From: Candidatus Thiodictyon syntrophicum
GTDB lineage: Bacteria; Pseudomonadota; Gammaproteobacteria; Chromatiales; Chromatiaceae
Length of the DNA stretch: 64,000 bases
Assembly (NCBI RefSeq): GCF_002813775.1
Contig: NZ_CP020370.1
Coordinates: 1,393,501-1,457,500, forward strand
Direction: 5' to 3'
Positions 1 to 64,000 of this stretch are shown one piece after another. A program made the translations under genes and the position numbers. Position 1 is the first letter of the stretch; every line of letters begins with the position of its first letter. Under the pieces are notes generated by a model. That model was not told the DNA's origin. It saw nothing but the letters and a program-made list of their open reading frames with translations, and ran no database searches.

Positions 1-563
1 GCGAGATCGACGCACTGCTCCACCAGTTCCGCCTCCTGCTCCCGCCCGGTGCGGATCAGCTCCAGGTAATAGCGGTCGCCGAAGACCGTGAGCCACTGGT
101 CCAGCAGGTACTCGGCCCCCGTGCGGTTACCCGCCAGCAGGGCGGAGGCGACATCGCCCTGGGGCCCGCCGGAGAGCGCGATCAGCCCGTGTGGCGCCGC
201 CGCGATCCAGTCGCGCTCCACCTGGGGCACGCCTAAGTGCTGCCCCTCGACATAGGCGCGCGAAATCAGCCGGGTGAGATTGCCGTAGCCCTGTTTGTCC
301 TGCACCAGCAGCACCAGGCGGTGCGGCTTGTTGGGGTCCGCGGGGTTCTTCACCCACAGGTCCGCCCCCGCGATCGGCTTGATCCCGGCCCCCAGTGCCG
401 CCTTGTAGAAGCGTACCAGGGCGAAAAAATTGCACTGATCGGTGATCGCCACGGCCGGCATCCCGGCCTTGCGCGCCGCCTTGACCAGGGGCTTGACCCC
501 CACCAGTCCGTCGACCAGGGAGTATTCCGTGTGCAGGTGCAGGTGGATGAAGCGGGGGTCCAT
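1..563 (-). CDS. dnaE: DNA polymerase III alpha subunit, N-terminal part (runs off the window)
   Basis: Catalytic subunit of the replicative DNA polymerase III holoenzyme. The visible 187 residues begin MDPRFIHLHLHTEYSLVDG, the hallmark start of the PHP domain of bacterial DnaE, with the HxHTEYS metal-binding motif at residues 7-13 and the ITDQCNF segment typical of PHP domains near residue 40. The ATG at 561-563 is chosen because the PHP motif begins directly after it. The full protein should be about 1150-1180 residues, so roughly 85 percent lies outside the window. Upstream is a 460-bp repeat-rich spacer with no gene. Identification is firm from the motif and continuous frame. Confidence 0.95.
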   Translation of the reverse strand, partial: MDPRFIHLHLHTEYSLVDGLVGVKPLVKAARKAGMPAVAITDQCNFFALVRFYKAALGAGIKPIAGADLWVKNPADPNKPHRLVLLVQDKQGYGNLTRLISRAYVEGQHLGVPQVERDWIAAAPHGLIALSGGPQGDVASALLAGNRTGAEYLLDQWLTVFGDRYYLELIRTGREQEAELVEQCVDL

Positions 564-688
564 GGCGGGCTCGGCTGTGGTGTTGGATGGCGGGCGTCGG
601 GGGCGGGAGTCTACCAAGTCGGCGGGGGCGGCGTGCGGGTCGCTGCGGGGATCCTGGGAGCGCCGGGCGTCCGCCCGGCGCGAGGGCA

Positions 689-894
689 AGCCCCGAAGGG
701 GCGCAACATACCAGCCCAGGGCAACGCCCTGGGTGGCGCGGTTTCTGAGGTCCAGCCCTGAAGGGGCGTGACATCCATCAGGGCTCAACCGTCACCGGGT
801 GCGGCCCTATGTCACGCCCTTTCAGGGCTAAACCTCATCCTGCGCCCAACCCAGGGCGCTGCCCTGGGCTGGTATGTAACGCCCCTGCGGGGCT
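689..894. repeat. Inverted pair of an about 86-bp dispersed palindromic repeat (family R1)
   Basis: Two copies of the same unit face each other at 689-774 and 809-894. Each contains a GAAGGGGCG block, a GACATACCAG-type block and the hairpin CCCAGGGCAACGCCCTGGG. Further copies lie at 9405-9491 and 32194-32279. The rest of the spacer 564-1026 shows nothing else I can support. Copies sit only between genes, as expected for REP/MITE-like elements; no transposase is attached. Confidence 0.85.
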
Positions 895-1026
895 GAGGAT
901 GCCGGTGGCAGGCCGTGCGGACACACGCTGGCGGCGACTGTGGATACGGATTGCGCTGCGCTCCATCCAGGCTACGCGCTGGGATACACTGACCCCCGAG
1001 ACGACTGACGGGCGAGGGGCGCGGGC

Positions 1027-1230
1027 ATGGGTACCACGGCGGATCGAATCTTCGCGCAGGCGAGCCGGCTCCCGGAGCCGCTGGCCCGCGAGGTCCTGGA
1101 CTTCATCGGCTATCTGGAGGCCAGGCACGGACTGCGGGATTTGCTCAGCGAAGACCTCAAGGCGGCCCAGGACGGCGCCATGCGCCGCGTCTGGGAAAAT
1201 CCAGACGACGAGGTCTGGAATGACGGTTGA
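1027..1230 (+). CDS. Orphan DUF2281-family antitoxin-like protein
   Basis: 67-residue protein. Its first half (LPEPLAREVLDFIGYLEA) matches the helical DUF2281 segment, and the ending ENPDDEVWNDG is the typical C-terminal signature of DUF2281 antitoxins. In such pairs the antitoxin gene normally runs straight into a MazF/PemK-type toxin gene by overlap. Here the sequence after the stop is a palindromic repeat (from about 1280) and no toxin frame exists, so the toxin was probably lost. Start: ATG at 1027, the first in frame. Role as antitoxin is inferred from family; no partner is visible, so it may be non-functional or act on a toxin elsewhere. Confidence 0.6.
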   Translation: MGTTADRIFAQASRLPEPLAREVLDFIGYLEARHGLRDLLSEDLKAAQDGAMRRVWENPDDEVWNDG

Positions 1231-1276
1231 CCGGCAGGGATATTTCTCGTTCCCACGCTCCCGCGTCACTGCCATC

Positions 1277-1430
1277 AGGTTAAGCCTCATGTCCAGTCCG
1301 GTCCGGCCTGGGAGCGCCGCACCCCAGTGCGGCGCGATCTCGCGGATAACTCCGGCGGTGCGGGTTGACCAGAGGCCGCGCCGCACTGGGGTGCGGCGCT
1401 CCCAGTAGCCGTTGCGGCTTGACTTAATGG
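1277..1430. repeat. Dispersed stem-loop repeat (family R2), copy 1
   Basis: About 150-bp element with inverted arms GGGAGCGCCGCACCCCAGT and a matching arm at 1383-1403, separated by a GATCTCGCGGATAAC spacer. A second copy with the same internal sequence lies at 35373-35515. No coding potential; resembles a MITE. Confidence 0.75.
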
Positions 1431-1472
1431 CAGGGCCTCGGCGCCTGGGAACGAGACAACGAGACCTGGGGG

Positions 1473-2696
1473 ATGGGCGGCTTGGATATCTTCATCAGCT
1501 ATGCACGCAAGGACTTGAGCCGGGTCGAGCCCATCGCCCGGGCGCTCGAGTCGCTGGGCTATGGCGTCTGGTGGGATGCGGACCTGCGTGCCGGGCGGCG
1601 CTTCGACGAGGAGATCGAACGGGCACTGGCCGCGGCGCGGTGTGTGCTGGTGGTCTGGACCGCGACCTCGGTGCAGCGCCAATGGGTGCGCGCCGAGGCG
1701 GCCGAGGCCCTGGACGCCAACAAGCTGGTGCCGGTCTTCCTCGAGCCGGTCAAGCCGCCGCTCTATTTTCGCCATGTCCACGGGGTGGACCTCGGCGGCT
1801 GGGACGGCCGACCGGAGCACGGCGGATTCCAGCGGCTCAGGCGTGATATCGCGGAATTGGCTGGGCCGGGCACCGATGCTGGCGACGCAGGTCCGGAAAT
1901 GGTGTGGGCGGCGGCCTTACCACCACCCAAGGTGGGAGAGCCCGGCAGTGTCTTCCACGACCAGCTCAAGGACGGCGGTCAGGGTCCGCAGATGGTCTGG
2001 CTGCCGCCCGGGGGCTTCCTGATGGGCTCACCCGACACGGACAAGGTGGCCGACGCCGACGAGCGCCCCCAGCACGAGGTACGCATCGCCCGGCCCTTCG
2101 CGATCGGCCGCTTCCCCGTCACCTTCGCGGACTATGACCGGTTCTGTGTGGTCGCCGGGCGGGAAAAGCCCGGGGATCGGGGCTGGGGCCGTGACCGCTA
2201 TCCCGTGATCAATGTCTCGTGGAAGGACGCCGTCGCCTATTGCCTCTGGCTCAGCGGACAGACCGGCCGGACCTATCGGCTGCCGAGCGAGGCGGAGTTG
2301 GAATATGCCTGCCGGGCGGGGACTCAGACCCGCTGGTCCTGCGGTGACGACGAGAAGGCCCTGGCCGATCACGCCTGGTTCGATGGGAACTCGGGGGGCA
2401 AGACCCACCCGGTTGGAGAGAAGGCCGCCAACCCTTGGGGGCTCCACGATATGCACGGGAACGTCTGGGAGTGGGTGCAGGACCATTGGCACGACAACTA
2501 CCAGGGCGCCCCGGACGACGGCCGTGCCTGGGATGACATCTCAGGCGGGTGGCGTGTGCTGCGCGGCGGCGGTTGGATCGACGAGGTGCAGAGCCGGCGC
2601 TCCGCGTGCCGCACCCTCGTCGACCCCGGCCTCCACTTCCCCGATGCCGGTTTCCGGCTTGCCCTAGGTCTCGAGCCAGCCAGCCAGCCCGGATGA
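1473..2696 (+). CDS. TIR domain fused to a formylglycine-generating-enzyme-like (SUMF1) domain
   Basis: 407 residues in two parts. Residues 3-130 form a TIR domain: DIFISYARKD at 5-14, VWWDADLRAG at 32-41, and W71/E75 in QWVRAEAAE, the position of the catalytic Glu of NAD-cleaving TIR domains. Residues about 170-400 are an FGE-sulfatase domain with MVWLPPGGFLMGSP, RLPSEAELEYACRAG, the HGNVWEW motif, VLRGGGW and DAGFRLAL. Bacterial TIR-FGE fusions are known in signalling and anti-phage contexts; FGE domains there are thought to be ligand-binding or modifying. The gene is isolated, with repeats on both sides. A second FGE-bearing conflict protein lies at 26830-29307. NADase activity and a defence role are inferred from family, not shown. 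Confidence 0.88.
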   Translation: MGGLDIFISYARKDLSRVEPIARALESLGYGVWWDADLRAGRRFDEEIERALAAARCVLVVWTATSVQRQWVRAEAAEALDANKLVPVFLEPVKPPLYFRHVHGVDLGGWDGRPEHGGFQRLRRDIAELAGPGTDAGDAGPEMVWAAALPPPKVGEPGSVFHDQLKDGGQGPQMVWLPPGGFLMGSPDTDKVADADERPQHEVRIARPFAIGRFPVTFADYDRFCVVAGREKPGDRGWGRDRYPVINVSWKDAVAYCLWLSGQTGRTYRLPSEAELEYACRAGTQTRWSCGDDEKALADHAWFDGNSGGKTHPVGEKAANPWGLHDMHGNVWEWVQDHWHDNYQGAPDDGRAWDDISGGWRVLRGGGWIDEVQSRRSACRTLVDPGLHFPDAGFRLALGLEPASQPG

Positions 2697-2799
2697 AGCG
2701 GAGCGCCATCCGGGGTCAGGAAAAGGCTGGCCGGCTTGCGGTGAGCGGCCGGAATCGCCCCGTGCAGAGCGTAAATCAATGAATCATCTGTGATAATCT

Positions 2800-3432
2800 G
2801 TGTTCATCTGCGCGTTCGTCGGCCAACGGCCTGGACTTTACGCACTGGCGCCGGCCGTGGTCACGGAGCTGGCCGGCCGCGAGTTTGGCGACGCACTGAG
2901 CAAAGTAGCCAAAGTAGCCTTGGCTAAACGCGCAGACGCGCTGTTGCGGCAACTGCAGGGTGGCCCGGGGCTCGATAATGACGATACCGGCTGGGTGCTG
3001 CGCATCAACCGCAAAGGCCGCGCCAAAATGGGGGACAACCCTGACCTGACGGCGCTCGAATCGAAGGCGGTGGCCGGGATCGAAGCGCTCGTAAGGCGGG
3101 CGGTCCTGACCGAGACCCACCCTGATCTGGCGCACCACAACCCCCAGGTGGCAGAGGTCCATCGCTTCTATGCCGCGCTGGTGGTGGACGGGGTGCTGTA
3201 CCGGGTCAAGCTTACCGGTAAGACCTTCGTACCCCGGTTGGGCCAGACCAGGGTGTTGCACGCGCTGTCCGCCGTAGAAATAGAAAACGCCCCGCTGGGA
3301 ACCTTGCCTGCGCATGGAACGCCAAAGGCGTCAAAGCCGCAAGCTCAACCAACCACGGGGCGCATCATCAGTATAACCGACTTGCTGGCGGGCGCTACAC
3401 TGTGGGACGGAACACCCTTGGTGCGACCATGA
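2800..3432 (+). pseudogene. Fragment of a phage-type polyvalent protein (LPD3-like tail)
   Basis: Open frame of 210 codons. The conserved-looking part is residues 10-190: an ELAGREFGD helix, then about residues 118-160 a small beta-rich segment (VHRFYAALVVDGVLYRVKL, then VLHALSAVEIE) that resembles the LPD3-type domains found at the C-termini of large phage and mobile-element proteins. The first eight codons derive from a dispersed repeat (TGTTCATCTG), so the natural start is missing and this looks like the 3' end of a larger gene cut by repeat insertion. The tail is low complexity and probably degraded. No neighbouring phage genes remain. The family assignment is tentative. Confidence 0.4.
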
Positions 3433-3486
3433 CCCCCATCACCGTCCAAGTCCCGGGCGATCGGCCTCGAACCGGCGGTCGAGGCT

Positions 3487-4632
3487 TCAGCCGCCCGGCG
3501 CCGCCAGCGAGCGGAAGAACTCCAGATAAGCACCGGCGGCGGGGATGAGCCGGTAGGGTTGCGCGGCCTCACGCAGTTCGTCGCGGTCCAGGGTGTCGGC
3601 GGCGAGCCAGCGCAGACTGACATCGATGGCGTCGGTCAGGCCGTGCAGGTCGCCGAGCCGCACCAGAGGCCCCAGGCGCCCGTCGCGCAGCAGGTCGCGC
3701 ACGCCGCTCGCGCAGTCGGTGGCGACCACCGGGGTGCCCAGGGCCAGGGCCTCGACCAGCGCGTTGGGCAGGCCCTCGCGGCGTGAGGACAGTACCAGCA
3801 GGTCGGCACGGGCGAGATACGGGAAGGGGTTGGCGATGAAGCCGGGCAGGTCCAGGCGGGCGCCGAGGCCGAGTCCCTGGGCCAGTTCGGTGAGGTGGGG
3901 CCGCTCCTTGCCCTCGCCGATGATGATGAGCCGCGCCGTCGGCTGGTGCGCGCGGGCGAAGGCGCGCAGCAGGGTGGCGAAGTCCTTGACCCGGCGCAGC
4001 CCGCCGAGCGCGATGACGACCGGGGGCCGGCCCGGGCCCCGGGGTTGCGCGAGCCAGGGGTGGGGGCAGGGGGCGGCGGCCAGGTCCGCCAGGTCGTCCG
4101 GCAGTATGGGGTTGTGCAGGACGGCGAGGGGTACATCGGTGACCCCGAAGACCTGCCGCAGGTCTTCGGCGACCGCCGCCGAGACCGCGGTGATCCCGTC
4201 CAACTGCCGGTAGCAACTGCCGATGCGGCGGGTCTCCCGGCGGGTCTTGAGCGGGTTCCAGCGGTGCGAGTGGAAGCGCCCTGACATCAGGGTGCCGACC
4301 GCGGCGACCAGGCGCGTGGCGCCCCCGGCCTCCGGTGCGAGCCCGGTGCGCGCCGCCAGGGCGGCCAGGTCGTCGGCCAACTTGCCGGTGACCAGGCAGT
4401 CGGGGCGCTCGTGCTGCATGAAGGCGCGCAGGAACCCGGTGCGGGGCTCGGTGACGTGCAGGACGCACAGGCCGGGCTCCGGGTCTTCCAGATACGCGTG
4501 CTCGGGGTCGCCGACCAGGAGCCAGGTCCTGACCCCCAGCCGGGCCAGTCCGCGGGCCAGGTGCGTGAGGTTGCGCTCGACCCCGCCGCCCTCGAAGTCG
4601 GTGACCACCAGGGCGATGCGCTCAGCCGACAT
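3487..4632 (-). CDS. Glycosyltransferase family 4 protein (first of two)
   Basis: 381 residues, GT-B fold. It should transfer a sugar from an activated donor to a lipid- or polysaccharide-linked acceptor at the cytoplasmic face. N-terminal domain starts IALVVTDFEGGGVERN with the glycine-rich acceptor loop. The C-terminal domain carries VVIALGGLRRVKDF, RLIIIGEGKERPHL, ADLLVLSSRREGLPNALVEA and LGTPVVATDCASG, the canonical GT4 donor-site E-x7-E region. Start: MSAERIAL at 4632 is preferred; 15 extra in-frame codons upstream come from a repeat element and are not conserved-looking. It lies 163 bp downstream of a second GT4 gene on the same strand, separated by that element. Likely part of a cell-surface glycan locus; sugar specificity unknown. 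Confidence 0.9.
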   Translation of the reverse strand: MSAERIALVVTDFEGGGVERNLTHLARGLARLGVRTWLLVGDPEHAYLEDPEPGLCVLHVTEPRTGFLRAFMQHERPDCLVTGKLADDLAALAARTGLAPEAGGATRLVAAVGTLMSGRFHSHRWNPLKTRRETRRIGSCYRQLDGITAVSAAVAEDLRQVFGVTDVPLAVLHNPILPDDLADLAAAPCPHPWLAQPRGPGRPPVVIALGGLRRVKDFATLLRAFARAHQPTARLIIIGEGKERPHLTELAQGLGLGARLDLPGFIANPFPYLARADLLVLSSRREGLPNALVEALALGTPVVATDCASGVRDLLRDGRLGPLVRLGDLHGLTDAIDVSLRWLAADTLDRDELREAAQPYRLIPAAGAYLEFFRSLAAPGG

Positions 4633-4639
4633 GATCCGA

Positions 4640-4800
4640 GAAAGAGCAGTTATCCACAGATGAACACAGATGAACACAGATTATTCATTGACTTACGCTT
4701 GGCCGGGGACTCACCTTGCCGGTGATTGTGACACTAACGATAAGCGCATGACAATTCAAGGAACATCTGTGTTCATCTGTGTTCATCTGTGGATTTTAGG
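4640..4800. repeat. Inverted-repeat element with ATCTGTGTTC-type arms
   Basis: Arms at 4650-4682 and 4764-4796 are near-perfect inverted copies built from the 10-mer GTTCATCTGT, enclosing about 80 bp. It fills the space between two glycosyltransferase genes. Architecture matches the elements at 9515-9676 and 59139-59301, whose arms use the variant GTTCATTTGCG. A single arm also occurs at 2785-2815. Confidence 0.8.
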
Positions 4801-5929
4801 ATGATTGACCTCGCGCGGACCCCAGCATCAGCGCGAGATAGCGATCGGCGTTGCGCTGCGCCTCGTAGCGCTCGCCGCCCTGGCGCAGGGTGGCGGCCGG
4901 GAGCGGGTCGGCCAGGGTCCGGGCCATGGCGTCGGCGAGTGCCCGCGGGTCGCCGGGCGGGACCAGGGGGCCGAAGCGCCCGTCGGCCAGGATCTCCCGC
5001 GGGCCGGCCCCGCACTCGGTGCTGACGACCGGGGTGCCGAGTGCGAGCGATTCGATCAGGACCGTCGGCAGGGCGTCCCAGAAGGAGGACAGCACCACCA
5101 GGTCGGCCCGGCGCAGATAGGGGTAGGGGTTGGCCGCCCAGCCGGGCATGTCGACCGACTCGGTGAGCCCCAGGTCGGCGCGGACGGACTCGATCTGCGG
5201 GCGCAGCCGCCCATCGCCGATGATCAGGAGGCGGCAGTCAAGTCCCGCGCGCAGGCGGGCGAAGGCGTGCAGGAGGGTCGGCAGGTCCTTCTCCACCTCC
5301 AGCCGGCCGGCGAAGACCAGGACCGGGGGGCGCGCCCCGGACGGGTCCGCGCGGAACCAGGGGTGGTCGATCGGCGCCTGGGCCAGTTCCAGCATCCGCG
5401 CCGTGACGATGGGGTTGGGGATGGTCGTCACCGGGGCCGCGGCCCCCAGGAGGGCGTGCAGGTCCTGCGCCGTGTCCTGCGAGATCGCGACGAGGCCGCG
5501 GTTGCGGCGGTACCAGTGCAGGACCTCGGCGCGCCGACGGCGGCCCTTCCAGCCCTTGAGATGATCGAGCTTGACACTCATGCGTCCGTGCACCGTGACG
5601 AAGACCGGGGTGCCGGTGCCGGACAGGCGCGCCGCCTTGAGGGTGAAGACGTCCTCGCGGATACGGTGGGTGAGGACCGCCGCCGGGCGGTGTTGGCGCA
5701 GATACAGGGCCATGGCCGGGACTCGGGTCCAGGGGCCCATACGGCCCATGGCGAGCACCCGCACCCGGGGATCGGTCGCCTCGGGGATGGGGGCGCGCGA
5801 GGCGGTGACCAGCAGATCCGTGGGGGTGCCGCGGGCGACGAAGCCGTTGGCCAGGCTGGCGGCGATCTTGGCGGTGCTGCCGCCGTCGAAGGGGCCGCAG
5901 TAGATGGCCAGGCGCGGGGGCTTGGTCAT
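4796..5929 (-). CDS. Glycosyltransferase family 4 protein (second of two)
   Basis: 377 residues. Begins MTKPPRLAIYCGPFDGGST with the N-terminal glycine loop; C-terminal domain has PVLVFAGRLEVEKDLPTLL, CRLLIIGDGRLRP, ADLVVLSSFWDALPTVLIES and LGTPVVSTECGAGPRE, the GT4 donor-binding signature. The start at 5929 overlaps the stop of the upstream ligase-like gene by four bases (ATGA), so the two are translationally coupled. Clear paralogue of the next gene in the operon, with the same length and motif spacing; both probably build the same surface glycan. Specificity cannot be read from sequence. Confidence 0.9.
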   Translation of the reverse strand: MTKPPRLAIYCGPFDGGSTAKIAASLANGFVARGTPTDLLVTASRAPIPEATDPRVRVLAMGRMGPWTRVPAMALYLRQHRPAAVLTHRIREDVFTLKAARLSGTGTPVFVTVHGRMSVKLDHLKGWKGRRRRAEVLHWYRRNRGLVAISQDTAQDLHALLGAAAPVTTIPNPIVTARMLELAQAPIDHPWFRADPSGARPPVLVFAGRLEVEKDLPTLLHAFARLRAGLDCRLLIIGDGRLRPQIESVRADLGLTESVDMPGWAANPYPYLRRADLVVLSSFWDALPTVLIESLALGTPVVSTECGAGPREILADGRFGPLVPPGDPRALADAMARTLADPLPAATLRQGGERYEAQRNADRYLALMLGSARGQSS

Positions 5930-7251
5930 GATCCGCCGGACCGCTGCCCGGCGCCCACGGGGCGCAGTTGGACGCTGTAGAGGATGCCGAGGAACAGGAT
6001 GAAGAAGAACCGCAGATCCAGGTTCATCAGGCGGAAGTCGTAGAGACAATAGAGCAGCAGCATGACGGCGCCCAGGGTCAGGAAGGCGCGCAGGTCCGGC
6101 GCCGCCCGGGGGTCGGACCACAGGGTGCGGTAGGCGCGCCCCAGGACCGCGAGCAGCGCGGCGGCGATGAGGACGCCGACCAGGCCGAAGCGGGCCAGGG
6201 TCTCGATCGCCGCGCTGTGCAGGTGGGAGGCGGCCGGGGCATGGGCCAGTTGGTAGTCGGAGACCGCCAGGATCCGCCTCGGTATCAGGAACTCGGTGGT
6301 GCTGGTTCCCGGGCCGAAGCCCAGCAGCGGGCGGGCGCTGAAGGCCTGGAGCCCGACCTGCGCCAGATTGAGCCGGATGGCGACGGACGCCGCCTCGTGG
6401 TAACTCAGTTCGCCCTGGCTGCCGCGGGTGAGTTCCCTGAAATCCGCCAATTGACGGCCCCTGGTGGTCCACAGCAGGGTCCCGGCCAGGGCGACGAACA
6501 GCAGCGCGGAGGCCAGGGCCAGGCGCGCCTGCCGCGGTGCCCGCCCGTCCTGGCGCCCCGGGTTGAGCCATTGCAGCAGGGCGTAGAGCACCCCGACGAC
6601 GGCAAGCCCGACGGCCGCCCCGCGGGACTGGGTAACCACCAGGACCACCAGCAGGAAGGCGAGCCCCAGGCCCCAGAGCGCCCAGCCGAGCAGGGGCCGC
6701 GCCCGCCCGCCGATGCGCATCCCGGTGATCCGGGCGCGGAACAGAAAGAGCCCGACCAGCATCACCGAGGCGATGAAGGCGAGCCCCAGGGCGGCGTAGC
6801 CGAAGTGGTAGCGCATCCCGGCCAGCACCTGCGGTGTCAGGGACCAGTCGGTCTTGTGCAGGACCCCGAACACCAGCCCCAGGAAGGCCGCCCCCAGCAG
6901 CGGCCAGACCTGGTCGGGGTCGCGGCGCAGCCACCAGGCGGGGATGACGAAGAGCAAGGGTGTCACCCAGGCCGAGACCGCCCGCCACTGGTCCGCGGCG
7001 GTGTCCGGGTACAGCCAGGCGGCGCGCAACGCCAGCGCGCTGGTGATGGCCAGCACACCGAGGACCAGCAGCAGGGCCGGCTCCCGGCGCAGTTGCCGCC
7101 AGTGACCAGGGACCTCGGTCAGGAACAGCGCGGCGAGCAGCGCGAGCGCGATGTTGGCCGGCGCCGTGAGGGACCAGGCGCAGAAGGCGAAGATCAGCAG
7201 CAGAACCCGGGCAATCGCGGGCTTGCGGGTCAGGATGGGACTGAAGGTCAT
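5926..7251 (-). CDS. O-antigen ligase / Wzy-type polymerase family membrane protein
   Basis: 441 residues, polytopic inner-membrane protein of the Wzy_C superfamily, which joins polysaccharide units or ligates O-antigen to lipid A core in the periplasm. At least ten hydrophobic segments are visible, starting ARVLLLIFAFCAWSL and ALALLAALFL. A large periplasmic loop (about residues 270-370) holds RPLLGFGPGTST and the HLHSAAIETLARFGLVGV motif, the conserved His/Arg region of the family. Start MTFSPIL at 7251 is chosen over a longer upstream frame because the hydrophobic N-terminus follows at once. Coupled by ATGA to the GT4 gene downstream. Polymerase versus ligase cannot be decided from sequence. 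Confidence 0.85.
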   Translation of the reverse strand: MTFSPILTRKPAIARVLLLIFAFCAWSLTAPANIALALLAALFLTEVPGHWRQLRREPALLLVLGVLAITSALALRAAWLYPDTAADQWRAVSAWVTPLLFVIPAWWLRRDPDQVWPLLGAAFLGLVFGVLHKTDWSLTPQVLAGMRYHFGYAALGLAFIASVMLVGLFLFRARITGMRIGGRARPLLGWALWGLGLAFLLVVLVVTQSRGAAVGLAVVGVLYALLQWLNPGRQDGRAPRQARLALASALLFVALAGTLLWTTRGRQLADFRELTRGSQGELSYHEAASVAIRLNLAQVGLQAFSARPLLGFGPGTSTTEFLIPRRILAVSDYQLAHAPAASHLHSAAIETLARFGLVGVLIAAALLAVLGRAYRTLWSDPRAAPDLRAFLTLGAVMLLLYCLYDFRLMNLDLRFFFILFLGILYSVQLRPVGAGQRSGGS

Positions 7252-7607
7252 GCGTGGCGGCTCGTGGCGGGGGAACCACCGGCGGCGGTGGGGCTTGGTC
7301 TTGTGACCTGCGGGGTCGGGCGTGGCCGGCGGCGCTTCACCGGGTTTGGCCGGGGCCTGGTGCAATGGTAAAGCAAAGCGTGCCTGACTTGCCGGGGAAC
7401 CGATGCGCCTGGCTGCCGGCGGCCGCCGGGGCGGCCGAGGTGTGCGGCGGTCGCACACGAGTTGCGTGCTATCACTGCGGTCCTGATGGCCTTGACCGCA
7501 CTTACGATGAAGGCCCCGGCAGCGCACAGAAAATGGTCTATCCTTGGTTGGCAATGATCCGGTCGGTACCACCGCGGAGCAACCGTAACTCAAGCTGGAG
7601 AGTCCTG
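7252..7607. other. Divergent intergenic region, no gene seen
   Basis: 356-bp spacer between the ligase-like gene (minus) and the DUF2845 gene (plus), so it should hold promoters for both. I see no convincing -35/-10 pair and no palindromic operator. The longer open frames crossing it are shadows without a family match. Confidence 0.4.
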
Positions 7608-7985
7608 ATGAAACTGTCGATGTTGGCGCTCGCCTTGTGTCTGGCCGTGATATCCCAAGGTACCTGGGCATCGCCATTCTATTGTCGAAATGTGCTGGTA
7701 TATACCGGCGACACCATGCGGCAGGTTTATGACAAATGCGGGGAGCCTTATCAGCGCGACAGCCGTGTCGAATATCGAAGAACGATCCTGAACTGGGTGC
7801 CCTCGCGTGAAGCGATATTGCAGGATCGGGGGATAGCCTACCTGCCTGGTGTGGGTTATGTCTACGATCAACCGATCAACATCGATGAATGGGTCTATAA
7901 CTTCGGTCCCAGCAGTTTCATGCAGTTTCTGCATTTCGTGAATGGTCAACTGACTGACATCAAGGATTTGGGGTATGGCAACTGA
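7608..7985 (+). CDS. DUF2845-family secreted protein
   Basis: 125 residues. A typical Sec signal peptide occupies residues 1-21 (KLSMLALALCLAVISQGTWA, likely cleavage after WAS). The mature part holds a cysteine pair (FYCRN and DKCGEPYQRDSR) and the Gly-rich GIAYLPGVGYVYDQP followed by WVYNFGPSSF, matching the small periplasmic DUF2845 family. Function of the family is unknown. ATG at 7608 is preceded by a GGAG ribosome binding site about nine bases upstream, which decides against the longer open frame. Codon use is less GC-rich than neighbours. A hexamer-array hairpin lies 60 bp after the stop. Confidence 0.8.
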   Translation: MKLSMLALALCLAVISQGTWASPFYCRNVLVYTGDTMRQVYDKCGEPYQRDSRVEYRRTILNWVPSREAILQDRGIAYLPGVGYVYDQPINIDEWVYNFGPSSFMQFLHFVNGQLTDIKDLGYGN

Positions 7986-8048
7986 TTGCGGGCGTCAGGA
8001 ACGGTTCATTAATAAGTGAACCAAGTACATCAGGAATGCTCTCCGCAC

Positions 8049-8191
<143 letters not shown>

Positions 8192-8251
8192 CGATTGTGT
8201 CGTGTTTAACCTGTTCTTGACTCGTTACTCAGGCGCCTCCACGGTCCCTGT

Positions 8252-9382
8252 TCACCCCACCCTGATCGTCTCCCCATACCCGGTCATCTCCAGATACCCC
8301 CGCCCGACCTCCCGGCCATCCTCCTGCGCCCGCACCGCGCCTTCCCAATAGACGGTGCCGGTGGAGCGGCGGCTGTCGAGTTCCTGGTCGTCCATGAGGG
8401 GTGCGAGCCGCAGGGTCCGGGTGCCGATCCGCACCCGCCACTCGATCGGGTACTCAATGCCGGTGCGCGGCGAGCGCCAGCGGCGCAGCGGCTCGAAGGC
8501 GACGGCATCCGGCGGCAGTGCCTCGGCAGCCCCCCCGGCCGGTCTTAGGGTGGCGGCGGACCAGATGGATTGACCCGCGGCGCCGCGCATCCGAAAGGCC
8601 ATCAGGGCGCTGCCGTCATTGAGGTTCAGGGCCATCCAGTCCCAGCCCTTGGCGCCGGGGGGCAGGTACTCGCTCGACCATTCGTGGTCCAGCCAGGCCA
8701 GGCCGGTCACGGCTTGGCGGCGGCCGTCCAGCGTCACGGTGCCGCTGACCTGCAGGTGCGGGCGGCTGTAGTAGTAGCTGGCATTGCTGGGATCGGGGGC
8801 CTTGCGGCTGAACCCGGCGGCGCCGTTGAGCATCGGCGGGCCGTCCGGGACCAGCGTCAGGTCATAGCCGAATCCATCGCCGTCGATCCGCGCCCGATAA
8901 CGGTCCGCGTCCTGCTCGAAGCGCCAGTCGCCGACCCAGACCCCGGTCTGTCCGGTCGCGCACCCGGCGCGGCCCAGGCCGACCCGGGCGGCGCGCTGGT
9001 CGTGGCGCAGACGCCCCAGACGCGGGTCGGCGATGGCCGCGTGGGCGAGGATCAACTGGCGCGGCGCGAAGGCGCTGGGGTTGTGCTCCCCGATACCGGT
9101 GCGCACGCGAAAGAAAGTGCTCTGGAAGCCCAGCGGGCTGCCGTCCGGCAAGGTCAGCCAGCCGGTGGCGTACCACCACTCGGTGCGAAAGCCCGGGTGG
9201 GCGCCGTGGTCCGACGGGAAGCTCAGGGTGCGGCCGGGGAGTACCGGGTCGAAGACGACCGGCGGGGTCTGATCCGATTCCGAGGCCCGATTCGACTCCG
9301 GGACCTGGTCCGGCTCCGGTGCCGCCGCGGCCCGCAAGACCGGCAGGCTGGCGAGCGTGATAAGGAGGGTGCGTCGATTCAT
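8252..9382 (-). CDS. AttH-like lipocalin-domain protein (CrtC-like fold)
   Basis: 376 residues. N-terminal signal peptide MNRRTLLITLASLPVLRAAAA (a twin Arg is present; Sec or Tat undecided). The mature part has the AttH/CrtC double-lipocalin signature: FPSDHGAHPGFRTEWWYATG near residue 55, QLILAHAAI, and GLAWLDHEWSSEYL in the second half. Members act as periplasmic or outer-membrane-associated carriers working with AttEFG-type ABC exporters; some relatives are carotenoid hydratases. Start at 9382 (MNRRT) is preferred to an ATG five codons upstream because the signal peptide follows directly. The ABC permease and ATPase genes lie upstream on the same strand, separated by 296 bp of inserted repeats. 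Confidence 0.83.
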   Translation of the reverse strand: MNRRTLLITLASLPVLRAAAAPEPDQVPESNRASESDQTPPVVFDPVLPGRTLSFPSDHGAHPGFRTEWWYATGWLTLPDGSPLGFQSTFFRVRTGIGEHNPSAFAPRQLILAHAAIADPRLGRLRHDQRAARVGLGRAGCATGQTGVWVGDWRFEQDADRYRARIDGDGFGYDLTLVPDGPPMLNGAAGFSRKAPDPSNASYYYSRPHLQVSGTVTLDGRRQAVTGLAWLDHEWSSEYLPPGAKGWDWMALNLNDGSALMAFRMRGAAGQSIWSAATLRPAGGAAEALPPDAVAFEPLRRWRSPRTGIEYPIEWRVRIGTRTLRLAPLMDDQELDSRRSTGTVYWEGAVRAQEDGREVGRGYLEMTGYGETIRVG

Positions 9383-9404
9383 CGCTCTAGACTTCAATGG
9401 CCGT

Positions 9405-9491
9405 GAGCCCCGAAGGGGCGTGACATACCAGCCCAGGGCAACGCCCTGGGTTGACCGTGCAATTCAGGCCAGCCCTGTAAGGGCGTGACAT
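9405..9491. repeat. Dispersed palindromic repeat (family R1), copy 3
   Basis: Same unit as at 689-774, in the same orientation, including CCCAGGGCAACGCCCTGGG and GGGCGTGACAT. Inserted between the AttH-like gene and the permease gene, directly beside the R3 element. Confidence 0.85.
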
Positions 9492-9514
9492 CAAGGGGTG
9501 GGGCCGTAACCCCA

Positions 9515-9676
9515 AGAAAGAGTATTCGGCCGCAAATGAACGCGAATAAGCGCAAATAAATCGGCTGGTTAGGCATCGTCGCGGGCGTCACCCGGACGAT
9601 GAACCTGCAGCAAAGGCGAGTCTTTGATTATTTGCGTCAATTTGCGTTCATTTGCGGCTAAAACTGCTTTTCCTGG
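9515..9676. repeat. Inverted-repeat element with ATTTGCG arms (family R3), copy 1
   Basis: About 160 bp. Outer arms CCGCAAATGAACGC and its inverse near 9646-9660, with tandem ATTTGCG-type words. The interior CAGCAAAGG and GGTTAGGCATCG words recur in a full-length copy in the same orientation at 59139-59301. No open frame; MITE-like. Confidence 0.85.
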
Positions 9677-9678
9677 GA

Positions 9679-12195
9679 TCACCAGTCCTCCCGCACCGCC
9701 AACACCGCCTCCTGCCGCATCGCCTGGCGGCCGGCGAGCACCGCGGCCAGGGCCGCCAGGGCGGTCAGGGCGGCGGCGAACCAGGCGAGCGAGCCCCAGG
9801 GGACCCGCAGGTCCATGCTCCAGTGGAAGCTCTGCCGATTGACGACCTCGATCAGCACCAGGCCGATGGCCCCGCCCGCCAGCAGGCCGCCGAGTACCCC
9901 GACCCCGGCCGCCAGGGCCCCCTCCAGGGCGAGCATCCAGCCGATCTGGCGGCGCGTCAGGCCCAGGTGGCGCAACATGCCGAATTCGCGCCGCCGCGCC
10001 GCCGCCAGCGCCGCGAAGCTGGCCGCCACCCCGGCCAGGCCGATGCCCACCGCGACCGCCTCCAGCAGATAGGTGACGGCAAAGGTGCGATCGAAGATGC
10101 GCAGCGTGATGCCGCGGATCAGCCCCGGCTGGGCGGTCTCCAGCGCGCCCGGCCCGGCCGCGGCCTTGAGCGCCTCGGCCACCTGATCCGCCGCGGCACC
10201 GGGGGCCAGGTCGATGGCCGCATCGCTCGCCAGGGGGTCGCCGGTGAGACGCCGATAGTCCCCCAGGTCGATCATCACCGTCCCGGTCTGGCGCGCATAG
10301 TCGCGCCAGACACCGGCTACATGCAGGGCGACCGGCCGCCCGGCGAGCGGCACCTCCACCCGTTGGCCGGGCCGCCAGCCGTAGAGGTCCTGCACCGCCT
10401 CGGAGACCCAGATGGCCGGCTCGCCGCCGCCGGGTCGGGTCGCCCCGACCAGGGGCAGTTCGTGCCCGTCGGCGGACACCGGCCGGGCCAGCAAGGCGAC
10501 CGGCGCCTGCCCGGGGGCCAGGCGCAGGCTGTCGTGGCGCGTGAAGCGCACCTCCCCGACCCCGGGCACGGCCCTGATCCGCGCCTGCAGCGCCTCATCC
10601 AGATAGCCGCTGGTCTGGACCTTGCCGGGGCGCAGGTAGAGGTCGGCGGGCAGGACCTGGTCCAGCCACTCGTCGACCGAACCGCGGAAGGAGGCGACCA
10701 TGATCGCCATCGCCGCCGCCAGCGCGACGCTGGTCAGGACCCCGGCCGCCGCCACCACCGCGTGCCCGGGTGCGGCGCCGAGCCTGGCCGCGGCGAGTCG
10801 CGCCGACACCGGGCCGCGCCGCGGCAGCAGCCGGGCGACGCCGGCGGCCAGCACCGGCAACAGCATCACGGCCCCCGCCAGCAGGCACACGACCGCCAGA
10901 TAGCCGCCCAGCGGCAACCCGTTCACGGGCGCGATCCAGCAGGCGGGGAGGCTCGCCGCCACCAGGGCCAGCCCCAGGCGCGGGTGCCCGTGACCGCCCA
11001 GCAGGGCCGCCTCGTCGCCCGCCTTGAGCGCCTGGGCCGGCGACACCGTGGCCGCCTCGCGCGCCGGCAGCCAGGCGCCGGCGACGCCGGCCAGCACGCC
11101 CAGCGCCACATAAAGGGCCGTGACCCCCGGTTGGAACTGGAGCCGCGGCGTCAGCCCGGAAAAATACCCGGCGCCCAGGTCCCCGCCCAGGACCGCCAGC
11201 AGCCCCCAGGCCAGGCCATGACCCAGGGCCACGCCAAGCAGGCCCCCCGCCAGCCCCACCAGCGCGCCCTCCGCCACCAGCCAGGCGAAGAGGTCGCGCC
11301 GCGCCAGGCCGATGGCGCGCAGAAAGGCGAACTCGGTGCGGCGGCGTACCACCGAGAGCGCCTGGGCCGAGAAGACGAGGAAGCCGCCGGTCAGGAGCGC
11401 AATGGCCGCGAGCATGGTCAGATTGACCCGGTAGGCGCGCGACAGGTTGGCCGCCTGGTCCTCCGCGGCCCTGGGTTCCTCGATCAGCACCCCGGCCGGC
11501 AGCAGGGCCTGCAGGGCGGCCTGCGCCGCACCCGGTGCGACCGACTCGGCCAGCCGCAGGTCGATGCGCGTGAGCAGCCCGAGCTTGGCGAACCGCGCCT
11601 GCACGGCGGCGATGTCCATCACCGCCAGTCGGCGGTGGTCCGGGCTGCCCGGCAGGTCGCCGGCGATGCGGACCTCCAGAGATTCGGTACCGGCGTGCAA
11701 CTGGAGCCGCTCGCCCGTCTTGAGACCCAGGGCGTCCTGTGCTGCCGCGCTGAGAAAGAGGCTGTCCTCGGCCAGGGCGGCGAGCGACCCCGCGTCCCTG
11801 CCCGCATCCGCAGCGGCTGCCTCCGCCGGCCGGGGCAGCAGGGCCGGTGTGACGGGCGCCAACCGGAATACATCGACCCCGAGTAACTGCAGCGACTCCA
11901 GCCGCCCCACGATCTGCGCATCCACCTCGACCACCGGGCTTGCCTCCGCGACCTCGGGGCGCGCGGCGAGCCGGGCATAGAGTGCCTCGTCGAAGCCCCC
12001 ACGCGGCCCCACCACCTGCAGGTCCGCCTCACCGGCCATGGTGCGCAGGCCGCGGCCGAACTCGGTCAGCGCCGCCTCGTGGACCGCCTGCACCGCCATG
12101 CCCAGCGCGACCCCCAGGACGATGGCGATCAGCGAAAACAGGGTCGCCACCCGCCGCCGGGCGAGCGAGCCGAGAAAGACCGGCGCCAGCCTCAC
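9679..12195 (-). CDS. ABC transporter permease with two FtsX domains (AttFG-like fusion)
   Basis: 838 residues, inner-membrane permease that combines two FtsX-type halves in one chain. N-terminal membrane anchor (RVATLFSLIAIVLGVALGM, residues 14-32), a periplasmic MacB-type domain, three membrane segments near 265-400, a second anchor near 480-510 (VVAAAGVLTSVALAAAMAI), another periplasmic domain and three final segments. This is the arrangement of LolE/MacB-superfamily exporters with duplicated permeases. The GTG start at 12195 overlaps the stop of the ATPase gene by four bases (GTGA). Together with the AttH-like gene downstream it forms an AttEFGH-like system; substrate unknown, plausibly a lipid or lipoprotein-like molecule. 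Confidence 0.87.
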   Translation of the reverse strand: MRLAPVFLGSLARRRVATLFSLIAIVLGVALGMAVQAVHEAALTEFGRGLRTMAGEADLQVVGPRGGFDEALYARLAARPEVAEASPVVEVDAQIVGRLESLQLLGVDVFRLAPVTPALLPRPAEAAAADAGRDAGSLAALAEDSLFLSAAAQDALGLKTGERLQLHAGTESLEVRIAGDLPGSPDHRRLAVMDIAAVQARFAKLGLLTRIDLRLAESVAPGAAQAALQALLPAGVLIEEPRAAEDQAANLSRAYRVNLTMLAAIALLTGGFLVFSAQALSVVRRRTEFAFLRAIGLARRDLFAWLVAEGALVGLAGGLLGVALGHGLAWGLLAVLGGDLGAGYFSGLTPRLQFQPGVTALYVALGVLAGVAGAWLPAREAATVSPAQALKAGDEAALLGGHGHPRLGLALVAASLPACWIAPVNGLPLGGYLAVVCLLAGAVMLLPVLAAGVARLLPRRGPVSARLAAARLGAAPGHAVVAAAGVLTSVALAAAMAIMVASFRGSVDEWLDQVLPADLYLRPGKVQTSGYLDEALQARIRAVPGVGEVRFTRHDSLRLAPGQAPVALLARPVSADGHELPLVGATRPGGGEPAIWVSEAVQDLYGWRPGQRVEVPLAGRPVALHVAGVWRDYARQTGTVMIDLGDYRRLTGDPLASDAAIDLAPGAAADQVAEALKAAAGPGALETAQPGLIRGITLRIFDRTFAVTYLLEAVAVGIGLAGVAASFAALAAARRREFGMLRHLGLTRRQIGWMLALEGALAAGVGVLGGLLAGGAIGLVLIEVVNRQSFHWSMDLRVPWGSLAWFAAALTALAALAAVLAGRQAMRQEAVLAVREDW

Positions 12196-12845
12196 CCGGC
12201 GAGCCCCGCGGCCGTCAGGTGCAGCACCCGGTCGGCGGTCTGCGCCCCCGCCGGCGAATGGGTCACCAGGATGCCGATCGCGCCCGCCCCGCGGATGCGC
12301 GCGGCGAGCAGGGCGAGCACCATCGCCGCGTTGGCCGGGTCCAGGTTGCCGGTCGGCTCGTCCGCCAGCACCAGGCGCGGGCCATGGACCAGCGCCCGCG
12401 CAATCGCCACCCGTTGCAGTTCACCGCCGGACAGCTCCCGCGGCCAACTCCCCGCGCGTCCACCCAGCCCCACGGCCTCCAGCAGCTGCTGCGCCGGTCC
12501 CGCCGCCGCCGCGCCGCTGTGCCCTTGGAGCCACAGCGGCAGGGCCACGTTCTGCAGCACCGTGAGGTGGGGCAGCACATGGAAGGCCTGGAAGACAAAG
12601 CCCAGCTTGTCGCGCCGCAGCCGCGTCAGCGAATCCTCATCGAGGTCGGCGTAGTCGGCCCCGTCGAGCGCCAGCCGCCCGCCGTCGGGCCGGTCCAGCC
12701 CGGCGATCAGATTGAGCAGCGTCGACTTGCCGACCCCGGACTCGCCGACGACGGCCACATACTCGCCAGGGCGCAGGCGCAGCGAGAGGTCCTGCAGCAC
12801 GCGGCGGCCGTTGAACTGGCGGGAGAGGTTGGCGATTTCGAGCAT
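12192..12845 (-). CDS. ABC transporter ATP-binding protein (LolD/AttE-like)
   Basis: 217 residues. Walker A GESGVGKST (about residues 35-43), Q-loop VFQAFHV, signature LSGGELQRVAIARA, Walker B LVLADEPTGNLD and the switch His in VTHSPAG. The EPTGNLD sequence and size are typical of the LolD/MacB/FtsE group that powers FtsX-type permeases. The ATG at 12845 (MLEIANLSRQF) is the family start; 36 longer codons upstream are not conserved-looking. First gene of the exporter operon, overlapping the permease start by four bases. Confidence 0.92.
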   Translation of the reverse strand: MLEIANLSRQFNGRRVLQDLSLRLRPGEYVAVVGESGVGKSTLLNLIAGLDRPDGGRLALDGADYADLDEDSLTRLRRDKLGFVFQAFHVLPHLTVLQNVALPLWLQGHSGAAAAGPAQQLLEAVGLGGRAGSWPRELSGGELQRVAIARALVHGPRLVLADEPTGNLDPANAAMVLALLAARIRGAGAIGILVTHSPAGAQTADRVLHLTAAGLAG

Positions 12846-12991
12846 GGGGCGGGTGGGGCGGCGGTTGGCGGAGCGGTTCCAGTCACCCGGATGTGGGGGC
12901 GATCGGGCAGCCCGGAAGGCAGGCGCGTTTGCGCGGGGGCGACCGATCCGCACGGTGCACCCTGCAGCGACCGGATCTTCTCACGCGCCGG

Positions 12992-13053
12992 GCGTCGTTG
13001 TTGTTGTCGTAATCGAACAATCCGATCACGACAACGACAACGACAACGACCAG
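12992..13053. repeat. Inverted CGACAA hexamer array B
   Basis: Left arm GTCGTTGTTGTTGTCGTAAT, right arm CACGACAACGACAACGACAA with about 3.7 CGACAA units from 13029. Flanks (GCAGCGACCGGATCTTC before, GTACCCGGGATCTCG after) recur around array C at 29493-29586, so B and C are copies of one element of roughly 150-200 bp. Lies in a divergent intergenic region. Confidence 0.88.
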
Positions 13054-13117
13054 GACAGCGTACCCGGGATCTCGGTCACCACATCAGTTCTGATCGCACC
13101 CGCGTTCCGCCCGGCCC

Positions 13118-13148
13118 TTGACACCCGCACCCCTCCCGGGCTTAGGCT
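13118..13148 (+). promoter_or_regulatory. Possible sigma-70 type promoter for the DUF1640 gene
   Basis: TTGACA at 13118-13123 and TAGGCT at 13143-13148, spaced 19 bases (longer than the usual 17). A strong ribosome binding site AGGAG follows at 13166-13170, seven bases before the ATG at 13177. Plausible but only a sequence match. Confidence 0.35.
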
Positions 13149-13385
13149 GCCCAAGCAGCCACACCAGGAGCGAACCATGACCGCCATCACCTTCGACACC
13201 CTCAAGTATGCCGAGCGCCTGGAAGCGGGCGGATTTCCTCCCCAGCAAGCCAAGGCCGAAGCACAAGCCCTGGCTGATGTGCTGTCCTCATCTTAAGGTG
13301 GCCAGCGCGCGCGACATCGAGCGCCTGGAGGGGAAAATCGACCTTTTGCGCAATGATCTGGACGCCAGGATAACGCTGCTTCGCA

Positions 13386-13393
13386 GCGACTTG
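13386..13393 (+). repeat. Target-site duplication, left copy
   Basis: GCGACTTG, identical to 14557-14564, directly abutting the terminal inverted repeats of the IS1-like element. Eight bases fits IS1-type insertion. Confidence 0.92.
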
Positions 13394-14556
13394 GGCACTG
13401 GTTCAGTTTAATTCCTGTTTACAAGACATTGAAATATATGTAATATATCTAGTTCGGCGCGGGTTTCCGTCACTTTTTGAATAAGTGAGAACTTCTTGAA
13501 CGGACAATGGACATGCCCTCATTGCAATTCACAGAATTGTCGGCATCACAAGACGTATCAAACCGGTCATAACGGTACGCGTTTGCTGTGGCGATGTCAA
13601 AGTTGCAATAGGCTCTTTTCCGAGACCAAAGCCACCCTTATCGAGGGGCTCAGGAAACCGACCAGCTTCATCATTCAAGTGCTCAAAACGCGCACTGAGG
13701 GGATCGGCTTGAACGCCGCCTGCCGGGCCTTCGCGATTGCGAAGAATACGTTGCTCCTATGGGAGCGTCGCCTGGCCGATTGCAAGGATGTGCTGGTCAT
13801 ATATGCCCTGACGCACACCTTTATTGAGCAACTGATCGAAGGTGATGAGCTTTATACGAAAGTGAATAGGAATGTCCCCCCGGAGGATTGTGAAGGCTGG
13901 ACGATCGTACTGATGGAAAGGGCAAGTCGATTTATCTGGGCGCTTCAGTGCGGGAAAAAGGATCGCAGCCTATTTTCATATGCCATACAAATACTTAGAG
14001 ATGTCATCCTGCGTACTGGCGATGTCACTCTAGTCACCGACGGGGAACGTCGGTATGGCAATCTCCTGTTTGAAATTTGCCACGAAGTATTGCGAACCGG
14101 AAAACGCGGCCGCCCACCGAAAGTGCTTCGTCGCGGTGTGAAGGTGCGCCTTAAGAATAAAGGGAAAGGAACTGATAGAACGGGGCACTCGCGTCCCAAA
14201 TACGAAACCCCTCATCCGGAGCATCCAGAAACCGATCAAGATGTGACGCCAGCCGATATTCATGCTAATCATTTGGAAGCATCGAACGCTTCATTTCGGC
14301 GAAAGAATTCTGCTTATCGCCGCCGAACGAATACGTACGCGAAGAGCATTTCTGGTTTGCAAAGAACATTGGATATGTTGTGGATTGTCCATAACTTTAT
14401 TCGCAGCCACTTCACGACAAAACAGGTTCCTGCGGTGGCTCTGGGGATTCTCCAGCAGGGACTCTCGTGGGATGAGGTCCTTAGAGTTCGACAGCCCAGG
14501 TTATAAAAATACTACAAAAACATAAGGATAAGGAAGAACCAAACTGAACCAGTGCC
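13394..14556 (+). mobile_element. IS1-like insertion sequence, complete (1163 bp)
   Basis: Bounded by perfect 16-bp terminal inverted repeats, GGCACTGGTTCAGTTT at 13394-13409 and its complement at 14541-14556, and flanked by the 8-bp duplication GCGACTTG. It carries one transposase gene on the plus strand and interrupts the DUF1640 gene. Base composition is clearly more AT-rich than the surroundings, which suggests recent acquisition. Perfect ends and duplication indicate little decay since insertion. Confidence 0.93.
13496..14506 (+). CDS. IS1-like DDE transposase
   Basis: 336 residues in a single frame. N-terminal zinc ribbon TCPHCNSQNC then CQSCNRLF (cysteines at residues 7, 10 and 35, 38 approximately), followed by a helix-turn-helix-like segment (GIGLNAACRAFAIAKNTLL). 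The catalytic part has EGDELYTKV near 120, VTLVTDGERRYGNL near 180 and ANHLEASNASFRRKNSAY near 260, matching the D-D-E pattern of IS1-family enzymes with fused InsA/InsB functions. The only plausible start is TTG at 13496, since an in-frame stop lies six codons upstream; GTGAG precedes it as a weak ribosome site. IS1595 relatives are the alternative assignment. Confidence 0.82.
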   Translation: MNGQWTCPHCNSQNCRHHKTYQTGHNGTRLLWRCQSCNRLFSETKATLIEGLRKPTSFIIQVLKTRTEGIGLNAACRAFAIAKNTLLLWERRLADCKDVLVIYALTHTFIEQLIEGDELYTKVNRNVPPEDCEGWTIVLMERASRFIWALQCGKKDRSLFSYAIQILRDVILRTGDVTLVTDGERRYGNLLFEICHEVLRTGKRGRPPKVLRRGVKVRLKNKGKGTDRTGHSRPKYETPHPEHPETDQDVTPADIHANHLEASNASFRRKNSAYRRRTNTYAKSISGLQRTLDMLWIVHNFIRSHFTTKQVPAVALGILQQGLSWDEVLRVRQPRL

Positions 14557-14564
14557 GCGACTTG
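14557..14564 (+). repeat. Target-site duplication, right copy
   Basis: GCGACTTG, identical to 13386-13393, immediately after the right inverted repeat of the IS1-like element. Confidence 0.92.
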
Positions 14565-14755
14565 ACCGGCAAGTGCACACTGCTTCAATGGATGCTCGGC
14601 CTGATGTTGGCCGGCGTGGCTTCGCTGGTCATCAAGTCGTTCTTCTGAGGCTCGACGCCCGCACCCCTTCCGGGCTGCGGCCGAACGACCGAGGGCCGGG
14701 TGAGGGGAGCGCCCACCGAGGGTGGGCGGCAGGCGATCGGTTGGTGCGCTGACCG

Positions 14756-14980
14756 TTGGACGAACTGGCCCGACAGTTGATCACGCTGGAGCTGGCCGTG
14801 CCCGGTCTCTATGCAACCGCGCTGTGGCTGGTGGCCGCCGAAAAGGCGACGGTCGCCGCCAGCCCCGGACTCTATGCCGCCCTGGCCTGCTGGGGTCTTG
14901 CCCTGGTGCCCGCTCTCGTGACACCGCTCGAGAGACTGGGCAAGTATTCGAGCCTTTTTTATCAGTTACATAGCGCTTAG
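14756..14980 (+). CDS. Short hydrophobic fragment of unknown family
   Basis: About 60 residues read well from a TTG at 14756: LDELARQLITLELAVPGLY followed by a hydrophobic helix (AALACWGLALVPALV). It looks like the amphipathic start and first membrane helix of a small membrane protein, then runs into an inverted-repeat element at 14918, so the tail is not native. Fragment or pseudogene; no family recognised. Confidence 0.3.
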   Translation: MDELARQLITLELAVPGLYATALWLVAAEKATVAASPGLYAALACWGLALVPALVTPLERLGKYSSLFYQLHSA

Positions 14981-15118
14981 TCGTGATACGGTTTCGAGAG
15001 AAAAGCGCCGAAAATTGCTATTTTGTGCCGATTTCGCCCCGATTTCGCCTCGGGGCGCTGAGCAATCTCTATGATTTACCATAGCATAATACTTTCACAG
15101 TCTCTCGAGCGGTGTCAC
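14918..15118. repeat. 201-bp element with 21-bp perfect inverted ends
   Basis: 14918-14938 is an exact inverse of 15098-15118 (core GTGACACCGCTCGAGAGACT). With two mismatches the arms extend ten bases further inward. The interior is AT-richer than its surroundings and holds a second stem (CGCCCCGATTTCGCCTCGGGGCG). It ends both the hydrophobic fragment on the plus strand and the truncated HEPN-like gene on the minus strand. The half-site GTGACACCGCT recurs in the palindrome at 15213-15238. Confidence 0.75.
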
Positions 15119-15406
15119 GCCTGTGTCAGGCGCTGTGCGCCGCGAGGCCAGGGCGCTGATCGCGACCGTGGCAAGCGCCCGTTGGTCCGGGCCGCACAGC
15201 GGCCAACACATGGGTGACACCGCTGCAGCGGTGTCACCAGCGCAGAGTCCCGAGAGCGCCTCGAGCTGGCCCCGCCCCGCAAGCCTGGCGGCCTGCGCGC
15301 CGCGCTCTCCCGGCTGGTCGGGCGCATCGGCAAACTTCTTCGCATCAGGCGGCTCGGATTTCAGCGGCTTTCCGGGGCCGCACAGGTTATCAAACGCCGA
15401 GGGCAT
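15095..15406 (-). pseudogene. Truncated partner gene of the nucleotidyltransferase (HEPN-like start)
   Basis: The first about 30 residues (MPSAFDNLCGPGKPLKSEPP onward) look like the start of a HEPN-type helical protein that commonly follows winged-helix nucleotidyltransferase genes. After that the reading becomes Ala/Arg-rich and crosses two GTGACACCGCT palindromes, ending in the inverted-repeat element, so the conserved HEPN core (RxxxxH) is missing. Its start overlaps the end of the nucleotidyltransferase gene by 17 bases, the expected spacing for an MNT-HEPN pair. HEPN identity is inferred from context and this short N-terminus. Confidence 0.45.
15213..15238. repeat. 26-bp perfect palindrome
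   Basis: GGTGACACCGCTG followed by its exact inverse. Shares the GTGACACCGCT half with the ends of the 14918-15118 element. Located inside the truncated HEPN-like frame, probably a further repeat insertion. Confidence 0.8.
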
Positions 15407-16025
15407 CTTGTCCTCCCATCAGCCAGATCTTGGGCTGCGACAACACGCGCGTGACAAAGGCGTTATCGTCGCTCAACCGCGCGGCCAAATCCGCGCGCGA
15501 TAAGATCGTCGGGTTCACCGTCCGGCCCAGACGGGCGCTGGCGCCCTCCAGCGCCCCATAGGCATCGGCGTAGCTCAGCGTGTCGCTGACCAACATCAGA
15601 TCGATATCGCTGGTCGCGGTGTCCTGTCGTTTGGCCACCGACCCAAACACAAAGGCGGCGTCGATCCGCGGCGCTAACGGCTGTAAGGCCGCACGCAGGG
15701 GCTCCGCCAGGCCGACCGTCTTCTGGGCGAGCCCGCACAGCTCTGCGAATACGGGCGAGTCCGGGTTGGCCTGGTAATGCTTGCGGTTGCCGACGGGACG
15801 GACGCTCAGCAGCCCGCCGTGGGCCAGGCGCGCCAACTCGCGCTGCACGGCGCCCGAGCCGCAGCCCGCCAAGCCGATCAGTTCCGTGGCGTAAAAACTC
15901 CGATCAGGCTGGCCGAACAAGAGCCCCAGCACCCGCTGCTGGGTGCCGGTGAACAGTGCGTCAGCAAGGCCCGCGCCGCGCGGCGCAGATGGCGACTTCG
16001 AGGCGGCTGGAGATTTTGTGCCCAT
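15390..16025 (-). CDS. Winged-helix nucleotidyltransferase (MNT-type)
   Basis: 211 residues from the ATG at 16025; two upstream ATGs (16040, 16061) would add up to 12 residues. Residues about 15-90 form an ArsR-like winged helix (TGTQQRVLGLLFGQPDRSFY, then GCGSGAVQRELARLAHGGLL). Residues 115-165 are a minimal nucleotidyltransferase: FVFGSVAKRQDTATSDIDLML, with the GS motif and DxD metal site. In MNT-HEPN modules such a protein acts as antitoxin by AMPylating its HEPN partner. Here the partner is truncated, so the pair is probably inactive. A palindrome at 16027-16046 lies at the start and may be an autoregulatory operator. Confidence 0.75.
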   Translation of the reverse strand: MGTKSPAASKSPSAPRGAGLADALFTGTQQRVLGLLFGQPDRSFYATELIGLAGCGSGAVQRELARLAHGGLLSVRPVGNRKHYQANPDSPVFAELCGLAQKTVGLAEPLRAALQPLAPRIDAAFVFGSVAKRQDTATSDIDLMLVSDTLSYADAYGALEGASARLGRTVNPTILSRADLAARLSDDNAFVTRVLSQPKIWLMGGQDALGV

Positions 16026-16026
16026 A

Positions 16027-16046
16027 TTGGGTATGAGCATACCCAA
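16027..16046. promoter_or_regulatory. Palindrome at the nucleotidyltransferase start, possible operator
   Basis: TTGGGTATGAGCATACCCAA has 8-bp perfect arms (TTGGGTAT/ATACCCAA) around GAGC. It lies directly upstream of the ATG at 16025 of a gene whose product has a winged helix. A related GGTATAC follows. Autoregulation is inference. Confidence 0.45.
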
Positions 16047-16110
16047 AATAGGTATACACAAACAAGCCCCCGGCTGCGATTTGTCTGAAAAATACTTAAC
16101 AATTAGCCCC

Positions 16111-16131
16111 GTAGGGTCCGCTGTGCGGACC
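16111..16131. repeat. GTAGGGTCCGC palindrome (family R5), single copy
   Basis: GTAGGGTCCGCTGTGCGGACC, with internal stem GGTCCGC/GCGGACC. Other copies at 24924-24983, 26192-26215 and 53185-53356. Confidence 0.8.
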
Positions 16132-16509
16132 GAGCACCGCTCGAGTGCCTACATGCTTGAGTTGCGCACTGGACCGGGGTAGCCTCTGTGTCCACCGCTG
16201 CCGAGGAGGACGCCATGCGGAATCCCGATATGTATCAGCGGACTCTTCTGCGTCGGCATCGACGCGGCGAGCTGGAGCCTGCTGTGATCGGCCCCGCTCA
16301 GCGTTCCCTGACAGTCGCGCAGCGACGCTGTGGGAGCGGCTTCAGCCGCAACGAGGCCTTGCAAACTGCCCCAGCGTCGCAGGTTACCGCGGCGTCGCAG
16401 CGCGGCCGGAGACCGAAATAGACCAGACCGTCTAAGTCGTCCACGGGGATTGATGCTCGATGCAATAGTCCTTGGCGATCTTACTAAGCTGCATTGCCGG
16501 AGGTGACCA

Positions 16510-16651
16510 GTGGAGGCGCTGAAGCTCAAGACCATCGATGACCTGTTCCTGTCCCCGCACGAGCGTTACGCTGAAAGGTCAGGGCCGCGCCCGCATCCCA
16601 CCCTTCGAGGCCGCCGAATTGGACCTGGACGCACTGCTTGGCGGCGGATGA
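16510..16651 (+). pseudogene. Uma2 (DUF820) endonuclease relic with internal deletion
   Basis: A GTG at 16510 starts VEALKLKTIDDLFLSPHERY, the usual beginning of Uma2-family proteins. About 20 codons later, in another frame, LKGQGRARIPPFEAAELDLD continues to a stop at 16649-16651, which is the usual C-terminal end of the same family. The roughly 140-residue catalytic core between them is missing. So one gene has lost its middle by deletion and is dead. The spacer 16652-16924 that follows shows nothing I can identify. Confidence 0.6.
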
Positions 16652-16924
16652 CAGGGCCGCGCCCTTGGCCTGTCGGCTCCGGCGCCCAGGCACCGGACCG
16701 AACGGCGCGGCGGCGGGGGTGCCTGCGACTGCATCGCCTGGCCGTCGGGCGCGCTGTGGCGATGCAGCGGTGGTGCGTTGCGGCGATGAGGGGTGCGGGT
16801 CGCTGCGTGCGGGCGAACGGCCGCGATCCCGATTGGCTTCCAGGCGGGCATTCGGTTGGTTCCGGTCGGTGATCTGTAGTATGTGTCCTATTTCCCCGAT
16901 GCCGATTGAGTCGACCACGATCGA

Positions 16925-18877
16925 TCAATATGGACTAATACGGCGATATCCCTGCACCGGGTCAGTATCCTCCACCATCCTGCGCGCCTGCTCATCTAGA
17001 CGGAGCACGGCCGCCGGCAAGCGACGGACCGGCGGAGTCTGCCCGCACCGCTGTGCCCGATGGACTTCAATGACGAGGCGATTCCAGAGATTGACCGGGC
17101 TGTCGGGCAAGGCGGCGCTGATCTTGAGGCTGCGGGTGAAAGCATCACATGCCGCCCTTTGTCTGCCTCCGGCCTGCCACTCCAGTACGCCGATATCGCG
17201 CCAGACGAGCTCGCCCGGATGACCAACGAGGCCGTCGGCACGGGCGCGGAGTATGCGCAGTAGCCTCATGAGACCCCCGGTCGGTGCCCCGCTGTTCAAC
17301 AAGGCCGCGTCCGCCGCTGCCCGCGCGGTGTGCTGCAACGCGAACGGATCATTGTGACGTTCGATCAACGCTTCGGCCAGTTCCAGGGCATCGGCGGAGC
17401 GCCCCTGATGCACCGCGTGCCACACGCGATAGCCGAACAGGCGCGACCGGTCTGACTCGTTGAGCGTCTGTGCGTCGATCTCGTCCAGCCGTGTGCCAGC
17501 CTCGACCAGGTCAGCCGGCTCCCGCGCGAGCAGCAGCGCCCGGATGAGCGTCATCCGCGCCCTGAGCCAAAGCCGCGACTGCACGAAGCCGCTCAGCCGC
17601 GGCGCGTCGTCCAACTGTTCCCAGATGGTTCCGTACTGTTTCGTCAGCCGCAGATGATTGCGTGCATGGCGTTGCGCCGCGGCGAAATCGAGTCGCAACT
17701 CCTCGGTCAACGTGCGCAACACCTGTGCGTCCAGCATCAGGTGAAACAGGCTCGGGTCCATAGCGGTCGCCGTGGACAACGCGGACTGCCCAGCCAGCAT
17801 CCGCTCGGCGGTTGGCAGGTCGCCCATCTGGTTCGCGACCTGGTGCATCAGGTTGTGCAGCCGGCAGAGCTGGGCAGGTGGTCCGTTGGTGGCGAGCAAC
17901 GCGGACTCGATTCGTGTTAGCGCGGCGGCCAGCAAGTGGTGGTCCTGGGGCGCCTTGTGCGCACGCCACAGGCGCTCGAGTACGGCCTCCAGCGTCGCCA
18001 TCGGCCCCGCTGTGCCGCAGCCGAGCACCCGGCGCCACAGGTGCGCGAGGGCAGTCGCGCGGCGCCCGTCGCAGTCAGCCTGCGTGCCGCAGTCGAGCAA
18101 CGCCCAGCGTGCCAGGGCCGCGGCCAGATCGCCGTCGCGTTCGGCGATCCGCGCCCGCCGCTCGGCATAGCCGCCGAGGCCCTCAAACAGCCGCAGCCGA
18201 TCCCGCTTTACCAGCGCGGCGAACAGCGCACGGCTCTCCCGACAGCGGCGGTTGTAGGTCAGATTCGCGATGAAGTCCGCGACCGCGAGACCGGCGGACT
18301 GCGCGGCTGGCCAGATGTGCATATCATGGGCATCGAGCCGCGCGAGCAGCCCGCGCGCGGCGAGTCCGACCTCCACCGAGTCCTCGATGCGCAGCACCAC
18401 GTCGGCCAACAGGTCCTCGCGGGTCGACATCAGCGTGCCGTCACGCCGCTGGCGCCTCGCCACGATGACCTGTAGCGGCGCATCCTCGCGGTCCTCCGGC
18501 AGTGCTGCATCCGCCAGGGCCAACAGGTCCAGCAACATCAACCGATAGGTGCGCTCGCTATCCTTCAGTCCCGCGCCGCGGGTGTTCTCGACGACAAGCA
18601 TGCTGGTCACGACTCCGGAGCTCCAGACCGCAGCGAGCACGGTGCGAGCGATGTCGGTCGCCTCCGTGTTGCCTCGCGTCTTTCGCAATTCGGTCAGGTG
18701 CAGGTCCGCGACGGTCGGGATGCGCAAGCGCTGCAGGACTGGCTCCAGTGCCGCCGCGAGCCGTTTCTCCGCGACCTCCGGTGCGCCGGCACAGAGAACG
18801 CCGCTGACGACCCAGCTCAGGCTCCTGGTGAAGTCACCGGATTCATCAATGAACAGGGTCCGGCTCACCGTGGCCAT
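16925..18877 (-). CDS. DUF3800 domain protein with TPR-like C-terminal region
   Basis: 650 residues. Residues 1-240 are a DUF3800 domain, an RNase H-like fold found in mobile and defence loci: RTLFIDESGDFTRSLSWVVSG carries the first conserved Asp/Glu; DLHLTELRK and QSAGLAVADFIANL are the later conserved acidic patches. Residues about 240-640 are all-helical with repeated A-rich helix pairs (ADALELAEALIERHNDPFAL and similar), consistent with TPR-like repeats. Start ATG 18877, preceded by GAGGAAA, lies 13 bases inside the end of the DUF2357 gene, so it is coupled to it. Third gene of a McrBC-like operon. Nuclease activity is plausible but not established. Confidence 0.78.
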   Translation of the reverse strand: MATVSRTLFIDESGDFTRSLSWVVSGVLCAGAPEVAEKRLAAALEPVLQRLRIPTVADLHLTELRKTRGNTEATDIARTVLAAVWSSGVVTSMLVVENTRGAGLKDSERTYRLMLLDLLALADAALPEDREDAPLQVIVARRQRRDGTLMSTREDLLADVVLRIEDSVEVGLAARGLLARLDAHDMHIWPAAQSAGLAVADFIANLTYNRRCRESRALFAALVKRDRLRLFEGLGGYAERRARIAERDGDLAAALARWALLDCGTQADCDGRRATALAHLWRRVLGCGTAGPMATLEAVLERLWRAHKAPQDHHLLAAALTRIESALLATNGPPAQLCRLHNLMHQVANQMGDLPTAERMLAGQSALSTATAMDPSLFHLMLDAQVLRTLTEELRLDFAAAQRHARNHLRLTKQYGTIWEQLDDAPRLSGFVQSRLWLRARMTLIRALLLAREPADLVEAGTRLDEIDAQTLNESDRSRLFGYRVWHAVHQGRSADALELAEALIERHNDPFALQHTARAAADAALLNSGAPTGGLMRLLRILRARADGLVGHPGELVWRDIGVLEWQAGGRQRAACDAFTRSLKISAALPDSPVNLWNRLVIEVHRAQRCGQTPPVRRLPAAVLRLDEQARRMVEDTDPVQGYRRISPY

Positions 18878-21585
18878 GGCGGTTTCCTCTGGTCGTAGCG
18901 TCTATCGAATTCATCCGGCCCGGGGTCTTCACTGGCAATGGGCATATAATCGCCGCAATGGGGGCAGCAGATATTGTAGGGGTCGAGCGGATGGGTCTCG
19001 TGGAAGGTCCAGTAGCCCCCTAACTTGAACAAATGGGTTCCACAGCCGGCGCTGACGTTCCAAACCAGCATTCGACCGCAAGCGCGACACCAACAGGCGC
19101 GACCGGGACGATCGGTTTCGGGCGTACCTGGCGGCGGCCGATCCATCATTTCTGTACCGCCGCAGGCTGGGCAGATCAGCGGATACCTTGGCGACCGATT
19201 GTCGTAGGCGCCCAGGCTGTCGTCGAGCCCGAGATACAGGTGCATCAGGATCAACCGGGCGAGTGGATCGGAGACTCCCGGCCGCAACAGGACTGCGCCA
19301 TGTCGGTGGTCCGGGTTCTCTTGATCCCAGACCGGACGGGTTTCGGCTTCCGGAACCAGATGAGCCCCGCCATAATGGCAGTATGCGGAGCCCGCAGCGC
19401 CGGAATCGGCCCCGCGGCCAGGGTGGAGCACGAAGACCCGATTGTCGCCGGGCTCCCGGTACCCGCGCCGGGCAATGAGCTCATCCAACTCGTCGATGAG
19501 GCTCGGCCCGGCGCCTTTGTCGCCAATCCAGCCGAACGGCTTGCACTTCGCGTCGAGGATGAGCCGTGGATGTGCAGAAGCATCCGCGTCCCAACGATTG
19601 CCTGACCAGGGTTCGGTGTCTGTATCCCAACCGCTATGCGGTAGCACCGTGAGCGCGAAATCGGGTCTGGGCCATTGTGATTCCGGGCGGTCGGTACGCG
19701 GCAGCCCGGACTGGTATTCAAACAGCAGGTCGCGTCCGGTCGCAGGTCCCGCGAATCGCAGTGACAAAGTCCCTTGGCCGGTAACACAGCCGAGCAGCCG
19801 GTCCCGAAAATCCGCGGGCGGCGTCAGATGGAAGTGCTCGCGCAACACCGCGACGATGCGCAGCAGGCACCAACGCTCGTAAATCGTCGGCAGGTCGAGA
19901 ATGCCAAGGTCTTCCAGCCGCAGGAGACCGTCGAGCTGGGAACTCGTCAGCCCCGCCGCGTCCAGGGCGCGTCGATAGGCACCCAAGGCGGCGCGATAGT
20001 CGGGATTCAGTACATAGGTCATTGAGCCGGTGAAGGCCGAGTGACGGGCGGTGCGAACGCTGAGCTTCTTCGCGCGTGTCTCAAGGGTCGAAACCTGATG
20101 GGCCAGGGGCGTCAGTTGTTCTACCATCCCGTGCCAAATCGCGCTGGCGGCACGCAGTCGTTCTGCTGAGCGCTGGGCCTCTTCGATATCCCGGCTTTGA
20201 TCCTGAGCGTCGCGGCGGTTCAGGAATTCCAAGAAATCCCGCTGGGCAAGAGAGGCTTGCCGACCGCGGAGCGAGTCGATCTCTCCCCGCAGTCCCGGCT
20301 CCAGGTCCGACTCGATGCTGTTCAGAAATCGAACTTCCCAGATACTCCAATCCCCGGCATCAGACTGTCCATGATTGACGTGCTGAAAACCCCCAGAAAG
20401 CCGATAGCAATTACGCTTGCCATAAGGATTCTTCTTCCAGAAGACGGATGCAAGAGTTCCCGTGTCGCTTGAGAAATTCAACCGAACTCGCTCGCGTTTA
20501 CCATGACCCCAAACGCCGATGCCCCAGAAACCGGGTTTTCCACGGGCAGCATCGACCATCGGGTTGTCGATGACGAGCAGTTCTGCGCCTTGAGCAGAGC
20601 CTGAACCAATGAGAAGTTGGTTCTTTGCTACACCATACAAACCGAGTCGTGACTCCAACTCTGCGATGAATCGCTCCAGCCCTCGCGCGTCAACCTTTGA
20701 TCTACCAAGCGTATCGGTCATCAAGCGCGTTCTATCATCGTCTGCTAGTGCCCGGCGGATGAAATCGCTCGCCGCCCCCTGGGCACCCGCGTTCAGCGCC
20801 CGCAATGTGCGGCCAAGGCGCCCGCACATCGCCAGGAGTTGCCGGTTCTCGGGTGTGTCGAAGCTTGCGACGTGCCCACGCCCGCTGACCCGCCGAGGTG
20901 CGCCACGCGTGGCCAATTCCCGGAAGGTGCCGGTATGGGGCCGCACCCGCTCGATTGGCTGCAGCTCACGCACCTCGCGCAACTCGCGATGCGGCTGGTC
21001 CAGCGCCCGTCCGGCATAACGGATGAATGCGGAAACCGCCTCCAGAAAGACCGGATCGACGCCGCCGTCCGCGCGGCGATCGGTCCCGCGCGTCGGGCTC
21101 GAGGGCTCCAGGATCAGTTGCCAGGCACCATTGCGGAACTCATCCAGCAATGCATCGAAGTCGCCGCCCTCGAAGCCCGGCGCGTAGACCTGCAATCGGA
21201 TCCGATCATCGCCCACTTGTAGCCGCGCATCGCCGGCGTGGCGGCACAGTGGGGCGTCATGGTAGTTCCCGTTCTTCGCGTTTCTCCATTTGCCCTTCTC
21301 GATCCACCACTCAGGCCCATCAGGCGCGCGGATCGGCACCATCGGGACGGGTCGATCGTCAGCCGCGATCAACACCGGCGCCGGGGCACCGGGCGGCAAT
21401 TGAACTGCCAATTGACCGCCACCCGCCGACGGCAGGACCGGATAGGCTGCAATTTCGGCGATCCAACCTGTACCGTCGGGCTGCAATGGAATGGGATACT
21501 GGGCGACCTCGACAGCAAGCGGGATGTCCTGCTTTGCCCAGGCCACCCGAATGATCCGCAGTTCAAAAGAGGGCGAGTTGTCCAT
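18865..21585 (-). CDS. DUF2357 / PD-(D/E)XK nuclease-like protein, McrC-type partner
   Basis: 906 residues. N-terminal beta-rich region and DUF2357 core (about 1-330), a helical linker (430-520) and a PD-(D/E)XK nuclease domain near 650-715, with RPDFALTVL followed by RLILDAKCKPF (D...D-x-K signature). The C-terminus (about 790-900) has three cysteine knuckles, CPACGGTE, CRACGRML and CCPHCGDY, giving a zinc-ribbon tail. DUF2357 nucleases are typically paired with McrB-like AAA+ motor proteins; exactly such a gene lies upstream. The ATG at 21585 overlaps the AAA+ stop by one base (TGATG), which decides this start over one three codons earlier. Predicted to cleave DNA under control of the AAA+ partner. 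Confidence 0.82.
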   Translation of the reverse strand: MDNSPSFELRIIRVAWAKQDIPLAVEVAQYPIPLQPDGTGWIAEIAAYPVLPSAGGGQLAVQLPPGAPAPVLIAADDRPVPMVPIRAPDGPEWWIEKGKWRNAKNGNYHDAPLCRHAGDARLQVGDDRIRLQVYAPGFEGGDFDALLDEFRNGAWQLILEPSSPTRGTDRRADGGVDPVFLEAVSAFIRYAGRALDQPHRELREVRELQPIERVRPHTGTFRELATRGAPRRVSGRGHVASFDTPENRQLLAMCGRLGRTLRALNAGAQGAASDFIRRALADDDRTRLMTDTLGRSKVDARGLERFIAELESRLGLYGVAKNQLLIGSGSAQGAELLVIDNPMVDAARGKPGFWGIGVWGHGKRERVRLNFSSDTGTLASVFWKKNPYGKRNCYRLSGGFQHVNHGQSDAGDWSIWEVRFLNSIESDLEPGLRGEIDSLRGRQASLAQRDFLEFLNRRDAQDQSRDIEEAQRSAERLRAASAIWHGMVEQLTPLAHQVSTLETRAKKLSVRTARHSAFTGSMTYVLNPDYRAALGAYRRALDAAGLTSSQLDGLLRLEDLGILDLPTIYERWCLLRIVAVLREHFHLTPPADFRDRLLGCVTGQGTLSLRFAGPATGRDLLFEYQSGLPRTDRPESQWPRPDFALTVLPHSGWDTDTEPWSGNRWDADASAHPRLILDAKCKPFGWIGDKGAGPSLIDELDELIARRGYREPGDNRVFVLHPGRGADSGAAGSAYCHYGGAHLVPEAETRPVWDQENPDHRHGAVLLRPGVSDPLARLILMHLYLGLDDSLGAYDNRSPRYPLICPACGGTEMMDRPPPGTPETDRPGRACWCRACGRMLVWNVSAGCGTHLFKLGGYWTFHETHPLDPYNICCPHCGDYMPIASEDPGPDEFDRRYDQRKPPWPR

Positions 21586-22979
21586 CAGGCCCAATAGTTG
21601 AAGATGCCGTCGTTGGCCTCGGCACGGGCGACCAATACGTCGAGATCGCGTTTGGCATTGAAGGGCTTAAAGTCCGGCAGATCATCGGCAAGCCGGCGCC
21701 GCAGCGCATCGACAATCGCGGCACAGCTTTGCTCGCCGCGACCCCGAGCCCGTTGCTTGCCATCGAACGATAAGCGGGGCAGCAGCTTTTGACGCAACAG
21801 ATTGTTCAACGCAACCTGATTCAATCCGTTAGCCTCGTAGAGTTCCGCCAGCCGGTCGCGATAGAGCATCGCCTGGCGCATGGGTCGCATGCCGAGTTCG
21901 ATCCCCAGCGGCGCGAGAAATTCCTTCGCATACTGCGTCAAAGATGCAACCAACGGATCGGCTGCGTCATATTCAGGGTACGCGGCTCTATTAGGAAACC
22001 GGGATGCCGGAATGCGAATACCATGCGGCGAACGGTCCGCTCCGCCAACCTCCTTCCTGACTTGGTCCCAATATTCAAGAGGACTTTGAAACTGAAGCAC
22101 ATGGGCGCGGTCGAGCACTTTTGGCGACAGGTAGTGTGTGGTATCGTCCATATTGACGGCGCCCACGAAACGCACGTTGCCGGGGATGGGTAGCCGTGAG
22201 GGTACCGTCAGTGCGCCGGAGAGCATGCGGCGGATGCGTGCGTGCAACTGAGGAAACGACTCGCCATCGGCAAGCGCCAGGCGCTCGGCGAGCAGCGCCA
22301 TGGTCGGTCGGTCGGCGAGCAGGGTCTCAAGGCTTGCGGCATTCAGGTCCAGTGACAGGCCCAACAATGCCTGAACGAGCACGCGCAACTCAGTCAGTAC
22401 GTGTCCGGCCTCGTCGTCCGGATAGAGATCAATGCTTGGGTCTTTACGCTCCTCCAACTGCGACAGAAAGTCGGCAAAATAGTATTCGACCCGGGCCAGG
22501 TTCATCTCGTCCAGGCAGATGATGTACAGCCGCCCCGGATCGCGGCTGGCCGCGAACAGGGCCTCGATAAAGGGGGTTCCGGTATAGGCGCGTTGTAGCG
22601 GGTTGTAGAATCCAATCAAGTCCTCCGCACTGGTCCAGTTGGGCTTGACCGAGATGATCTTCGCCACATTGCCGGTCGCCTTGGCATAGGACTTCACCAG
22701 ATTCGTCTTGCCCGACCCGGACAGGCCGGAGAGGATGATCAGATCGCCGGTGCAGAGCAGCGCGTGGAAGTTGGCGAGCAGGTCCCAGGGATAGCCGATC
22801 CCGGTGCCGAAGAGATAACGCTGGATATGACAGATTGCGCCTGGGGTGTCGCCGTCGAATTCCGGCCAGTCCGCGAGCGCCGGGTCTACGGGTGCATTGT
22901 CATTGGGAAATAGTGCATGCCGCTGGGCGTCGGTGATCAGTTCCAACCGGCGCAACAGGTCGACTTGGGGCTTCACATA

Positions 22980-22987
22980 GGCCCGTA
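22980..22987. repeat. IS66 target-site duplication, left copy
   Basis: GGCCCGTA, identical to 25056-25063, next to the GTAACCG end of the element. Eight bases is the IS66-family value. Confidence 0.9.
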
Positions 22988-23191
22988 GTAACCGTTTAGC
23001 CCCCCCTGGGTGCTGGGTGCCAAGGAGTCCCGGCGGGTCGCGGCGGCCTTGATCATAAATCCGGCCATCAGCCCTTGCGGCGGCCCGTCGCGGCCGGGAA
23101 CCGCTCCGACGCCGTAGGAGCGACCCCGGCTGCGACGCGTGCCAGCCGCGGCCGGGCCGCAATTATGATCACGGCCGGTCGCGGCGATCGG

Positions 23192-24805
23192 TCAGATGGC
23201 AGGTAAGGGCAACGGCGGGGCCTGAAGCCCTTGGCGGCGCTGGCGGACTACCTCGGCCAGATACGGCCAGGGCGAGACGGCGCGTTTGCGACAGGTCTCG
23301 ATGACGCTGGCCAGGTGGGCGAAGGCGCGGGTGCCCTGCGCGGTGCGGGTCCCCATGCCGATGCGGCGGGCGATGACCCAGTGGCGCAGGGCGCGCTCGG
23401 CTTCGTTGTTGGTCAACGGCAACTCCGGATGGTCGAGTACCACCCAGAAGGTGTCCCAGTCGTTGAACAACTCGCGCGCCAGCGCGCGCATCTTCTCATG
23501 CGGCGCATCGACCTGACGCAGGCACTCGTCGAGCAGGGCGTTGAGCATCCGCGCATGCCGTGCGCGCAACACCCCGACGGGGGGCGGGGCGCCGCGGGCG
23601 TCGTAAACGGCGGCCATCACCGTCGCGATGACCGTCAGGATCTCGCTGCCAAAGCGCTGGGCCGCCGGTTCCAAGCCATCTTCCAGCGCCTGGGCCTTGC
23701 GGATCAGGTGGGCCAGGCAGCGCAGCCGTTGGTCCAGGTCGCGATAGGCCCAGAAGCCGTCGCTCATCAACCAGCCGTTGAAGGTCTCGCCGAGCACCTG
23801 GCGCACGACCTCCACCGAGCGCTTGCCAACGACGAACAGCGTGGCGGTGGCACAGGTGAACACCCACAGCCACCGCAGCCGACCATGCTCCTTCCAACTG
23901 GTTTCATCGGCATAGCGCAGTTCGACATTGCGCACCGCCGCGTAGAGTTCCGCCTCGACCACCGGGGCCACCGCCCGTCCGGCTTCGTGAAGGCACTGGT
24001 TGATGGTCGCGCTCGACAACTCCAGACCCAGCCAATCGGACAGAAACTCACGGACCCGCGCCCGCGACAACCGCATGCGCTGGCTCAAGGCGCAGATGAA
24101 GGACACTAGCAACGGTCCGGCCAAATGCCACTCGGTCAGGGCCACCGTCCACTCGACCTCGCCCGCCGCGCGCCCCGGCTGCGCCTGCGTCCAGTGGCCG
24201 CAATCGCAGCAGCATTCAAAATAGATGTGCTTGGTCTGGCGCAGGAGCAGTCCGGTCGCGCCGGCACCGGGCTGGATCAGCTCGATTTCGTAGCGGGCGT
24301 TGTGTGCCCGCGCCACATGAGCATCCGTCAACGCCTGGCCGCACCCCGCACAGCAGGTTGGCCGGTGAGGCTGCTCGGCGTCCACCGGCAGGTGCTGGGT
24401 GCGGCTGTGCCCCGGGCTGCCCGGGCGCCGACCGGGGGGCTGGCCGGTGACCGTCCGGTGCGAGCCCTGACGGCGCGGCCGGGGCGCCGCCGGCCCCGCC
24501 GGCTCAGCGTCGCCGGGGGTGTCTGCCGCAGCGGCCCCGTCCTGCGACCCCGCGGGGACGTCGGGCTGGCCAGCGGGCGTGTCCTGACCGCCCGTGCCCT
24601 CCCACGGCAGCCGCGTGCTCGGTGGCCGCGAACTGTTGGAGGGGTTCTGCCCCAGCCGCTCGCGCGCCGCCTTCAGGTCCGCCAGCGCCTTGCCCAACAG
24701 CACCCGCGCCTGCGCCGACGTGAGCGTCTGCAGGTAGGCGTCGTCGAATTGTCTGAGGTCGTGATCGCTCAGGTGCATGGCGGGGGCGTGGCGGCGCTGG
24801 CGCAC
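23192..24805 (-). CDS. IS66-family transposase (TnpC)
   Basis: 537 residues from a GTG at 24805 (an ATG at 24778 would give 528). N-terminal leucine-zipper-like helix (LTSAQARVLLGKALADLKAA), a disordered Pro/Gly linker, an IS66 zinc finger CCAGCGQAL with CCCDCGHW, then the DDE core: VELRYADETSWKEHGRLRW (first D), NGWLMSDGFWAYRDL (second D) and LPLTNNEAERALRHWV (E). C-terminal IS66 tail is present. All catalytic residues are intact, so the element may still be active. Confidence 0.93.
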   Translation of the reverse strand: MRQRRHAPAMHLSDHDLRQFDDAYLQTLTSAQARVLLGKALADLKAARERLGQNPSNSSRPPSTRLPWEGTGGQDTPAGQPDVPAGSQDGAAAADTPGDAEPAGPAAPRPRRQGSHRTVTGQPPGRRPGSPGHSRTQHLPVDAEQPHRPTCCAGCGQALTDAHVARAHNARYEIELIQPGAGATGLLLRQTKHIYFECCCDCGHWTQAQPGRAAGEVEWTVALTEWHLAGPLLVSFICALSQRMRLSRARVREFLSDWLGLELSSATINQCLHEAGRAVAPVVEAELYAAVRNVELRYADETSWKEHGRLRWLWVFTCATATLFVVGKRSVEVVRQVLGETFNGWLMSDGFWAYRDLDQRLRCLAHLIRKAQALEDGLEPAAQRFGSEILTVIATVMAAVYDARGAPPPVGVLRARHARMLNALLDECLRQVDAPHEKMRALARELFNDWDTFWVVLDHPELPLTNNEAERALRHWVIARRIGMGTRTAQGTRAFAHLASVIETCRKRAVSPWPYLAEVVRQRRQGLQAPPLPLPAI

Positions 24806-24923
24806 TCTCGTATAGAAGCTTGGGCCATAGTTTGCCAGGACCGTCGAGCTTTGTCGCGTAGGCTTATGATCGTCGGCGAGGCATTCATCCGACTCCCGGC
24901 CATCCCGCTGGCCGCGCGGTCGC

Positions 24924-24983
24924 TGGTCCGCACAGCGGACCCTACGGGCGCGCAGCCTCCCCGTAGGGTCCGCTGTGCGGACC
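24924..24983. repeat. Inverted pair of the R5 palindrome inside the IS66 element
   Basis: GGTCCGCACAGCGGACCC at 24924 and its inverse GGGTCCGCTGTGCGGACC ending at 24983, with a 15-bp loop. Same family as 53185-53356. Confidence 0.8.
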
Positions 24984-25928
24984 GGGCGTGGCTGGCCGAA
25001 ACTACGTCACGCCGTCCGCGAGGGGGCTAAGAACAGGGGGGGGCTAAACGGTTACGGCCCGTAAGGCGCCGGTCTGGCTGCTGATCTCATCGCGTTTCCG
25101 ATCGCGCTCCTTGCGAGCCACCGCGAGTTCCTCCTCGATGGCTTCGAGTTCTTGCTGTATCGCGAGTTCTTGCGCATGGTAGTCGGCTGCAAGTTCCGCC
25201 TCCCGCGCACGCGCGTCCTGCTCATGCTGCTCACGCTTGGCAGCGAAGTCATCCTCGACCTCTTGGGCCAACCGTTGATGTTCTTCCTTGATCTCGGCAA
25301 GCTCCTGGCTAGCGGCATCCCGCTCCTCCTGCACCTGTTCGCGCTCGCGCCGTTTGGTGTGGAGATCGGTGGCAACGTCGGCCGACTTCTGCTTGAGGTG
25401 ATCGACTTGTTCAGCTAGCCGGTCCAACTCGACCTGGGCCGCCGAGCAATGCTCGTTGATGTAACCCCGACAGAGTGTTTCCTCGAGTTCAATGCTGCCG
25501 TCTTGGTTGTGATAAACATTCTCGGCTGAAATCCGGGTTAGCCGTTCGATCGAATTGGGGTCGGCAGCGATCCGTATTGGATTCTTCCGATTGCGTCGCT
25601 CATGAGTGGGCGCGAGACGCACTTGGGCACTGACTTCGCTGTTCGGCAGGCAGCCGTTAAGGACAGCATTCGCATCCGTGCAGACAAAGACCTCTCGGTT
25701 TCCCAAGCCTGGTTCCGATTCAAAGTCCGCCAACGGATACCTCAGTAGCGTACCATCCGCGGACCTGACATCGGTCAACCACCAATGGTCATTGTGTCCT
25801 TTCTCCAGTCGCCCACGAACGCGAAGATCGTTAATCCCCCATCGCTTCTTCAGATAGTCGGTTCGCCGATTGTCGTTCAGCGGTTCGACCTCTGCAATGG
25901 TCTTATATGTCTCGTTCTCGTCTTCCAT

Positions 25929-26399
25929 GGTCTTGACGGCTTCTCCAGCTACTTGCTAGTGATTCGATCCTAGCGCCTCTTGGGGGTCGAGCAGATGTAC
26001 GGCCTGGGCAAAGTCAGTGCAATCCGCGGTGAAAGTCAAGGATAAGGCGGTCTTTCCGACAGTATACCGGGCTCCCGGTCGGTCGCCTAGGACCTGTACC
26101 TCCCTGCTGACCAAGCCCATCACGGCTCAAGACTCGACTTTGCTCCCCGTGGCCGAGACTTGCCGAAATCTGCCGGATACCTGCCCTCGGTCCGCGCAGC
26201 GGACCCTACGGGCCGGAGGCCGCTCCCCCGGGGACCTCGCAAGCTGCCGTCGTCCCGTCGCGGCTGAAGCCGCTCCCACGGCGGGACGGGGCATTCGCCC
26301 CGTCCCAACCGTTTATTCCGTCGCCGAGAGTACGGCAGACCCGCGGGTCCCGAGCAAACATTGCGGACGGGCGAATGCCCCGTCCGGCCCGGAATCGGG
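25929..26399. other. Repeat-rich intergenic region
   Basis: No gene seen. Should hold the promoter of the McrBC-like operon (minus), with a GGAG ribosome site just before the ATG at 25928. It also contains an R5 copy (26192-26215), a GCGGCTGAAGCCGCTCCCAC element (26265-26284) and two copies of a GGGGCATTCGCCCC-type palindrome (26287-26305 and inverted near 26366-26386). Confidence 0.5.
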
Positions 26400-26460
26400 C
26401 GTATTGCGGGTCGCCAAGGTCAGGTCATGAGCCCAGGCCGTGGCGGCAATCAGCATAATA
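26400..26460 (-). pseudogene. Remnant of a PIN/VapC toxin C-terminus
   Basis: Directly after the antitoxin stop, MLIAATAWAHDLTLATRN can be read on the minus strand, which matches the conserved DALIAATA...LTLVTRN end of PIN-domain toxins. The rest of the toxin is absent, and the following codons run into repeats. Short, so judged by motif only. Confidence 0.4.
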
Positions 26461-26752
26461 GGTCACGCCCGTCCTCCTCCAGCGTCTGGACCAGGGCGTT
26501 GGGCCTGGTAGAGCGCGGCGCCAGCACCAGTGCGTAGTCCTCCTCGTCCATGATCTGACGCAGTTCGGCCAGTTCGTCTCCAAGGGTGCGCCGGTTTGCC
26601 TGTTCCGACCATTCCTTGAACGCCTGGTACTGCGCCGCATCGATTACCGCGGCCACCAGGCGCTTGCGGTTGTAGATCAGTTGGGGTTCGACGACCGCCC
26701 GGCGCACCAGATCGGAAAACTGTTGTTTCGCACTCGCGATGTTCCAAGGCAT
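26450..26752 (-). CDS. Phd/YefM-family antitoxin
   Basis: 100 residues starting MPWNIASAKQQFSDLVRRA, the typical N-terminal DNA-binding fold of Phd/YefM antitoxins that repress their own operon and neutralise a toxin. Middle part LIYNRKRLVAAVIDAAQYQA is the conserved strand-helix. The ATG at 26752 is the family start; longer frames upstream consist of the repeat (CGTTCATTTGCG). The C-terminus ends in DGRDLLC and overlaps a PIN-toxin remnant, suggesting a deletion that removed most of a VapC-type toxin and fused the junction. Confidence 0.72.
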   Translation of the reverse strand: MPWNIASAKQQFSDLVRRAVVEPQLIYNRKRLVAAVIDAAQYQAFKEWSEQANRRTLGDELAELRQIMDEEDYALVLAPRSTRPNALVQTLEEDGRDLLC

Positions 26753-26829
26753 AGCGACCTCGCTGATCTTCTCTTCTTTGCGTTCATTTGCGTTCATTCG
26801 CGGACAAGTCCTCTTTCCAGCCCGTGCCC

Positions 26830-29307
26830 TCAATCCCCCGTCACCACCCGAAAGCTGCTGCCCCCCATGCGGTCCTCGGGCAGGCCGTCGAGCCGGAAGT
26901 CGGCGCGGGCGAAGCCCATGTTGACGCGCCAGGAGCCGCCGCGCAGGACGCGCGAGCGGTCGGGGTCGGCGGCGATGATCTTCGGCTTGTCATAGCGGTT
27001 GCGGCACCATTCCCAGGTGTTTCCGGCCAGGTCGTAGACGCCTTGGGCGCTGCGTCCGGCCGGGTACATGCCGACCGCGGTGGCGCGCCCGACCGCGCCT
27101 TCATCGGTGTTGGCGTGGTCCTCGCGCCAGTCCCGGCCCCAGGGATAGATGAAGCCGGGGCGCGCGCCCTGGGCCGCCCATTGCCACTCCCACTCGTCGG
27201 GCAGCCGCACGCTGTAGCCCAGACGGGCGCTCAACCAGCGGCAGAAGGCGGTGGCCTCGAACCAGTTCACCTGGGTGGCGGGATAGTTGCCGTGGCGGCG
27301 CGCGGGGCCGCTGACCGGGGGGGTCTGGCGCAGGTCCGTCCACCACTTGGGTGAGGCGAAGCCGTCCGCGGCCTCCAGGAAGGCGGTGAACTGGCACTGG
27401 GTGACCGGGTAGGCGGCAATCCGAAAGGGTGCGACCGCAAAGAGCCCGTGACCCTCGATCAGCACCTCCCCGGCCGGTATGGCGCACCAGCGGATGGCGG
27501 GGAGGCCGTCGGCCACCCCGACCCCGGGACGCGGATCGCCGATCTGGGCCAGGCGCAGACCGATCTCCTCGCGCTGCACGGGCTCCACCCGGGAACACAG
27601 GATCTCGCAGAGCAGCCACTCGGGCTCCGGGGTCAGGAAGGAGGAGAGGTCCAGGTCGCGCTCCAGTTCGTCGAGCAGGCCCGTCTCGGCCAGCAGGGTG
27701 CGGGCCGACTCCAGCACCTCGTGGTGCCACCGCAAGTCCGGCGGATAGCCGATGGCCGCCCAGGTGCGCGCCTCCACCTCCAACTGCTCGCGCGCGCGCA
27801 GGGCCTCGCGGCGGCGCTCGATCCAATGGCGCAGGGCTAGCCACTCCTGCAGCAGGGCCTCGTGGACGATCTCGACGGTGGCGCGCTCGCCCTGGCCGAT
27901 CTTGACCAGCCGGGTGTCCGGCGCCGCCAGGGCCTGTGCCAGGGCCGCGGTCTCGGGTTGGGCGGCGAGCTTGACCCACTCCAGGCGCCGCCGGGCGGCG
28001 GTGCCGTCCGGCGCCACCGCGATGAGTTGGGAGAAGAGCCGGTTCAGGGTCGTGCGGGCCGCGGGCCCGCTGCGGTCCAGGGCGCGCTCCGCCCGGCGGG
28101 CGATCACCGCCTTGAGCCCGCCGTGGCGGTGTCCCGCGTAGAGGTCCAGGGCCATCACGGCCGCGCTTCCCCCCCGCCGGCTGGCCTGATCGTAAGTGTC
28201 TTTGAGCGCATCGGCCAGCAGCGCCAGCCCGCCCGGCTGGCCGCTCGCGTCGCGCAGGAGGTGCTCCACCAGCGCGGGCTCGATCTGCATCGGCGCGGCC
28301 AGTTCCAGTTCGGTCAGGGGCCCCAGGATCATCCGTTCCAGGCCGGACCGCGATGGCGGCGCCAGGCAGTAGAGCCCGCCGGCATTGAGGGCCCGCGCCA
28401 GGTCCGGCAGGGCGCAGCAGCGGTGCAGCAGGTCGACCCGCAAGGTGCCCAGGAGGCGCAGGCGCGGCTCTTCCAAGGCCTCGATCAGGGTTTCCAGGAA
28501 TTCACCGGCCAAGTCCTCGTCGACCGCGGTGAACAGTTCCTCGAACTGGTCGATGACCAGAAGCCAGCAGGCGTCCGCCGGCCGTCCGGCCAGGACGCGC
28601 GCTAGCAGTTCGGCCAGGGCCGGGGCGCCGTAACCCTTGATGGCGGCGGCCTCGGTGGGCGCATCGAAGGGCGCCACCCCGGGCTCGCGCGCCAGCCCGT
28701 AGGTCAGGGCCAGGAAGGGGTCGCCCCCGTGTCCGGCCGGGACCATGCTGCTGACCTGCCAGTGCGCGGCCGCGGGCAGGCGCGGCAGCTCGCCCGCCGC
28801 CAGTCGCCCCGCCACGCCCGCCTGGACCAGGGACGACTTGCCGCACCCGAGCAGTCCGGCGACCAGGATCAGGCGCGCGCCCGCGGGGGCGCTCAGGCGG
28901 CGCAGCAGGTCCCGGGTCGCGGCCCGGCGGCCGAAAAAGAGCGGGGCCTGCCAGCACTCCAGCGGCCGCAGCCCGGGATAGGGCTCCCCGGCCCAGGGCC
29001 TTGGCGGCGCGGCGTCCGCGAGCCCGGCGGCCAGTTCGGCAAGGACCAGTGACCCCGCGGCACCGTCCGCCCCCAACTCACGCAGGTCTTCGAGCAGGCC
29101 GCGCATCCCGGGGCCGCTGGATGCGGCCAGGGCCAATTCGATCAGGCGCTCCGCCGCGTCCGCGGGGGTCGGCGGGATCGGCCCGGGGTCCCGCGTGGTC
29201 AGGTCCCAGGTCAGGTCCGCATACAGGGCGCCCCGGGACTCCCGGCCACCCCAGCGGGGCAGGCGGACGATCAACTCGCGCAGGCGTTGGCGGTCGGTGG
29301 TGTGCAT
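26830..29307 (-). CDS. EAD-STAND NTPase with C-terminal FGE domain (conflict system protein)
   Basis: 825 residues. Residues 1-80: small helical domain (TTDRQRLRELIVRLPRWGG, ADAAERLIELA) of the effector-associated-domain (EAD) type that recruits a matching effector. Residues 108-450: nSTAND1-type NTPase beginning PYPGLRPLECWQAPLFFGR, P-loop VAGLLGCGKSSLV (about 150-160), Walker B WLLVIDQFEELFT (about 248-260) and HEALLQEW at the end of the winged helix. Residues about 600-825: FGE-sulfatase domain (VTQCQFTAFLEA, RLPDEWEWQWAAQG, YDLAGNTWEW, VLRGGSWRV). STAND proteins act as sensing oligomerising switches, often in anti-phage defence. Start MHTTDRQ at 29307 is preferred over a frame 22 codons longer. 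No effector with a matching EAD is visible nearby. Confidence 0.85.
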   Translation of the reverse strand: MHTTDRQRLRELIVRLPRWGGRESRGALYADLTWDLTTRDPGPIPPTPADAAERLIELALAASSGPGMRGLLEDLRELGADGAAGSLVLAELAAGLADAAPPRPWAGEPYPGLRPLECWQAPLFFGRRAATRDLLRRLSAPAGARLILVAGLLGCGKSSLVQAGVAGRLAAGELPRLPAAAHWQVSSMVPAGHGGDPFLALTYGLAREPGVAPFDAPTEAAAIKGYGAPALAELLARVLAGRPADACWLLVIDQFEELFTAVDEDLAGEFLETLIEALEEPRLRLLGTLRVDLLHRCCALPDLARALNAGGLYCLAPPSRSGLERMILGPLTELELAAPMQIEPALVEHLLRDASGQPGGLALLADALKDTYDQASRRGGSAAVMALDLYAGHRHGGLKAVIARRAERALDRSGPAARTTLNRLFSQLIAVAPDGTAARRRLEWVKLAAQPETAALAQALAAPDTRLVKIGQGERATVEIVHEALLQEWLALRHWIERRREALRAREQLEVEARTWAAIGYPPDLRWHHEVLESARTLLAETGLLDELERDLDLSSFLTPEPEWLLCEILCSRVEPVQREEIGLRLAQIGDPRPGVGVADGLPAIRWCAIPAGEVLIEGHGLFAVAPFRIAAYPVTQCQFTAFLEAADGFASPKWWTDLRQTPPVSGPARRHGNYPATQVNWFEATAFCRWLSARLGYSVRLPDEWEWQWAAQGARPGFIYPWGRDWREDHANTDEGAVGRATAVGMYPAGRSAQGVYDLAGNTWEWCRNRYDKPKIIAADPDRSRVLRGGSWRVNMGFARADFRLDGLPEDRMGGSSFRVVTGD

Positions 29308-29492
29308 TGCGGCAAGTCCTTGGGATCCCGGAGCGGACTGGGAGGCCAGGGAGCGCCCCCCGGCTAAGGGCATACATCTTAGCCGCTTGCCCGCGTCCTT
29401 GTCCGCGTCCCGATGGTGCCGGGACGCGATCAGAGCTGATGTGTTGACGCCGATCCCGTACCCTACAGCGACCGGACCTTCTTACGGACCGG

Positions 29493-29586
<94 letters not shown>

Positions 29587-29778
29587 ACCCGGGATCTCGA
29601 TTACCCCTTGATCCGGGGTCCGTGAACCCAAACACTTGTCTCCCTTAGGGGAGACGCGCTATCGTTGACGGCTTCACCTTTTCGGTCACGGCGGTTTCCC
29701 GCGTGGAGAAGCCGCCTTTTTGTTTTTCGGACGTGGCATGGCGCCCGTCCCGGAGCCAACACGGTGGGGCCTGCCCTG

Positions 29779-30957
29779 ATGAGCGAACCCTTGATGACGA
29801 CCTACAAGCGGCTGCCGGTCACCTTCGCGCGGGGCGAAGGGGTCTGGCTGTGGGACGATGCCGGCACGCGCTACCTGGACGCCCTGGCCGGGATCGCGGT
29901 GTGCGGTCTGGGCCACGCCCACCCGGCGGTGCGCGACGCACTGTGCGAGCAGGCCGGGCTGCTGGTGCACACCTCCAACATCTACCGCATTGCCGAACAG
30001 GAGCGTCTGGGCGCCCTGCTGACCGACCTCGCGGGCATGGACCGCGTGTTTTTCGGCAACTCGGGGGCCGAGGCCAACGAGGCGGCGATCAAACTGGCGC
30101 GGCTCTACGCCCATCAGCGCGGGGTCGAGCATCCGGCCATCCTGGTGATGGAGAACAGCTTCCACGGCCGCACCCTGGCGACCCTGACGGCCACCGGCAA
30201 CCGCCGGGTCCAGGCCGGCTTCGAGCCCCTGGTGCAGGGCTTCGTGCGCGTCCCCTATAACGACATCGGGGCGGTGGAGACCGCCGCCGCCAATCGCAAG
30301 AACATCGTCGCCATCCTGGTGGAGCCGATCCAGGGCGAGGGCGGCATCAACATCCCCGGTGACGACTATCTGCCGGCCCTGCGGCGCATCTGCGACCGCG
30401 AGGGGTGGCTCCTGATCCTGGACGAGATCCAGACCGGGATCGGCCGCACCGGGCGCTGGTTCGCCTTCCAGCACACCGAGATCGTGCCGGACGTGATGAC
30501 CCTGGCCAAGGCGCTCGGCAACGGCGTGCCGATCGGCGCCTGCGTCGCGCGCGGGGCGGCGGCGGAGGTCTTCGGCCCCGGCACCCACGGCTCCACCTTC
30601 GGCGGCAACCCGCTCGCCTGTCGGGCGGCGCGGGCGGTGCTGGAGACCATCGCCGCACAGGGCCTGGTCGAACATGCCGCGACCCAGGGGGCGGCCCTGC
30701 GCGACGCCTTTCGGGCGTCCCTGGCCCGGGTCCCGGGGGTCGTGGCGGTGCGCGGTCGGGGCCTGATGCTTGGCATCGAACTGGACCGCCCCTGTGCCGA
30801 GCTGGTGATGTCGGCCCTGAGCGCGGGGCTGCTGATCAATGTCACCGCCGAGCGGGTGATTCGGCTCCTGCCCCCGCTGATCATCGAGCCGGACCAGGCG
30901 ACCCACTTGGTCGAGGTCTTGAGCACCCTGATCCGCCGTTTCCTCACCGCCCCTTGA
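29779..30957 (+). CDS. argD: Acetylornithine/succinyldiaminopimelate aminotransferase
   Basis: 392 residues, class III PLP-dependent aminotransferase converting N-acetylglutamate semialdehyde to N-acetylornithine in arginine synthesis. FFGNSGAEANEAAIKLAR (91-108) is the phosphate-binding loop, MENSFHGRTLATLTATG follows, LLILDEIQTGIGRTG (211-225) has the Asp that holds the pyridine nitrogen, and TLAKALGNGVPIGA carries the Schiff-base Lys (K244). The ATG at 29779 fits the family start; upstream codons are Arg-rich and non-conserved. 39 bp upstream of argF, so they form a two-gene operon for consecutive parts of the pathway. Confidence 0.95.
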   Translation: MSEPLMTTYKRLPVTFARGEGVWLWDDAGTRYLDALAGIAVCGLGHAHPAVRDALCEQAGLLVHTSNIYRIAEQERLGALLTDLAGMDRVFFGNSGAEANEAAIKLARLYAHQRGVEHPAILVMENSFHGRTLATLTATGNRRVQAGFEPLVQGFVRVPYNDIGAVETAAANRKNIVAILVEPIQGEGGINIPGDDYLPALRRICDREGWLLILDEIQTGIGRTGRWFAFQHTEIVPDVMTLAKALGNGVPIGACVARGAAAEVFGPGTHGSTFGGNPLACRAARAVLETIAAQGLVEHAATQGAALRDAFRASLARVPGVVAVRGRGLMLGIELDRPCAELVMSALSAGLLINVTAERVIRLLPPLIIEPDQATHLVEVLSTLIRRFLTAP

Positions 30958-30996
30958 GCGCGCGCCCGATCCCATCCCCGGAGCTATGGACCCCCG

Positions 30997-31914
30997 ATGC
31001 AAGCCACCTGTCGGCACCTACTGTCACTCAACGATCTGACCGCCGAGGAGGCCCGCGCCCTGCTGGCACGCGGCACCGAATTGAAGGCGATGCACCGCCG
31101 CGGGGAGGACTACCGCCCCCTGCGATACCGCACGCTCGCGATGATCTTCGAGAAGTCGTCCACCCGCACCCGGGTCTCCTTCGAGGCGGGCATGGTCCAG
31201 CTCGGCGGCCACGCCCTGTTCCTGTCGGCGCGCGACACCCAACTCGGGCGCGGTGAACCGGTCGAGGACGCCGCCCGGGTCCTCTCGCGCATGGTCGATG
31301 CGGTGATGATCCGCACCTTCGAGCAGACGACGGTCGAGCGCTTCGCGGCCTACTCCCAGGTCCCGGTGATCAACGGCCTGACCAATCGGCTGCACCCCTG
31401 CCAGGTGCTGGCCGACCTCCAGACCTATTTTGAGCACCGTGGCGACATCCGCGGGCGCCGGGTGGCCTGGATCGGCGACGGTAACAATATGTGCCAGACC
31501 TACCTGGAGGCGGCGCGGCTCTTCGATTTCGAGCTGCGCGTGGGCTGCCCCGCCGGGTTCGAGCCGGATGCCGACCTGCTGGCCGCGGCCGGCGAGCGCT
31601 GCACCGTCCTGCACGATCCCCTGGCGGCGGCGGCGGGGGCCGATCTGATCGCCACCGACGTGTGGGCGAGCATGCACCAGGAGGGCGAGCACGCCGCGCG
31701 CGCGGCCCTGTTCGCCCCCTACCAAGTCAGCGAGGCACTCATGGCCTGCGCTGCCCCGGACGCCCTCTTCATGCACTGCCTGCCCGCCCACCGGGGGGAG
31801 GAAGTCGCCGCCGCGGTTATCGACGGCCCCCAGTCGGTGGTGTGGGACGAGGCGGAGAATCGGCTGCATGTGCAGAAGGCGTTGCTTGAGTTCCTGCTGG
31901 TACCGGGGCCTTGA
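30997..31914 (+). CDS. argF: Ornithine carbamoyltransferase
   Basis: 305 residues, the usual length. Transfers the carbamoyl group of carbamoyl phosphate to ornithine, giving citrulline. Carbamoyl-phosphate loop [15 protein letters not shown] (residues about 52-66), [15 protein letters not shown] (HPxQ motif), ornithine loop [11 protein letters not shown] and the catalytic [13 protein letters not shown]. All key residues are intact. Follows argD on the same strand; other arg genes are not in the window. Confidence 0.96.
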
Positions 31915-32361
31915 GCGGCAGCGCCTCTTGCACCGGGCACTGCAAAGGGCGGTTCGCGGCCGGGGCGCGGAGACTGAACGCAGACCTGGTACCGCTCAAT
32001 GGAAGTGCTCGGACCATTGGCGTAGGGTGCGCCGTGCGCACCTTGAGAGGCTGCGGTTGATCGCCGCGGCCAGGGTTTCGGTTGGCGCCATGGTGCGCAC
32101 GGCGCACCCTAGGGTCGCGGTGCGGTCAATGGTCGGAGCATTCCCATCGTGCGGTACCAGTAGGTTGCTCCGCCTTTTCTTGCGACCCGTCCAAGCCCCA
32201 AAGGGGCGTGACATACCAGCCCAGGGCCACGCTCTGGGTATGAGGTATCGCTGGGCCTAGCCCTGAAAGGACGTGACATAACGATCTTCGGTCCTCATGC
32301 CGCATCGGAACCACCCTGCCACCGTCGGTGGCCCTACAACACGTCGTAGCGAGAACGCCCC
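31915..32361. repeat. Repeat-filled spacer: 170-bp palindromic element plus R1 copy
   Basis: 31986-32158 is a long nested palindrome: GTAGGGTGCGCCGTGCGCACC at 32023 is matched by an inverse copy at 32091-32112, and the outer words CTCAATGG and GACCATTG are mirrored by CAATGGTC near 32128. An R1 unit follows at 32194-32279. No gene seen. Confidence 0.75.
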
Positions 32362-33042
32362 GTGAGACCATCAGCGCCGTTGCTGCTCGGCCTGTGCGCC
32401 GTGCTCCTGACCCCGACCTGGGGCCGGGCCGAGACCCGTTATGTGACCGATGAGGTGCAGATCACCCTGCGCGCCGGCGACAGCACCCGCTACAAGATCC
32501 TCAAGATGCTGCCCAGCGGCACCCCGCTGGAGGTCCTGGGGGTCAACCAGACCACGAAATTCGCCCGGGTCAGGACCGCGGACGGTACCGTCGGGTTCGT
32601 CCCCGATGATCAGCTCAAGAGCGAACCGGCGGCGCGCAACCGGCTGGCCGAGTTGGAGGCGCGCCTGGCCGAACTGCAACAGAACCCCGACGCGGTCGCC
32701 GCCCGGTTCGCCAAGACCCAGACCGAACTGGCGGAGCTCAAGTCGCGTTACCAGCAACTGGAGCGCGACAAGCAGCGCCTGGAGCAGGACCTGGCGACCA
32801 TCCGCCACGCCAGCGCCAACGTGCTGGAGGTCACCACCGACCGGGAGCGCCTGCGCGTCCAGGTGGCGGCCCTGACCCGCTCGGGCGCCGACCTGGAGCA
32901 GGAGAACCGGGATCTCAAGAACCAGGCCAACCTGCGCTGGTTCCTGAGCGGCGCCGGGGTCCTGGCCGGCGGCATCCTGCTCGGTCTCATCCTGCCGCGC
33001 CTGCGCCTGGGGCGGCGCAAGAGTGCCTGGGGGTCGCTGTAG
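32362..33042 (+). CDS. TIGR04211-type SH3 domain membrane protein
   Basis: 226 residues from a GTG start. Signal peptide residues 1-23 (LLLGLCAVLLTPTWGRAE), bacterial SH3 domain 26-88 (YVTDEVQITLRAGDSTRYKI, GTVGFVPDDQL), a coiled coil 90-190 (ELEARLAELQQ..., LKSRYQQLERDKQRLEQDLA) and one C-terminal membrane helix 195-215 followed by Arg-rich RLRLGRRK. This order matches the proteobacterial SH3-domain family (YgiM-like), anchored in the inner membrane with the SH3 part in the periplasm. Role uncertain; SH3b domains often bind peptidoglycan peptides. Confidence 0.85.
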   Translation: MRPSAPLLLGLCAVLLTPTWGRAETRYVTDEVQITLRAGDSTRYKILKMLPSGTPLEVLGVNQTTKFARVRTADGTVGFVPDDQLKSEPAARNRLAELEARLAELQQNPDAVAARFAKTQTELAELKSRYQQLERDKQRLEQDLATIRHASANVLEVTTDRERLRVQVAALTRSGADLEQENRDLKNQANLRWFLSGAGVLAGGILLGLILPRLRLGRRKSAWGSL

Positions 33043-33278
33043 TCCACACGAGCGATGTCACGCAAGCTCTTTGACGCGCACATTGGCGGATCTTGGCCAC
33101 CAAACCGGAGTTTCCGCAGGACCCTTCAAGGGTGGCCGCGGCGCTGCGCTGGTACGGCGCCGGCGCCCTGGAGCCCGGCAATACACCAGCATGACTTGGC
33201 TTCAATGCTGTGTCCATACGCAGACGATGCGTTCGATAGCCGGAACGATCACCCCCGGGCAACAAAGCGAGGCAGGCT
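33043..33278. other. Intergenic spacer, nothing identified
   Basis: A short plus-strand frame (LATKPEFPQDPSRVAAALRW from about 33091) looks protein-like but has no start and stops after about 30 codons. Possibly a relic; no family recognised. Confidence 0.25.
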
Positions 33279-33539
33279 ATGCAGGCAACGATTTCCGTGG
33301 ATCGCGAGACGGATGCCCGTCTCGATCGCTTGTCATCGACGACCAGGCGCTCCAAGTCGGACCTCGTGCGTGATGCGCTGATTGCGCTTGAGGCAGCGCA
33401 ATCCGACGAAGCGAGTGAGTGTAGCGCGTTCGACCTGATCGGCGATTTGGTGGGGGTTGGCAAGGACGGACCCACAGACTTGGCGCGGACCCACAAGCAG
33501 GCATTTCGGGCGCTTCTGCAAGGACGCAAGACAGAATGA
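33279..33539 (+). CDS. Ribbon-helix-helix (CopG-type) antitoxin
   Basis: 86 residues: MQATISVDRETDARLDRLS forms the beta strand and first helix, RRSKSDLVRDALIALEAAQ the second helix of an RHH DNA-binding fold. The Asp/Ser-rich tail and LVGVGKDGPTDLARTHKQAF are the toxin-binding part. Stop overlaps by four bases (ATGA) the ATG of a 3' frame starting MIRARVLIDS, reminiscent of a PIN toxin start, which immediately becomes a different toxin remnant. The cognate toxin is therefore lost. Confidence 0.72.
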   Translation: MQATISVDRETDARLDRLSSTTRRSKSDLVRDALIALEAAQSDEASECSAFDLIGDLVGVGKDGPTDLARTHKQAFRALLQGRKTE

Positions 33540-33782
33540 TCAGAGCGCGTGTGCTGATCGACTCTCGATCGGCGCGATTTCGAGATCTATCGCCTGCCAA
33601 GCCGTCGCGCGCTGAGCATTTTGCCCGAAGTCTGATACAACGACACCGCCGGGACTTGGCGCATCATCTATCGGCTGGACCACGACGCGGTGATTATCGG
33701 CGAGGTCTTTCGCAAGAAGACGCCAGCGACACCCGGTCCAGTCATCGACACCTGCAAGCGACGATTTGAAGCCTATGATTAA
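33536..33782 (+). pseudogene. Toxin remnant, PIN-like start joined to HigB/RelE-like end
   Basis: The first codons MIRARVLIDS resemble a PIN-domain toxin start. In a second frame, TAGTWRIIYRLDHDAVIIGE followed by VFRKKTPATPGPVIDTCKRR (33645-33770 approximately) is the conserved C-terminal half of phage-derived Gp49/HigB-type toxins, ending at the stop 33780-33782. An in-frame TGA at about 33633 separates it from any start. It looks like a recombination product of two toxin genes. Confidence 0.5.
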
Positions 33783-34098
33783 TGTGTTGGACGCGCACAT
33801 CGAGGTGAACCCAGGGTTTGTCGGCGGCGAACCCCATATCGCCGGCCATCGGATCAAGGTCCGGGATATCGCGGTGTGGCATGAGCAACTGGGAATGAGT
33901 GCCGATCAGATCGGCGCTGAATACGACCTCGATCTTGCCGAGTTCTATTCCGCCCTGGCCTATTATTTCGACCACCGGGAGGACCTCGACCGGGCCATCG
34001 CGGCAGGTCGGGACTATGCCGGTACGCTTCGCACACACCTGCCTTCTGTCCTTGAACGTAAGTTGAACGCTGGCAGCCATACTTGGAGCGCATCATGA
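33775..34098 (+). CDS. DUF433 (VapB45-like) antitoxin
   Basis: 107 residues. Core INVLDAHIEVNPGFVGGEPH, IAGHRIKVRDIAVWHEQLGM and SADQIGAEYDLDLAEFYSAL is the DUF433 helix-turn-helix domain, which binds operator DNA and in VapBC45-type systems neutralises a toxin encoded next to it. Start ATG 33775 overlaps the toxin remnant by eight bases. Its stop overlaps the next ATG (ATGA at 34095). The usual DUF5615/PIN-like partner toxin is absent; instead another antitoxin follows. Confidence 0.78.
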   Translation: MINVLDAHIEVNPGFVGGEPHIAGHRIKVRDIAVWHEQLGMSADQIGAEYDLDLAEFYSALAYYFDHREDLDRAIAAGRDYAGTLRTHLPSVLERKLNAGSHTWSAS

Positions 34099-34709
34099 TT
34101 GTAGTGACAGCGGTCGAGGCCCAAAATCGCTTCGGGGATCTGATCGATCAGGCACAACGGGAGCCCATCGAGATTACCCGGCGCGGTCGGCCGGTTGCCT
34201 ACGTAGTCTGCGAACACGACCACAAGGCGTTACAGGACTTAAACACGCGCCGCGAAAAAGCAGTAAGCTGGTATGCCAACTATCGGCGAGCCACTGCAAC
34301 CTCGCTGGAGGCGGCGGCCTTGACCGACGCGGATATCGACCGGTCGGTCCATGAGCTTCGCTTTCGCAACGAGCGTATGGACTTCGACCGTGCTTCGCCC
34401 TACATTGACCTTGAGGAGGACAACCCAATGGCAACCGGCACCTCTATGACCCACCTTGACACCCCCATCGGCGCCGACCTGCACGCCATGCTCAAGCGCG
34501 CTGCCGAAATCCGGGGCGTTGCCATGGCGGACTTCGTCGTTGCCGCGGTCCAGGAGGCCGCCCAACGGACCATCGCGGAGGCCGAGGTTATCCGCCTCTC
34601 CTTGGCCGATTCGGAGCGCTTCGCCGCGGCCATCCTGTCCCCGCCGCCGCCGTCTCCCGCCTTGGAGCGCGCCTTCGCCCGCCGTCGCGATCTGCTCGGC
34701 GGCGAATGA
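34095..34709 (+). CDS. Fused antitoxin: Phd/YefM domain joined to DUF1778 (TacA-like) domain
   Basis: 204 residues. Residues 1-50 are a Phd/YefM fold (VVTAVEAQNRFGDLIDQAQR, EITRRGRPVAYVV). Residues about 115-204 form a DUF1778 RHH antitoxin (MATGTSMTHLDTPIGADLHA, MLKRAAEIRGVAMADFVVAA, LSLADSERFAAAIL), the partner of GNAT toxins. The joint, EEDNPMATGTS, contains the Met that would start a free DUF1778 protein, so two antitoxin genes appear to have fused by loss of the stop and of the intervening toxin. A GNAT toxin remnant follows in frame. Whether one or two proteins are made is unknown. Confidence 0.75.
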   Translation: MIVVTAVEAQNRFGDLIDQAQREPIEITRRGRPVAYVVCEHDHKALQDLNTRREKAVSWYANYRRATATSLEAAALTDADIDRSVHELRFRNERMDFDRASPYIDLEEDNPMATGTSMTHLDTPIGADLHAMLKRAAEIRGVAMADFVVAAVQEAAQRTIAEAEVIRLSLADSERFAAAILSPPPPSPALERAFARRRDLLGGE

Positions 34710-35042
34710 CCCGTTGCGCGCTATTACACCCTCGCCTCGGCAAGCCTGGCGCTGGCCACGCTTCCTCCCGAGACCGCGCGTAAACTGCCTCGCTACCCCA
34801 CGATTCCCGCTGTCCGACTGGGACGCCTGGCCGTGGACAATGTTTTTCGCGGCCAGGGGCTCGGCGGCGCTATGCTCGCCGACGCCTTAGCCCGGGCCGT
34901 GCGTTCCGAGATCGCGGCCTTTGCCATGACCGTGGGCGCCAAGGACGAGGCCGCATTGACGTTCTACCTTCACCACGGGTTTATGCCCTTGCTTGACTCG
35001 CCGATGACGCTCTTTCTGCCATTGGCGACGGTATCGCCTTAG
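34710..35042 (+). pseudogene. N-terminally truncated GNAT (TacT-like) toxin
   Basis: From 34722 the frame reads YYTLASASLALATL, then PAVRLGRLAVDNVFRGQGLG (acetyl-CoA loop RGQGLGGAML) and LTFYLHHGFMPL, the core and C-terminal half of TacT-type acetyltransferase toxins that acetylate aminoacyl-tRNA. The first about 50 residues with the usual start are missing; the frame begins at the stop of the antitoxin. A GTG at 34833 could yield only 69 residues without the full fold. Dead toxin beside its former antitoxin. Confidence 0.65.
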
Positions 35043-35099
35043 CGCGGCGCTCTTTCGCGTCATTCGCTATTCCACCTAAGTATCCGTGGTGCGTTCCCT

Positions 35100-35600
35100 A
35101 TTTCCTCCAGGACGCGCTGGGGGTGCTGACCCGCGACCCTGGGGACCCGAAGGGGCTACGGGATGCCGCCTTGGCGGCGGTCGGCCACGACACCAAGGCG
35201 CGCCGCGCCGAGTTGGTGACCATTGATGTCGCGGACCTGGCGTTCGCCGACGGCGACGGTGCTCCGGTGATGCTGCGGCCGACCAAGCGGCGACTGGAGG
35301 TGGAGCCGCAGCCCCGCTAACCGGCGCCGCTGACCGCGGACCTGCTGCGCACCTGGATGGCGCGCCACCGCCGTTAAGTCAAGCCTCAGGTCCAGTCCAG
35401 TCCAGCCCGGGAGCGCCGCACCCCAGTGCGGCGCGATCTCGCAGATAACCCCGGCTGCGCGGCTTGAGCGGAGGCTCGCCGCACTGGGTTGCGGCGCTCC
35501 CGGCGGCCGTGCGGGTGATGCCGCGGTATGCGGCGCCCTTCTCCGGGCACTCCCCGCGGGACGGCGCGGCCCAGGACCTGGCGGCGGCCTCACCGATCTT
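35100..35600 (+). pseudogene. Tyrosine recombinase (integrase) relic split by an R2 repeat
   Basis: 35123-35320 reads LRDAALAAVGHDTKARRAEL VTIDVADLAF, the box I region of phage/XerD-type integrases; it stops, then continues as LTADLLRTWMARHRR up to 35375. After the R2 element, FSGHSPRDGAAQDLAAA (about 35545-35592) is the box II HxxR region. Catalytic Tyr is not found. So the integrase decayed and was hit by a palindromic repeat. Confidence 0.55.
35373..35515. repeat. Dispersed stem-loop repeat (family R2), copy 2
   Basis: Same GGGAGCGCCGCACCCCAGT arm and GATCTCGCAGATAACC spacer as the copy at 1277-1430. Lies inside the integrase relic, between its box I and box II remnants. 35601-35975 beyond the relic holds no recognised gene. 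Confidence 0.75.
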
Positions 35601-35975
35601 ATGACATTTTTCTTGTGAGACTTCGAGTTTACCACTTACAATCCGAATGCCGTATCAACTGATCCCGCCACATGACACGGCGCGAGCGCTCTAACGACGC
35701 TCGCCGAACTGGCCCCTTTATGTTCGGCTGTTCGTGCGCGACGGTGCGGTGCCATCTACCGTCAGCTAGCGCTGGTGAGACTTGCCATTTTGCATCCGTC
35801 CCGCGTCGTCCATCGCCCGTGATTCGCTGTTTTTGCCTGTACGGGTTCTTGGGAATGACCGCGTCCGGCACTCCGGGGGACGGTGATCGCCCCCCGGATC
35901 GGGAAGGCCGTGACGATCCGGCCCGCCATCCCACGACACCGACAGTTCCGGCAGAAGATCCTACAGGAGCCCATC

Positions 35976-37457
35976 ATGAGCGGTGAAAAAGAGGTCCGTC
36001 TGCGCGAGGGCGAATACCGCCGGCTGATGAACGCCGCGCGCCAAGTCGAGAACAACCAGTCGCGCGCGAGTGCACTCGATGGCCAATTGCGCCAGGCGCA
36101 GCAGCAGATCGACGAGCAGCGGCGCGCCGCCGACGGTCGGCACCAGGCCTTCGAGCGCACCATCGGCAATCTCAGCGCGGAGCTTCAGTCCTCCGCCCGC
36201 GAGTTCAACGCCCGCCTTTCCCGTCAGCAGCAGACGCACGCCGAGACCATGCGCAGCATGGAGCAGGAGACCGCCCAGCGCTTTGCCGCCCAGCAGCGCG
36301 AATTTGCCAGCTCCATCGGTGACCTCGACCGGCGCCTGACCGAGCAGGGTGCCGAATTCTCCCATCGCGTCGAGCAACTAGATCAACGGCTTGCCGGACA
36401 GCGGCGGGAATACCTCGATCTGATGGCCGAGCAGACCGCGCAGGTCGAGCAACAGTTTGCGCGGATCGCCGAGCAGCGACACAGTGCCCGGCAGGATGCC
36501 GTCCAATGGCTCGCGGACTCGCAGACTATCCTGGACTACATCCAACAGCATCAGCGCCACCAGCAGTTCGCGCCTGGCGAATTCGACCTACTCAAGGGCG
36601 AAGCGGCGATGAGCCGCCGCAACCTGGACGCGGGGCATGAGCAGGCCGCCATCGCCACCGGCCAGGCACTCTACGGCAAGGCGCTCAAGCTCCAGGCCGA
36701 GATCGAGTTTCGCCAGCAGGAATGGGACACCTGGTACAGCGAGGCACTCACCAATGCCCGCGCCCAACTGGCCGTCGTCGAGGTGCAGCAAGGCGCGCGC
36801 TGGGTCTTCGACACCGACCAGGGCGTCCGGGAACTCGACGCCGAGATCGACTACTGGAGCGACGGCGCGCTGAGCGCCCTCAAGGAGCGCATCGCCGGGT
36901 CGCTGCAACGACTGGAGCAGGGTGCCGCCGGCCTGTCGCTTGCCGACCTCAAGGCCGAGGTCGAGGCCAACCGTCCCTTGCAGGCGGAGTTGGAGCGCAT
37001 CGTCACCGACGCCAAGGAGCGGCTGATCGCCTCCCAATTGCGGGTCAATATCGCCGAGGATGTGCTCAGTGAACTGGAGGCGGAGGGCTGGCGCCTGCAA
37101 GAGGATGCCTGGGCGGGTCAGGGCGCCGACGCCGGCAAGGGCTGGAAGAACGCCTACCACCTCAAGCTGCGTGACCAGGCTGGCGACGAGATGATCACCA
37201 TCGTCCTGCCCGAGGAGACCCCCCTTGGCAGCATCGAGAACCGCATCCAATTCGCCTACTATCCCAAGGACAACAACGACGCCCGGTTTGCCGCCCGACA
37301 GACCGAGCGCCTTAGCCGCACCCTGGCCAGGCTTGGCCTGACCCAGGAGGGTTTGCATTGTGTGCCGGGGCACGAGCGCACCATCCGCGGTGACGAGGTA
37401 CGCCGCGATTTCGACCGGGTTCGCGCGTCCGCGCCCGAACGGTCCCGTCGACGCTGA
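35976..37457 (+). CDS. Long coiled-coil protein, first gene of the zinc-ribbon/Hsp70/AAA+ cluster
   Basis: 493 residues, no family recognised. Residues 1-175 are an almost continuous charged coiled coil (LREGEYRRLMNAARQVENNQ; many Gln/Arg heptads). Residues 180-390 are helical and Gln-rich, and the C-terminal about 100 residues appear to be a small alpha/beta domain (AYHLKLRDQAGDEMITIVLP, HCVPGHERTIRGDEVRRDF). No signal peptide or membrane helix, so cytoplasmic. ATG 35976 has AGGAG seven bases upstream and decides against a longer frame. Thirty bases before the AAA+ gene, so co-transcribed. A structural or adaptor role for the AAA+ protein is inferred from position and coiled coil only. Confidence 0.75.
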   Translation: MSGEKEVRLREGEYRRLMNAARQVENNQSRASALDGQLRQAQQQIDEQRRAADGRHQAFERTIGNLSAELQSSAREFNARLSRQQQTHAETMRSMEQETAQRFAAQQREFASSIGDLDRRLTEQGAEFSHRVEQLDQRLAGQRREYLDLMAEQTAQVEQQFARIAEQRHSARQDAVQWLADSQTILDYIQQHQRHQQFAPGEFDLLKGEAAMSRRNLDAGHEQAAIATGQALYGKALKLQAEIEFRQQEWDTWYSEALTNARAQLAVVEVQQGARWVFDTDQGVRELDAEIDYWSDGALSALKERIAGSLQRLEQGAAGLSLADLKAEVEANRPLQAELERIVTDAKERLIASQLRVNIAEDVLSELEAEGWRLQEDAWAGQGADAGKGWKNAYHLKLRDQAGDEMITIVLPEETPLGSIENRIQFAYYPKDNNDARFAARQTERLSRTLARLGLTQEGLHCVPGHERTIRGDEVRRDFDRVRASAPERSRRR

Positions 37458-37487
37458 TCCCAGCACCGGGCAGAGGCATCGGGAGCC

Positions 37488-40016
37488 ATGACCAGGCTGT
37501 TTACCAATCCGACCCAGCGCGTGTTTGCGCTCTACGGCAACACCGGGGATCATTTTTACACCCCGCAACTGCGCGAACTGGACCTGAGTACCTGGCTTTG
37601 GGGCCACTTCAAAACGCTGGGTTACGAACGGATCGTCCTGTTTTCGCCGGACAAGAAGCTGCACTTTCTCGATCCGGACTCGGCCCGCTTGTCCGAGCTT
37701 GGCGCGGCGGCGAACGCGGCGGCACCGCCGTCCGCCCGCCCCGCCGGGCGGCTGTCGGGTCCCCTGGGTTCGGTTCGCATACGCCCACGCTCGGGCGCTG
37801 CCTCGGCTCCCCCAGCCCCAGACCCGCAGGAGCCGCCGCGGTGGGACTATGGCGCGATGTCCGATGATCAGGTCGGCACCTGGCTGAACCGCTTGATGCT
37901 GGAACCCCGGCCCACCGCGATCCTGATCCAGAACGGCGAGGACCTGTTCGCCCGGCTCGACGAGGACGCGGTACGCCTCTGGGACAGTCGCCTGGGTGAC
38001 TGGACTGGTTCCCGGCTGCCGACGCCGAGCCGCAACCTCGCCGTGCTGATCTTCCGCGGCGAGATCGACGGCAACGCCATGCAGCGGCTACCCAGGCTGC
38101 ATCGGCACCTGTTCGGCAATGGCACCAGCGGGTCGCCGCTGGCCGACCGCGCCTTCCGTATCGGCCCCGCGCGGCCGGACGAGGTCGGCCATCTGCTGCA
38201 CCGCCTGCGCCTGAGCGGCGGGTTGGGCTGGAGTTCCAGACAGATTGTCGACCGATGCGTCGGCCTGGCCCAGCGGCTGACCCCGGAAAACGCCGACGCG
38301 GGCATCCATTCCATGGCCTGGTTGATCCACGAGCTACCGACGATGAACATCACGCAAGAGCCCGATCGGTGGCAGGTCCTGCGCCAGACCCCCACGCTGG
38401 CCCGCCAGGTGGAGGACCGGCTGCGGTCACTGGTGGCCCATGCCAAGGAGCAACTGGCGCGCGCGACACCGCCCCTTCAGAGGCGCGGTCCACATGACAT
38501 CGACCGGCTCAGGGTCGCCCCGCCGGCCAACCCGGACCAACTGGCCAACCTGCACCTGGCCCTGCTCGGCAGTCCCGGCACCGGCAAGACCACCCTGGCG
38601 CGGCTGGTCGCCGCCATCTACCGGCAGGAGGGTATCCTCACGACCGGCCACTTGGTCGAGGTCACCCTGACCGAGGAGCATACCGGCGGCACCGTCAAGC
38701 GTACCGCCGAGGCCGTTGCCCGGGCGCAGGGCGGCGTGCTGTTCATTGACGAGGCCTACAGCCTCAACGACAACGACTTCGGCAAGGAGGCGGTCGCCGA
38801 GTTGGTCAAGGCCATGTCCGATTACAACGGCCAGTTTGCAGTCATCATCGCCGGCTATACGGACAAGATCATTGAATTCATTGATGGCCGCAACGCCAAT
38901 CCGGGTCTGCCGCGCCGTTTCCCGTCAATGAACCGCCTGACGCTCGCCAGTTACGGTCCTGACGAGCTCTACCACATCTTCGGCGACATGCTGGCGCAAC
39001 AGGGCCGCGACCAGGATGCGGCTTTACGCGAGGCCCTGCCGACCGCCTTCGCGCGTTGGCACCGGGCCCAGGACCCCGAACGCTTCGGCAATGCCGGCGA
39101 GGTTCGCAATCTGGTCGATGCGGTCGTCCAACAGGCGGGCGCCCGTCCTGTCATCGTCCGGGAGGACTTTGCGGCGCTGCCCGGCTGGGGCCAGTACCTC
39201 GGCCTTGCGCAGGAGCTCTCGCTTGATGAGGTGCTGCGGCCCCTGGACGCCATGGTCGGTCTGGCGTCGGTCAAGGACGCGGTGCGCGCCCTGGCCGACA
39301 CCCTGGCGGTCCAGCGTCACCGCGGCCGGACCGACCTGGTGCCGGGCCATTATGTGTTCCAGGGCAATCCGGGCACCGGCAAGACCACGGTGGCGCGGGT
39401 CATGGGGGAGGTCTTCCGCTCGCTCGGACTGCTCGCCCGTGGCCATGTGGTCGAAGTCAAGCGCGAGGACCTGGTCGGCCGCTACCAGGGCGATGCCGAG
39501 ACCAACACGAAGGTACAGATCGACAAGGCCTTGGATGGTGTGCTGTTCATCGACGAGGCCTACCAGCTCGCCGCGGACGAGCACGACATCTACGGTCGGC
39601 GCGCCTTCGAGACCCTGCTGGCGAGCATGGAGAACCAGCGGGCGCGGCTCTGTGTCATCCTTGCCGGCTACCCCGCCGAGATGCAGCGGTTGATCGGCGC
39701 CAATCCAGGCTTCAGCCGTCGGCTGAACGATCTCATCGACTTCCCTGACTACTCCGCGGAGGAGTTGCTGGTGATCGCCCTCGGCCAATTCGCGGCGCAA
39801 GGGCTGCGGCTCACCGACGCGGCCCATGAGAAACTGGCCGCCCATCTGCGCGGCTGGGACCGGCGCCGCGGGCGGCCCGATTTCGGCAATGCCGGCGACG
39901 TGCGCAAGCTGGTCGAGGCCATCGTCGGGCGCCAGGCCATGCGCGTCCGCCCGCTGCTCCGCCAACTCTCGCCCGAGGAGAGTGCGATAATCGGCCCGGA
40001 GGACATCCCGGACTGA
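37488..40016 (+). CDS. Double AAA+ ATPase of the CbbX/SpoVK type
   Basis: 842 residues. Residues 1-290 form an N-terminal domain with alpha/beta character but no P-loop (VFALYGNTGDHFYT, TAILIQNGEDLFARL), perhaps a degenerate third ATPase unit. Two AAA+ modules follow: Walker A GSPGTGKT (361-368) with Walker B GGVLFIDEAY (415-424), and GNPGTGKT (626-633) with GVLFIDEAYQ (684-693). Each has the CbbX-type NPGLPRRF / NPGFSRRL arginine motif (471-478, 739-746) and an FGNAGEVRNLV / FGNAGDVRKLV lid. CbbX-type AAA+ proteins remodel protein complexes (Rubisco activation, spore coat). Both modules look active. Located 30 bp after the coiled-coil gene; probable motor of the cluster. Confidence 0.88.
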   Translation: MTRLFTNPTQRVFALYGNTGDHFYTPQLRELDLSTWLWGHFKTLGYERIVLFSPDKKLHFLDPDSARLSELGAAANAAAPPSARPAGRLSGPLGSVRIRPRSGAASAPPAPDPQEPPRWDYGAMSDDQVGTWLNRLMLEPRPTAILIQNGEDLFARLDEDAVRLWDSRLGDWTGSRLPTPSRNLAVLIFRGEIDGNAMQRLPRLHRHLFGNGTSGSPLADRAFRIGPARPDEVGHLLHRLRLSGGLGWSSRQIVDRCVGLAQRLTPENADAGIHSMAWLIHELPTMNITQEPDRWQVLRQTPTLARQVEDRLRSLVAHAKEQLARATPPLQRRGPHDIDRLRVAPPANPDQLANLHLALLGSPGTGKTTLARLVAAIYRQEGILTTGHLVEVTLTEEHTGGTVKRTAEAVARAQGGVLFIDEAYSLNDNDFGKEAVAELVKAMSDYNGQFAVIIAGYTDKIIEFIDGRNANPGLPRRFPSMNRLTLASYGPDELYHIFGDMLAQQGRDQDAALREALPTAFARWHRAQDPERFGNAGEVRNLVDAVVQQAGARPVIVREDFAALPGWGQYLGLAQELSLDEVLRPLDAMVGLASVKDAVRALADTLAVQRHRGRTDLVPGHYVFQGNPGTGKTTVARVMGEVFRSLGLLARGHVVEVKREDLVGRYQGDAETNTKVQIDKALDGVLFIDEAYQLAADEHDIYGRRAFETLLASMENQRARLCVILAGYPAEMQRLIGANPGFSRRLNDLIDFPDYSAEELLVIALGQFAAQGLRLTDAAHEKLAAHLRGWDRRRGRPDFGNAGDVRKLVEAIVGRQAMRVRPLLRQLSPEESAIIGPEDIPD

Positions 40017-40321
40017 CTGGCTGATCCGCCTGCCCCGGGTGCTGGAGCAGGCATTGCGTCAAGAGCTTATTGAATCCGAGGAGGGTCGCAAGATGCCTTA
40101 TGTCACCAGTTGGGAACGCTTTGCCCGCGAGGAGGGCATCGAGCAAGGTCAAAAAACAAGGTGAGGCCCGCGCCCTGTTGCGCTTGATCCAAGGAAAGTT
40201 CGGTCCGCCGGCCCCCGACCTGGCTGCCCGCGTCGAGGGCGCCGAGCTACCCGAGTTGGAGATCTGGCTCGACCGCATCCTCACCGCGTCCAGACCCGAG
40301 GACGTTTTCGACCCGCGCTGA
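40017..40321 (+). pseudogene. Partial duplicate of the Rpn nuclease gene 3' end
   Basis: About 305 bp nearly identical to 42352-42655, the last 100 codons of the Rpn gene (WLIRLPRVLEQALRQELIES, then PYVTSWE). It has a frameshift (AAAAAACAAGG against CAACAAGG) that ends the frame at about 40163 and carries no start or catalytic core. It marks either an earlier complete Rpn copy or a duplication by recombination between modules of the cluster. Confidence 0.85.
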
Positions 40322-40348
40322 CCCAATGACCACGGGAAACCGCCCGAG

Positions 40349-41428
40349 ATGACGACCAGGACTTGCCCCGTCTGCGAGCACGAACAGGACCACACCAGGG
40401 CGGACTGCGCCCGTTGCGGCTGGGACTTCTCGCCACTGCTCGGCACCAGCGAGCAGGTCCGCGCCGTCCTGTCCAGGCGTCTGGACGAGGCGCGCACTGC
40501 TTGGCGGCAGCGGCGCTGCAACCCGGAGTTGGTGCCGGAACTGGAGCGCGACCCATTCGAGACGCCGGAGGAATTCGCCGCACGGCTTTCCGAACGGCCC
40601 TGGTATGTCGGCGATGGCGAGCTTCAGAAGAGCGGTTACGACCTTGCGACCCGGCGCTTTCCGCTACGACTACGGAATCTTCGAGCCTGGACGGAGACTT
40701 GGCTCAACCCGTCGGATGCCTATTATCTGGACCTGCCGCGCGACCAGGCGCGTTCACTCTATCAGCGTGGCCAGGTATGGCCAGTCTGCGCGACACTTTC
40801 TGCGTTCCGGCAGGTGCGGCTGACCGGACTTACCCTGGTTGCGCCCGATCGGGAATTTCCGATTCTGATAGAGACTCCAAGGGGCACGCCGAACGCGCAT
40901 CCCTCGCCGTGTAGCGACTTGGATGGTGCTGGTGCTGGCGCTCCGGGTGATCCGGGAAGCAACGGCGAGACAGACAACTCGAAAAGGGCATCGTTTGATT
41001 TTGTCAGAATCCTCAGCAACCTTCGTTATCGGATCTCCGGATCGCTACGCTATGTCCGCGAGCGATCTATTGTATTTCCGCTGCTTATGCTGGCAACTTT
41101 GATTATAGGTATTGTAGTCGCCTTAGACTTACCTGCCTGGTCACTGCAGGTCATAGCCGTTATTGCAAACGCCGTCTTGGTTGTGGATGCCATGAGCAGG
41201 GAAACCTCGACGAACAATAGAGCGCTATGGTTTCTATGGAGATTCTTAGTCAATTTCGTTAGATGTCACATTGTCGCGGCCGTCTCGGTATACATTGGCC
41301 TTGCGGCTTTTGCCTTATCTATCGCGGGTCCAGGCATCAATCCTGGAATCGGATCTGGACTCGGTCTTGTAGTCAGCTTTATTGTCAATTACTATTGGAA
41401 TTCTCGCATCAATGCCGCTTCAATCTGA
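40349..41428 (+). CDS. Zinc-ribbon membrane protein 1
   Basis: 359 residues. Zinc ribbon at 6-23 (CPVC...CARCGWDF; C6, C9, C20, C23) ending in a WDF motif, then a helix LSRRLDEARTAWRQRR. Residues about 55-185 form a domain shared with the proteins at 43372 and 46663: RDPFETPEEFAARL, RPWYVGDGELQKSGYDLAT, LPRDQARSLYQ and LTGLTLVAPDRE. A Gly/Asp linker follows, then four predicted membrane helices (SIVFPLLMLATLIIGIVVAL, LQVIAVIANAVLVV, CHIVAAVSVYIGLAAFALSI, LGLVVSFIVNYY). So the ribbon and shared domain should be cytoplasmic and membrane-anchored. The 3' membrane part is AT-richer than the 5' part, suggesting a mosaic gene. Function unknown. Confidence 0.8.
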   Translation: MTTRTCPVCEHEQDHTRADCARCGWDFSPLLGTSEQVRAVLSRRLDEARTAWRQRRCNPELVPELERDPFETPEEFAARLSERPWYVGDGELQKSGYDLATRRFPLRLRNLRAWTETWLNPSDAYYLDLPRDQARSLYQRGQVWPVCATLSAFRQVRLTGLTLVAPDREFPILIETPRGTPNAHPSPCSDLDGAGAGAPGDPGSNGETDNSKRASFDFVRILSNLRYRISGSLRYVRERSIVFPLLMLATLIIGIVVALDLPAWSLQVIAVIANAVLVVDAMSRETSTNNRALWFLWRFLVNFVRCHIVAAVSVYIGLAAFALSIAGPGINPGIGSGLGLVVSFIVNYYWNSRINAASI

Positions 41429-41673
41429 AAGACGATTCCCGGCACAAAAATCGGCCTCGATCATCGTGTCGGCTGGCCGCGATCCATCGGCAACCGGAGG
41501 TCGAGGCTTCAGCCGGTGGCGGTTGCCGACCTATCCAAGAGAATTGGCCTCTGCACGCCGGACCGGCTAAAGCCTCGACCTCCAGGAAGCATCGCGCGGG
41601 TTGGATGGGGATCGCCGCGCCCTGCCGATCCTACAAACCGAGCGCTCCCCACGACACCACGCCGAAGACCCCG
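41429..41673. other. Spacer with two inverted-repeat sequences
   Basis: Contains GGAGGTCGAGGCTTCAGCC near 41505 with an inverse copy ending near 41583, and a GGTTGGATGGGGATCGC word near 41600 belonging to the same family as the element at 43247-43335. No gene seen. Confidence 0.5.
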
Positions 41674-42666
41674 ATGCACGATCAAGCAGAGACCACATCG
41701 AACCCCACTGAGGCGGCCGCCCCCGCGCCGGATTTCGACTCCCCCTGGAAGGAGGCCATGGACGCCTGGTTCCAGCCCTTCATGGCGCTGTTTTTCCCGG
41801 CCGTGCATGACCTGATCGACTGGACCCGGCCCCACGAATTCCTGGACGCCGAACTGCAACGCCTGACGGGGGATTCCGAGATCGGTCGCCGCACGGCCGA
41901 CCGACTGGTCAGGGTCTACAGCCGCGAGGGCCAGGAGCTCTGGCTGCTCCTGCACATCGAGATCCAGGGCCGGGCCGACGCGGCCTTTCCCGAGCGGATG
42001 TTCCAATACTGGTACCGGATCTACGATCGCTACCGCGGCGTCGAGATCTTGAGCCTCGCCCTGCTGACCAACGACCGGGCCCCCGTTGGCGGCGGGGTCT
42101 ACCGGCGCAAACGGGACGGCTATGGGGTAAGCTTCCGGTTTCGGGTCCATGCACTGCCGGACTGGGATCAGGCCGAGCTCGGCACCCGCGCGGCGAGCAA
42201 CCCCTTCGCGGTCGTCGCGCTCGCGCAACTGGCCGCGCACCGGCGGGGCACAGACCCGGAGCGCAAAGCGCGCAAGCGCGAGCTCATCGAAATGCTGTAC
42301 CGTTTCCAATACGATCGTGCAGAGATACTGAAGCTGCTGCGCTTCATCGACTGGCTGATCCGCCTGCCCCGGGTGCTGGAGCAGGCATTGCGTCAAGAGC
42401 TTATTGAATCCGAGGAGGGTCGCAAGATGCCTTATGTCACCAGTTGGGAACAATTTGCCCGGGAGGAAGGCCTGCAACAAGGCGAGGCCCGCGCCCTGTT
42501 GCGTTTGATCCAAGGAAAATTCGGTCCGCCGGCACCCGACCTGACCGCCCGCGTCGAGCGCGCCGAGCTACCCGAATTGGAGATCTGGCTCGACCGCATC
42601 CTCACCGCGGCAACACCGGACGAGGTCTTCGACCCGCGCCGAACGGAGACAAACCGCGATGGCTGA
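41674..42666 (+). CDS. Rpn-family PD-(D/E)XK nuclease (recombination-promoting), DUF4351 tail
   Basis: 330 residues. Rpn proteins are DNA nucleases that promote RecA-independent recombination and were once annotated as transposases. Visible: DLIDWTRPHEFLDAELQRL near 45-65, RLVRVYSREGQELWLLLHIE and IQGRADAAFPERMFQYWYR with the E-x-Q catalytic motif (IEIQGR), and a DUF4351-like tail (LRLIQGKFGPPAPDL, AELPELEIWLDRILTA). ATG 41674 fits the family start; the longer frame upstream is repeat DNA. Its stop overlaps the next ATG by eight bases. A 305-bp copy of its 3' end lies upstream at 40017-40321. It may have inserted into the cluster rather than be part of it. Confidence 0.82.
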   Translation: MHDQAETTSNPTEAAAPAPDFDSPWKEAMDAWFQPFMALFFPAVHDLIDWTRPHEFLDAELQRLTGDSEIGRRTADRLVRVYSREGQELWLLLHIEIQGRADAAFPERMFQYWYRIYDRYRGVEILSLALLTNDRAPVGGGVYRRKRDGYGVSFRFRVHALPDWDQAELGTRAASNPFAVVALAQLAAHRRGTDPERKARKRELIEMLYRFQYDRAEILKLLRFIDWLIRLPRVLEQALRQELIESEEGRKMPYVTSWEQFAREEGLQQGEARALLRLIQGKFGPPAPDLTARVERAELPELEIWLDRILTAATPDEVFDPRRTETNRDG

Positions 42667-43249
42667 CAAGACCTGCCCGGTCTGCGGGCAGGAACAGGAA
42701 GAGACGGCACCCGCCTGTACCCGCTGCAACTGGGACTTTTCGCCGCTGCTTGGCACGGGCGAACGGGTCCGGACCGTCCTGTCCCGGCGGCTGGAAGAGG
42801 CGCGGACCGCCTGGCGGCAACGAAGGCCGATCGCGACGTCGAATCAGGATGTCACGCAGGGCGGCCAGGGCACGATCTTCACGCCGACGATCATTGTTAT
42901 CTGGGTGTTAAGTTTTTCGATACCCGCATGGCTGTTCCAAGTGCCCGCAGTCACCGATGGCGGACTTGCAATTAACGCACTCCTGGTTGGTTATCTTTAT
43001 CAAATCGGCTGCCAGGGAACTGTGATAGCCAGGAGTTTTTCATTCCTTCGCGGCGCCCTTCTCGGCCTGTTATTGCCGGCGGGCGGCATGAGCTTCGGGG
43101 CACTGATAGGCGTTGCAATAGCCGGAGCACCGGGTGGCACGCCTGGCTTGATGGTCGGGATGATCTGCGGCGTCCTCTCGACCTATTTCCTTATCGGTGC
43201 CTTTTCCGAGAGAGTGGCCGACAACGAGCCGGGGCATGATCGCGGGTAG
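42659..43249 (+). CDS. Zinc-ribbon membrane protein 2 (short form)
   Basis: 196 residues. Same zinc ribbon (CPVCGQEQEE...CTRCNWDFSPLLGTGE; C6, C9, C20, C23) and following helix LSRRLEEARTAWRQRR as zinc-ribbon protein 1, but the shared middle domain is missing: it jumps at about residue 56 to a four-helix membrane region (IIVIWVLSFSIPAWLFQVPA, LAINALLVGYLYQIG, LRGALLGLLLPAGGMSFGAL, GLMVGMICGVLSTYFLIGAF). The start overlaps the Rpn gene by eight bases, so it is translated with it. Looks like a deletion or recombination derivative of the longer paralogue. Function unknown. Confidence 0.75.
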   Translation: MADKTCPVCGQEQEETAPACTRCNWDFSPLLGTGERVRTVLSRRLEEARTAWRQRRPIATSNQDVTQGGQGTIFTPTIIVIWVLSFSIPAWLFQVPAVTDGGLAINALLVGYLYQIGCQGTVIARSFSFLRGALLGLLLPAGGMSFGALIGVAIAGAPGGTPGLMVGMICGVLSTYFLIGAFSERVADNEPGHDRG

Positions 43250-43335
43250 GATGGGTAGAGCGGGAGCGATGCCCACCATGCAACATCGCGCAACTTGGAT
43301 GGGCATCGCTGCGCTCTGCCCATCCTACGAATCGA
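43247..43335. repeat. REP-like inverted repeat between zinc-ribbon genes
   Basis: GGTAGGATGGGTAGAGCG at 43248 is mirrored by CGCTCTGCCCATCCTAC ending near 43327, with GGATGGGCATCGC inside. Related words occur near 41600. Typical of GTAGGATGGG-type intergenic repeats in gammaproteobacteria. Confidence 0.65.
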
Positions 43336-43371
43336 CAATGCGACGGCACACAGCATCGGAGACCCCTGGAG

Positions 43372-44106
43372 ATGAGTAGCAACATTTGCCCCGTCTGCGA
43401 GCACGAACAGGACCAAGACAGGGCCGACTGCGCCCGCTGCGGCTGGGACTTCTCGCCGCTCCTCGGCAGCACCGAGGAGATGCGGACGGAGTTGGACCGG
43501 CGTCTGGATGCAGCACGGACCGCCTGGCAGGAACAAAGGCATTGGCTCCTGCCCGAGCGTATGGCCGAGCAGCCGAGGCTTCAACGAGACCCTTTCGAGA
43601 CCCCGGGGGAATTTTCTCAACGAATCGGCTCGCGCCCCTGGTATGTCGGCTCGTGTAAACTCGATCAGGGCCATTACAACGTAAAGACTGGAAAATTCCC
43701 TTTGGAACACTTGTTTCAAGCAGGCTGGGCTAGTTCTCTGTTTCGACGGGGTAACTACTACCTTTTTACCCTGGCGCGTGATCAGGCAAAGGCGCTATAC
43801 GAAGAATCGCCGACCGTGCCTGTTCTTGCATGGCTGGAAGCACCCAGAGGCAAGGTCAAGCTGAACCGTCTGGTGCTTCTTACAAATCGAGGCGAGCACC
43901 GACTTTATGGGAATGTTGTTCGTAATATTTTGCTGCCGGCGGAGGACCATCCTTTTGGAACCACTTTGCTTTTTCTTGCGGGATTTTTCTTCAGCGCGGT
44001 TCTGGCTGGCAACGCGCCGGAATCAATGCGTGGGCTGGTGCTTCTTGGCTTGCTGTTTGTCGTAGTGTTGCCGCTGTCCCTGTATTTAGCCCGATATATC
44101 GATTAG
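43372..44106 (+). CDS. Zinc-ribbon membrane protein 3
   Basis: 244 residues. Zinc ribbon CPVCEHEQDQDRADCARCGWDF (first 20 shared almost exactly with protein 1; C6, C9, C20, C23), helix LDRRLDAARTAWQEQR, then the shared domain: LQRDPFETPGEFSQRIGSRP, WYVGSCKLDQGHYNVKTGKF, LARDQAKALYEESPTVPVLA, LNRLVLLTNRGEHRL. Two or three membrane helices close the protein (TLLFLAGFFFSAVLAG, GLVLLGLLFVVVLPLSLYLA). GGAG lies six bases before the ATG. Third paralogue in a row, 143 bp before the Hsp70-type gene. No function known for the shared domain. Confidence 0.8.
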   Translation: MSSNICPVCEHEQDQDRADCARCGWDFSPLLGSTEEMRTELDRRLDAARTAWQEQRHWLLPERMAEQPRLQRDPFETPGEFSQRIGSRPWYVGSCKLDQGHYNVKTGKFPLEHLFQAGWASSLFRRGNYYLFTLARDQAKALYEESPTVPVLAWLEAPRGKVKLNRLVLLTNRGEHRLYGNVVRNILLPAEDHPFGTTLLFLAGFFFSAVLAGNAPESMRGLVLLGLLFVVVLPLSLYLARYID

Positions 44107-44249
44107 TCGAGAGCTATGTCGATCAGGGGCTCGGTGGCATGACGCCTGTCGTGTGGTAGCCCGATAACCCATCCGTTGCTTTCCCCATTTCTAACATGGC
44201 GCCTGGCAATAGGCCGCCAGCTGTCGATAAACTATGGTGCGAGATCCTA

Positions 44250-45851
44250 ATGAACTTCGGCATCGACTTCGGCACCACCAACACCGCCATCAGCCGCATG
44301 GACGGCGACGAGCCCGTCGCGCTCACGTTCGGCCCGGCCGATCAGCAGCACCACTATGTGCCGAGTGTGATGGCGCTCAGGGGCGGCCTGCGGCCCTCGG
44401 AGCAGTACGGTCACGCCGCAAAGGATCGCGTCGGCGAGCCCGGGTTCGAGGTCTACCAGAACTTCAAGATGCTGCTCGGCGAGCCGCCGGCCCGGGTCGC
44501 CGCCCACTGGGGCGGCGGACTCTCCCAGACCCCGGAGGCCATCACTCAAAGGTTCATCGCCCGGTTGCTTGAGCAGATGAAGACCGAGCATGGCTTGCGC
44601 CCGGCGCGCGTGGTCGTCACCGTGCCGGAGGTCTGGCTGGTGCAGAACCTGCAAACCAAGCGCGAGCACCTGATCGAGGGTTTCAAGCGGCAGGGCATCG
44701 GCCGGGTCGAGGTGCGCAGCGAGCCGGTGGCCGCCGCCACCTATTACCTGCATTCCTTCAAAAAGAAAAAAGGTCACCCATTCCAGGGGCACCTGCTGGT
44801 CTGCGACTGCGGCGGCGGTACCCTGGACTTCTGTCTGGTTGGGGTGGAGCCCGGCGCTGCCGGCCGACCGCGGATGACCGTCCTGGAGCGCGCCGGCAAT
44901 GGCATTGTCAATGGCCGTATCGGCAGCGCCGGCGTGGCCTTTGATCAGGCCGTGGTGGACCGGCTCTTTCCCGGTCTGCGGGGGCGCGATCCGGAACGCT
45001 ATTTTCGCCGCGTGCGCGAATTCGAGCAGCACAAGATCACCCATTCCCCCGCGGTCAGCGAAAACCTGGCATTGCATCGTGAGACTCCGGAGGCGGCCGA
45101 AGGCGAGCGGCTGTTTTCGTTGGACGATGGGGAGGTCTCGGTTGAGCCGCAACACCTGGCGGAGGCATTCGCAGCGGTCAGCGAGTCGGCGATCCGGGAG
45201 GCGCTGGACGATCTGCTCGCGCGCATCCGCACCCATGCGGTCGCACTCGAGGACCCATCCAAATTCCGCGTCCTTATGGTCGGCGGCTTTTCCTCCTTCT
45301 GGCTGGTTTCAGCGGCGATCAAGGACGCCTTCGGCCGGGTGCTGTCGACCGACCAGCGCTTCGAGGAGGTGCTGTCGCTGGCCGACCGGGCGCTCGCCAT
45401 CTCCAAGGGCGCCGCGCTGCTCGCCAATGACTTGGCCGAGATCGTCGAGACCTGCCCGGCCGATGTGGGGGTGCAGGGGTTCGTTCAGGATAAGGACGGC
45501 GGCTTGCAGCGGGTACGATTCGCCATTCTTAGGAAGACCGTGCGGATTCGGGATTATCGCCAGCCGGTCTGGTCATCCCAGGCCTTTCTTGTGGTGAGTA
45601 CCGAGATCCGTCTTCCGGTCTATGTCGAGCCGATCCCCGATAAGCCCCTGCCGTTGGAGATCGGCGGCGAGACACTGCAAGCGATCCTGCCCGCGGGACT
45701 GGGAGTCGGCAGCAGAATCGAGATCGGCTTTTCGGTGGACCAGAACCTCGTCTTCTCCATTCACGTTCGGGATGCCAAGAATAAGAGCCAGGAGAAGACG
45801 ACGACCCTGGGCAATGTCATGGCGCGGCTACCCGCGCTGATCGTCGATTGA
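44250..45851 (+). CDS. Hsp70-type ATPase lacking a full substrate-binding lid
   Basis: 533 residues, actin-like ATPase of the Hsp70 superfamily. Phosphate-1 loop GIDFGTTNTAISRM (4-17), phosphate-2 loop VCDCGGGTLDF (184-194) and adenosine motif VLMVGGFSSFWLV (341-353). After the about 390-residue ATPase domain there are only about 140 residues, including VYVEPIPDKPLPLEIGG and LGVGSRIEIGFSVDQNLVFS, matching a short beta-sandwich substrate domain but no helical lid or C-terminal EEVD-like tail. Classical DnaK is about 640 residues. Start ATG 44250 places the phosphate loop at residue 4; upstream codons are not conserved. Twelve bases before a coiled-coil gene that may act as its exchange factor. 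Likely a specialised chaperone of this cluster. Confidence 0.87.
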   Translation: MNFGIDFGTTNTAISRMDGDEPVALTFGPADQQHHYVPSVMALRGGLRPSEQYGHAAKDRVGEPGFEVYQNFKMLLGEPPARVAAHWGGGLSQTPEAITQRFIARLLEQMKTEHGLRPARVVVTVPEVWLVQNLQTKREHLIEGFKRQGIGRVEVRSEPVAAATYYLHSFKKKKGHPFQGHLLVCDCGGGTLDFCLVGVEPGAAGRPRMTVLERAGNGIVNGRIGSAGVAFDQAVVDRLFPGLRGRDPERYFRRVREFEQHKITHSPAVSENLALHRETPEAAEGERLFSLDDGEVSVEPQHLAEAFAAVSESAIREALDDLLARIRTHAVALEDPSKFRVLMVGGFSSFWLVSAAIKDAFGRVLSTDQRFEEVLSLADRALAISKGAALLANDLAEIVETCPADVGVQGFVQDKDGGLQRVRFAILRKTVRIRDYRQPVWSSQAFLVVSTEIRLPVYVEPIPDKPLPLEIGGETLQAILPAGLGVGSRIEIGFSVDQNLVFSIHVRDAKNKSQEKTTTLGNVMARLPALIVD

Positions 45852-45863
45852 GGAGCAGCGTCC

Positions 45864-46646
45864 ATGGCGAATCGCGATTTCGACCTGCTGCGGCACCAGT
45901 TCACCGGTCACTGGCAGGCCATCGAGCAGGCCGCGCCCCACGAGCGGCGAGTCCTGGTCATCGAGCTGGCCAAGGCACTCGCGGACTGGGAGGCTGGCCA
46001 GTCCGAGCCCCTGCCGCGCCTGCCGGACCTCCAGCGCAGCGGACACTGGGGCGCGCTCGGCACCCTTGCCGCGGCCGAATCCAGCCGCATCGCGGCAAGG
46101 CTCGGCGCGGAAAAACAGGCCCTGCGCACGCGCCTCGCCGACACCGCCGCGGCCATCGCGGCGGCCGAGACTGGCCTGGCCGCGCTGATGCCGGAGGTGG
46201 ATGGCCTGGACGCCGATCTGGCCGCGACCGCCGCCCAACTGGCGGACTTGACCGCCCGCGAGTCGGCCCTGCGCGAGCGCCTGTCGGCGCTTCAACGGCT
46301 GCGCGCCCTGGAGTCCGAGCTGGCCCCAGCCCGCGACGAGCTCACCGCGCTGGCCGAGGGTTTTCTGCGCGACGAGGACCCGACCGGGATGCTCGGGGCG
46401 CTGGGCCGCGTGCATCGGCAGCTCGTCGCCTTCTACGACGCCTGGCGGCTCGCGAGCGTCGAGATCGCCGACGCACTGCTCGGCACCGGCGCGGACGCCA
46501 TGCAGGTCCCGCCGGCCCCGGACCTGCTCGCCGTGCCCGAGCGCCTGGCCGCCCTGGATCGGGAACTGCGCGCCATCGACCAAGCGCTGGCCGGGCGGAT
46601 ACGCGCCCAGGACGCGCTGGATCAGACCCTCAAGGCGCGCGTCTGA
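45864..46646 (+). CDS. Coiled-coil protein next to the Hsp70-type ATPase
   Basis: 260 residues, cytoplasmic, no signal peptide. Residues 70-165 are an Ala/Leu-rich coiled coil (RTRLADTAAAIAAAETGLAA, ALRERLSALQRLRALESELA). The flanks are helical. I recognise no family. Placed 12 bp after the Hsp70-type gene with AGGAG before its ATG and 16 bp before the Sel1 protein, so translation is tightly linked. A GrpE-like nucleotide-exchange or adaptor role is a guess from coiled coil plus position, with no GrpE signature seen. Confidence 0.7.
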   Translation: MANRDFDLLRHQFTGHWQAIEQAAPHERRVLVIELAKALADWEAGQSEPLPRLPDLQRSGHWGALGTLAAAESSRIAARLGAEKQALRTRLADTAAAIAAAETGLAALMPEVDGLDADLAATAAQLADLTARESALRERLSALQRLRALESELAPARDELTALAEGFLRDEDPTGMLGALGRVHRQLVAFYDAWRLASVEIADALLGTGADAMQVPPAPDLLAVPERLAALDRELRAIDQALAGRIRAQDALDQTLKARV

Positions 46647-46662
46647 GCGCCGGAGACCCATC

Positions 46663-49638
46663 ATGACCGAACCGACCTGCCCGATTTGCACACTGATACA
46701 GGCCCCCGGCAGCGGTGGCGATACCCGCTGCTGCCCCCAATGCGGCTGGGACTTTCCGGCCTTCCTCGGCACGGGCGAGGAGGTCAAGGCCGTGCTGCGG
46801 CAACGGGTGGAAGCTGCCCGGCTGGCCTGGCAGCGGCGGCAGTTCAACCCGGATGCCGTTCCGCACCTGGTGCGCGATCCATTCGACACGCGGGAGGAAT
46901 TCACCGCGGGTGTGAAGGCCCGCCCCTGGTATGTCGGCCAGGGCGAATTGCAGCGGGCCGGTTATGATATCCAGACCGGGCGCTTCCCGTTGGGCTTCAC
47001 CGCGGTCAGGGAATGGGCGGCGGACTGGCTCGGGCGCGTCGCATCCCCCCATGTGCTCTTGCCGCGCGACGCTGCGCGAGCGCTCTACGCCCAGTCCTCG
47101 CAATGGCCCGTCTATGCCTGGCTGGAGGCAGAGGGAGACCGCGCGGGATTGATGTCGTTGGCACTGGTCGTCGAGGACCGGCAGCTACCCGTTCTGGGCA
47201 ATGAGCCCTATTCCGATGCGTATCGTCGGCTGCTGGCGTCCGCCACGGTCGGCAACGCCGATGCGCAATGCGCGCTGGGTACCATGTACCAAACCGGCCA
47301 AGGGGTATCCCAGGACGAGGCCGCGGCGATTCTGTGGTACCGCAAGGCGGCCGAGGCGGATCATGCCGAAGCGCAAGGCTTGCTGTATCGCTGTTGCCGC
47401 GAGGCCGCTGAGCGGGGGGATGCGGCAGGAGAGCACGGGCTTGGGTTGTGTCTCTTTTATGGTTGGGGTGTCGCCAGAAGCCCAGTCGGAGCGGTGCCTT
47501 GGTACCACAAGTCGGCCGACCAAGGGTATGCCGCCGGGCAATACGAGCTGGGCCAGTGTTTCATTTTCGGCCGGGGCCTCGAGCAGGACTTGGCCGAGGC
47601 GGTGCGCTGGTACCGCCGATCGGCCGAGCAAGGCTATGCCCCGGCGCAATACGAGCTGGGCATGCGTCACTATCTCGGTGTTGGTGCCGACAAGAGCCTG
47701 GAAGAGGCGCTAAGCTGGTATCGCAGGGCGGCGGATCAGGGGTATGCGCATGCTCAGGCAAGGCTCGCTTTGATGCAGATTACCGGCCGCGGTTTGCCCA
47801 AGAACGAGGCCGAGGGGCTGCGGATTTTTCCAGTGGAGCCCAAGGACCGGGATGTGCCGGGCGCCCGGGAGTTTGCGATCGGGATGTATTTCAAAGCAGG
47901 GCGGAATACCGAGAAAGATGAGGTAGAGGCGGCGCGTTGGTATCGCCAAGCAGCCGAGCATGGGCACGCCGAAGCGCAATACTGGCTAGGGACTTGCTTG
48001 GAGCATGGTTCGGGTGTTATCGCGGATCAGGTCGAGGCGGTGCGCTGGTATCGCAAAGCAGCCGAGCAGGGGGATGAGTCGGCGGCATACTTGTTGGGCA
48101 GGTGCTTCTATTTCGGTCACGGCGTTGCAAGAGACCAAGCCGAGGCAGCACGCTGGTATCGAGACGCGGCCGAGCTGGGAGATCAATATGCTCAGAAATC
48201 CCTCGCGCTGATGTATTTGACTGGTCGCGGTGTCCAGAAGGACGAGGCAGCCGGGCTGCGCATGTTCGCGCGTTCCGATAACCGGCTGGTTGGCCCGGGA
48301 TCTCTGGAATGGGCGATCGGATTTAGTTTTGATGGATATTTAATCGAAAAAGACGAAGCAGAGTCGGTGCGCTGGTATCGTAAAGCGGCCGATCAAGGGT
48401 ATGCCGAAGCGCAAGTTTGGCTAGGACATTTTTTCGGTTGGGGTCGTGGTGTCGAAAAGAATCAAACCGAGGCTGTCCGCTGGTATCGCATGGCGGCGGA
48501 GCAGGGGAATACCCATGCGCAGCGCGAGCTCGGCGAGTGTTATGAGCACGGTCGCGGCGTCGACAAGGACAACGCGGAGGCGGTGCGCTGGTATCGCCCG
48601 GCGGCCGAGCGGGGAGATCATCAAGCCCGGGAGCGTCTCGCCCTGATGTACGCCACCGGTGTTGGTGTCCCCAAGGACGAGACCGCGGCGCTGCGGTGGT
48701 TTCCGGTGCATGAGTCGGTCAGCGCGATTCCCGGCGTCCGCGAATTTGAAATCGGCCGGTCTCTCGGGTACAACCGAGGTTTCGGCGCGGGTGTGCAATG
48801 GTATCGCAAGGCGGCCGAGCAGGGGTATGCAGAAGCGCAAAACGAATTGGCAGAGTGCTTCGCTCGTGGTTGGGGCGTGGAAAAGAACGAGACTGAGGCG
48901 ATGCGCTGGTATCGCGAGGCGGCCGAGCAGGGTCATGCCGAGGCGCAATTCGAGATCGGTCATCGCTATTATTGTGGCAGCCGCGTCGAAAAGAAGGACG
49001 AGGCCGAGGCGGTGCGCTGGTATCGTCAGGCTGCCGCGCAGGGCAATGGCAAGGCGCAATTGTGGCTGGGTAAGTGCTTCGCTTTCGGCCGCGGTGTCGC
49101 ACAAGACGAGACCGAGGCGGCACGCTGGTATCGCCAAGCGGCCGAGCGGGGAGAAGGCGAAGCAGGGGAGGCGCTCGCGGTGATGTATTTCATTGGTCGT
49201 GGAGTGCCCAGAGACGACGCGGAAGGGCTGCGGCTTTTTCTGGCGCGCGACGCTGCTCGCGATGTCCCGGGCGCTCGGGAGCTTGCGATCGGAAATGCGC
49301 TTTATTACGGCATTAGTCTTGAAGAAGACCAAGCCGAGGCGGCCCGCTGGTACCGCAAGGGGGCGGACCTGGGCAATGCCGAGGCGCAATACAGGTTGGG
49401 CTTCTGTTTCCGGTACGGCTCCGGCTTGCAGAAAGACCCTGCCGAAGCGGTGCGCTGGTATCGCCGGGCGGCCGATCAGGGTTATGCCGACGCCCAATTC
49501 GACCTGGGAAACTGTTTCGAGCGCGGTGTTGGCGTGAACAAGGATCGAGCCGAGGCGATGCGCTGGTACCGGAAGGCCGCGGATCAGGGTAATCAAGAGG
49601 CTCAGAAAGCCCTTGCCGCGCTCGACAAGCCCACGTGA
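46663..49638 (+). CDS. Zinc-ribbon scaffold protein with about 19 Sel1 repeats
   Basis: 991 residues. Zinc ribbon CPICTLIQAP...CCPQCGWDFPAFLGT (C6, C9, C24, C27, WDF motif), helix VLRQRVEAARLAWQRRQ, shared domain 55-180 (VRDPFDTREEFTAGVKARPW, YVGQGELQRAGYDIQTGRFP, LPRDAARALYAQSSQWPVYA). Residues 190-991 are Sel1-like repeats of 36 residues (AVRWYRKAAEQG...AQxxLGxCFxxGxGV). Every 4-5 repeats one is replaced by a variant containing LALMYxTGRGVxKDEAxGLR and VPGAREFAIG, at about residues 366, 510, 656 and 836. No membrane helix. Sel1 solenoids bind partner proteins; with the same zinc ribbon as three membrane proteins, this could be the soluble scaffold of the cluster. Confidence 0.85.
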   Translation: MTEPTCPICTLIQAPGSGGDTRCCPQCGWDFPAFLGTGEEVKAVLRQRVEAARLAWQRRQFNPDAVPHLVRDPFDTREEFTAGVKARPWYVGQGELQRAGYDIQTGRFPLGFTAVREWAADWLGRVASPHVLLPRDAARALYAQSSQWPVYAWLEAEGDRAGLMSLALVVEDRQLPVLGNEPYSDAYRRLLASATVGNADAQCALGTMYQTGQGVSQDEAAAILWYRKAAEADHAEAQGLLYRCCREAAERGDAAGEHGLGLCLFYGWGVARSPVGAVPWYHKSADQGYAAGQYELGQCFIFGRGLEQDLAEAVRWYRRSAEQGYAPAQYELGMRHYLGVGADKSLEEALSWYRRAADQGYAHAQARLALMQITGRGLPKNEAEGLRIFPVEPKDRDVPGAREFAIGMYFKAGRNTEKDEVEAARWYRQAAEHGHAEAQYWLGTCLEHGSGVIADQVEAVRWYRKAAEQGDESAAYLLGRCFYFGHGVARDQAEAARWYRDAAELGDQYAQKSLALMYLTGRGVQKDEAAGLRMFARSDNRLVGPGSLEWAIGFSFDGYLIEKDEAESVRWYRKAADQGYAEAQVWLGHFFGWGRGVEKNQTEAVRWYRMAAEQGNTHAQRELGECYEHGRGVDKDNAEAVRWYRPAAERGDHQARERLALMYATGVGVPKDETAALRWFPVHESVSAIPGVREFEIGRSLGYNRGFGAGVQWYRKAAEQGYAEAQNELAECFARGWGVEKNETEAMRWYREAAEQGHAEAQFEIGHRYYCGSRVEKKDEAEAVRWYRQAAAQGNGKAQLWLGKCFAFGRGVAQDETEAARWYRQAAERGEGEAGEALAVMYFIGRGVPRDDAEGLRLFLARDAARDVPGARELAIGNALYYGISLEEDQAEAARWYRKGADLGNAEAQYRLGFCFRYGSGLQKDPAEAVRWYRRAADQGYADAQFDLGNCFERGVGVNKDRAEAMRWYRKAADQGNQEAQKALAALDKPT

Positions 49639-49690
49639 TGAATGCCAAGACCGTATTGGGTGTCCGGCAAAGCGGCCGGGCTCGCCCCCG

Positions 49691-50356
49691 ATGATCCGTC
49701 TCTACGCCAAGCTCCCCCGCACTCGCGCACTGGGTCCTTGCCTGCGCTTCGCCTTCTGGGTACAGGGGTGCCCGTTCCATTGCGCAGGCTGCATGACCCC
49801 GGACGCGCATCCGTTCGAGGGAGGCGAATCCGCTGCCATCGACCGGCTGGCCGCCGAGATCCTGGCGGTAGACGACATCGAGGGGCTCACGGTCTCCGGC
49901 GGCGAACCCTTCGCCCAGGCCGCCGGGCTGGCCGCGCTGATCCGGCAGGTCCGTGCGCACCGTGACCTGGGCCTGATCCTCTATACCGGCTATCGTCTCG
50001 AAGACCTTCAGCGAAAGGCGTCGGACGCCCCCGGGACCGCGGACCTGCTCGGGCGCATCGATCTGCTGATCGACGGCCCCTATGTGGCGGCCCAGAACGA
50101 CGGCGTCCCCTTGCGGGGCTCAGCCAATCAGCGGGTCATCCCGCTGACTGACCGCTATCTCGCGCACCTGCACTGCTACGACAGCAACCGCCCGCGGGCC
50201 GTTGAACTGCATGTCGAGATCGGCGAACGCATGTTGGTCGGTATCCCAAGCGCCCGTCAGCTTGCCTGGTGGAGGTCATCTAAAGAGGGCCCCGCCCAAG
50301 CCGCCGCAATGACCGCCTGCCCCAGTGCCAAACCGCCGTCATTGGTGGGCACCTGA
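49691..50356 (+). CDS. Radical SAM activase-like protein (4Fe-4S single cluster domain)
   Basis: 221 residues. The C-x3-C-x2-C motif is CPFHCAGC (C27, C31, C34), preceded by LRFAFWVQG, and LTVSGGEPFAQAAGLAALI is the SAM-binding GGE region. Size and order match NrdG/PflA-type glycyl-radical activases and related single-cluster proteins that generate a 5'-deoxyadenosyl radical. No glycyl-radical enzyme is nearby, so it may modify a protein of the cluster, to which it is attached by a 53-bp spacer. ATG 49691 chosen over a longer frame. The last about 33 codons overlap the end of convergent hypF; the conserved part stops near VGIPSARQL, so a readthrough tail is possible. Confidence 0.82.
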   Translation: MIRLYAKLPRTRALGPCLRFAFWVQGCPFHCAGCMTPDAHPFEGGESAAIDRLAAEILAVDDIEGLTVSGGEPFAQAAGLAALIRQVRAHRDLGLILYTGYRLEDLQRKASDAPGTADLLGRIDLLIDGPYVAAQNDGVPLRGSANQRVIPLTDRYLAHLHCYDSNRPRAVELHVEIGERMLVGIPSARQLAWWRSSKEGPAQAAAMTACPSAKPPSLVGT

Positions 50357-52695
50357 TGGTGCGTCAGGGGTTCAAAACCGCGCCGCCGCAGATGCCGGCT
50401 GACCCCCTCCAACACCAACCGGTTCTGGAAGACCCCGCCGGACAGGGCGACCCGCGCGAGCCCCTGCGCCTGCGCCAGGTCTGCCGCCAGGTCCGCCACC
50501 GCGCGGCAGAAGCCCGCATGGAAACGGGCACTGATCGCCCCCGGTGCAACCCCCGCCGCCAGGTCATCGAACAGGCGGCACCATAGTGGGGCCGGGTCGA
50601 GCAGGGTGCCGCCGTCCCCCTCGATCAAGCCGCAGGCGTAGCCCTCCCCAACGCCCGCTGCCGCTGCGACCGCCCCCGTACTCCCGTACTCCCGTACTCC
50701 CGTACTTCCTGCGACCGCCAGTGACTCCAACTCGATCGCCGCCTGCCCCTCGTAGCTGATCCGCTCGGCACAGAGCCCCAGGGCCGCGGCCACGGCATCG
50801 AACAGGCGCCCGGCGGAGCTGGTCAGGGGCGCGTTGAGTCGGCGTTGCATCAGGGTGCGGAGCATCGGTACCGGCCGTTCTTCCAGCCGGCGGGCCAGTT
50901 CCAGGGCCGGCCAGCGGCGCCGGAACTCGTCCCAGCCCAGGCACACCTCGATCTGGGCCACCAGGTTGCGCCAGGGTTCCAGGATGGCGCGGGTGCCGCC
51001 GGGCATGGGCACCGGCCGCAGCCAGCCGACCCGCTCGAAGCCGCGGTAGTCGGCGACCAGGAACTCCCCGCCCCAGAGGGTCCCGTCCGTCCCGTAGCCC
51101 AGTCCGTCGAGCGCGATGCCGAGCACGGGGCCGCCGTCGAGCGGCCAGCCGTTGTCCGCCAGGACCGCGGCGCAATGGGCGTGGTGGTGCTGGACCTGGA
51201 CCAGTTCCAGGCCCTCACGCGCGGCCCGCCCCCGGCCGGTGAGGCTCGCGCGATAGTCCGGGTGCAGGTCGACCGCGATCCGCTCGGGGCGGTGCTCAAA
51301 GAGCGCGAGATACAGATCAATGGTCCGCTCGTACTCGCGGGCGGTGTTGGCCTCCTCCAGGTCACCCAGGTGCTGGGTCAGGATCGCCTGGCCGTCCTTA
51401 AGCAGACAGACCGTATTCTTGAGTTCGCCGCCCATGGCCAGCACCGGCGGGGCCTGCGCAAAACCGGGCGGCAGCGCGATGGGGTTGGGGGCATAGCCGC
51501 GCGCCCGCCGCAGCAGGCGCGGGGCGGCGTCCATCCAGCGCACCACCGAGTCGTCCACCCGGTTGACGATGGCCCGGTCGTGGAGCAGCACCAGGTCGGC
51601 GAGCCCGCCCAGGCGCCCCAGGGCGTCGTCGTTATCGACACACTGGGGCTCTTCGCTCAGGTTGCCGCTGGTCATCACGAGCGGGCGATCCCAGTCGGCC
51701 AGCAGCAGCAGGTGCAGGGGGCTGTAGGGGAGCATGAAGCCCAGGGTGGATTGGCCCGGGGCCAGGTCGGGCGCCAGGTCGGGCGCCAGGTCCGGGGTCG
51801 GCAGTCCCGCCAGTCGATCCAGCAGGACGACCGGCGCCGCCGGGCTCGCCAACAGGGCGGCCGGCGCCTCCCCCAGCCGGCAGTAGCGCCGGATCACGTC
51901 CAGATCCCGCGCCATCAGGGCGAAGGGCTTGGCGAAGCGCCGCTTGCGTTGGCGCAACCGCGCTACCGCCGCCGCGTCCGTCGCGTCGCACGCCAGGTGG
52001 AAGCCGCCGATGCCCTTGATCGCCAGGATGCGCCCCTGGGCCAGGAGTCGGCTGGCGGCGGCGATGGCGTCCCCGGCCGCCAGGTCGGCGGGGTCCAGCG
52101 CCCGGCCGGCCGCGTCCGCCAGCCAGACCCGGGGCCCACAGACCGGACAGGCGTTGGGCTGGGCATGAAAGCGCCGATCGGCCGGGTCGGCGTACTCGGC
52201 GGCGCAGGCCGGGCACTGCGCGAAGACCGCCATGCTGGTATTGGCGCGGTCATAGGGGATGGCGCGCACGATGGAGAGGCGCGGCCCGCAGTGGGTGCAG
52301 TTGGTGAAGGGGTAGCGGGAGCGGCGATCGGCCGGGTCCCGGACCTCGGCGGCGCAGGCGGCGCAGGTGGCCGCGTCTGCCGCCACCCCGGTGTGCGCGC
52401 CGGTGGCCGCGCTCGCGAGGATCAGGAATTGCGCGGGGTCCGGGGGCGGCAAGTCCAGCGCGCCGCGCTCGATCGCATCGATCCGCGCCAAGGGCGGGCA
52501 CCGCGTGCGCAGCCGCTCGCAGAGCTGGCCGATGGAGTCCGTGCCGCCCGCGTCCGGTGCCCAGACGCGGATCAGCACCCCCTCGCCGTCGTTGCGCACA
52601 TCACCGGTGAGCCCGAGATCACGCGCCAGGCGCCAGACCGTGGGCCGGAAGCCTACCCCCTGCACCAGGCCGCGGACGCGGATGGTTTCAGCCAT
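50257..52695 (-). CDS. hypF: Carbamoyltransferase HypF (hydrogenase maturation)
   Basis: 812 residues. Makes the thiocarboxamide on HypE that becomes the CN ligand of [NiFe]-hydrogenases. Acylphosphatase domain 1-90 (IRVRGLVQGVGFRPTVWRLA), two zinc fingers 100-190 (CAACAAEV, CTHCGPRL, CPACAAEY, CPVCGPRV), YrdC-type domain 195-380 (LAIKGIGGFHLACDA, MTSGNLSEEPQC) and Kae1-like transferase (VQHHHAHCAAVLADN, ALDGLGYGTDGTLWGGEF, LSGGVFQNRLVLEG). Longer than usual (about 760) because of repeat tracts: PDLA units near 300 and a GSTGVREYGSTG insertion near 690 encoded by an about 10-bp tandem repeat (50680-50712). Start MAETIRV at 52695. No hydrogenase genes in the window. Convergent overlap with the radical-SAM gene. 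Confidence 0.94.
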   Translation of the reverse strand: MAETIRVRGLVQGVGFRPTVWRLARDLGLTGDVRNDGEGVLIRVWAPDAGGTDSIGQLCERLRTRCPPLARIDAIERGALDLPPPDPAQFLILASAATGAHTGVAADAATCAACAAEVRDPADRRSRYPFTNCTHCGPRLSIVRAIPYDRANTSMAVFAQCPACAAEYADPADRRFHAQPNACPVCGPRVWLADAAGRALDPADLAAGDAIAAASRLLAQGRILAIKGIGGFHLACDATDAAAVARLRQRKRRFAKPFALMARDLDVIRRYCRLGEAPAALLASPAAPVVLLDRLAGLPTPDLAPDLAPDLAPGQSTLGFMLPYSPLHLLLLADWDRPLVMTSGNLSEEPQCVDNDDALGRLGGLADLVLLHDRAIVNRVDDSVVRWMDAAPRLLRRARGYAPNPIALPPGFAQAPPVLAMGGELKNTVCLLKDGQAILTQHLGDLEEANTAREYERTIDLYLALFEHRPERIAVDLHPDYRASLTGRGRAAREGLELVQVQHHHAHCAAVLADNGWPLDGGPVLGIALDGLGYGTDGTLWGGEFLVADYRGFERVGWLRPVPMPGGTRAILEPWRNLVAQIEVCLGWDEFRRRWPALELARRLEERPVPMLRTLMQRRLNAPLTSSAGRLFDAVAAALGLCAERISYEGQAAIELESLAVAGSTGVREYGSTGAVAAAAGVGEGYACGLIEGDGGTLLDPAPLWCRLFDDLAAGVAPGAISARFHAGFCRAVADLAADLAQAQGLARVALSGGVFQNRLVLEGVSRHLRRRGFEPLTHHQVPTNDGGLALGQAVIAAAWAGPSLDDLHQAS
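50678..50712. repeat. Short in-frame tandem repeat inside hypF
   Basis: Three to four consecutive copies of CTCCCGTACT-type units encode GSTGVREYGSTG in HypF between the SYEGQAAIELESLAV helix and VGEGYACGL. The frame stays open. Confidence 0.75.
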
Positions 52696-52724
52696 GGGGA
52701 CCAGCGCCCGCGGATTCACTGCAA

Positions 52725-53018
52725 TCACGCGACATGGATGAGGTCCCGTGCGACGCCGGCTCGGGCGCGGGGCTTGAGGCCGGACTCCGTGACCAAATCC
52801 ACGCGCCGTCCCAGGAGTGCCTCGAGTGCCTGCTGCAAGCCACGGTAGCTGTCGTAGCGCGTCGGACCATGAAACTTCACCAGAATGTCGACATCACTGT
52901 CCTCGCGCAGTTCGTCCCGGGCGGCAGAGCCGAAGAGTCCGAGCCGCTCGACCTCGAAGCGGCCCTGGATCTCCGAATGACCGGCGCGCAGCTTCTCCAG
53001 CGCTTCGGTTCCAGTCAT
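52725..53018 (-). CDS. Minimal nucleotidyltransferase (MNT domain, MntA-like)
   Basis: 97 residues. VERLGLFGSAARDELREDSD VDILVKF has the GSAARxE motif and DxD metal ligands of minimal nucleotidyltransferases, which usually act as antitoxins of HEPN toxins by AMPylation. ARRV DLVTESGLKPRARAGVARD is the conserved C-terminal part. ATG 53018 (MTGTEALEKLRAG) is preferred to a long frame upstream that crosses repeats. No HEPN partner gene follows; hypF begins 29 bp downstream. Orphan antitoxin or acting in trans. Confidence 0.78.
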   Translation of the reverse strand: MTGTEALEKLRAGHSEIQGRFEVERLGLFGSAARDELREDSDVDILVKFHGPTRYDSYRGLQQALEALLGRRVDLVTESGLKPRARAGVARDLIHVA

Positions 53019-53159
53019 CGTCGATACCTTCAGGTCAATGGCTGGTGCAGGACAGTCTAGAGGATCGGGAATGCGAGGGATGATCATTGTTCTGCCTCTG
53101 CCAGGCGCTCCACGTGTCTTCGTCGTCGACACGATAACGGGGCGTCGGCGGCTGCTCAA

Positions 53160-53365
53160 GGGCTCGGTCAGGCGGTGAGTCGGCCCCGTAGGGTCCGCTG
53201 TGCGGACCGAATCTCGCGCCAACCCGGCCGCCGTATGGTCCGCACAGCGGACCCTACCCGGCTCGGTCAGGCGGTAAGTCGGCCTCGTCGGGTCCGCTGT
53301 GCGGACCGAAGCCCGCGCAAACCCGACCGACGCATGGTCCGCACAGCGGACCCTACGAGGCCCGA
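53160..53365. repeat. Tandemly duplicated 99-bp unit of R5 palindromes
   Basis: Two units (starting GGCTCGGTCAGGCGGT at 53161 and again at 53260) each hold an inverted pair of the R5 palindrome GTAGGGTCCGCTGTGCGGACC. The spacer 53019-53542 shows no other feature I can support. Confidence 0.85.
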
Positions 53366-53542
53366 CCAGCGCACCGCGGGACCTGACCGTCCACGCCTCC
53401 CGCTCGCTACCGTCGAGAAACCGCGTGTCTGCCGCAAGGCTATTGTATTCTGATGGGACCGTCGCCCGCGCGCCGCGGTCCAGGCGCTGATCCGCGGGCA
53501 GGCTTGGCCGCCGCCTCAGGCAACCACGAGAGGAATACTGCG

Positions 53543-55804
53543 ATGTCCGACACCCCCAAGACCCCTTCCGACGGCGGTCTGCCCGCCACCCAGGCACCAG
53601 CGGCCGCGACGCCGACCACGGGCCTGGACGCCATGCTGCAACCCTGGGGGCCGCTCGGGGAGTATCTGGTGGACGCCGCCCAGCGCACCGTCCTGTTCTG
53701 GGACGTGCTGCGGCGGCGCAGTGACCAATACTATGAGCAAAAGGCCAAGGAGGTGCCCCATGTGCTCAGTTTCGGCTCCGAACTGATCCTCGACGGCCGC
53801 ACCTTCGCGCGCCCGGTGAACTATGGGCTGGTGCGGATCACGCCGCCCGACGGGGTGGTCATCGATCCGCAGAAGCGCCCCTTCGTGGTGGTCGACCCGC
53901 GCGCCGGGCATGGCCCCGGGATCGGCGGCTTCAAGGCCGACAGCGAGCTGGGTGTGGCGATGCGCGCCGGCCACCCCTGCTATTTCGTGGGCTTCACCCC
54001 CCACCCCATGCCCGGACAGACGATCGAGGACATCGCGCGGGCGGAGGCGGTCTTCCTGGAGAAGGTCATCGAACTGCACCCGCAGGCCGAGGGCAAGCCC
54101 TGTGTCATCGGCAATTGCCAGGCCGGCTGGGCGGTGATGATGGTGGCCGCAATCCGCCCGGAACTGTTCGGACCCATCATCATCCCGGGCTCACCCCTGT
54201 CCTACTGGGCCGGGGTCCAGGGCGAGAACCCGATGCGCTACTCCGGCGGGCTCGCCGGCGGCAGTTGGATGACGGCGCTGATGGGCGACCTGGGCGGCGG
54301 CCGGTTCGACGGCGCCTATCTGGTCAAGAATTTCGAGAACCTCAATCCCGCCAACACCCTCTGGACCAAGAACTACGACCTCTGGGCCACGGTGGATACC
54401 GACGCCCAACGCTTCCTGGACTTCGAGAAGTGGTGGGGCGGGCATATCAACCTCAACGCCGAGGAGATGCAGTGGATCGTCGACCACCTGTTCGTCGGCA
54501 ATCGGCTGGCCACCGCGGAGATCGTCACCAGCGACGGGGTGCGGGTCGACCTGCGCAACATCCGCTCGCCGATCCTGTGCTTCTGTTCCAAGGGCGACAA
54601 TATCACCCCGCCCCCGCAGGCGCTCGGCTGGATCACCGACCTCTACGCGACGGACGAGGACCTGCGCGCCGCCGCCCAGACCATCGTCTACGCGGTCCAC
54701 GACCACGTCGGGCACCTGGGCATCTTCGTCTCCGGCAGTGTCGCCAAGAAGGAGCACGAGGAGTTTGCCTCCAACATCGACCTGATCGACGTGCTGCCGC
54801 CCGGCCTCTACGAGGCGGTGATGACCCCCAAGACCGCGGAGACGGCCAATCCGGAGCTGATCGGCGGCGACTGGGTCGTCCGCTTCGAGCCGCGCACGCT
54901 CGCTGACATCCGGGCCATCGTCCAGCCCGACCTCGAGAACGAGCGCCGCTTCGCCACGGTGCAGCGGGTCTCCGAGATCAATCTCGGTCTGTATCGCACC
55001 CTGTTCCAGCCCTTCGTGCAGGCGCTCGGTGGGGCCCGGACCGCCGGACTGCTGCACCAGCTCAATCCGGCCGAGCTGCCCTTCGCGCTGTTCTCGGACC
55101 GTAACCCGCTGATGCAGCAGATCGCCAAACTGGCCGAGCAGGTGCGCGCGCAACGCCGGCCGGCGGCGCCGGACAATCCCTTCCTGGCCTGGCAGGCGAT
55201 GATCTCGGAGGGAATGGTGGCCGCGCTGGATGGCTATCGCGACCTGCGTGACCGCAGGATGGAGGAACTGTTCCTGGGTATCTACGGTTCGCCCCTGCTG
55301 CAGGCCCTGGTCGGTATCCGCGCCACCGACACGCCGCCGCGGCGCCGGCCGGGGCTGGAGCCGGAGCGGCTCGCCTTCATCCAGAATCGCATCGGTGAAC
55401 TCAAGGCGCGGCTCGCCCAGGGCGGCCTGCTCGAGGCCGCGATCCGCGGCCTGGTCTTCATCGGCCTGGCCGGACCCGGGGTGGACGAGCGTGCCTTCAA
55501 CGCCCTGCGCAAGATCCGCGCCGCGCATGACGGGATGACGCTGGAGGAATTCAAACGGGTGCTGCGCGAGCAGTATTTCTCGCTCCTGCTCGACCAGGAC
55601 GCGGCGCTGGCCGCGATCCCCAAGATGCTGCCGGACGACGCCGCGGCACGGGCGCAGGCGCTCGCGCTGATCCGGCAGATCAGCTACGCGGGCGGCGCGC
55701 TGGACGAGCATCGGGCCGCCCACCTGGCACAGATCGAGGCACTGTTCGCGCCCAAGACCAGGAAGACGCCGGCGGGCGCACCGCGTGCGCGCAAGGCCGA
55801 CTGA
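53543..55804 (+). CDS. DUF3141 protein, alpha/beta-hydrolase with PHA-synthase-like nucleophile
   Basis: 753 residues. The central part is an alpha/beta-hydrolase related to PHA synthases: nucleophile elbow CVIGNCQAGWAVMM with Cys192 in G-x-C-x-G, acid residue in CFCSKGDNITPPP (D352) and histidine in AVHDHVGHLGIF (about H391). The C-terminal 300 residues are helical (VQRVSEINLGLYRTLFQPFV). DUF3141 genes commonly sit with phosphotransacylase and acetate kinase genes, as here. The exact substrate is unknown; hydroxyacyl thioester or polyester chemistry is inferred from the Cys nucleophile. Start ATG 53543 has GAGAGGAA ten bases before; the longer frame upstream is not conserved. First gene of a three-gene operon. 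Confidence 0.87.
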   Translation: MSDTPKTPSDGGLPATQAPAAATPTTGLDAMLQPWGPLGEYLVDAAQRTVLFWDVLRRRSDQYYEQKAKEVPHVLSFGSELILDGRTFARPVNYGLVRITPPDGVVIDPQKRPFVVVDPRAGHGPGIGGFKADSELGVAMRAGHPCYFVGFTPHPMPGQTIEDIARAEAVFLEKVIELHPQAEGKPCVIGNCQAGWAVMMVAAIRPELFGPIIIPGSPLSYWAGVQGENPMRYSGGLAGGSWMTALMGDLGGGRFDGAYLVKNFENLNPANTLWTKNYDLWATVDTDAQRFLDFEKWWGGHINLNAEEMQWIVDHLFVGNRLATAEIVTSDGVRVDLRNIRSPILCFCSKGDNITPPPQALGWITDLYATDEDLRAAAQTIVYAVHDHVGHLGIFVSGSVAKKEHEEFASNIDLIDVLPPGLYEAVMTPKTAETANPELIGGDWVVRFEPRTLADIRAIVQPDLENERRFATVQRVSEINLGLYRTLFQPFVQALGGARTAGLLHQLNPAELPFALFSDRNPLMQQIAKLAEQVRAQRRPAAPDNPFLAWQAMISEGMVAALDGYRDLRDRRMEELFLGIYGSPLLQALVGIRATDTPPRRRPGLEPERLAFIQNRIGELKARLAQGGLLEAAIRGLVFIGLAGPGVDERAFNALRKIRAAHDGMTLEEFKRVLREQYFSLLLDQDAALAAIPKMLPDDAAARAQALALIRQISYAGGALDEHRAAHLAQIEALFAPKTRKTPAGAPRARKAD

Positions 55805-55830
55805 CCACCACTGACAACAGGACCCTCTTC

Positions 55831-56775
55831 ATGCCACCGAAACCCGATAAGTACACGGGCCTGATCGCCCGCGCCCAGGCCCTGGAACCCGTCCTGGCCG
55901 CGGTCGCCCACCCCTGCGACGAGAGTTCCCTGACCGGGGCGGTCGAAGCCTTCACGATGGGCATCCTAAGACCGATCCTGGTCGGCCCGCGCGCCCGCAT
56001 CACCGCCGTCGCGGCCCAGTTCAAGCTCGATATCTCCCAACTCGAACTGGTGGACAGCCCCCACAGCCACGCCTCCGCGAACCTGGCGGTCCAACTGGTC
56101 CGCGAGGGCAAGGCCGAACTGCTGATGAAGGGCAGCCTGCACACCGACGAGCTGATGGGCGCGGTGGTGGCGTCCGCGACCGGCCTGCGGACCGAGCGGC
56201 GGATCAGCCACGCCTTCATCATGGACGTGCCGTCCCTGGACCGCGCCATCATCGTCACCGACGCGGCGATCAACATCTTCCCGACGCTGGAAGACAAGCT
56301 GCACATCGTGCAAAACGCCATCGATCTGGCCATCGCCCTGGGCTTTGAAAACCCCAAGGTCGCGATCCTCTCCGCCGTGGAGACGGTGAACCCCAAGATC
56401 CCGTCCACGGTGGAGGCCGCCGCCCTGTGCAAGATGGCCGACCGCCACCAGATTACCGGCGGCATCCTGGACGGCCCCCTGGCCCTGGACAACGCCATCG
56501 ATCTCTTGGCGGCCCAGATCAAGGGGATCGACTCGCCGGTCGCGGGGCTCGCCGACATCCTGGTGGTACCCGATCTGGAGGCCGGCAATATGCTGGCCAA
56601 GAGCCTGACCTTCATGGCCGACGCGGACGCGGCCGGCATCGTGCTGGGCGCCCGGGTGCCGATCGTCCTCACGAGCCGCGCCGACTCGCTCAGGGTGCGG
56701 CTGGCCTCCTGCGCGGTCGCGGTACTGGTGGTGCAGGCGCGGCGCGAGCAGGCCGGCAAGGCGGTGGCCGGATGA
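55831..56775 (+). CDS. Phosphate acyltransferase (Pta/Ptb type, MaoC-less form)
   Basis: 314 residues, PTA_PTB family enzyme that exchanges acyl-CoA and acyl-phosphate. ILVGPRARITAVAAQF, ELLMKGSLHTDELMGAVVAS, RISHAFIMDVPSLDRAIIVT, DAAINIFPTLEDKLHIVQNA, ITGGILDGPLALDNAIDLLA and LVVPDLEAGNMLAKSLTFMA are the conserved phosphotransacylase segments. Relatives annotated as bifunctional enoyl-CoA hydratase/phosphate acetyltransferase carry an N-terminal MaoC domain; that is absent here. Lies 26 bp after the DUF3141 gene; the stop overlaps the ackA start by four bases (ATGA), so acyl-phosphate production is coupled to the kinase. Confidence 0.9.
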   Translation: MPPKPDKYTGLIARAQALEPVLAAVAHPCDESSLTGAVEAFTMGILRPILVGPRARITAVAAQFKLDISQLELVDSPHSHASANLAVQLVREGKAELLMKGSLHTDELMGAVVASATGLRTERRISHAFIMDVPSLDRAIIVTDAAINIFPTLEDKLHIVQNAIDLAIALGFENPKVAILSAVETVNPKIPSTVEAAALCKMADRHQITGGILDGPLALDNAIDLLAAQIKGIDSPVAGLADILVVPDLEAGNMLAKSLTFMADADAAGIVLGARVPIVLTSRADSLRVRLASCAVAVLVVQARREQAGKAVAG

Positions 56776-57965
56776 GCGACGCCATACTCGTTGTCAACGC
56801 GGGCTCCTCCAGCATCAAGTTCTCGGTCTTCCTGGATCGGGACGGGGAGCGGGCCATCGATCCCCTGCTGAGCGGACAGCTCGAAGGGGTCACGACCGCG
56901 CCCCGGTTCCGCGCCCGCGACGCGGCGGGGACCCTCGTCGCCGAGCAGCACTGGACGCAACCCCTGGGACACAACGGCGCCGTCGAGCACATCGCCGACT
57001 TCCTGCGCGAACCGCTCAGCGTGCACCGGCTCGCCGCCGTCGGGCATCGGGTGGTGCACGGCGGACTCGCGTTCGCGGCACCGGTCCGGCTGACGCCCGC
57101 GATCGTCGCGCAGTTGGAGCAACTGATCCCGCTGGCGCCCCTGCACCAGCCCCACAACCTGGCACCGATCAAGACGCTGCTGACCAACCACCCGCACCTG
57201 CCCCAGGTCGCCTGTTTCGACACCGCCTTCCATCGGGGTCAGACCGAGATCGCCCAGGCCTTCGCGCTGCCGCCCGTCATCACCGAGCGCGGCGTGCGGC
57301 GCTACGGCTTCCACGGTCTGTCCTATGAGTATGTCGCCAGCGTCCTGCCCGACTACGACGCCCGGGCGGCGCAGGGGCGCACCGTGGTCCTGCACCTGGG
57401 CAACGGCGCCAGCGCCTGCGCCATTGCGGACGGCAAGAGCGTGGCGAGCACCATGGGGTTCACCGCGGTGGACGGGCTGCCGATGGGCACCCGCTGCGGC
57501 AACCTGGATCCGGGTGTCCTGCTCTACCTGATGGACGAGATGCAGATGGACGTCCGTGCCATCGAGACGCTCATCTACAAAGAGTCCGGGCTGCTCGGCG
57601 TCTCGGGTGTCTCCAGCGACATGCGCACCCTGCTCGAATCGGCCGAGCCCCGGGCGCAGTTCGCCATCGAGCTGTTCGTCTATCGCATCGCCCTCGCATT
57701 GGGCTCACTCGCCGCCGCCCTGGGCGGGCTCGACGCCATCATCTTCACCGCCGGCATCGGCGAGCACGCCGCCCCGATCCGCGAGCGCGTCTGCCGGGCC
57801 GCCGCCTGGCTCGGCGTGACGCTCGATCCCGCGGCAAACAACGCGGCCCGAGGCGCCGCCCGCATCAGCACGGCCGACAGCCGGACCGCGGCCTGGGTCA
57901 TCCCCACCAATGAGGAACTGATGATCGCGGGGCAAACGCGCGACCTGCTCAGCCGCCTCCCGTGA
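56772..57965 (+). CDS. ackA: Acetate kinase
   Basis: 397 residues, ASKHA-fold kinase making acetate and ATP from acetyl phosphate. ILVVNAGSSSIKFSVF (5-20) is the N-terminal signature, VGHRVVHGG near 90, FDTAFH near 145, RRYGFHGLSYEYV near 178 and LHLGNGASACAI near 205 are the substrate and phosphate sites, IFTAGIGEHAAPIRERV near 325 closes the fold. Together with the phosphotransacylase it allows ATP gain from acyl-CoA. ATG 56772 chosen by motif position and ATGA overlap. Hexamer array D starts 40 bp after the stop. Confidence 0.95.
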   Translation: MSDAILVVNAGSSSIKFSVFLDRDGERAIDPLLSGQLEGVTTAPRFRARDAAGTLVAEQHWTQPLGHNGAVEHIADFLREPLSVHRLAAVGHRVVHGGLAFAAPVRLTPAIVAQLEQLIPLAPLHQPHNLAPIKTLLTNHPHLPQVACFDTAFHRGQTEIAQAFALPPVITERGVRRYGFHGLSYEYVASVLPDYDARAAQGRTVVLHLGNGASACAIADGKSVASTMGFTAVDGLPMGTRCGNLDPGVLLYLMDEMQMDVRAIETLIYKESGLLGVSGVSSDMRTLLESAEPRAQFAIELFVYRIALALGSLAAALGGLDAIIFTAGIGEHAAPIRERVCRAAAWLGVTLDPAANNAARGAARISTADSRTAAWVIPTNEELMIAGQTRDLLSRLP

Positions 57966-58003
57966 TCGGCCCGGCGCCCGGTCTTGCGCGGGGCGGTCGG
58001 TTC

Positions 58004-58148
<145 letters not shown>

Positions 58149-58204
58149 GGACAAGCATTCGCTAATGACTCTGGAACATTGAACACGAGAAAAGGGGCAG
58201 TGCG

Positions 58205-59104
58205 TTGAACCAGTCTTCACCCATCCGCTATGTCGAGCCGGTCTTCCGACCGCCGAGCGAGGCCGATTCGCTGATCCTGCCGGTCACCGACGGCTGTTCG
58301 TGGAACAAGTGCACCTTCTGCGAGATGTATACCGCGCCGCAGAAGCGCTTTCGTGCCCGTGATGAGGGCGAGGTGCTCGACAGCATCCGCCGCACGGGCG
58401 AGTGCGGCGGCGATCAGGCGCGGCGGGTGTTCCTGGCTGACGGCGATGCACTGGTGTTGCCGACGCGGCGCCTGCTGGCCTATCTGGAGGCGATCCGCAC
58501 CCATTTGCCGGGCGTCCATCGTGTCTCCAGCTATTGCCTGGCGCGTAATCTGAAAAGGAAAAGCGTCAGCGAACTGACTGAACTCTGTGATGCCGGCCTG
58601 AAGCTTGTCTACCTCGGGGCCGAGTCGGGGGACGACGCGGTGCTCGCGCGGGTGCACAAGGGCGAGGACTTTGAATCGACCCGCGCTGCGCTCGACAAAC
58701 TGGGTGCGGCCGGCATCCGGCGCTCGGTAATGATCATCAATGGTCTGGGCGGCGAATCACTCACCGTGCAGCACGCCGAGAACTCCGCGCGCCTGATCAA
58801 TGCCGCTCAACCCGAATATCTGTCCACGCTGGTACTGACGCTGAACGACGGCGGGGCCCGCTATCTCGCGGCTTGGCCCGACTGGAAGGCACTGTCGCAA
58901 ACGGGCCTGTTCATCGAAATGGAGCGCTTTCTGTCGGCCCTGGAGTTGCGACGGACCATCTTTCGCTCCGACCACGCCTCGAATTGGCTGGTGCTCAAGG
59001 GCACGCTCGGCGTTGATAAGGCGCGCCTGCTGGCGCAGGTCAGGACGGCGATCGAGCGACCGGACGCGGTGTCATTGCGGGCGGCCTGGATGCGCGGGTT
59101 GTAG
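58205..59104 (+). CDS. Radical SAM protein with C-x4-C-x2-C cluster motif
   Basis: 299 residues. The cluster motif is GCSWNKCTFCEMY (C31, C36, C39), spaced four rather than three, as in the GCSHNKCTFC-type radical SAM family. RRVFLADGDALVLPTRRLLA and LKLVYLGAESGDDAVLARVH are the later TIM-barrel strands. Substrate unknown; relatives are general cytosolic radical SAM enzymes. Start is TTG at 58205 with GGGGCAG upstream, since no ATG fits before the conserved YVEPVFRPP segment. Stands alone between hexamer array D and an R3 element. Confidence 0.82.
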   Translation: MNQSSPIRYVEPVFRPPSEADSLILPVTDGCSWNKCTFCEMYTAPQKRFRARDEGEVLDSIRRTGECGGDQARRVFLADGDALVLPTRRLLAYLEAIRTHLPGVHRVSSYCLARNLKRKSVSELTELCDAGLKLVYLGAESGDDAVLARVHKGEDFESTRAALDKLGAAGIRRSVMIINGLGGESLTVQHAENSARLINAAQPEYLSTLVLTLNDGGARYLAAWPDWKALSQTGLFIEMERFLSALELRRTIFRSDHASNWLVLKGTLGVDKARLLAQVRTAIERPDAVSLRAAWMRGL

Positions 59105-59138
59105 GGCGGCGCGAGACGCCGCCCGGTCAATAAACTCA

Positions 59139-59301
59139 AGAAAGAGTATTTGCCGCAAACGAACGCAAATAAGCGCAAATAAATGGATTTACTGGTTAGC
59201 ATCGCCGCGGCCATCACCGGGCGGTGAACGGGCAGCAAAGGGTAAGCCCTTGATTATTTGCGTCCATTAGCGTTCATTTGCGGCTAAACTCCTCTTTCTG
59301 G
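59139..59301. repeat. Inverted-repeat element with ATTTGCG arms (family R3), copy 2
   Basis: Full-length copy, same orientation as 9515-9676: begins AGAAAGAGTATT, arms GAACGCAAATAAGCGCAAAT and its inverse, interior CAGCAAAGG, end CTCTTTCTGG. Separates the convergent radical SAM and MaoC genes. Confidence 0.85.
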
Positions 59302-59303
59302 AA

Positions 59304-59732
59304 TCAATCCCCAGCGCTCGGCGTCCGCAACCAGGGCACGGACAGGACCGCCTCGCCGGTGACCAGGGTCTTGCCCTGATTGTCTTCGCAGGTCGTCGCC
59401 ATCGTGACGATGCCCTTGTCCTGCCGGATTGCCGTCACCTCGACCTTGGCAATGACCTCCATGTCGAGGTACACCGGTGACTTGAACTTCAGGTTTTGTC
59501 CCAGGTAGATGGCGCCATGGCCCGGCAGCCGTTCACCCAGCAGGGCCGAGAACAGGCTGCCGACCAGCATCCCGTGCACGATGCGTTGTTTGAATGGGGT
59601 GCCGGCCGCGTACTCCGCGTCCAGGTGGATACGATTGTGGTCGTCCACCAGATCGGCAAAGTTCTGCACGTCGGCTTCCGTGAAGGTGCGCTTGAGGGTC
59701 GCACTGTCTCCTACCTTGATTTCGCGTGACAT
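59304..59732 (-). CDS. MaoC-family (R)-specific enoyl-CoA hydratase (PhaJ-like)
   Basis: 142 residues, single hot-dog fold. The hydratase-2 motif FADLVDDHNRIHLD (about residues 25-38) has the catalytic Asp and His; GTPFKQRIVHGMLVGSLFSA is the following conserved helix. PhaJ-like enzymes hydrate trans-2-enoyl-CoA to (R)-3-hydroxyacyl-CoA, feeding PHA synthesis or fatty-acid breakdown. Start MSREIKVG at 59732 is chosen by family length. It lies 14 bp after the ETF:quinone oxidoreductase gene, so it closes the operon of acyl-CoA oxidation genes. Confidence 0.88.
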   Translation of the reverse strand: MSREIKVGDSATLKRTFTEADVQNFADLVDDHNRIHLDAEYAAGTPFKQRIVHGMLVGSLFSALLGERLPGHGAIYLGQNLKFKSPVYLDMEVIAKVEVTAIRQDKGIVTMATTCEDNQGKTLVTGEAVLSVPWLRTPSAGD

Positions 59733-59746
59733 TCTTTTCAAACTCT

Positions 59747-61399
59747 CTACATATTCGGATAATTGGGGCCGCCGCCGCCCTCCGGCGCGACCCAGGTGAT
59801 GTTCTGCGCCGGGTCCTTGATATCGCAGGTCTTGCAGTGCACGCAATTCGCAGTGTTGATCTGGAAGCGCTGCGCGCTGCCCTCGCCGACGATCTCATAA
59901 ACGCCCGCCGGGCAATAGCGCTGGGCCGGCTCCGCGTATTCCGCCAGGTTACGGCCGAGCGGGATCGCCGGATCGGCCAGGTGCAGGTGGCAGGGCTGGT
60001 CCTCCTCGTGGCTGGTGTTGGAGAGGAACACGGAGGAGAGCTTATCGAAGCTCAGCACCCCATCCGGTTTGGGGTAGGCGATGGGCTCGCACTCGCGCGC
60101 CGGGCGCAGCCGGGCATAGTCCGGGGTCTTGTCGTGCAGGGCGACCGGCAGCCGGCCGCGAAACACCGTCTGATCCAGGGTGAAGAGGGCGCCGCCGAGC
60201 AGGGGGCCGAGTTTGTGTAGCGCCGGGGCGAAAGTGCGGCTGCTTTGCAACTCATCGTAGACCCAGGACGCGCGGAAACGCTCGGCGAATCCGCTGAGAT
60301 CCCGGCCACCCGGGTCGCCTTGGCCGAGCGCCGCGGCGATCTCCTCGGCGGCCAGCATCCCGCTCTTCATCCCCGTATGGACGCCCTTGAGTTTGGCTGG
60401 ATTAAGGGTTCCGGCATTGCAGCCCACCAGGAAGCCGCCGGGAAAATGCATGGTCGGCAGCGCATTGAATCCGCCCTTGGTCAGCGCCCGCGCACCATAG
60501 GCGACACGCTTGCCGCCTTGCAGATACTGCGCGATCAGCGGGTGATGCTTCATGCGCTGAAAGTCGTCGTAAGGGCTGAGCCAGGGGTTGCTGTAGTTGA
60601 GATCCACGACCAAGCCGACCGCGATCTGATGGTTTTCCAGGTGATAGAGAAAGAAGCCCCCGCCGGTGTCGCCCGCCAAGGGCCAGCCGGCTCCGTGAAT
60701 CACCAGACCCTCCACATGCTGCGGTGGGGGTACATCCCAGAGTTCCTTCAGACCGATACCATAATGCTGGGTGTCGGCCTGCGCATCCAGTCCAAAGCGG
60801 GCATACAGGGTCTTGCCCAGTTGACCGCGGCAACCCTCGGCGAACACCGTATAGCGGGCCAGCAAGTCCATACCGGGCGTGAAGCTGTCCTTGTGGGAGC
60901 CGTCCGCCGCGATGCCCATATCCCCGGTGGCAATCCCCTTGACCTCTCCCTGCTCCCCGAACAGCACCTGCGCGGCGGCAAAACCCGGGAAGATTTCGAC
61001 CCCCAAGGCCTCGGCCTGGGTCGCCAGCCACCGGCAGAGATTGCCGACGCTGACGATGTAGCCGTCGTGATTGTGCATGGCACGTGGCAACAGCGCATGG
61101 GGGACCTTCCAGGCGCTGCCGGCGCTGCGCAGCAGGTGCATCTCCTCCCGGGTCACGCGGGTGGTGAGCGGGGCGCCGCGCTGCTGCCAATCGGGAAACA
61201 ACTCGTCGAGCGCGCGGCTCTCGATGACGGCGCCGGAGAGGATGTGCGCGCCCACCTCGGAGCCCTTTTCCACCACGCAGACGCTGGGTTCACGGCCCTG
61301 CTCCTGGGCCAACTGCGCCAACCGACAGGCACAGGCCAGCCCCGCCGGCCCGGCGCCGACGATGACGACATCGAACTGCATTGATTCGCGTTCGCTCAT
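59747..61399 (-). CDS. Electron transfer flavoprotein:ubiquinone oxidoreductase
   Basis: 550 residues. Passes electrons from ETF to the quinone pool at the membrane. FAD-binding MQFDVVIVGAGPAGLACACR (7-26), GSEVGAHILSGAVIESRALD, TPGMDLLARYTVFAEGCRGQ, GCNAGTLNPAKLKGVHTGMK, and a C-terminal 4Fe-4S domain with CPAGVYEI and NCVHCKTCDIKDPAQNITW. Length and cysteines are complete. Start ATG 61399; a second ATG six codons later is also possible. Nine bp after the acyl-CoA dehydrogenase gene. Confidence 0.95.
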   Translation of the reverse strand: MSERESMQFDVVIVGAGPAGLACACRLAQLAQEQGREPSVCVVEKGSEVGAHILSGAVIESRALDELFPDWQQRGAPLTTRVTREEMHLLRSAGSAWKVPHALLPRAMHNHDGYIVSVGNLCRWLATQAEALGVEIFPGFAAAQVLFGEQGEVKGIATGDMGIAADGSHKDSFTPGMDLLARYTVFAEGCRGQLGKTLYARFGLDAQADTQHYGIGLKELWDVPPPQHVEGLVIHGAGWPLAGDTGGGFFLYHLENHQIAVGLVVDLNYSNPWLSPYDDFQRMKHHPLIAQYLQGGKRVAYGARALTKGGFNALPTMHFPGGFLVGCNAGTLNPAKLKGVHTGMKSGMLAAEEIAAALGQGDPGGRDLSGFAERFRASWVYDELQSSRTFAPALHKLGPLLGGALFTLDQTVFRGRLPVALHDKTPDYARLRPARECEPIAYPKPDGVLSFDKLSSVFLSNTSHEEDQPCHLHLADPAIPLGRNLAEYAEPAQRYCPAGVYEIVGEGSAQRFQINTANCVHCKTCDIKDPAQNITWVAPEGGGGPNYPNM

Positions 61400-61408
61400 G
61401 ACTGCTGC

Positions 61409-63178
61409 CTAGAGTTGCTCGACCGTCAGGGCCATGGTGCTTTCACTGCCGGCCAGCACCGAGGCCAGACAGGCCCCGGTCCGCGGCAACAGGTGCTCGC
61501 AGAAGAACCGCGTGGTCGTCAGCTTGGCGGTGAGCAGTTGCGGGTCGCCCTCGCCGGCATCGAGCATCGTCTGCGCCTGTTGGGCGCTCTTCACCATGAG
61601 CCAGCCCCCGCAGAGATACCCGAACAGCATCAGAAAATTGACGCTGGCACTGCCGGCGAGATGGCGATCGGCCGCCGCCCCATCCAGCAGCGACTGGCGC
61701 GCCCTGGTACCGGCCGCGACCGCCGCCTCGAACGCCTTCACCACGCTGCCGTAGCGATAGGGCGTGGAGCGCAATTCGGCCGCGGTCTGTTCCATCTCAG
61801 TGAGCAGGGCAAGCAGGGTCTCGCCGTGGTTGGCCAGCATCTTGCGGCCGACGAAATCCAGGGCCTGGATGCCGGTGGTGCCCTCGTAGATGGGCAGGAT
61901 GCGGGCGTCGCGGTAGTGCTGGGCCGCCCCGGCCTCCTCCACATAGCCCATGCCGCCATCGATCTGGATGCCGAGCGAGGTCAATTCCTGCGCCAGCTCC
62001 GTCAACCAGCCCTTGACGATCGGGGTATAGAGCTCGAGCCGGGCAAAGTGGCGGGCGGCGACGGCCGGATCGGTCGCATACAGAGCCCGGTCGGCCTCGG
62101 CCGCCGCGACCAATGCGAGCACGCGCATCGCCTCGATGCAGCTCTTCATCGTCATCAACATGCGCCGCACGTCGGGGAATTCGATGATGGGGATGCGTGA
62201 GCCGTCGCGCCGCGTCCCCTGCAGCCGGTCCTTGGCATATTGCAGCGCCTCCTGATAGGCGCGCTCGGAGATGGCCAATCCCTGCAGGCCGACCGACTGC
62301 CGGGCGTGGTTCATCATCGTGAACATGTACGCTAGGCCATTGTTGGGCTCACCCACCAGGAAGCCGACGGCGTCGGTGAAGTCCATCAGGCAGGTCGGGC
62401 TCGCGTGGATACCGAGCTTGTGCTCCAGCGACAGGCAGTTGACCGCGTTGCGCTCGCCCGGCTCGCCCTTGGCGTCGAGCAGGAACTTGGGCACGATGAA
62501 GAGTGAAATGCCCTTCACGCCGGGGGGCGCATCGGGCAGCCTGGCCAGCACCAGGTGCACGATGTTATCGGTCATTCCGTGGTCGCCCCAGGTGATGTAC
62601 AGCTTCTGCCCGGTGATCAGGTAGTGATCGCCTGCGGGCTTGGCCTTGGTCTTGATGGCGGCAAGATCGGAGCCCGCGTCGGCCTCCGTGATATTCATGG
62701 TGCCGGTCCATTCACCGGTCGCGAGCTTCGGCAGATACAGTGCCTTGAGGGCGTCGTCGGCATGGTGGCCGATGGCCTCCATCGCGCCCTGGCTCAGCAT
62801 GGGGCACAGGGCGAAGGCCATATTGGCGGAGTGCCAGATCTCGTTTACCGCGGTACCCAGACAATTGGGCAGGTCCTGGCCCCCGAAGTCCTCCGCAACC
62901 GTCAGCGACAGCCAACCGGCATCGGCGAACTGGCGATAGGCGTCCTTGAATCCGGGGCTTTCCTCCACGCCCTGGGCGCCCATCTTGGCGCCCTCGCGGT
63001 CGCCCACCCGGTTCAGCGGGGCCAGTACCTCGCTGCCCAGCCGGCCGGCCTCCGAGAGAATGGTCGCCGCCAGATCGGCATTGATCTCGTCATGGCCTGC
63101 CGCCGCGCAGAGGGCATCGAAATCGACCACTTTGCGCAGGACGAAATCGACGTCCTGATAGGGGTGCAAATAGCTCAT
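61409..63178 (-). CDS. Acyl-CoA dehydrogenase with C-terminal extension
   Basis: 589 residues, FAD enzyme that oxidises acyl-CoA to enoyl-CoA and reduces ETF. N-terminal helical domain, then WTGTMNITEADAGSDLAAIK and LYITWGDHGMTDNIVHLVLA (FAD and substrate loop), KLGIHASPTCLMDF, MMNHARQSVGLQGLAISERA, GGMGYVEEAGAAQHYRDARI and IYEGTTGIQALDFVGRKML, followed by the about 150-residue C-terminal domain of the longer ACAD subfamily. Catalytic Glu is expected in the YEGTTGIQ region. Start MSYLHPYQ at 63178. Directly after etfA (14 bp), as expected for a shared electron-transfer operon. Confidence 0.94.
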   Translation of the reverse strand: MSYLHPYQDVDFVLRKVVDFDALCAAAGHDEINADLAATILSEAGRLGSEVLAPLNRVGDREGAKMGAQGVEESPGFKDAYRQFADAGWLSLTVAEDFGGQDLPNCLGTAVNEIWHSANMAFALCPMLSQGAMEAIGHHADDALKALYLPKLATGEWTGTMNITEADAGSDLAAIKTKAKPAGDHYLITGQKLYITWGDHGMTDNIVHLVLARLPDAPPGVKGISLFIVPKFLLDAKGEPGERNAVNCLSLEHKLGIHASPTCLMDFTDAVGFLVGEPNNGLAYMFTMMNHARQSVGLQGLAISERAYQEALQYAKDRLQGTRRDGSRIPIIEFPDVRRMLMTMKSCIEAMRVLALVAAAEADRALYATDPAVAARHFARLELYTPIVKGWLTELAQELTSLGIQIDGGMGYVEEAGAAQHYRDARILPIYEGTTGIQALDFVGRKMLANHGETLLALLTEMEQTAAELRSTPYRYGSVVKAFEAAVAAGTRARQSLLDGAAADRHLAGSASVNFLMLFGYLCGGWLMVKSAQQAQTMLDAGEGDPQLLTAKLTTTRFFCEHLLPRTGACLASVLAGSESTMALTVEQL

Positions 63179-63192
63179 GCTCTGATTCCTGC

Positions 63193-64000
63193 TCAAATAC
63201 TGTCAATCAATTCGGGCAAGGCGGTAAAGAGATCCGCGACCAGCCCATAGTCCGCTACCTGGAAGATCGGGGCCTCGGCATCGCTGTTGATGGCGGCGAT
63301 GACCTTGGACTCCTTCATGCCGGCAAGATGCTGGATGGCCCCGGAGATCCCGACGGCGATATAGAGGTCGGGTGCCACGACCTTGCCGGTCTGCCCCACC
63401 TGCAGATCGTTGGGCACATAGCCCGCGTCCACCGCCGCCCGGGTCGCGCCCACCGCGGCACCGAGCTTGTCGGCCAGGCGATAGAGCAGGGCGAAATTCT
63501 CCGCCGAACCGACCCCGCGGCCGCCGGATACGACGATGCGTGCCGAGGTGAGTTCCGGCCGGTCGGATTCGACCAGCGATTCACTGACAAAGCGCGTTCT
63601 CACCGCCTCGAATACCTCCGATACCGGCGTGATGGCGGCGCTGCCGCCGCTCAATGCCACGGCGGGAAAGGCGGTGGCACGCACCGTCGCCACGATGACT
63701 GGGTCCTCGACCTGCACGGTGGCGATGGCATTACCGGCGTAGATGGGTCGCCGGAAGCTGTCGGGGCCGACCACCGCGGTGATGTCCGATAATTGGTTCA
63801 CCCCCAGGAGCGCCGCCACCCGCGGCATGAAGTCCTTGCCGGTGGTGGTGGCGGGGGCCAGGATATGGCGGTGTCCCGGGGCCAGGGCCACGACCAGGCG
63901 GGCGATATTCTCTGCCAACTGGTGGGCATAGGCCGGGGCGTCCGCCAGCAGGACGGTCCGCACGCCGGGGATGGCGGCAACGGCGGCGGCGACGGCCTGG
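63193..64000 (-). CDS. etfA: Electron transfer flavoprotein alpha subunit (partial, 5' end off the window)
   Basis: About 268 codons seen; the frame continues upstream beyond 64000 ([20 protein letters not shown]). Binds FAD together with EtfB and carries electrons from acyl-CoA dehydrogenase to ETF:quinone oxidoreductase. C-terminal FAD domain signature [60 protein letters not shown] and [20 protein letters not shown] is complete. Only about the first 45 residues are missing. First visible gene of the etf-acyl-CoA dehydrogenase operon; etfB is expected upstream. Confidence 0.95.

What the first reader, a model, noticed from the sequence alone, without database searches (positions are those of the whole stretch)
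35976..50356. Candidate undescribed system: zinc-ribbon proteins, double AAA+ ATPase, Hsp70-type ATPase, Sel1 scaffold and radical SAM protein
Seen: nine intact plus-strand genes with short gaps, in the order coiled coil, double CbbX-type AAA+, zinc-ribbon membrane protein, Rpn nuclease, two more zinc-ribbon membrane proteins, Hsp70-type ATPase, coiled coil, zinc-ribbon/Sel1 scaffold, radical SAM. Four proteins begin with the same ribbon ending in WDF. Known: CbbX-type AAA+ and Hsp70 proteins remodel protein complexes, Sel1 solenoids bind partners, radical SAM activases modify proteins. Inference: a membrane-associated remodelling machine in which the ribbon marks members, perhaps a stress or phage-response system. 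I know of no named system with this set.
Basis: partly seen in the sequence, partly recalled or inferred. Interest (0 to 1): 0.92.

Follow-up and report, generated by a model that had tools for sequence, protein, structure and literature searches.

The report
Mobile chaperone–AAA–radical-SAM gene cassette
Ten neighbouring genes in a purple sulfur bacterium contain a rare, recurring gene set (a coiled-coil protein, a double AAA+ motor, a small radical-SAM enzyme and usually an Hsp70-like protein) that seems to move between bacteria and may be an undescribed, probably anti-phage, molecular switch.

Summary
The cluster is real and its core is not a chance assembly. All ten genes are open. Window 33043-50291 is absent from two same-genus genomes, which have 196 and 259 unaligned bases between an SH3-domain gene and hypF. 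A core of coiled-coil P1, double AAA+ P2 and small radical-SAM P10 is found in 5 of 5 loci, also with leave-one-out models: this window, Thiocapsa KS1, two unnamed Chromatiaceae genomes (G877, G874) and a Calothrix plasmid. Hsp70 is in 4 of 5, P8 firmly in 3 of 5. It is rare: 4 of 210 family genomes, 1 of 398 in a phylum draw. P1, P2 and P8 identities are higher between two genera than within one, which suggests horizontal movement. In G874 the core directly follows type III CRISPR genes, with PP2C and vWA where Hsp70 would stand. On the Calothrix plasmid a STAND-like TPR protein takes the Sel1 slot and DO-GTPase genes lie next door. I read it as a mobile NTP-driven conflict module, probably anti-phage. 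The membrane ribbon proteins and Rpn are additions, not core. Function rests on neighbourhood only.

The parts
33043..50291 (.). Accessory island: stretch absent between the SH3-domain gene and hypF in two same-genus genomes
   Evidence: alignment of G004 and G001 loci stops at 33042 and resumes at 50295 and 50292. In the other five same-genus genomes the two sides lie on different contigs
35976..37457 (+). P1: coiled-coil protein, 493 aa, core; no Pfam or NCBIfam match over cut-off
   Evidence: relatives in 4 other loci
37488..40016 (+). P2: double AAA+ ATPase (CbbX/SpoVK/EccA type), Walker A and B present in both modules, plus an N-terminal domain of about 340 aa without a known family; core
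   Evidence: in 5 of 5 loci
40017..40321 (+). Decayed 3' end of a second Rpn gene
   Evidence: families D7 and D8; reading frames
40349..41428 (+). P3: zinc ribbon + DPFET domain + membrane segments; addition, not core
41674..42666 (+). P4: Rpn/DUF4351-type protein; not core, probable hitchhiker
   Evidence: (DUF4351 E 7.5e-5, Rpn E 0.0025, both below cut-off)
42659..43249 (+). P5: zinc ribbon + membrane segments
   Evidence: (D5)
43372..44106 (+). P6: zinc ribbon + DPFET domain + membrane segments
44250..45851 (+). P7: Hsp70-like ATPase (nucleotide-binding domain plus a short end that aligns weakly to the DnaK beta substrate domain), ATPase motifs present
   Evidence: in 4 of 5 loci
45864..46646 (+). 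P8: second coiled-coil protein, 260 aa
   Evidence: firm in 3 of 5 loci (window, KS1, G877)
46663..49638 (+). P9: zinc ribbon + DPFET + Sel1 solenoid (991 aa); variable slot
49691..50356 (+). P10: small NrdG-like radical-SAM protein, CxxxCxxC and GGEP present; core
   Evidence: in 5 of 5 loci

Best explanation
A horizontally moving, NTP-driven conflict (probably anti-phage) module. Shown by sequence: the P1 + double AAA+ + radical-SAM core in five loci, different partner genes around it, its absence from two otherwise alike sites. Inferred: the AAA+ ring, with P1 (and P8) as adaptors, is a remodelling switch held off at rest; Hsp70 (or PP2C + vWA in one variant) sets the threshold; the radical-SAM protein modifies or radical-activates a module member; the exchangeable ribbon/Sel1 or STAND-TPR protein is the sensor or effector arm. 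In G874 the switch would act as an ancillary arm of a type III CRISPR system. The trigger and the toxic output are not identified.
For: P1, P2 and rSAM in 5 of 5 loci by BLAST and by leave-one-out models (each E below 1e-59 for the full-length P1, P2 and P10 models). The P2-N model, built from three loci, found G877 and G874; both also carry P1 and rSAM, G877 also Hsp70, P8 and a ribbon-Sel1 protein. P1 and P2-N models hit the same 4 of 210 genomes (the P1 model is partly circular). Walker motifs in both modules of all 5 P2 proteins, Hsp70 ATPase motifs in 3 of 4. Empty sites; P2 identity 72% across genera against 60% within one. G874: Csx16, a CARF-PDDEXK-like protein, Cas7 and Cas10 on the same strand, P1 starting 2 bases beyond Csx16. 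Calothrix: STAND-like TPR protein between Hsp70 and rSAM (phmmer to AfsR 6.7e-12), DO-GTPases adjacent, plasmid-borne. KS1: kinase, PP2C, FHA, ClpB-type AAA and a second rSAM 1.5 kb downstream on the other strand. rSAM relatives on plasmids: AAA gene within 4 kb in 9 of 11 loci read, of 36 records with a match.
Against: No PADLOC family covers the core, and no recognisable killing domain is in it; Rpn is not core. Only 5 loci are known and the CRISPR link is seen in 1 of 5. The candidate defence genes of the window itself lie outside the island, about 7-33 kb upstream of P1. The G874 P8 candidate has only BLAST E 0.001 and is not found by a leave-one-out model. Hsp70 and ribbon absence in G874 holds only for its 28.5-kb contig, which ends 92 bases beyond the last gene. 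The Calothrix Hsp70 has lost the GGGT motif. No RVxGY glycyl-radical motif in the ten proteins; no systematic search for a peptide substrate was made. Kovacikia's rSAM relative sits beside no AAA by eye. No expression or activity data. Both structure predictions were unusable (pLDDT 44 and 45).
Confidence: 0.52

Rival explanations
1. A protein quality-control or metalloprotein-repair machine: AAA+ and Hsp70 remodel damaged complexes and the radical-SAM protein repairs or activates an enzyme, in the way CbbX frees Rubisco and activases start glycyl-radical enzymes.
For: P2 is closest in solved structures to CbbX (5e-48); P10 is NrdG-like (92.9 bits); hypF, a hydrogenase maturation gene, lies next door.
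Against: hypF is the conserved chromosomal neighbour of the empty site, not part of the cassette. No Rubisco, nitrogenase or glycyl-radical family among the ten proteins in the family lists; no RVxGY motif. The sparse distribution does not suit housekeeping. CbbX and NrdG cut-offs are not reached.
Confidence: 0.2
2. A module of a known kind: a CoCoNuT 5' extension or a DO-GTPase / TerY-P type signalling set that lost or swapped its usual parts.
For: CoCoNuT III-A extensions join a SpoVK-type AAA+, vWA, kinase, CARF nuclease and Hsp70 (PMC11090510 section 10), much like G874; DO-GTPases beside the Calothrix cassette; PP2C + vWA in G874 and kinase + PP2C + FHA in KS1.
Against: No McrC-N/DUF2357, DO-GTPase, vWA, PP2C or kinase match is listed for the ten window proteins (for P2 only 25 of 37 matches are shown). 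Published CoCoNuT SpoVK proteins keep Walker motifs only in the C-terminal module; here both are present in 5 of 5.
Confidence: 0.2
3. A chance assembly of unrelated genes in an island.
For: Island location; Rpn hitchhiker; variable ends.
Against: Same core in 5 of 5 loci in two phyla. With the own genome's density of 4 Fer4_12 matches in 7.74 Mb, a rough chance of one within 15 kb is 1.6% per locus and 6e-8 for the four other loci (assumes uniform, independent placement and the same density elsewhere).
Confidence: 0.03
4. A protein export or cell-contact machine, by analogy with EccA-type AAA+ proteins of type VII secretion.
For: P2 matches EccA (315 bits) and the EccA1 structure (1.6e-41); one rSAM relative lies beside AAA and VgrG/baseplate genes in Treponema; window ribbon proteins have membrane segments.
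Against: No other ESX component is listed among the ten; the EccA cut-off of 466.65 bits is not reached; clear membrane segments in ribbon proteins were seen in 1 of 5 loci.
Confidence: 0.05

Closest known systems
CoCoNuT type III-A extended operons with SpoVK-type AAA+ (PMC11090510; section 10 read whole, other passages by term search)
   Same: Tandem SpoVK-type AAA+, coiled coils, Hsp70-like protein, zinc ribbons, vWA/PP2C/kinase partners; in G874 also a CARF-PDDEXK-like protein and an RtcR-type gene nearby.
   Different: No McrB GTPase or McrC listed among the ten; both AAA modules carry Walker motifs; a radical-SAM protein is core here, while the term has 0 occurrences in that paper (listing).
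DO-GTPase and MoxR-vWA NTP-dependent conflict systems (Kaur et al., PMC7159879; passages and section 27 read)
   Same: Operational grammar: an NTPase core, variable effector slot, Hsp70 and zinc ribbons in some; a radical-SAM domain in FtsH ternary systems said to likely modify a peptide effector.
   Different: No DO-GTPase, GAP1 or vWA listed in the window; the core is P1 + CbbX-type double AAA+ + rSAM. DO-GTPases are neighbours on the Calothrix plasmid.
TerY-P triad (as described in passages of PMC11090510)
   Same: PP2C and vWA beside the core in G874; kinase and PP2C in KS1.
   Different: No member in the window cassette; a full triad was not seen in the stretches read.
Type III CRISPR ancillary genes
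   Same: The G874 core follows Csx16 and a CARF-PDDEXK-like gene on the same strand.
   Different: 1 of 5 loci; no CARF domain found in the window proteins apart from AAA-part matches of P2 to RtcR models.
CbbX / SpoVK / EccA AAA+ proteins
   Same: AAA+ fold and motifs, strong E-values.
   Different: Tandem modules plus a new N-terminal domain; below every equivalog cut-off.

Membership tests
CoCoNuT | McrB-type GTPase and McrC-type (DUF2357) protein | tested here: not met
   none listed among the ten proteins at E 0.1 (P2 list cut at 25 of 37). A PADLOC M26A/B pair, AAA_5-type and (by eye) McrC-like, lies 10-17 kb upstream on the other strand, outside the island
CoCoNuT SpoVK extension | Walker motifs kept only in the C-terminal AAA module | tested here: not met
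   both modules have them in 5 of 5 P2 proteins; feature as stated in PMC11090510
DO-GTPase conflict system | DO-GTPase (PF19993/PF19975) with GAP1 | tested here: not met
   for the window; DO-GTPases adjacent on the Calothrix plasmid
MoxR-vWA ternary system | MoxR-type AAA+ and vWA protein | tested here: not met
   no vWA listed; P2 is CbbX/SpoVK type. G874 has a vWA
TerY-P triad | vWA + PP2C + Ser/Thr kinase | tested here: not met
   window; G874 has vWA and PP2C, its contig ends before a kinase is seen; KS1 kinase + PP2C without vWA among the four proteins searched there
CbbX Rubisco activase | TIGR02880 cut-off 459 bits | tested here: not met
   314 bits
Type VII secretion EccA | TIGR03922 cut-off 467 bits | tested here: not met
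   315 bits
NrdG activase | TIGR02491 cut-off 126 bits | tested here: not met
   92.9 bits; no NrdD listed among the ten
Radical SAM superfamily | CxxxCxxC and Fer4_12 domain over cut-off | tested here: met
   (102.8 bits, cut-off 22); motif in 5 of 5. PF04055 itself is below its cut-off
Hsp70 | Hsp70 domain over cut-off with ATPase motifs | tested here: met
   (43.1 bits, cut-off 20.6); DnaK equivalog not met (44 of 823 bits)
Known anti-phage system (PADLOC) | match to a defence family over most of the protein | tested here: not met
   only AAA-part, coiled-coil or short repeat matches
Anti-phage defence | protection against phage | not testable with these tools
   needs a plaque assay

The most novel reading that the evidence does not exclude
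A new class of bacterial immune switch in which a tandem AAA+ ring with a dedicated coiled-coil partner is licensed by a tiny radical-SAM enzyme, with plug-in regulators (Hsp70, or PP2C + vWA) and plug-in sensors (ribbon-Sel1 or STAND-TPR), used alone, next to DO-GTPases, or as an ancillary arm of type III CRISPR.
Probability: 0.3. Interest if true: 0.9.

Novelty: new variant of a known kind. Interest (0 to 1): 0.72.

Why it matters
If confirmed, it would show that radical-SAM chemistry and Hsp70-type chaperones are wired into a mobile AAA+ immune switch, add a shared module to type III CRISPR and NTP-dependent conflict systems, and give a function to P1, P8, the P2 N-terminal domain and the DPFET domain, for which no family over cut-off was listed in the libraries searched.

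Tried and rejected
Degenerate AAA module in the P2 N-terminus: suspected by eye, but profile comparison with the two real AAA modules gave no relation and the AlphaFold model was unusable (pLDDT 44). DPFET domain fold: pLDDT 45; no fold search was made. Viral contigs: P1 none; Hsp70 3 distant relatives (24-31% identity), not followed further. Hsp70 plasmid hits from Polaromonas and Haliscomenobacter: no BLAST match to P1 or P2 at 0.01 in those stretches. G063: an AAA+ with FHA, ribbon and kinase genes, no P1 or Hsp70 match in the stretch read, so a cousin and not a member. A P1-like weak hit in Geminocystis (E 2e-4) was set aside as coiled-coil similarity. PDB search for the CARF-like protein gave nothing credible and Pfam/NCBIfam nothing; PADLOC gave CARF-PDDEXK models, best E 1.7e-11 over residues 6-132. 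Promoter and terminator scan uninformative.

Weakened on re-check: P8 in G874 (the model used contained it; leave-one-out does not find it) and the Calothrix ribbon (E 0.0012, where a window ORF at 11447-11980 scored the same; 4.5e-6 when its own stretch alone is searched).

Dropped rows: L048/L049 left out of the HMM scan because they repeat L021's genome (G878 has the contig length of Thiocapsa KS1). Of 36 plasmid records with an rSAM match, 11 neighbourhoods were read; 13 of the 25 others are Clostridioides records annotated nrdG.
Full report
What is there. The window lies at 1393501-1457500 of the main contig of a 7,738,984-base, 3-contig genome. The size fits the 7.74 Mb of 'Thiodictyon syntrophicum' Cad16T (start of the abstract seen in the search listing, PMC5944118), but that name is my inference. 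Ten plus-strand genes fill 35976-50356. Pfam and NCBIfam give: P2 two AAA modules with SpoVK 357, CbbX 314 and EccA 315 bits, all below the equivalog cut-offs; P7 Hsp70 43 bits (cut-off 20.6); P9 Sel1 in 17 stretches; P10 Fer4_12 103 bits (cut-off 22) and NrdG 93 bits (cut-off 126); P4 DUF4351 and Rpn, both below cut-off; P1, P3, P5, P6 and P8 nothing over a cut-off. PADLOC gives only AAA-part, coiled-coil or short repeat matches.

The ribbon. P3, P5, P6 and P9 start with the same CPxC...CxWDF ribbon. P3, P6 and P9 share a further domain of about 100 residues, here called DPFET after its motif. A copy sits in a PEGA-FGE-sulfatase-like protein elsewhere in the same genome (domains there by eye). 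P3 and P5 may have spread as units with Rpn: the 332-bp gap before P3 is a decayed Rpn 3' end, in two pieces 94% and 90% identical to the intact one before P5. Hydropathy at the cut-off used gives membrane segments in P3, P5 and P6; the KS1 ribbon protein has a borderline stretch.

It is an accessory island. In two same-genus genomes (G004, G001) argF, the SH3 gene and hypF lie together, with 196 and 259 unaligned bases where the window has 33043 to 50291-50294. In the other five same-genus genomes the two sides are on different contigs, so their sites were not read. None of the 7 has P1 or P2-N. Insertion rather than loss is inferred from this.

It recurs. One scan of the species-genome collection with P7, which finds close relatives only, gave one relative, Thiocapsa KS1. 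Plasmid searches with P7 and P2 met on Calothrix pCAL6303.02. A P2 N-terminal profile built from these three found 4 of 210 family genomes: own, KS1 (as G878), G877 and G874. A P1 profile found the same 4 of 210; that second search is partly circular because the profile held all five sequences, whereas the discovery of G877 and G874 by P2-N was not. Wider draws gave 1 of 398 (phylum, P1) and 1 of 369 (class, P2-N), the own genome each time. Other phyla could not be surveyed.

Gene content of the five loci, judged by BLAST and by leave-one-out models: P1, P2 and rSAM 5 of 5. Hsp70 4 of 5 (not on the G874 contig). P8 3 of 5; G874 has a coiled coil in the same place with BLAST E 0.001 that the leave-one-out model misses, Calothrix none. 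Ribbon protein 3 of 5 firmly, Calothrix weakly (E 1e-3 to 5e-6), not on the G874 contig. Ribbon proteins with clear membrane segments 1 of 5. Rpn intact 1 of 5, a remnant in G877. KS1 P2 has three AAA modules. The Sel1 slot between Hsp70/P8 and rSAM differs: P9 in the window, a ribbon protein and a short Sel1-like ORF in KS1, nothing in G877 (its ribbon-Sel1 gene is divergent, upstream of P1), a STAND-like TPR protein in Calothrix.

It moves. P2 identity is 72% between the window and G877 (different genera) but 60% between G877 and KS1 (same genus); P1 72 against 62, P8 53 against 39. For P7 and P10 the difference is small (68 against 65, 64 against 63). The Calothrix copy is on a plasmid typed as mobilizable.

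Neighbours. In G874, P1 starts 2 bases beyond a Csx16 gene on the same strand. Before that come a CARF-PDDEXK-like protein, a TIGR03986/Cas7-IIId RAMP, another RAMP and Cas10, all on that strand, and about 3 kb further an RtcR-type regulator; the III-D label is PADLOC's. After the P8 candidate come PP2C, vWA and an FHA-like protein (the last by eye; no family hit). In KS1 a second rSAM, an FHA protein, PP2C, a kinase and a ClpB-type AAA lie about 1.5 kb downstream on the other strand. On the Calothrix plasmid the protein between Hsp70 and rSAM has 1316 residues, TPR repeats, and an N-terminus that matches the STAND regulator AfsR (6.7e-12) and weakly a plant NLR (0.0024), although no NB-ARC Pfam match appeared; two DO-GTPase genes lie next to the cassette. 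The window's own PADLOC candidates M26A/B and M05A, a TIR-FGE protein and an nSTAND1-FGE protein lie 7-33 kb upstream of P1, outside the island, so they say little.

The radical-SAM family. A relative was found on 36 plasmid records. Of 11 neighbourhoods read, 9 have an AAA gene within 4 kb; Geminocystis has DO-GTPases instead and lies near genes annotated as anti-phage; Kovacikia has neither by eye. The own genome's second close relative lies near a kinase-AAA fusion and an FGE-sulfatase gene. The small rSAM is thus often a neighbour of AAA or other NTPase genes, in a sample I chose.

Mechanism. Shown: motifs for ATP hydrolysis in both AAA modules (5 of 5) and in Hsp70 (3 of 4; degenerate in Calothrix), Fe-S motif in rSAM (5 of 5), the core staying together, partners changing. 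Inferred: AAA+ remodelling as the switch, Hsp70 or PP2C/vWA as the threshold, ribbon-Sel1 or STAND-TPR as sensor or effector arm, rSAM as activating enzyme. That a chaperone can carry the phage signal has a precedent in bNACHT25, which needs DnaJ (abstract of PMC12169576). No effector and no substrate was identified; this is the weakest part.

Known systems. The nearest are CoCoNuT III-A extensions and the NTP-dependent conflict systems of Kaur et al.; defining features of both were tested and not met in the window, with the limit that P2's family list was cut at 25 of 37. Nine searches for a description of this set (open-licence library) listed no paper that, from titles and abstract starts, describes it; subscription papers and supplements were not seen. 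Kaur et al. state that DO-GTPase systems are nearly absent from cyanobacteria; the Calothrix and Geminocystis matches are exceptions by Pfam.

Verdict. Real, recurring, probably mobile and, as far as searched, undescribed; probably defence; mechanism open.

Noticed in passing
window 21588-25928: A PADLOC M26A-type gene is split in two pieces (25047-25928 and 21588-23162) with a transposase-like gene (23192-24805, by eye) between them; its M26B partner is at 18868-21594.
   Followed up: partly
window 32003-32284: A dispersed repeat of up to about 280 bp with some 38 further partial matches in the own genome and many in G006.
   Followed up: no
L041 (G000:C1:2958500-2977500): A second rSAM gene of the same family near a kinase-AAA fusion and an FGE-sulfatase gene.
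   Followed up: partly
L040 8422-9894 (G000:C1 about 2886421-2887893): A protein that by eye joins PEGA, the DPFET domain and an FGE-sulfatase domain: DPFET outside the cassette.
   Followed up: partly
L042 (G063:C7:36000-55000): Related row of genes: ribbon double AAA+, ribbon-FHA, double-ribbon protein and a Ser/Thr kinase.
   Followed up: partly
window 1473-2693 and 26833-29373: TIR-FGE-sulfatase and nSTAND1-FGE-sulfatase proteins, candidate conflict genes.
   Followed up: no
L018 103-3148 and L023 10936-11841: DO-GTPase genes on cyanobacterial plasmids, although reported as nearly absent from cyanobacteria.
   Followed up: partly
L025, L026, L029, L032: AAA - (DUF1257 or unnamed) - DUF2997 - (extra gene in three) - rSAM rows on Gram-positive plasmids: a second recurring rSAM-AAA arrangement.
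   Followed up: no
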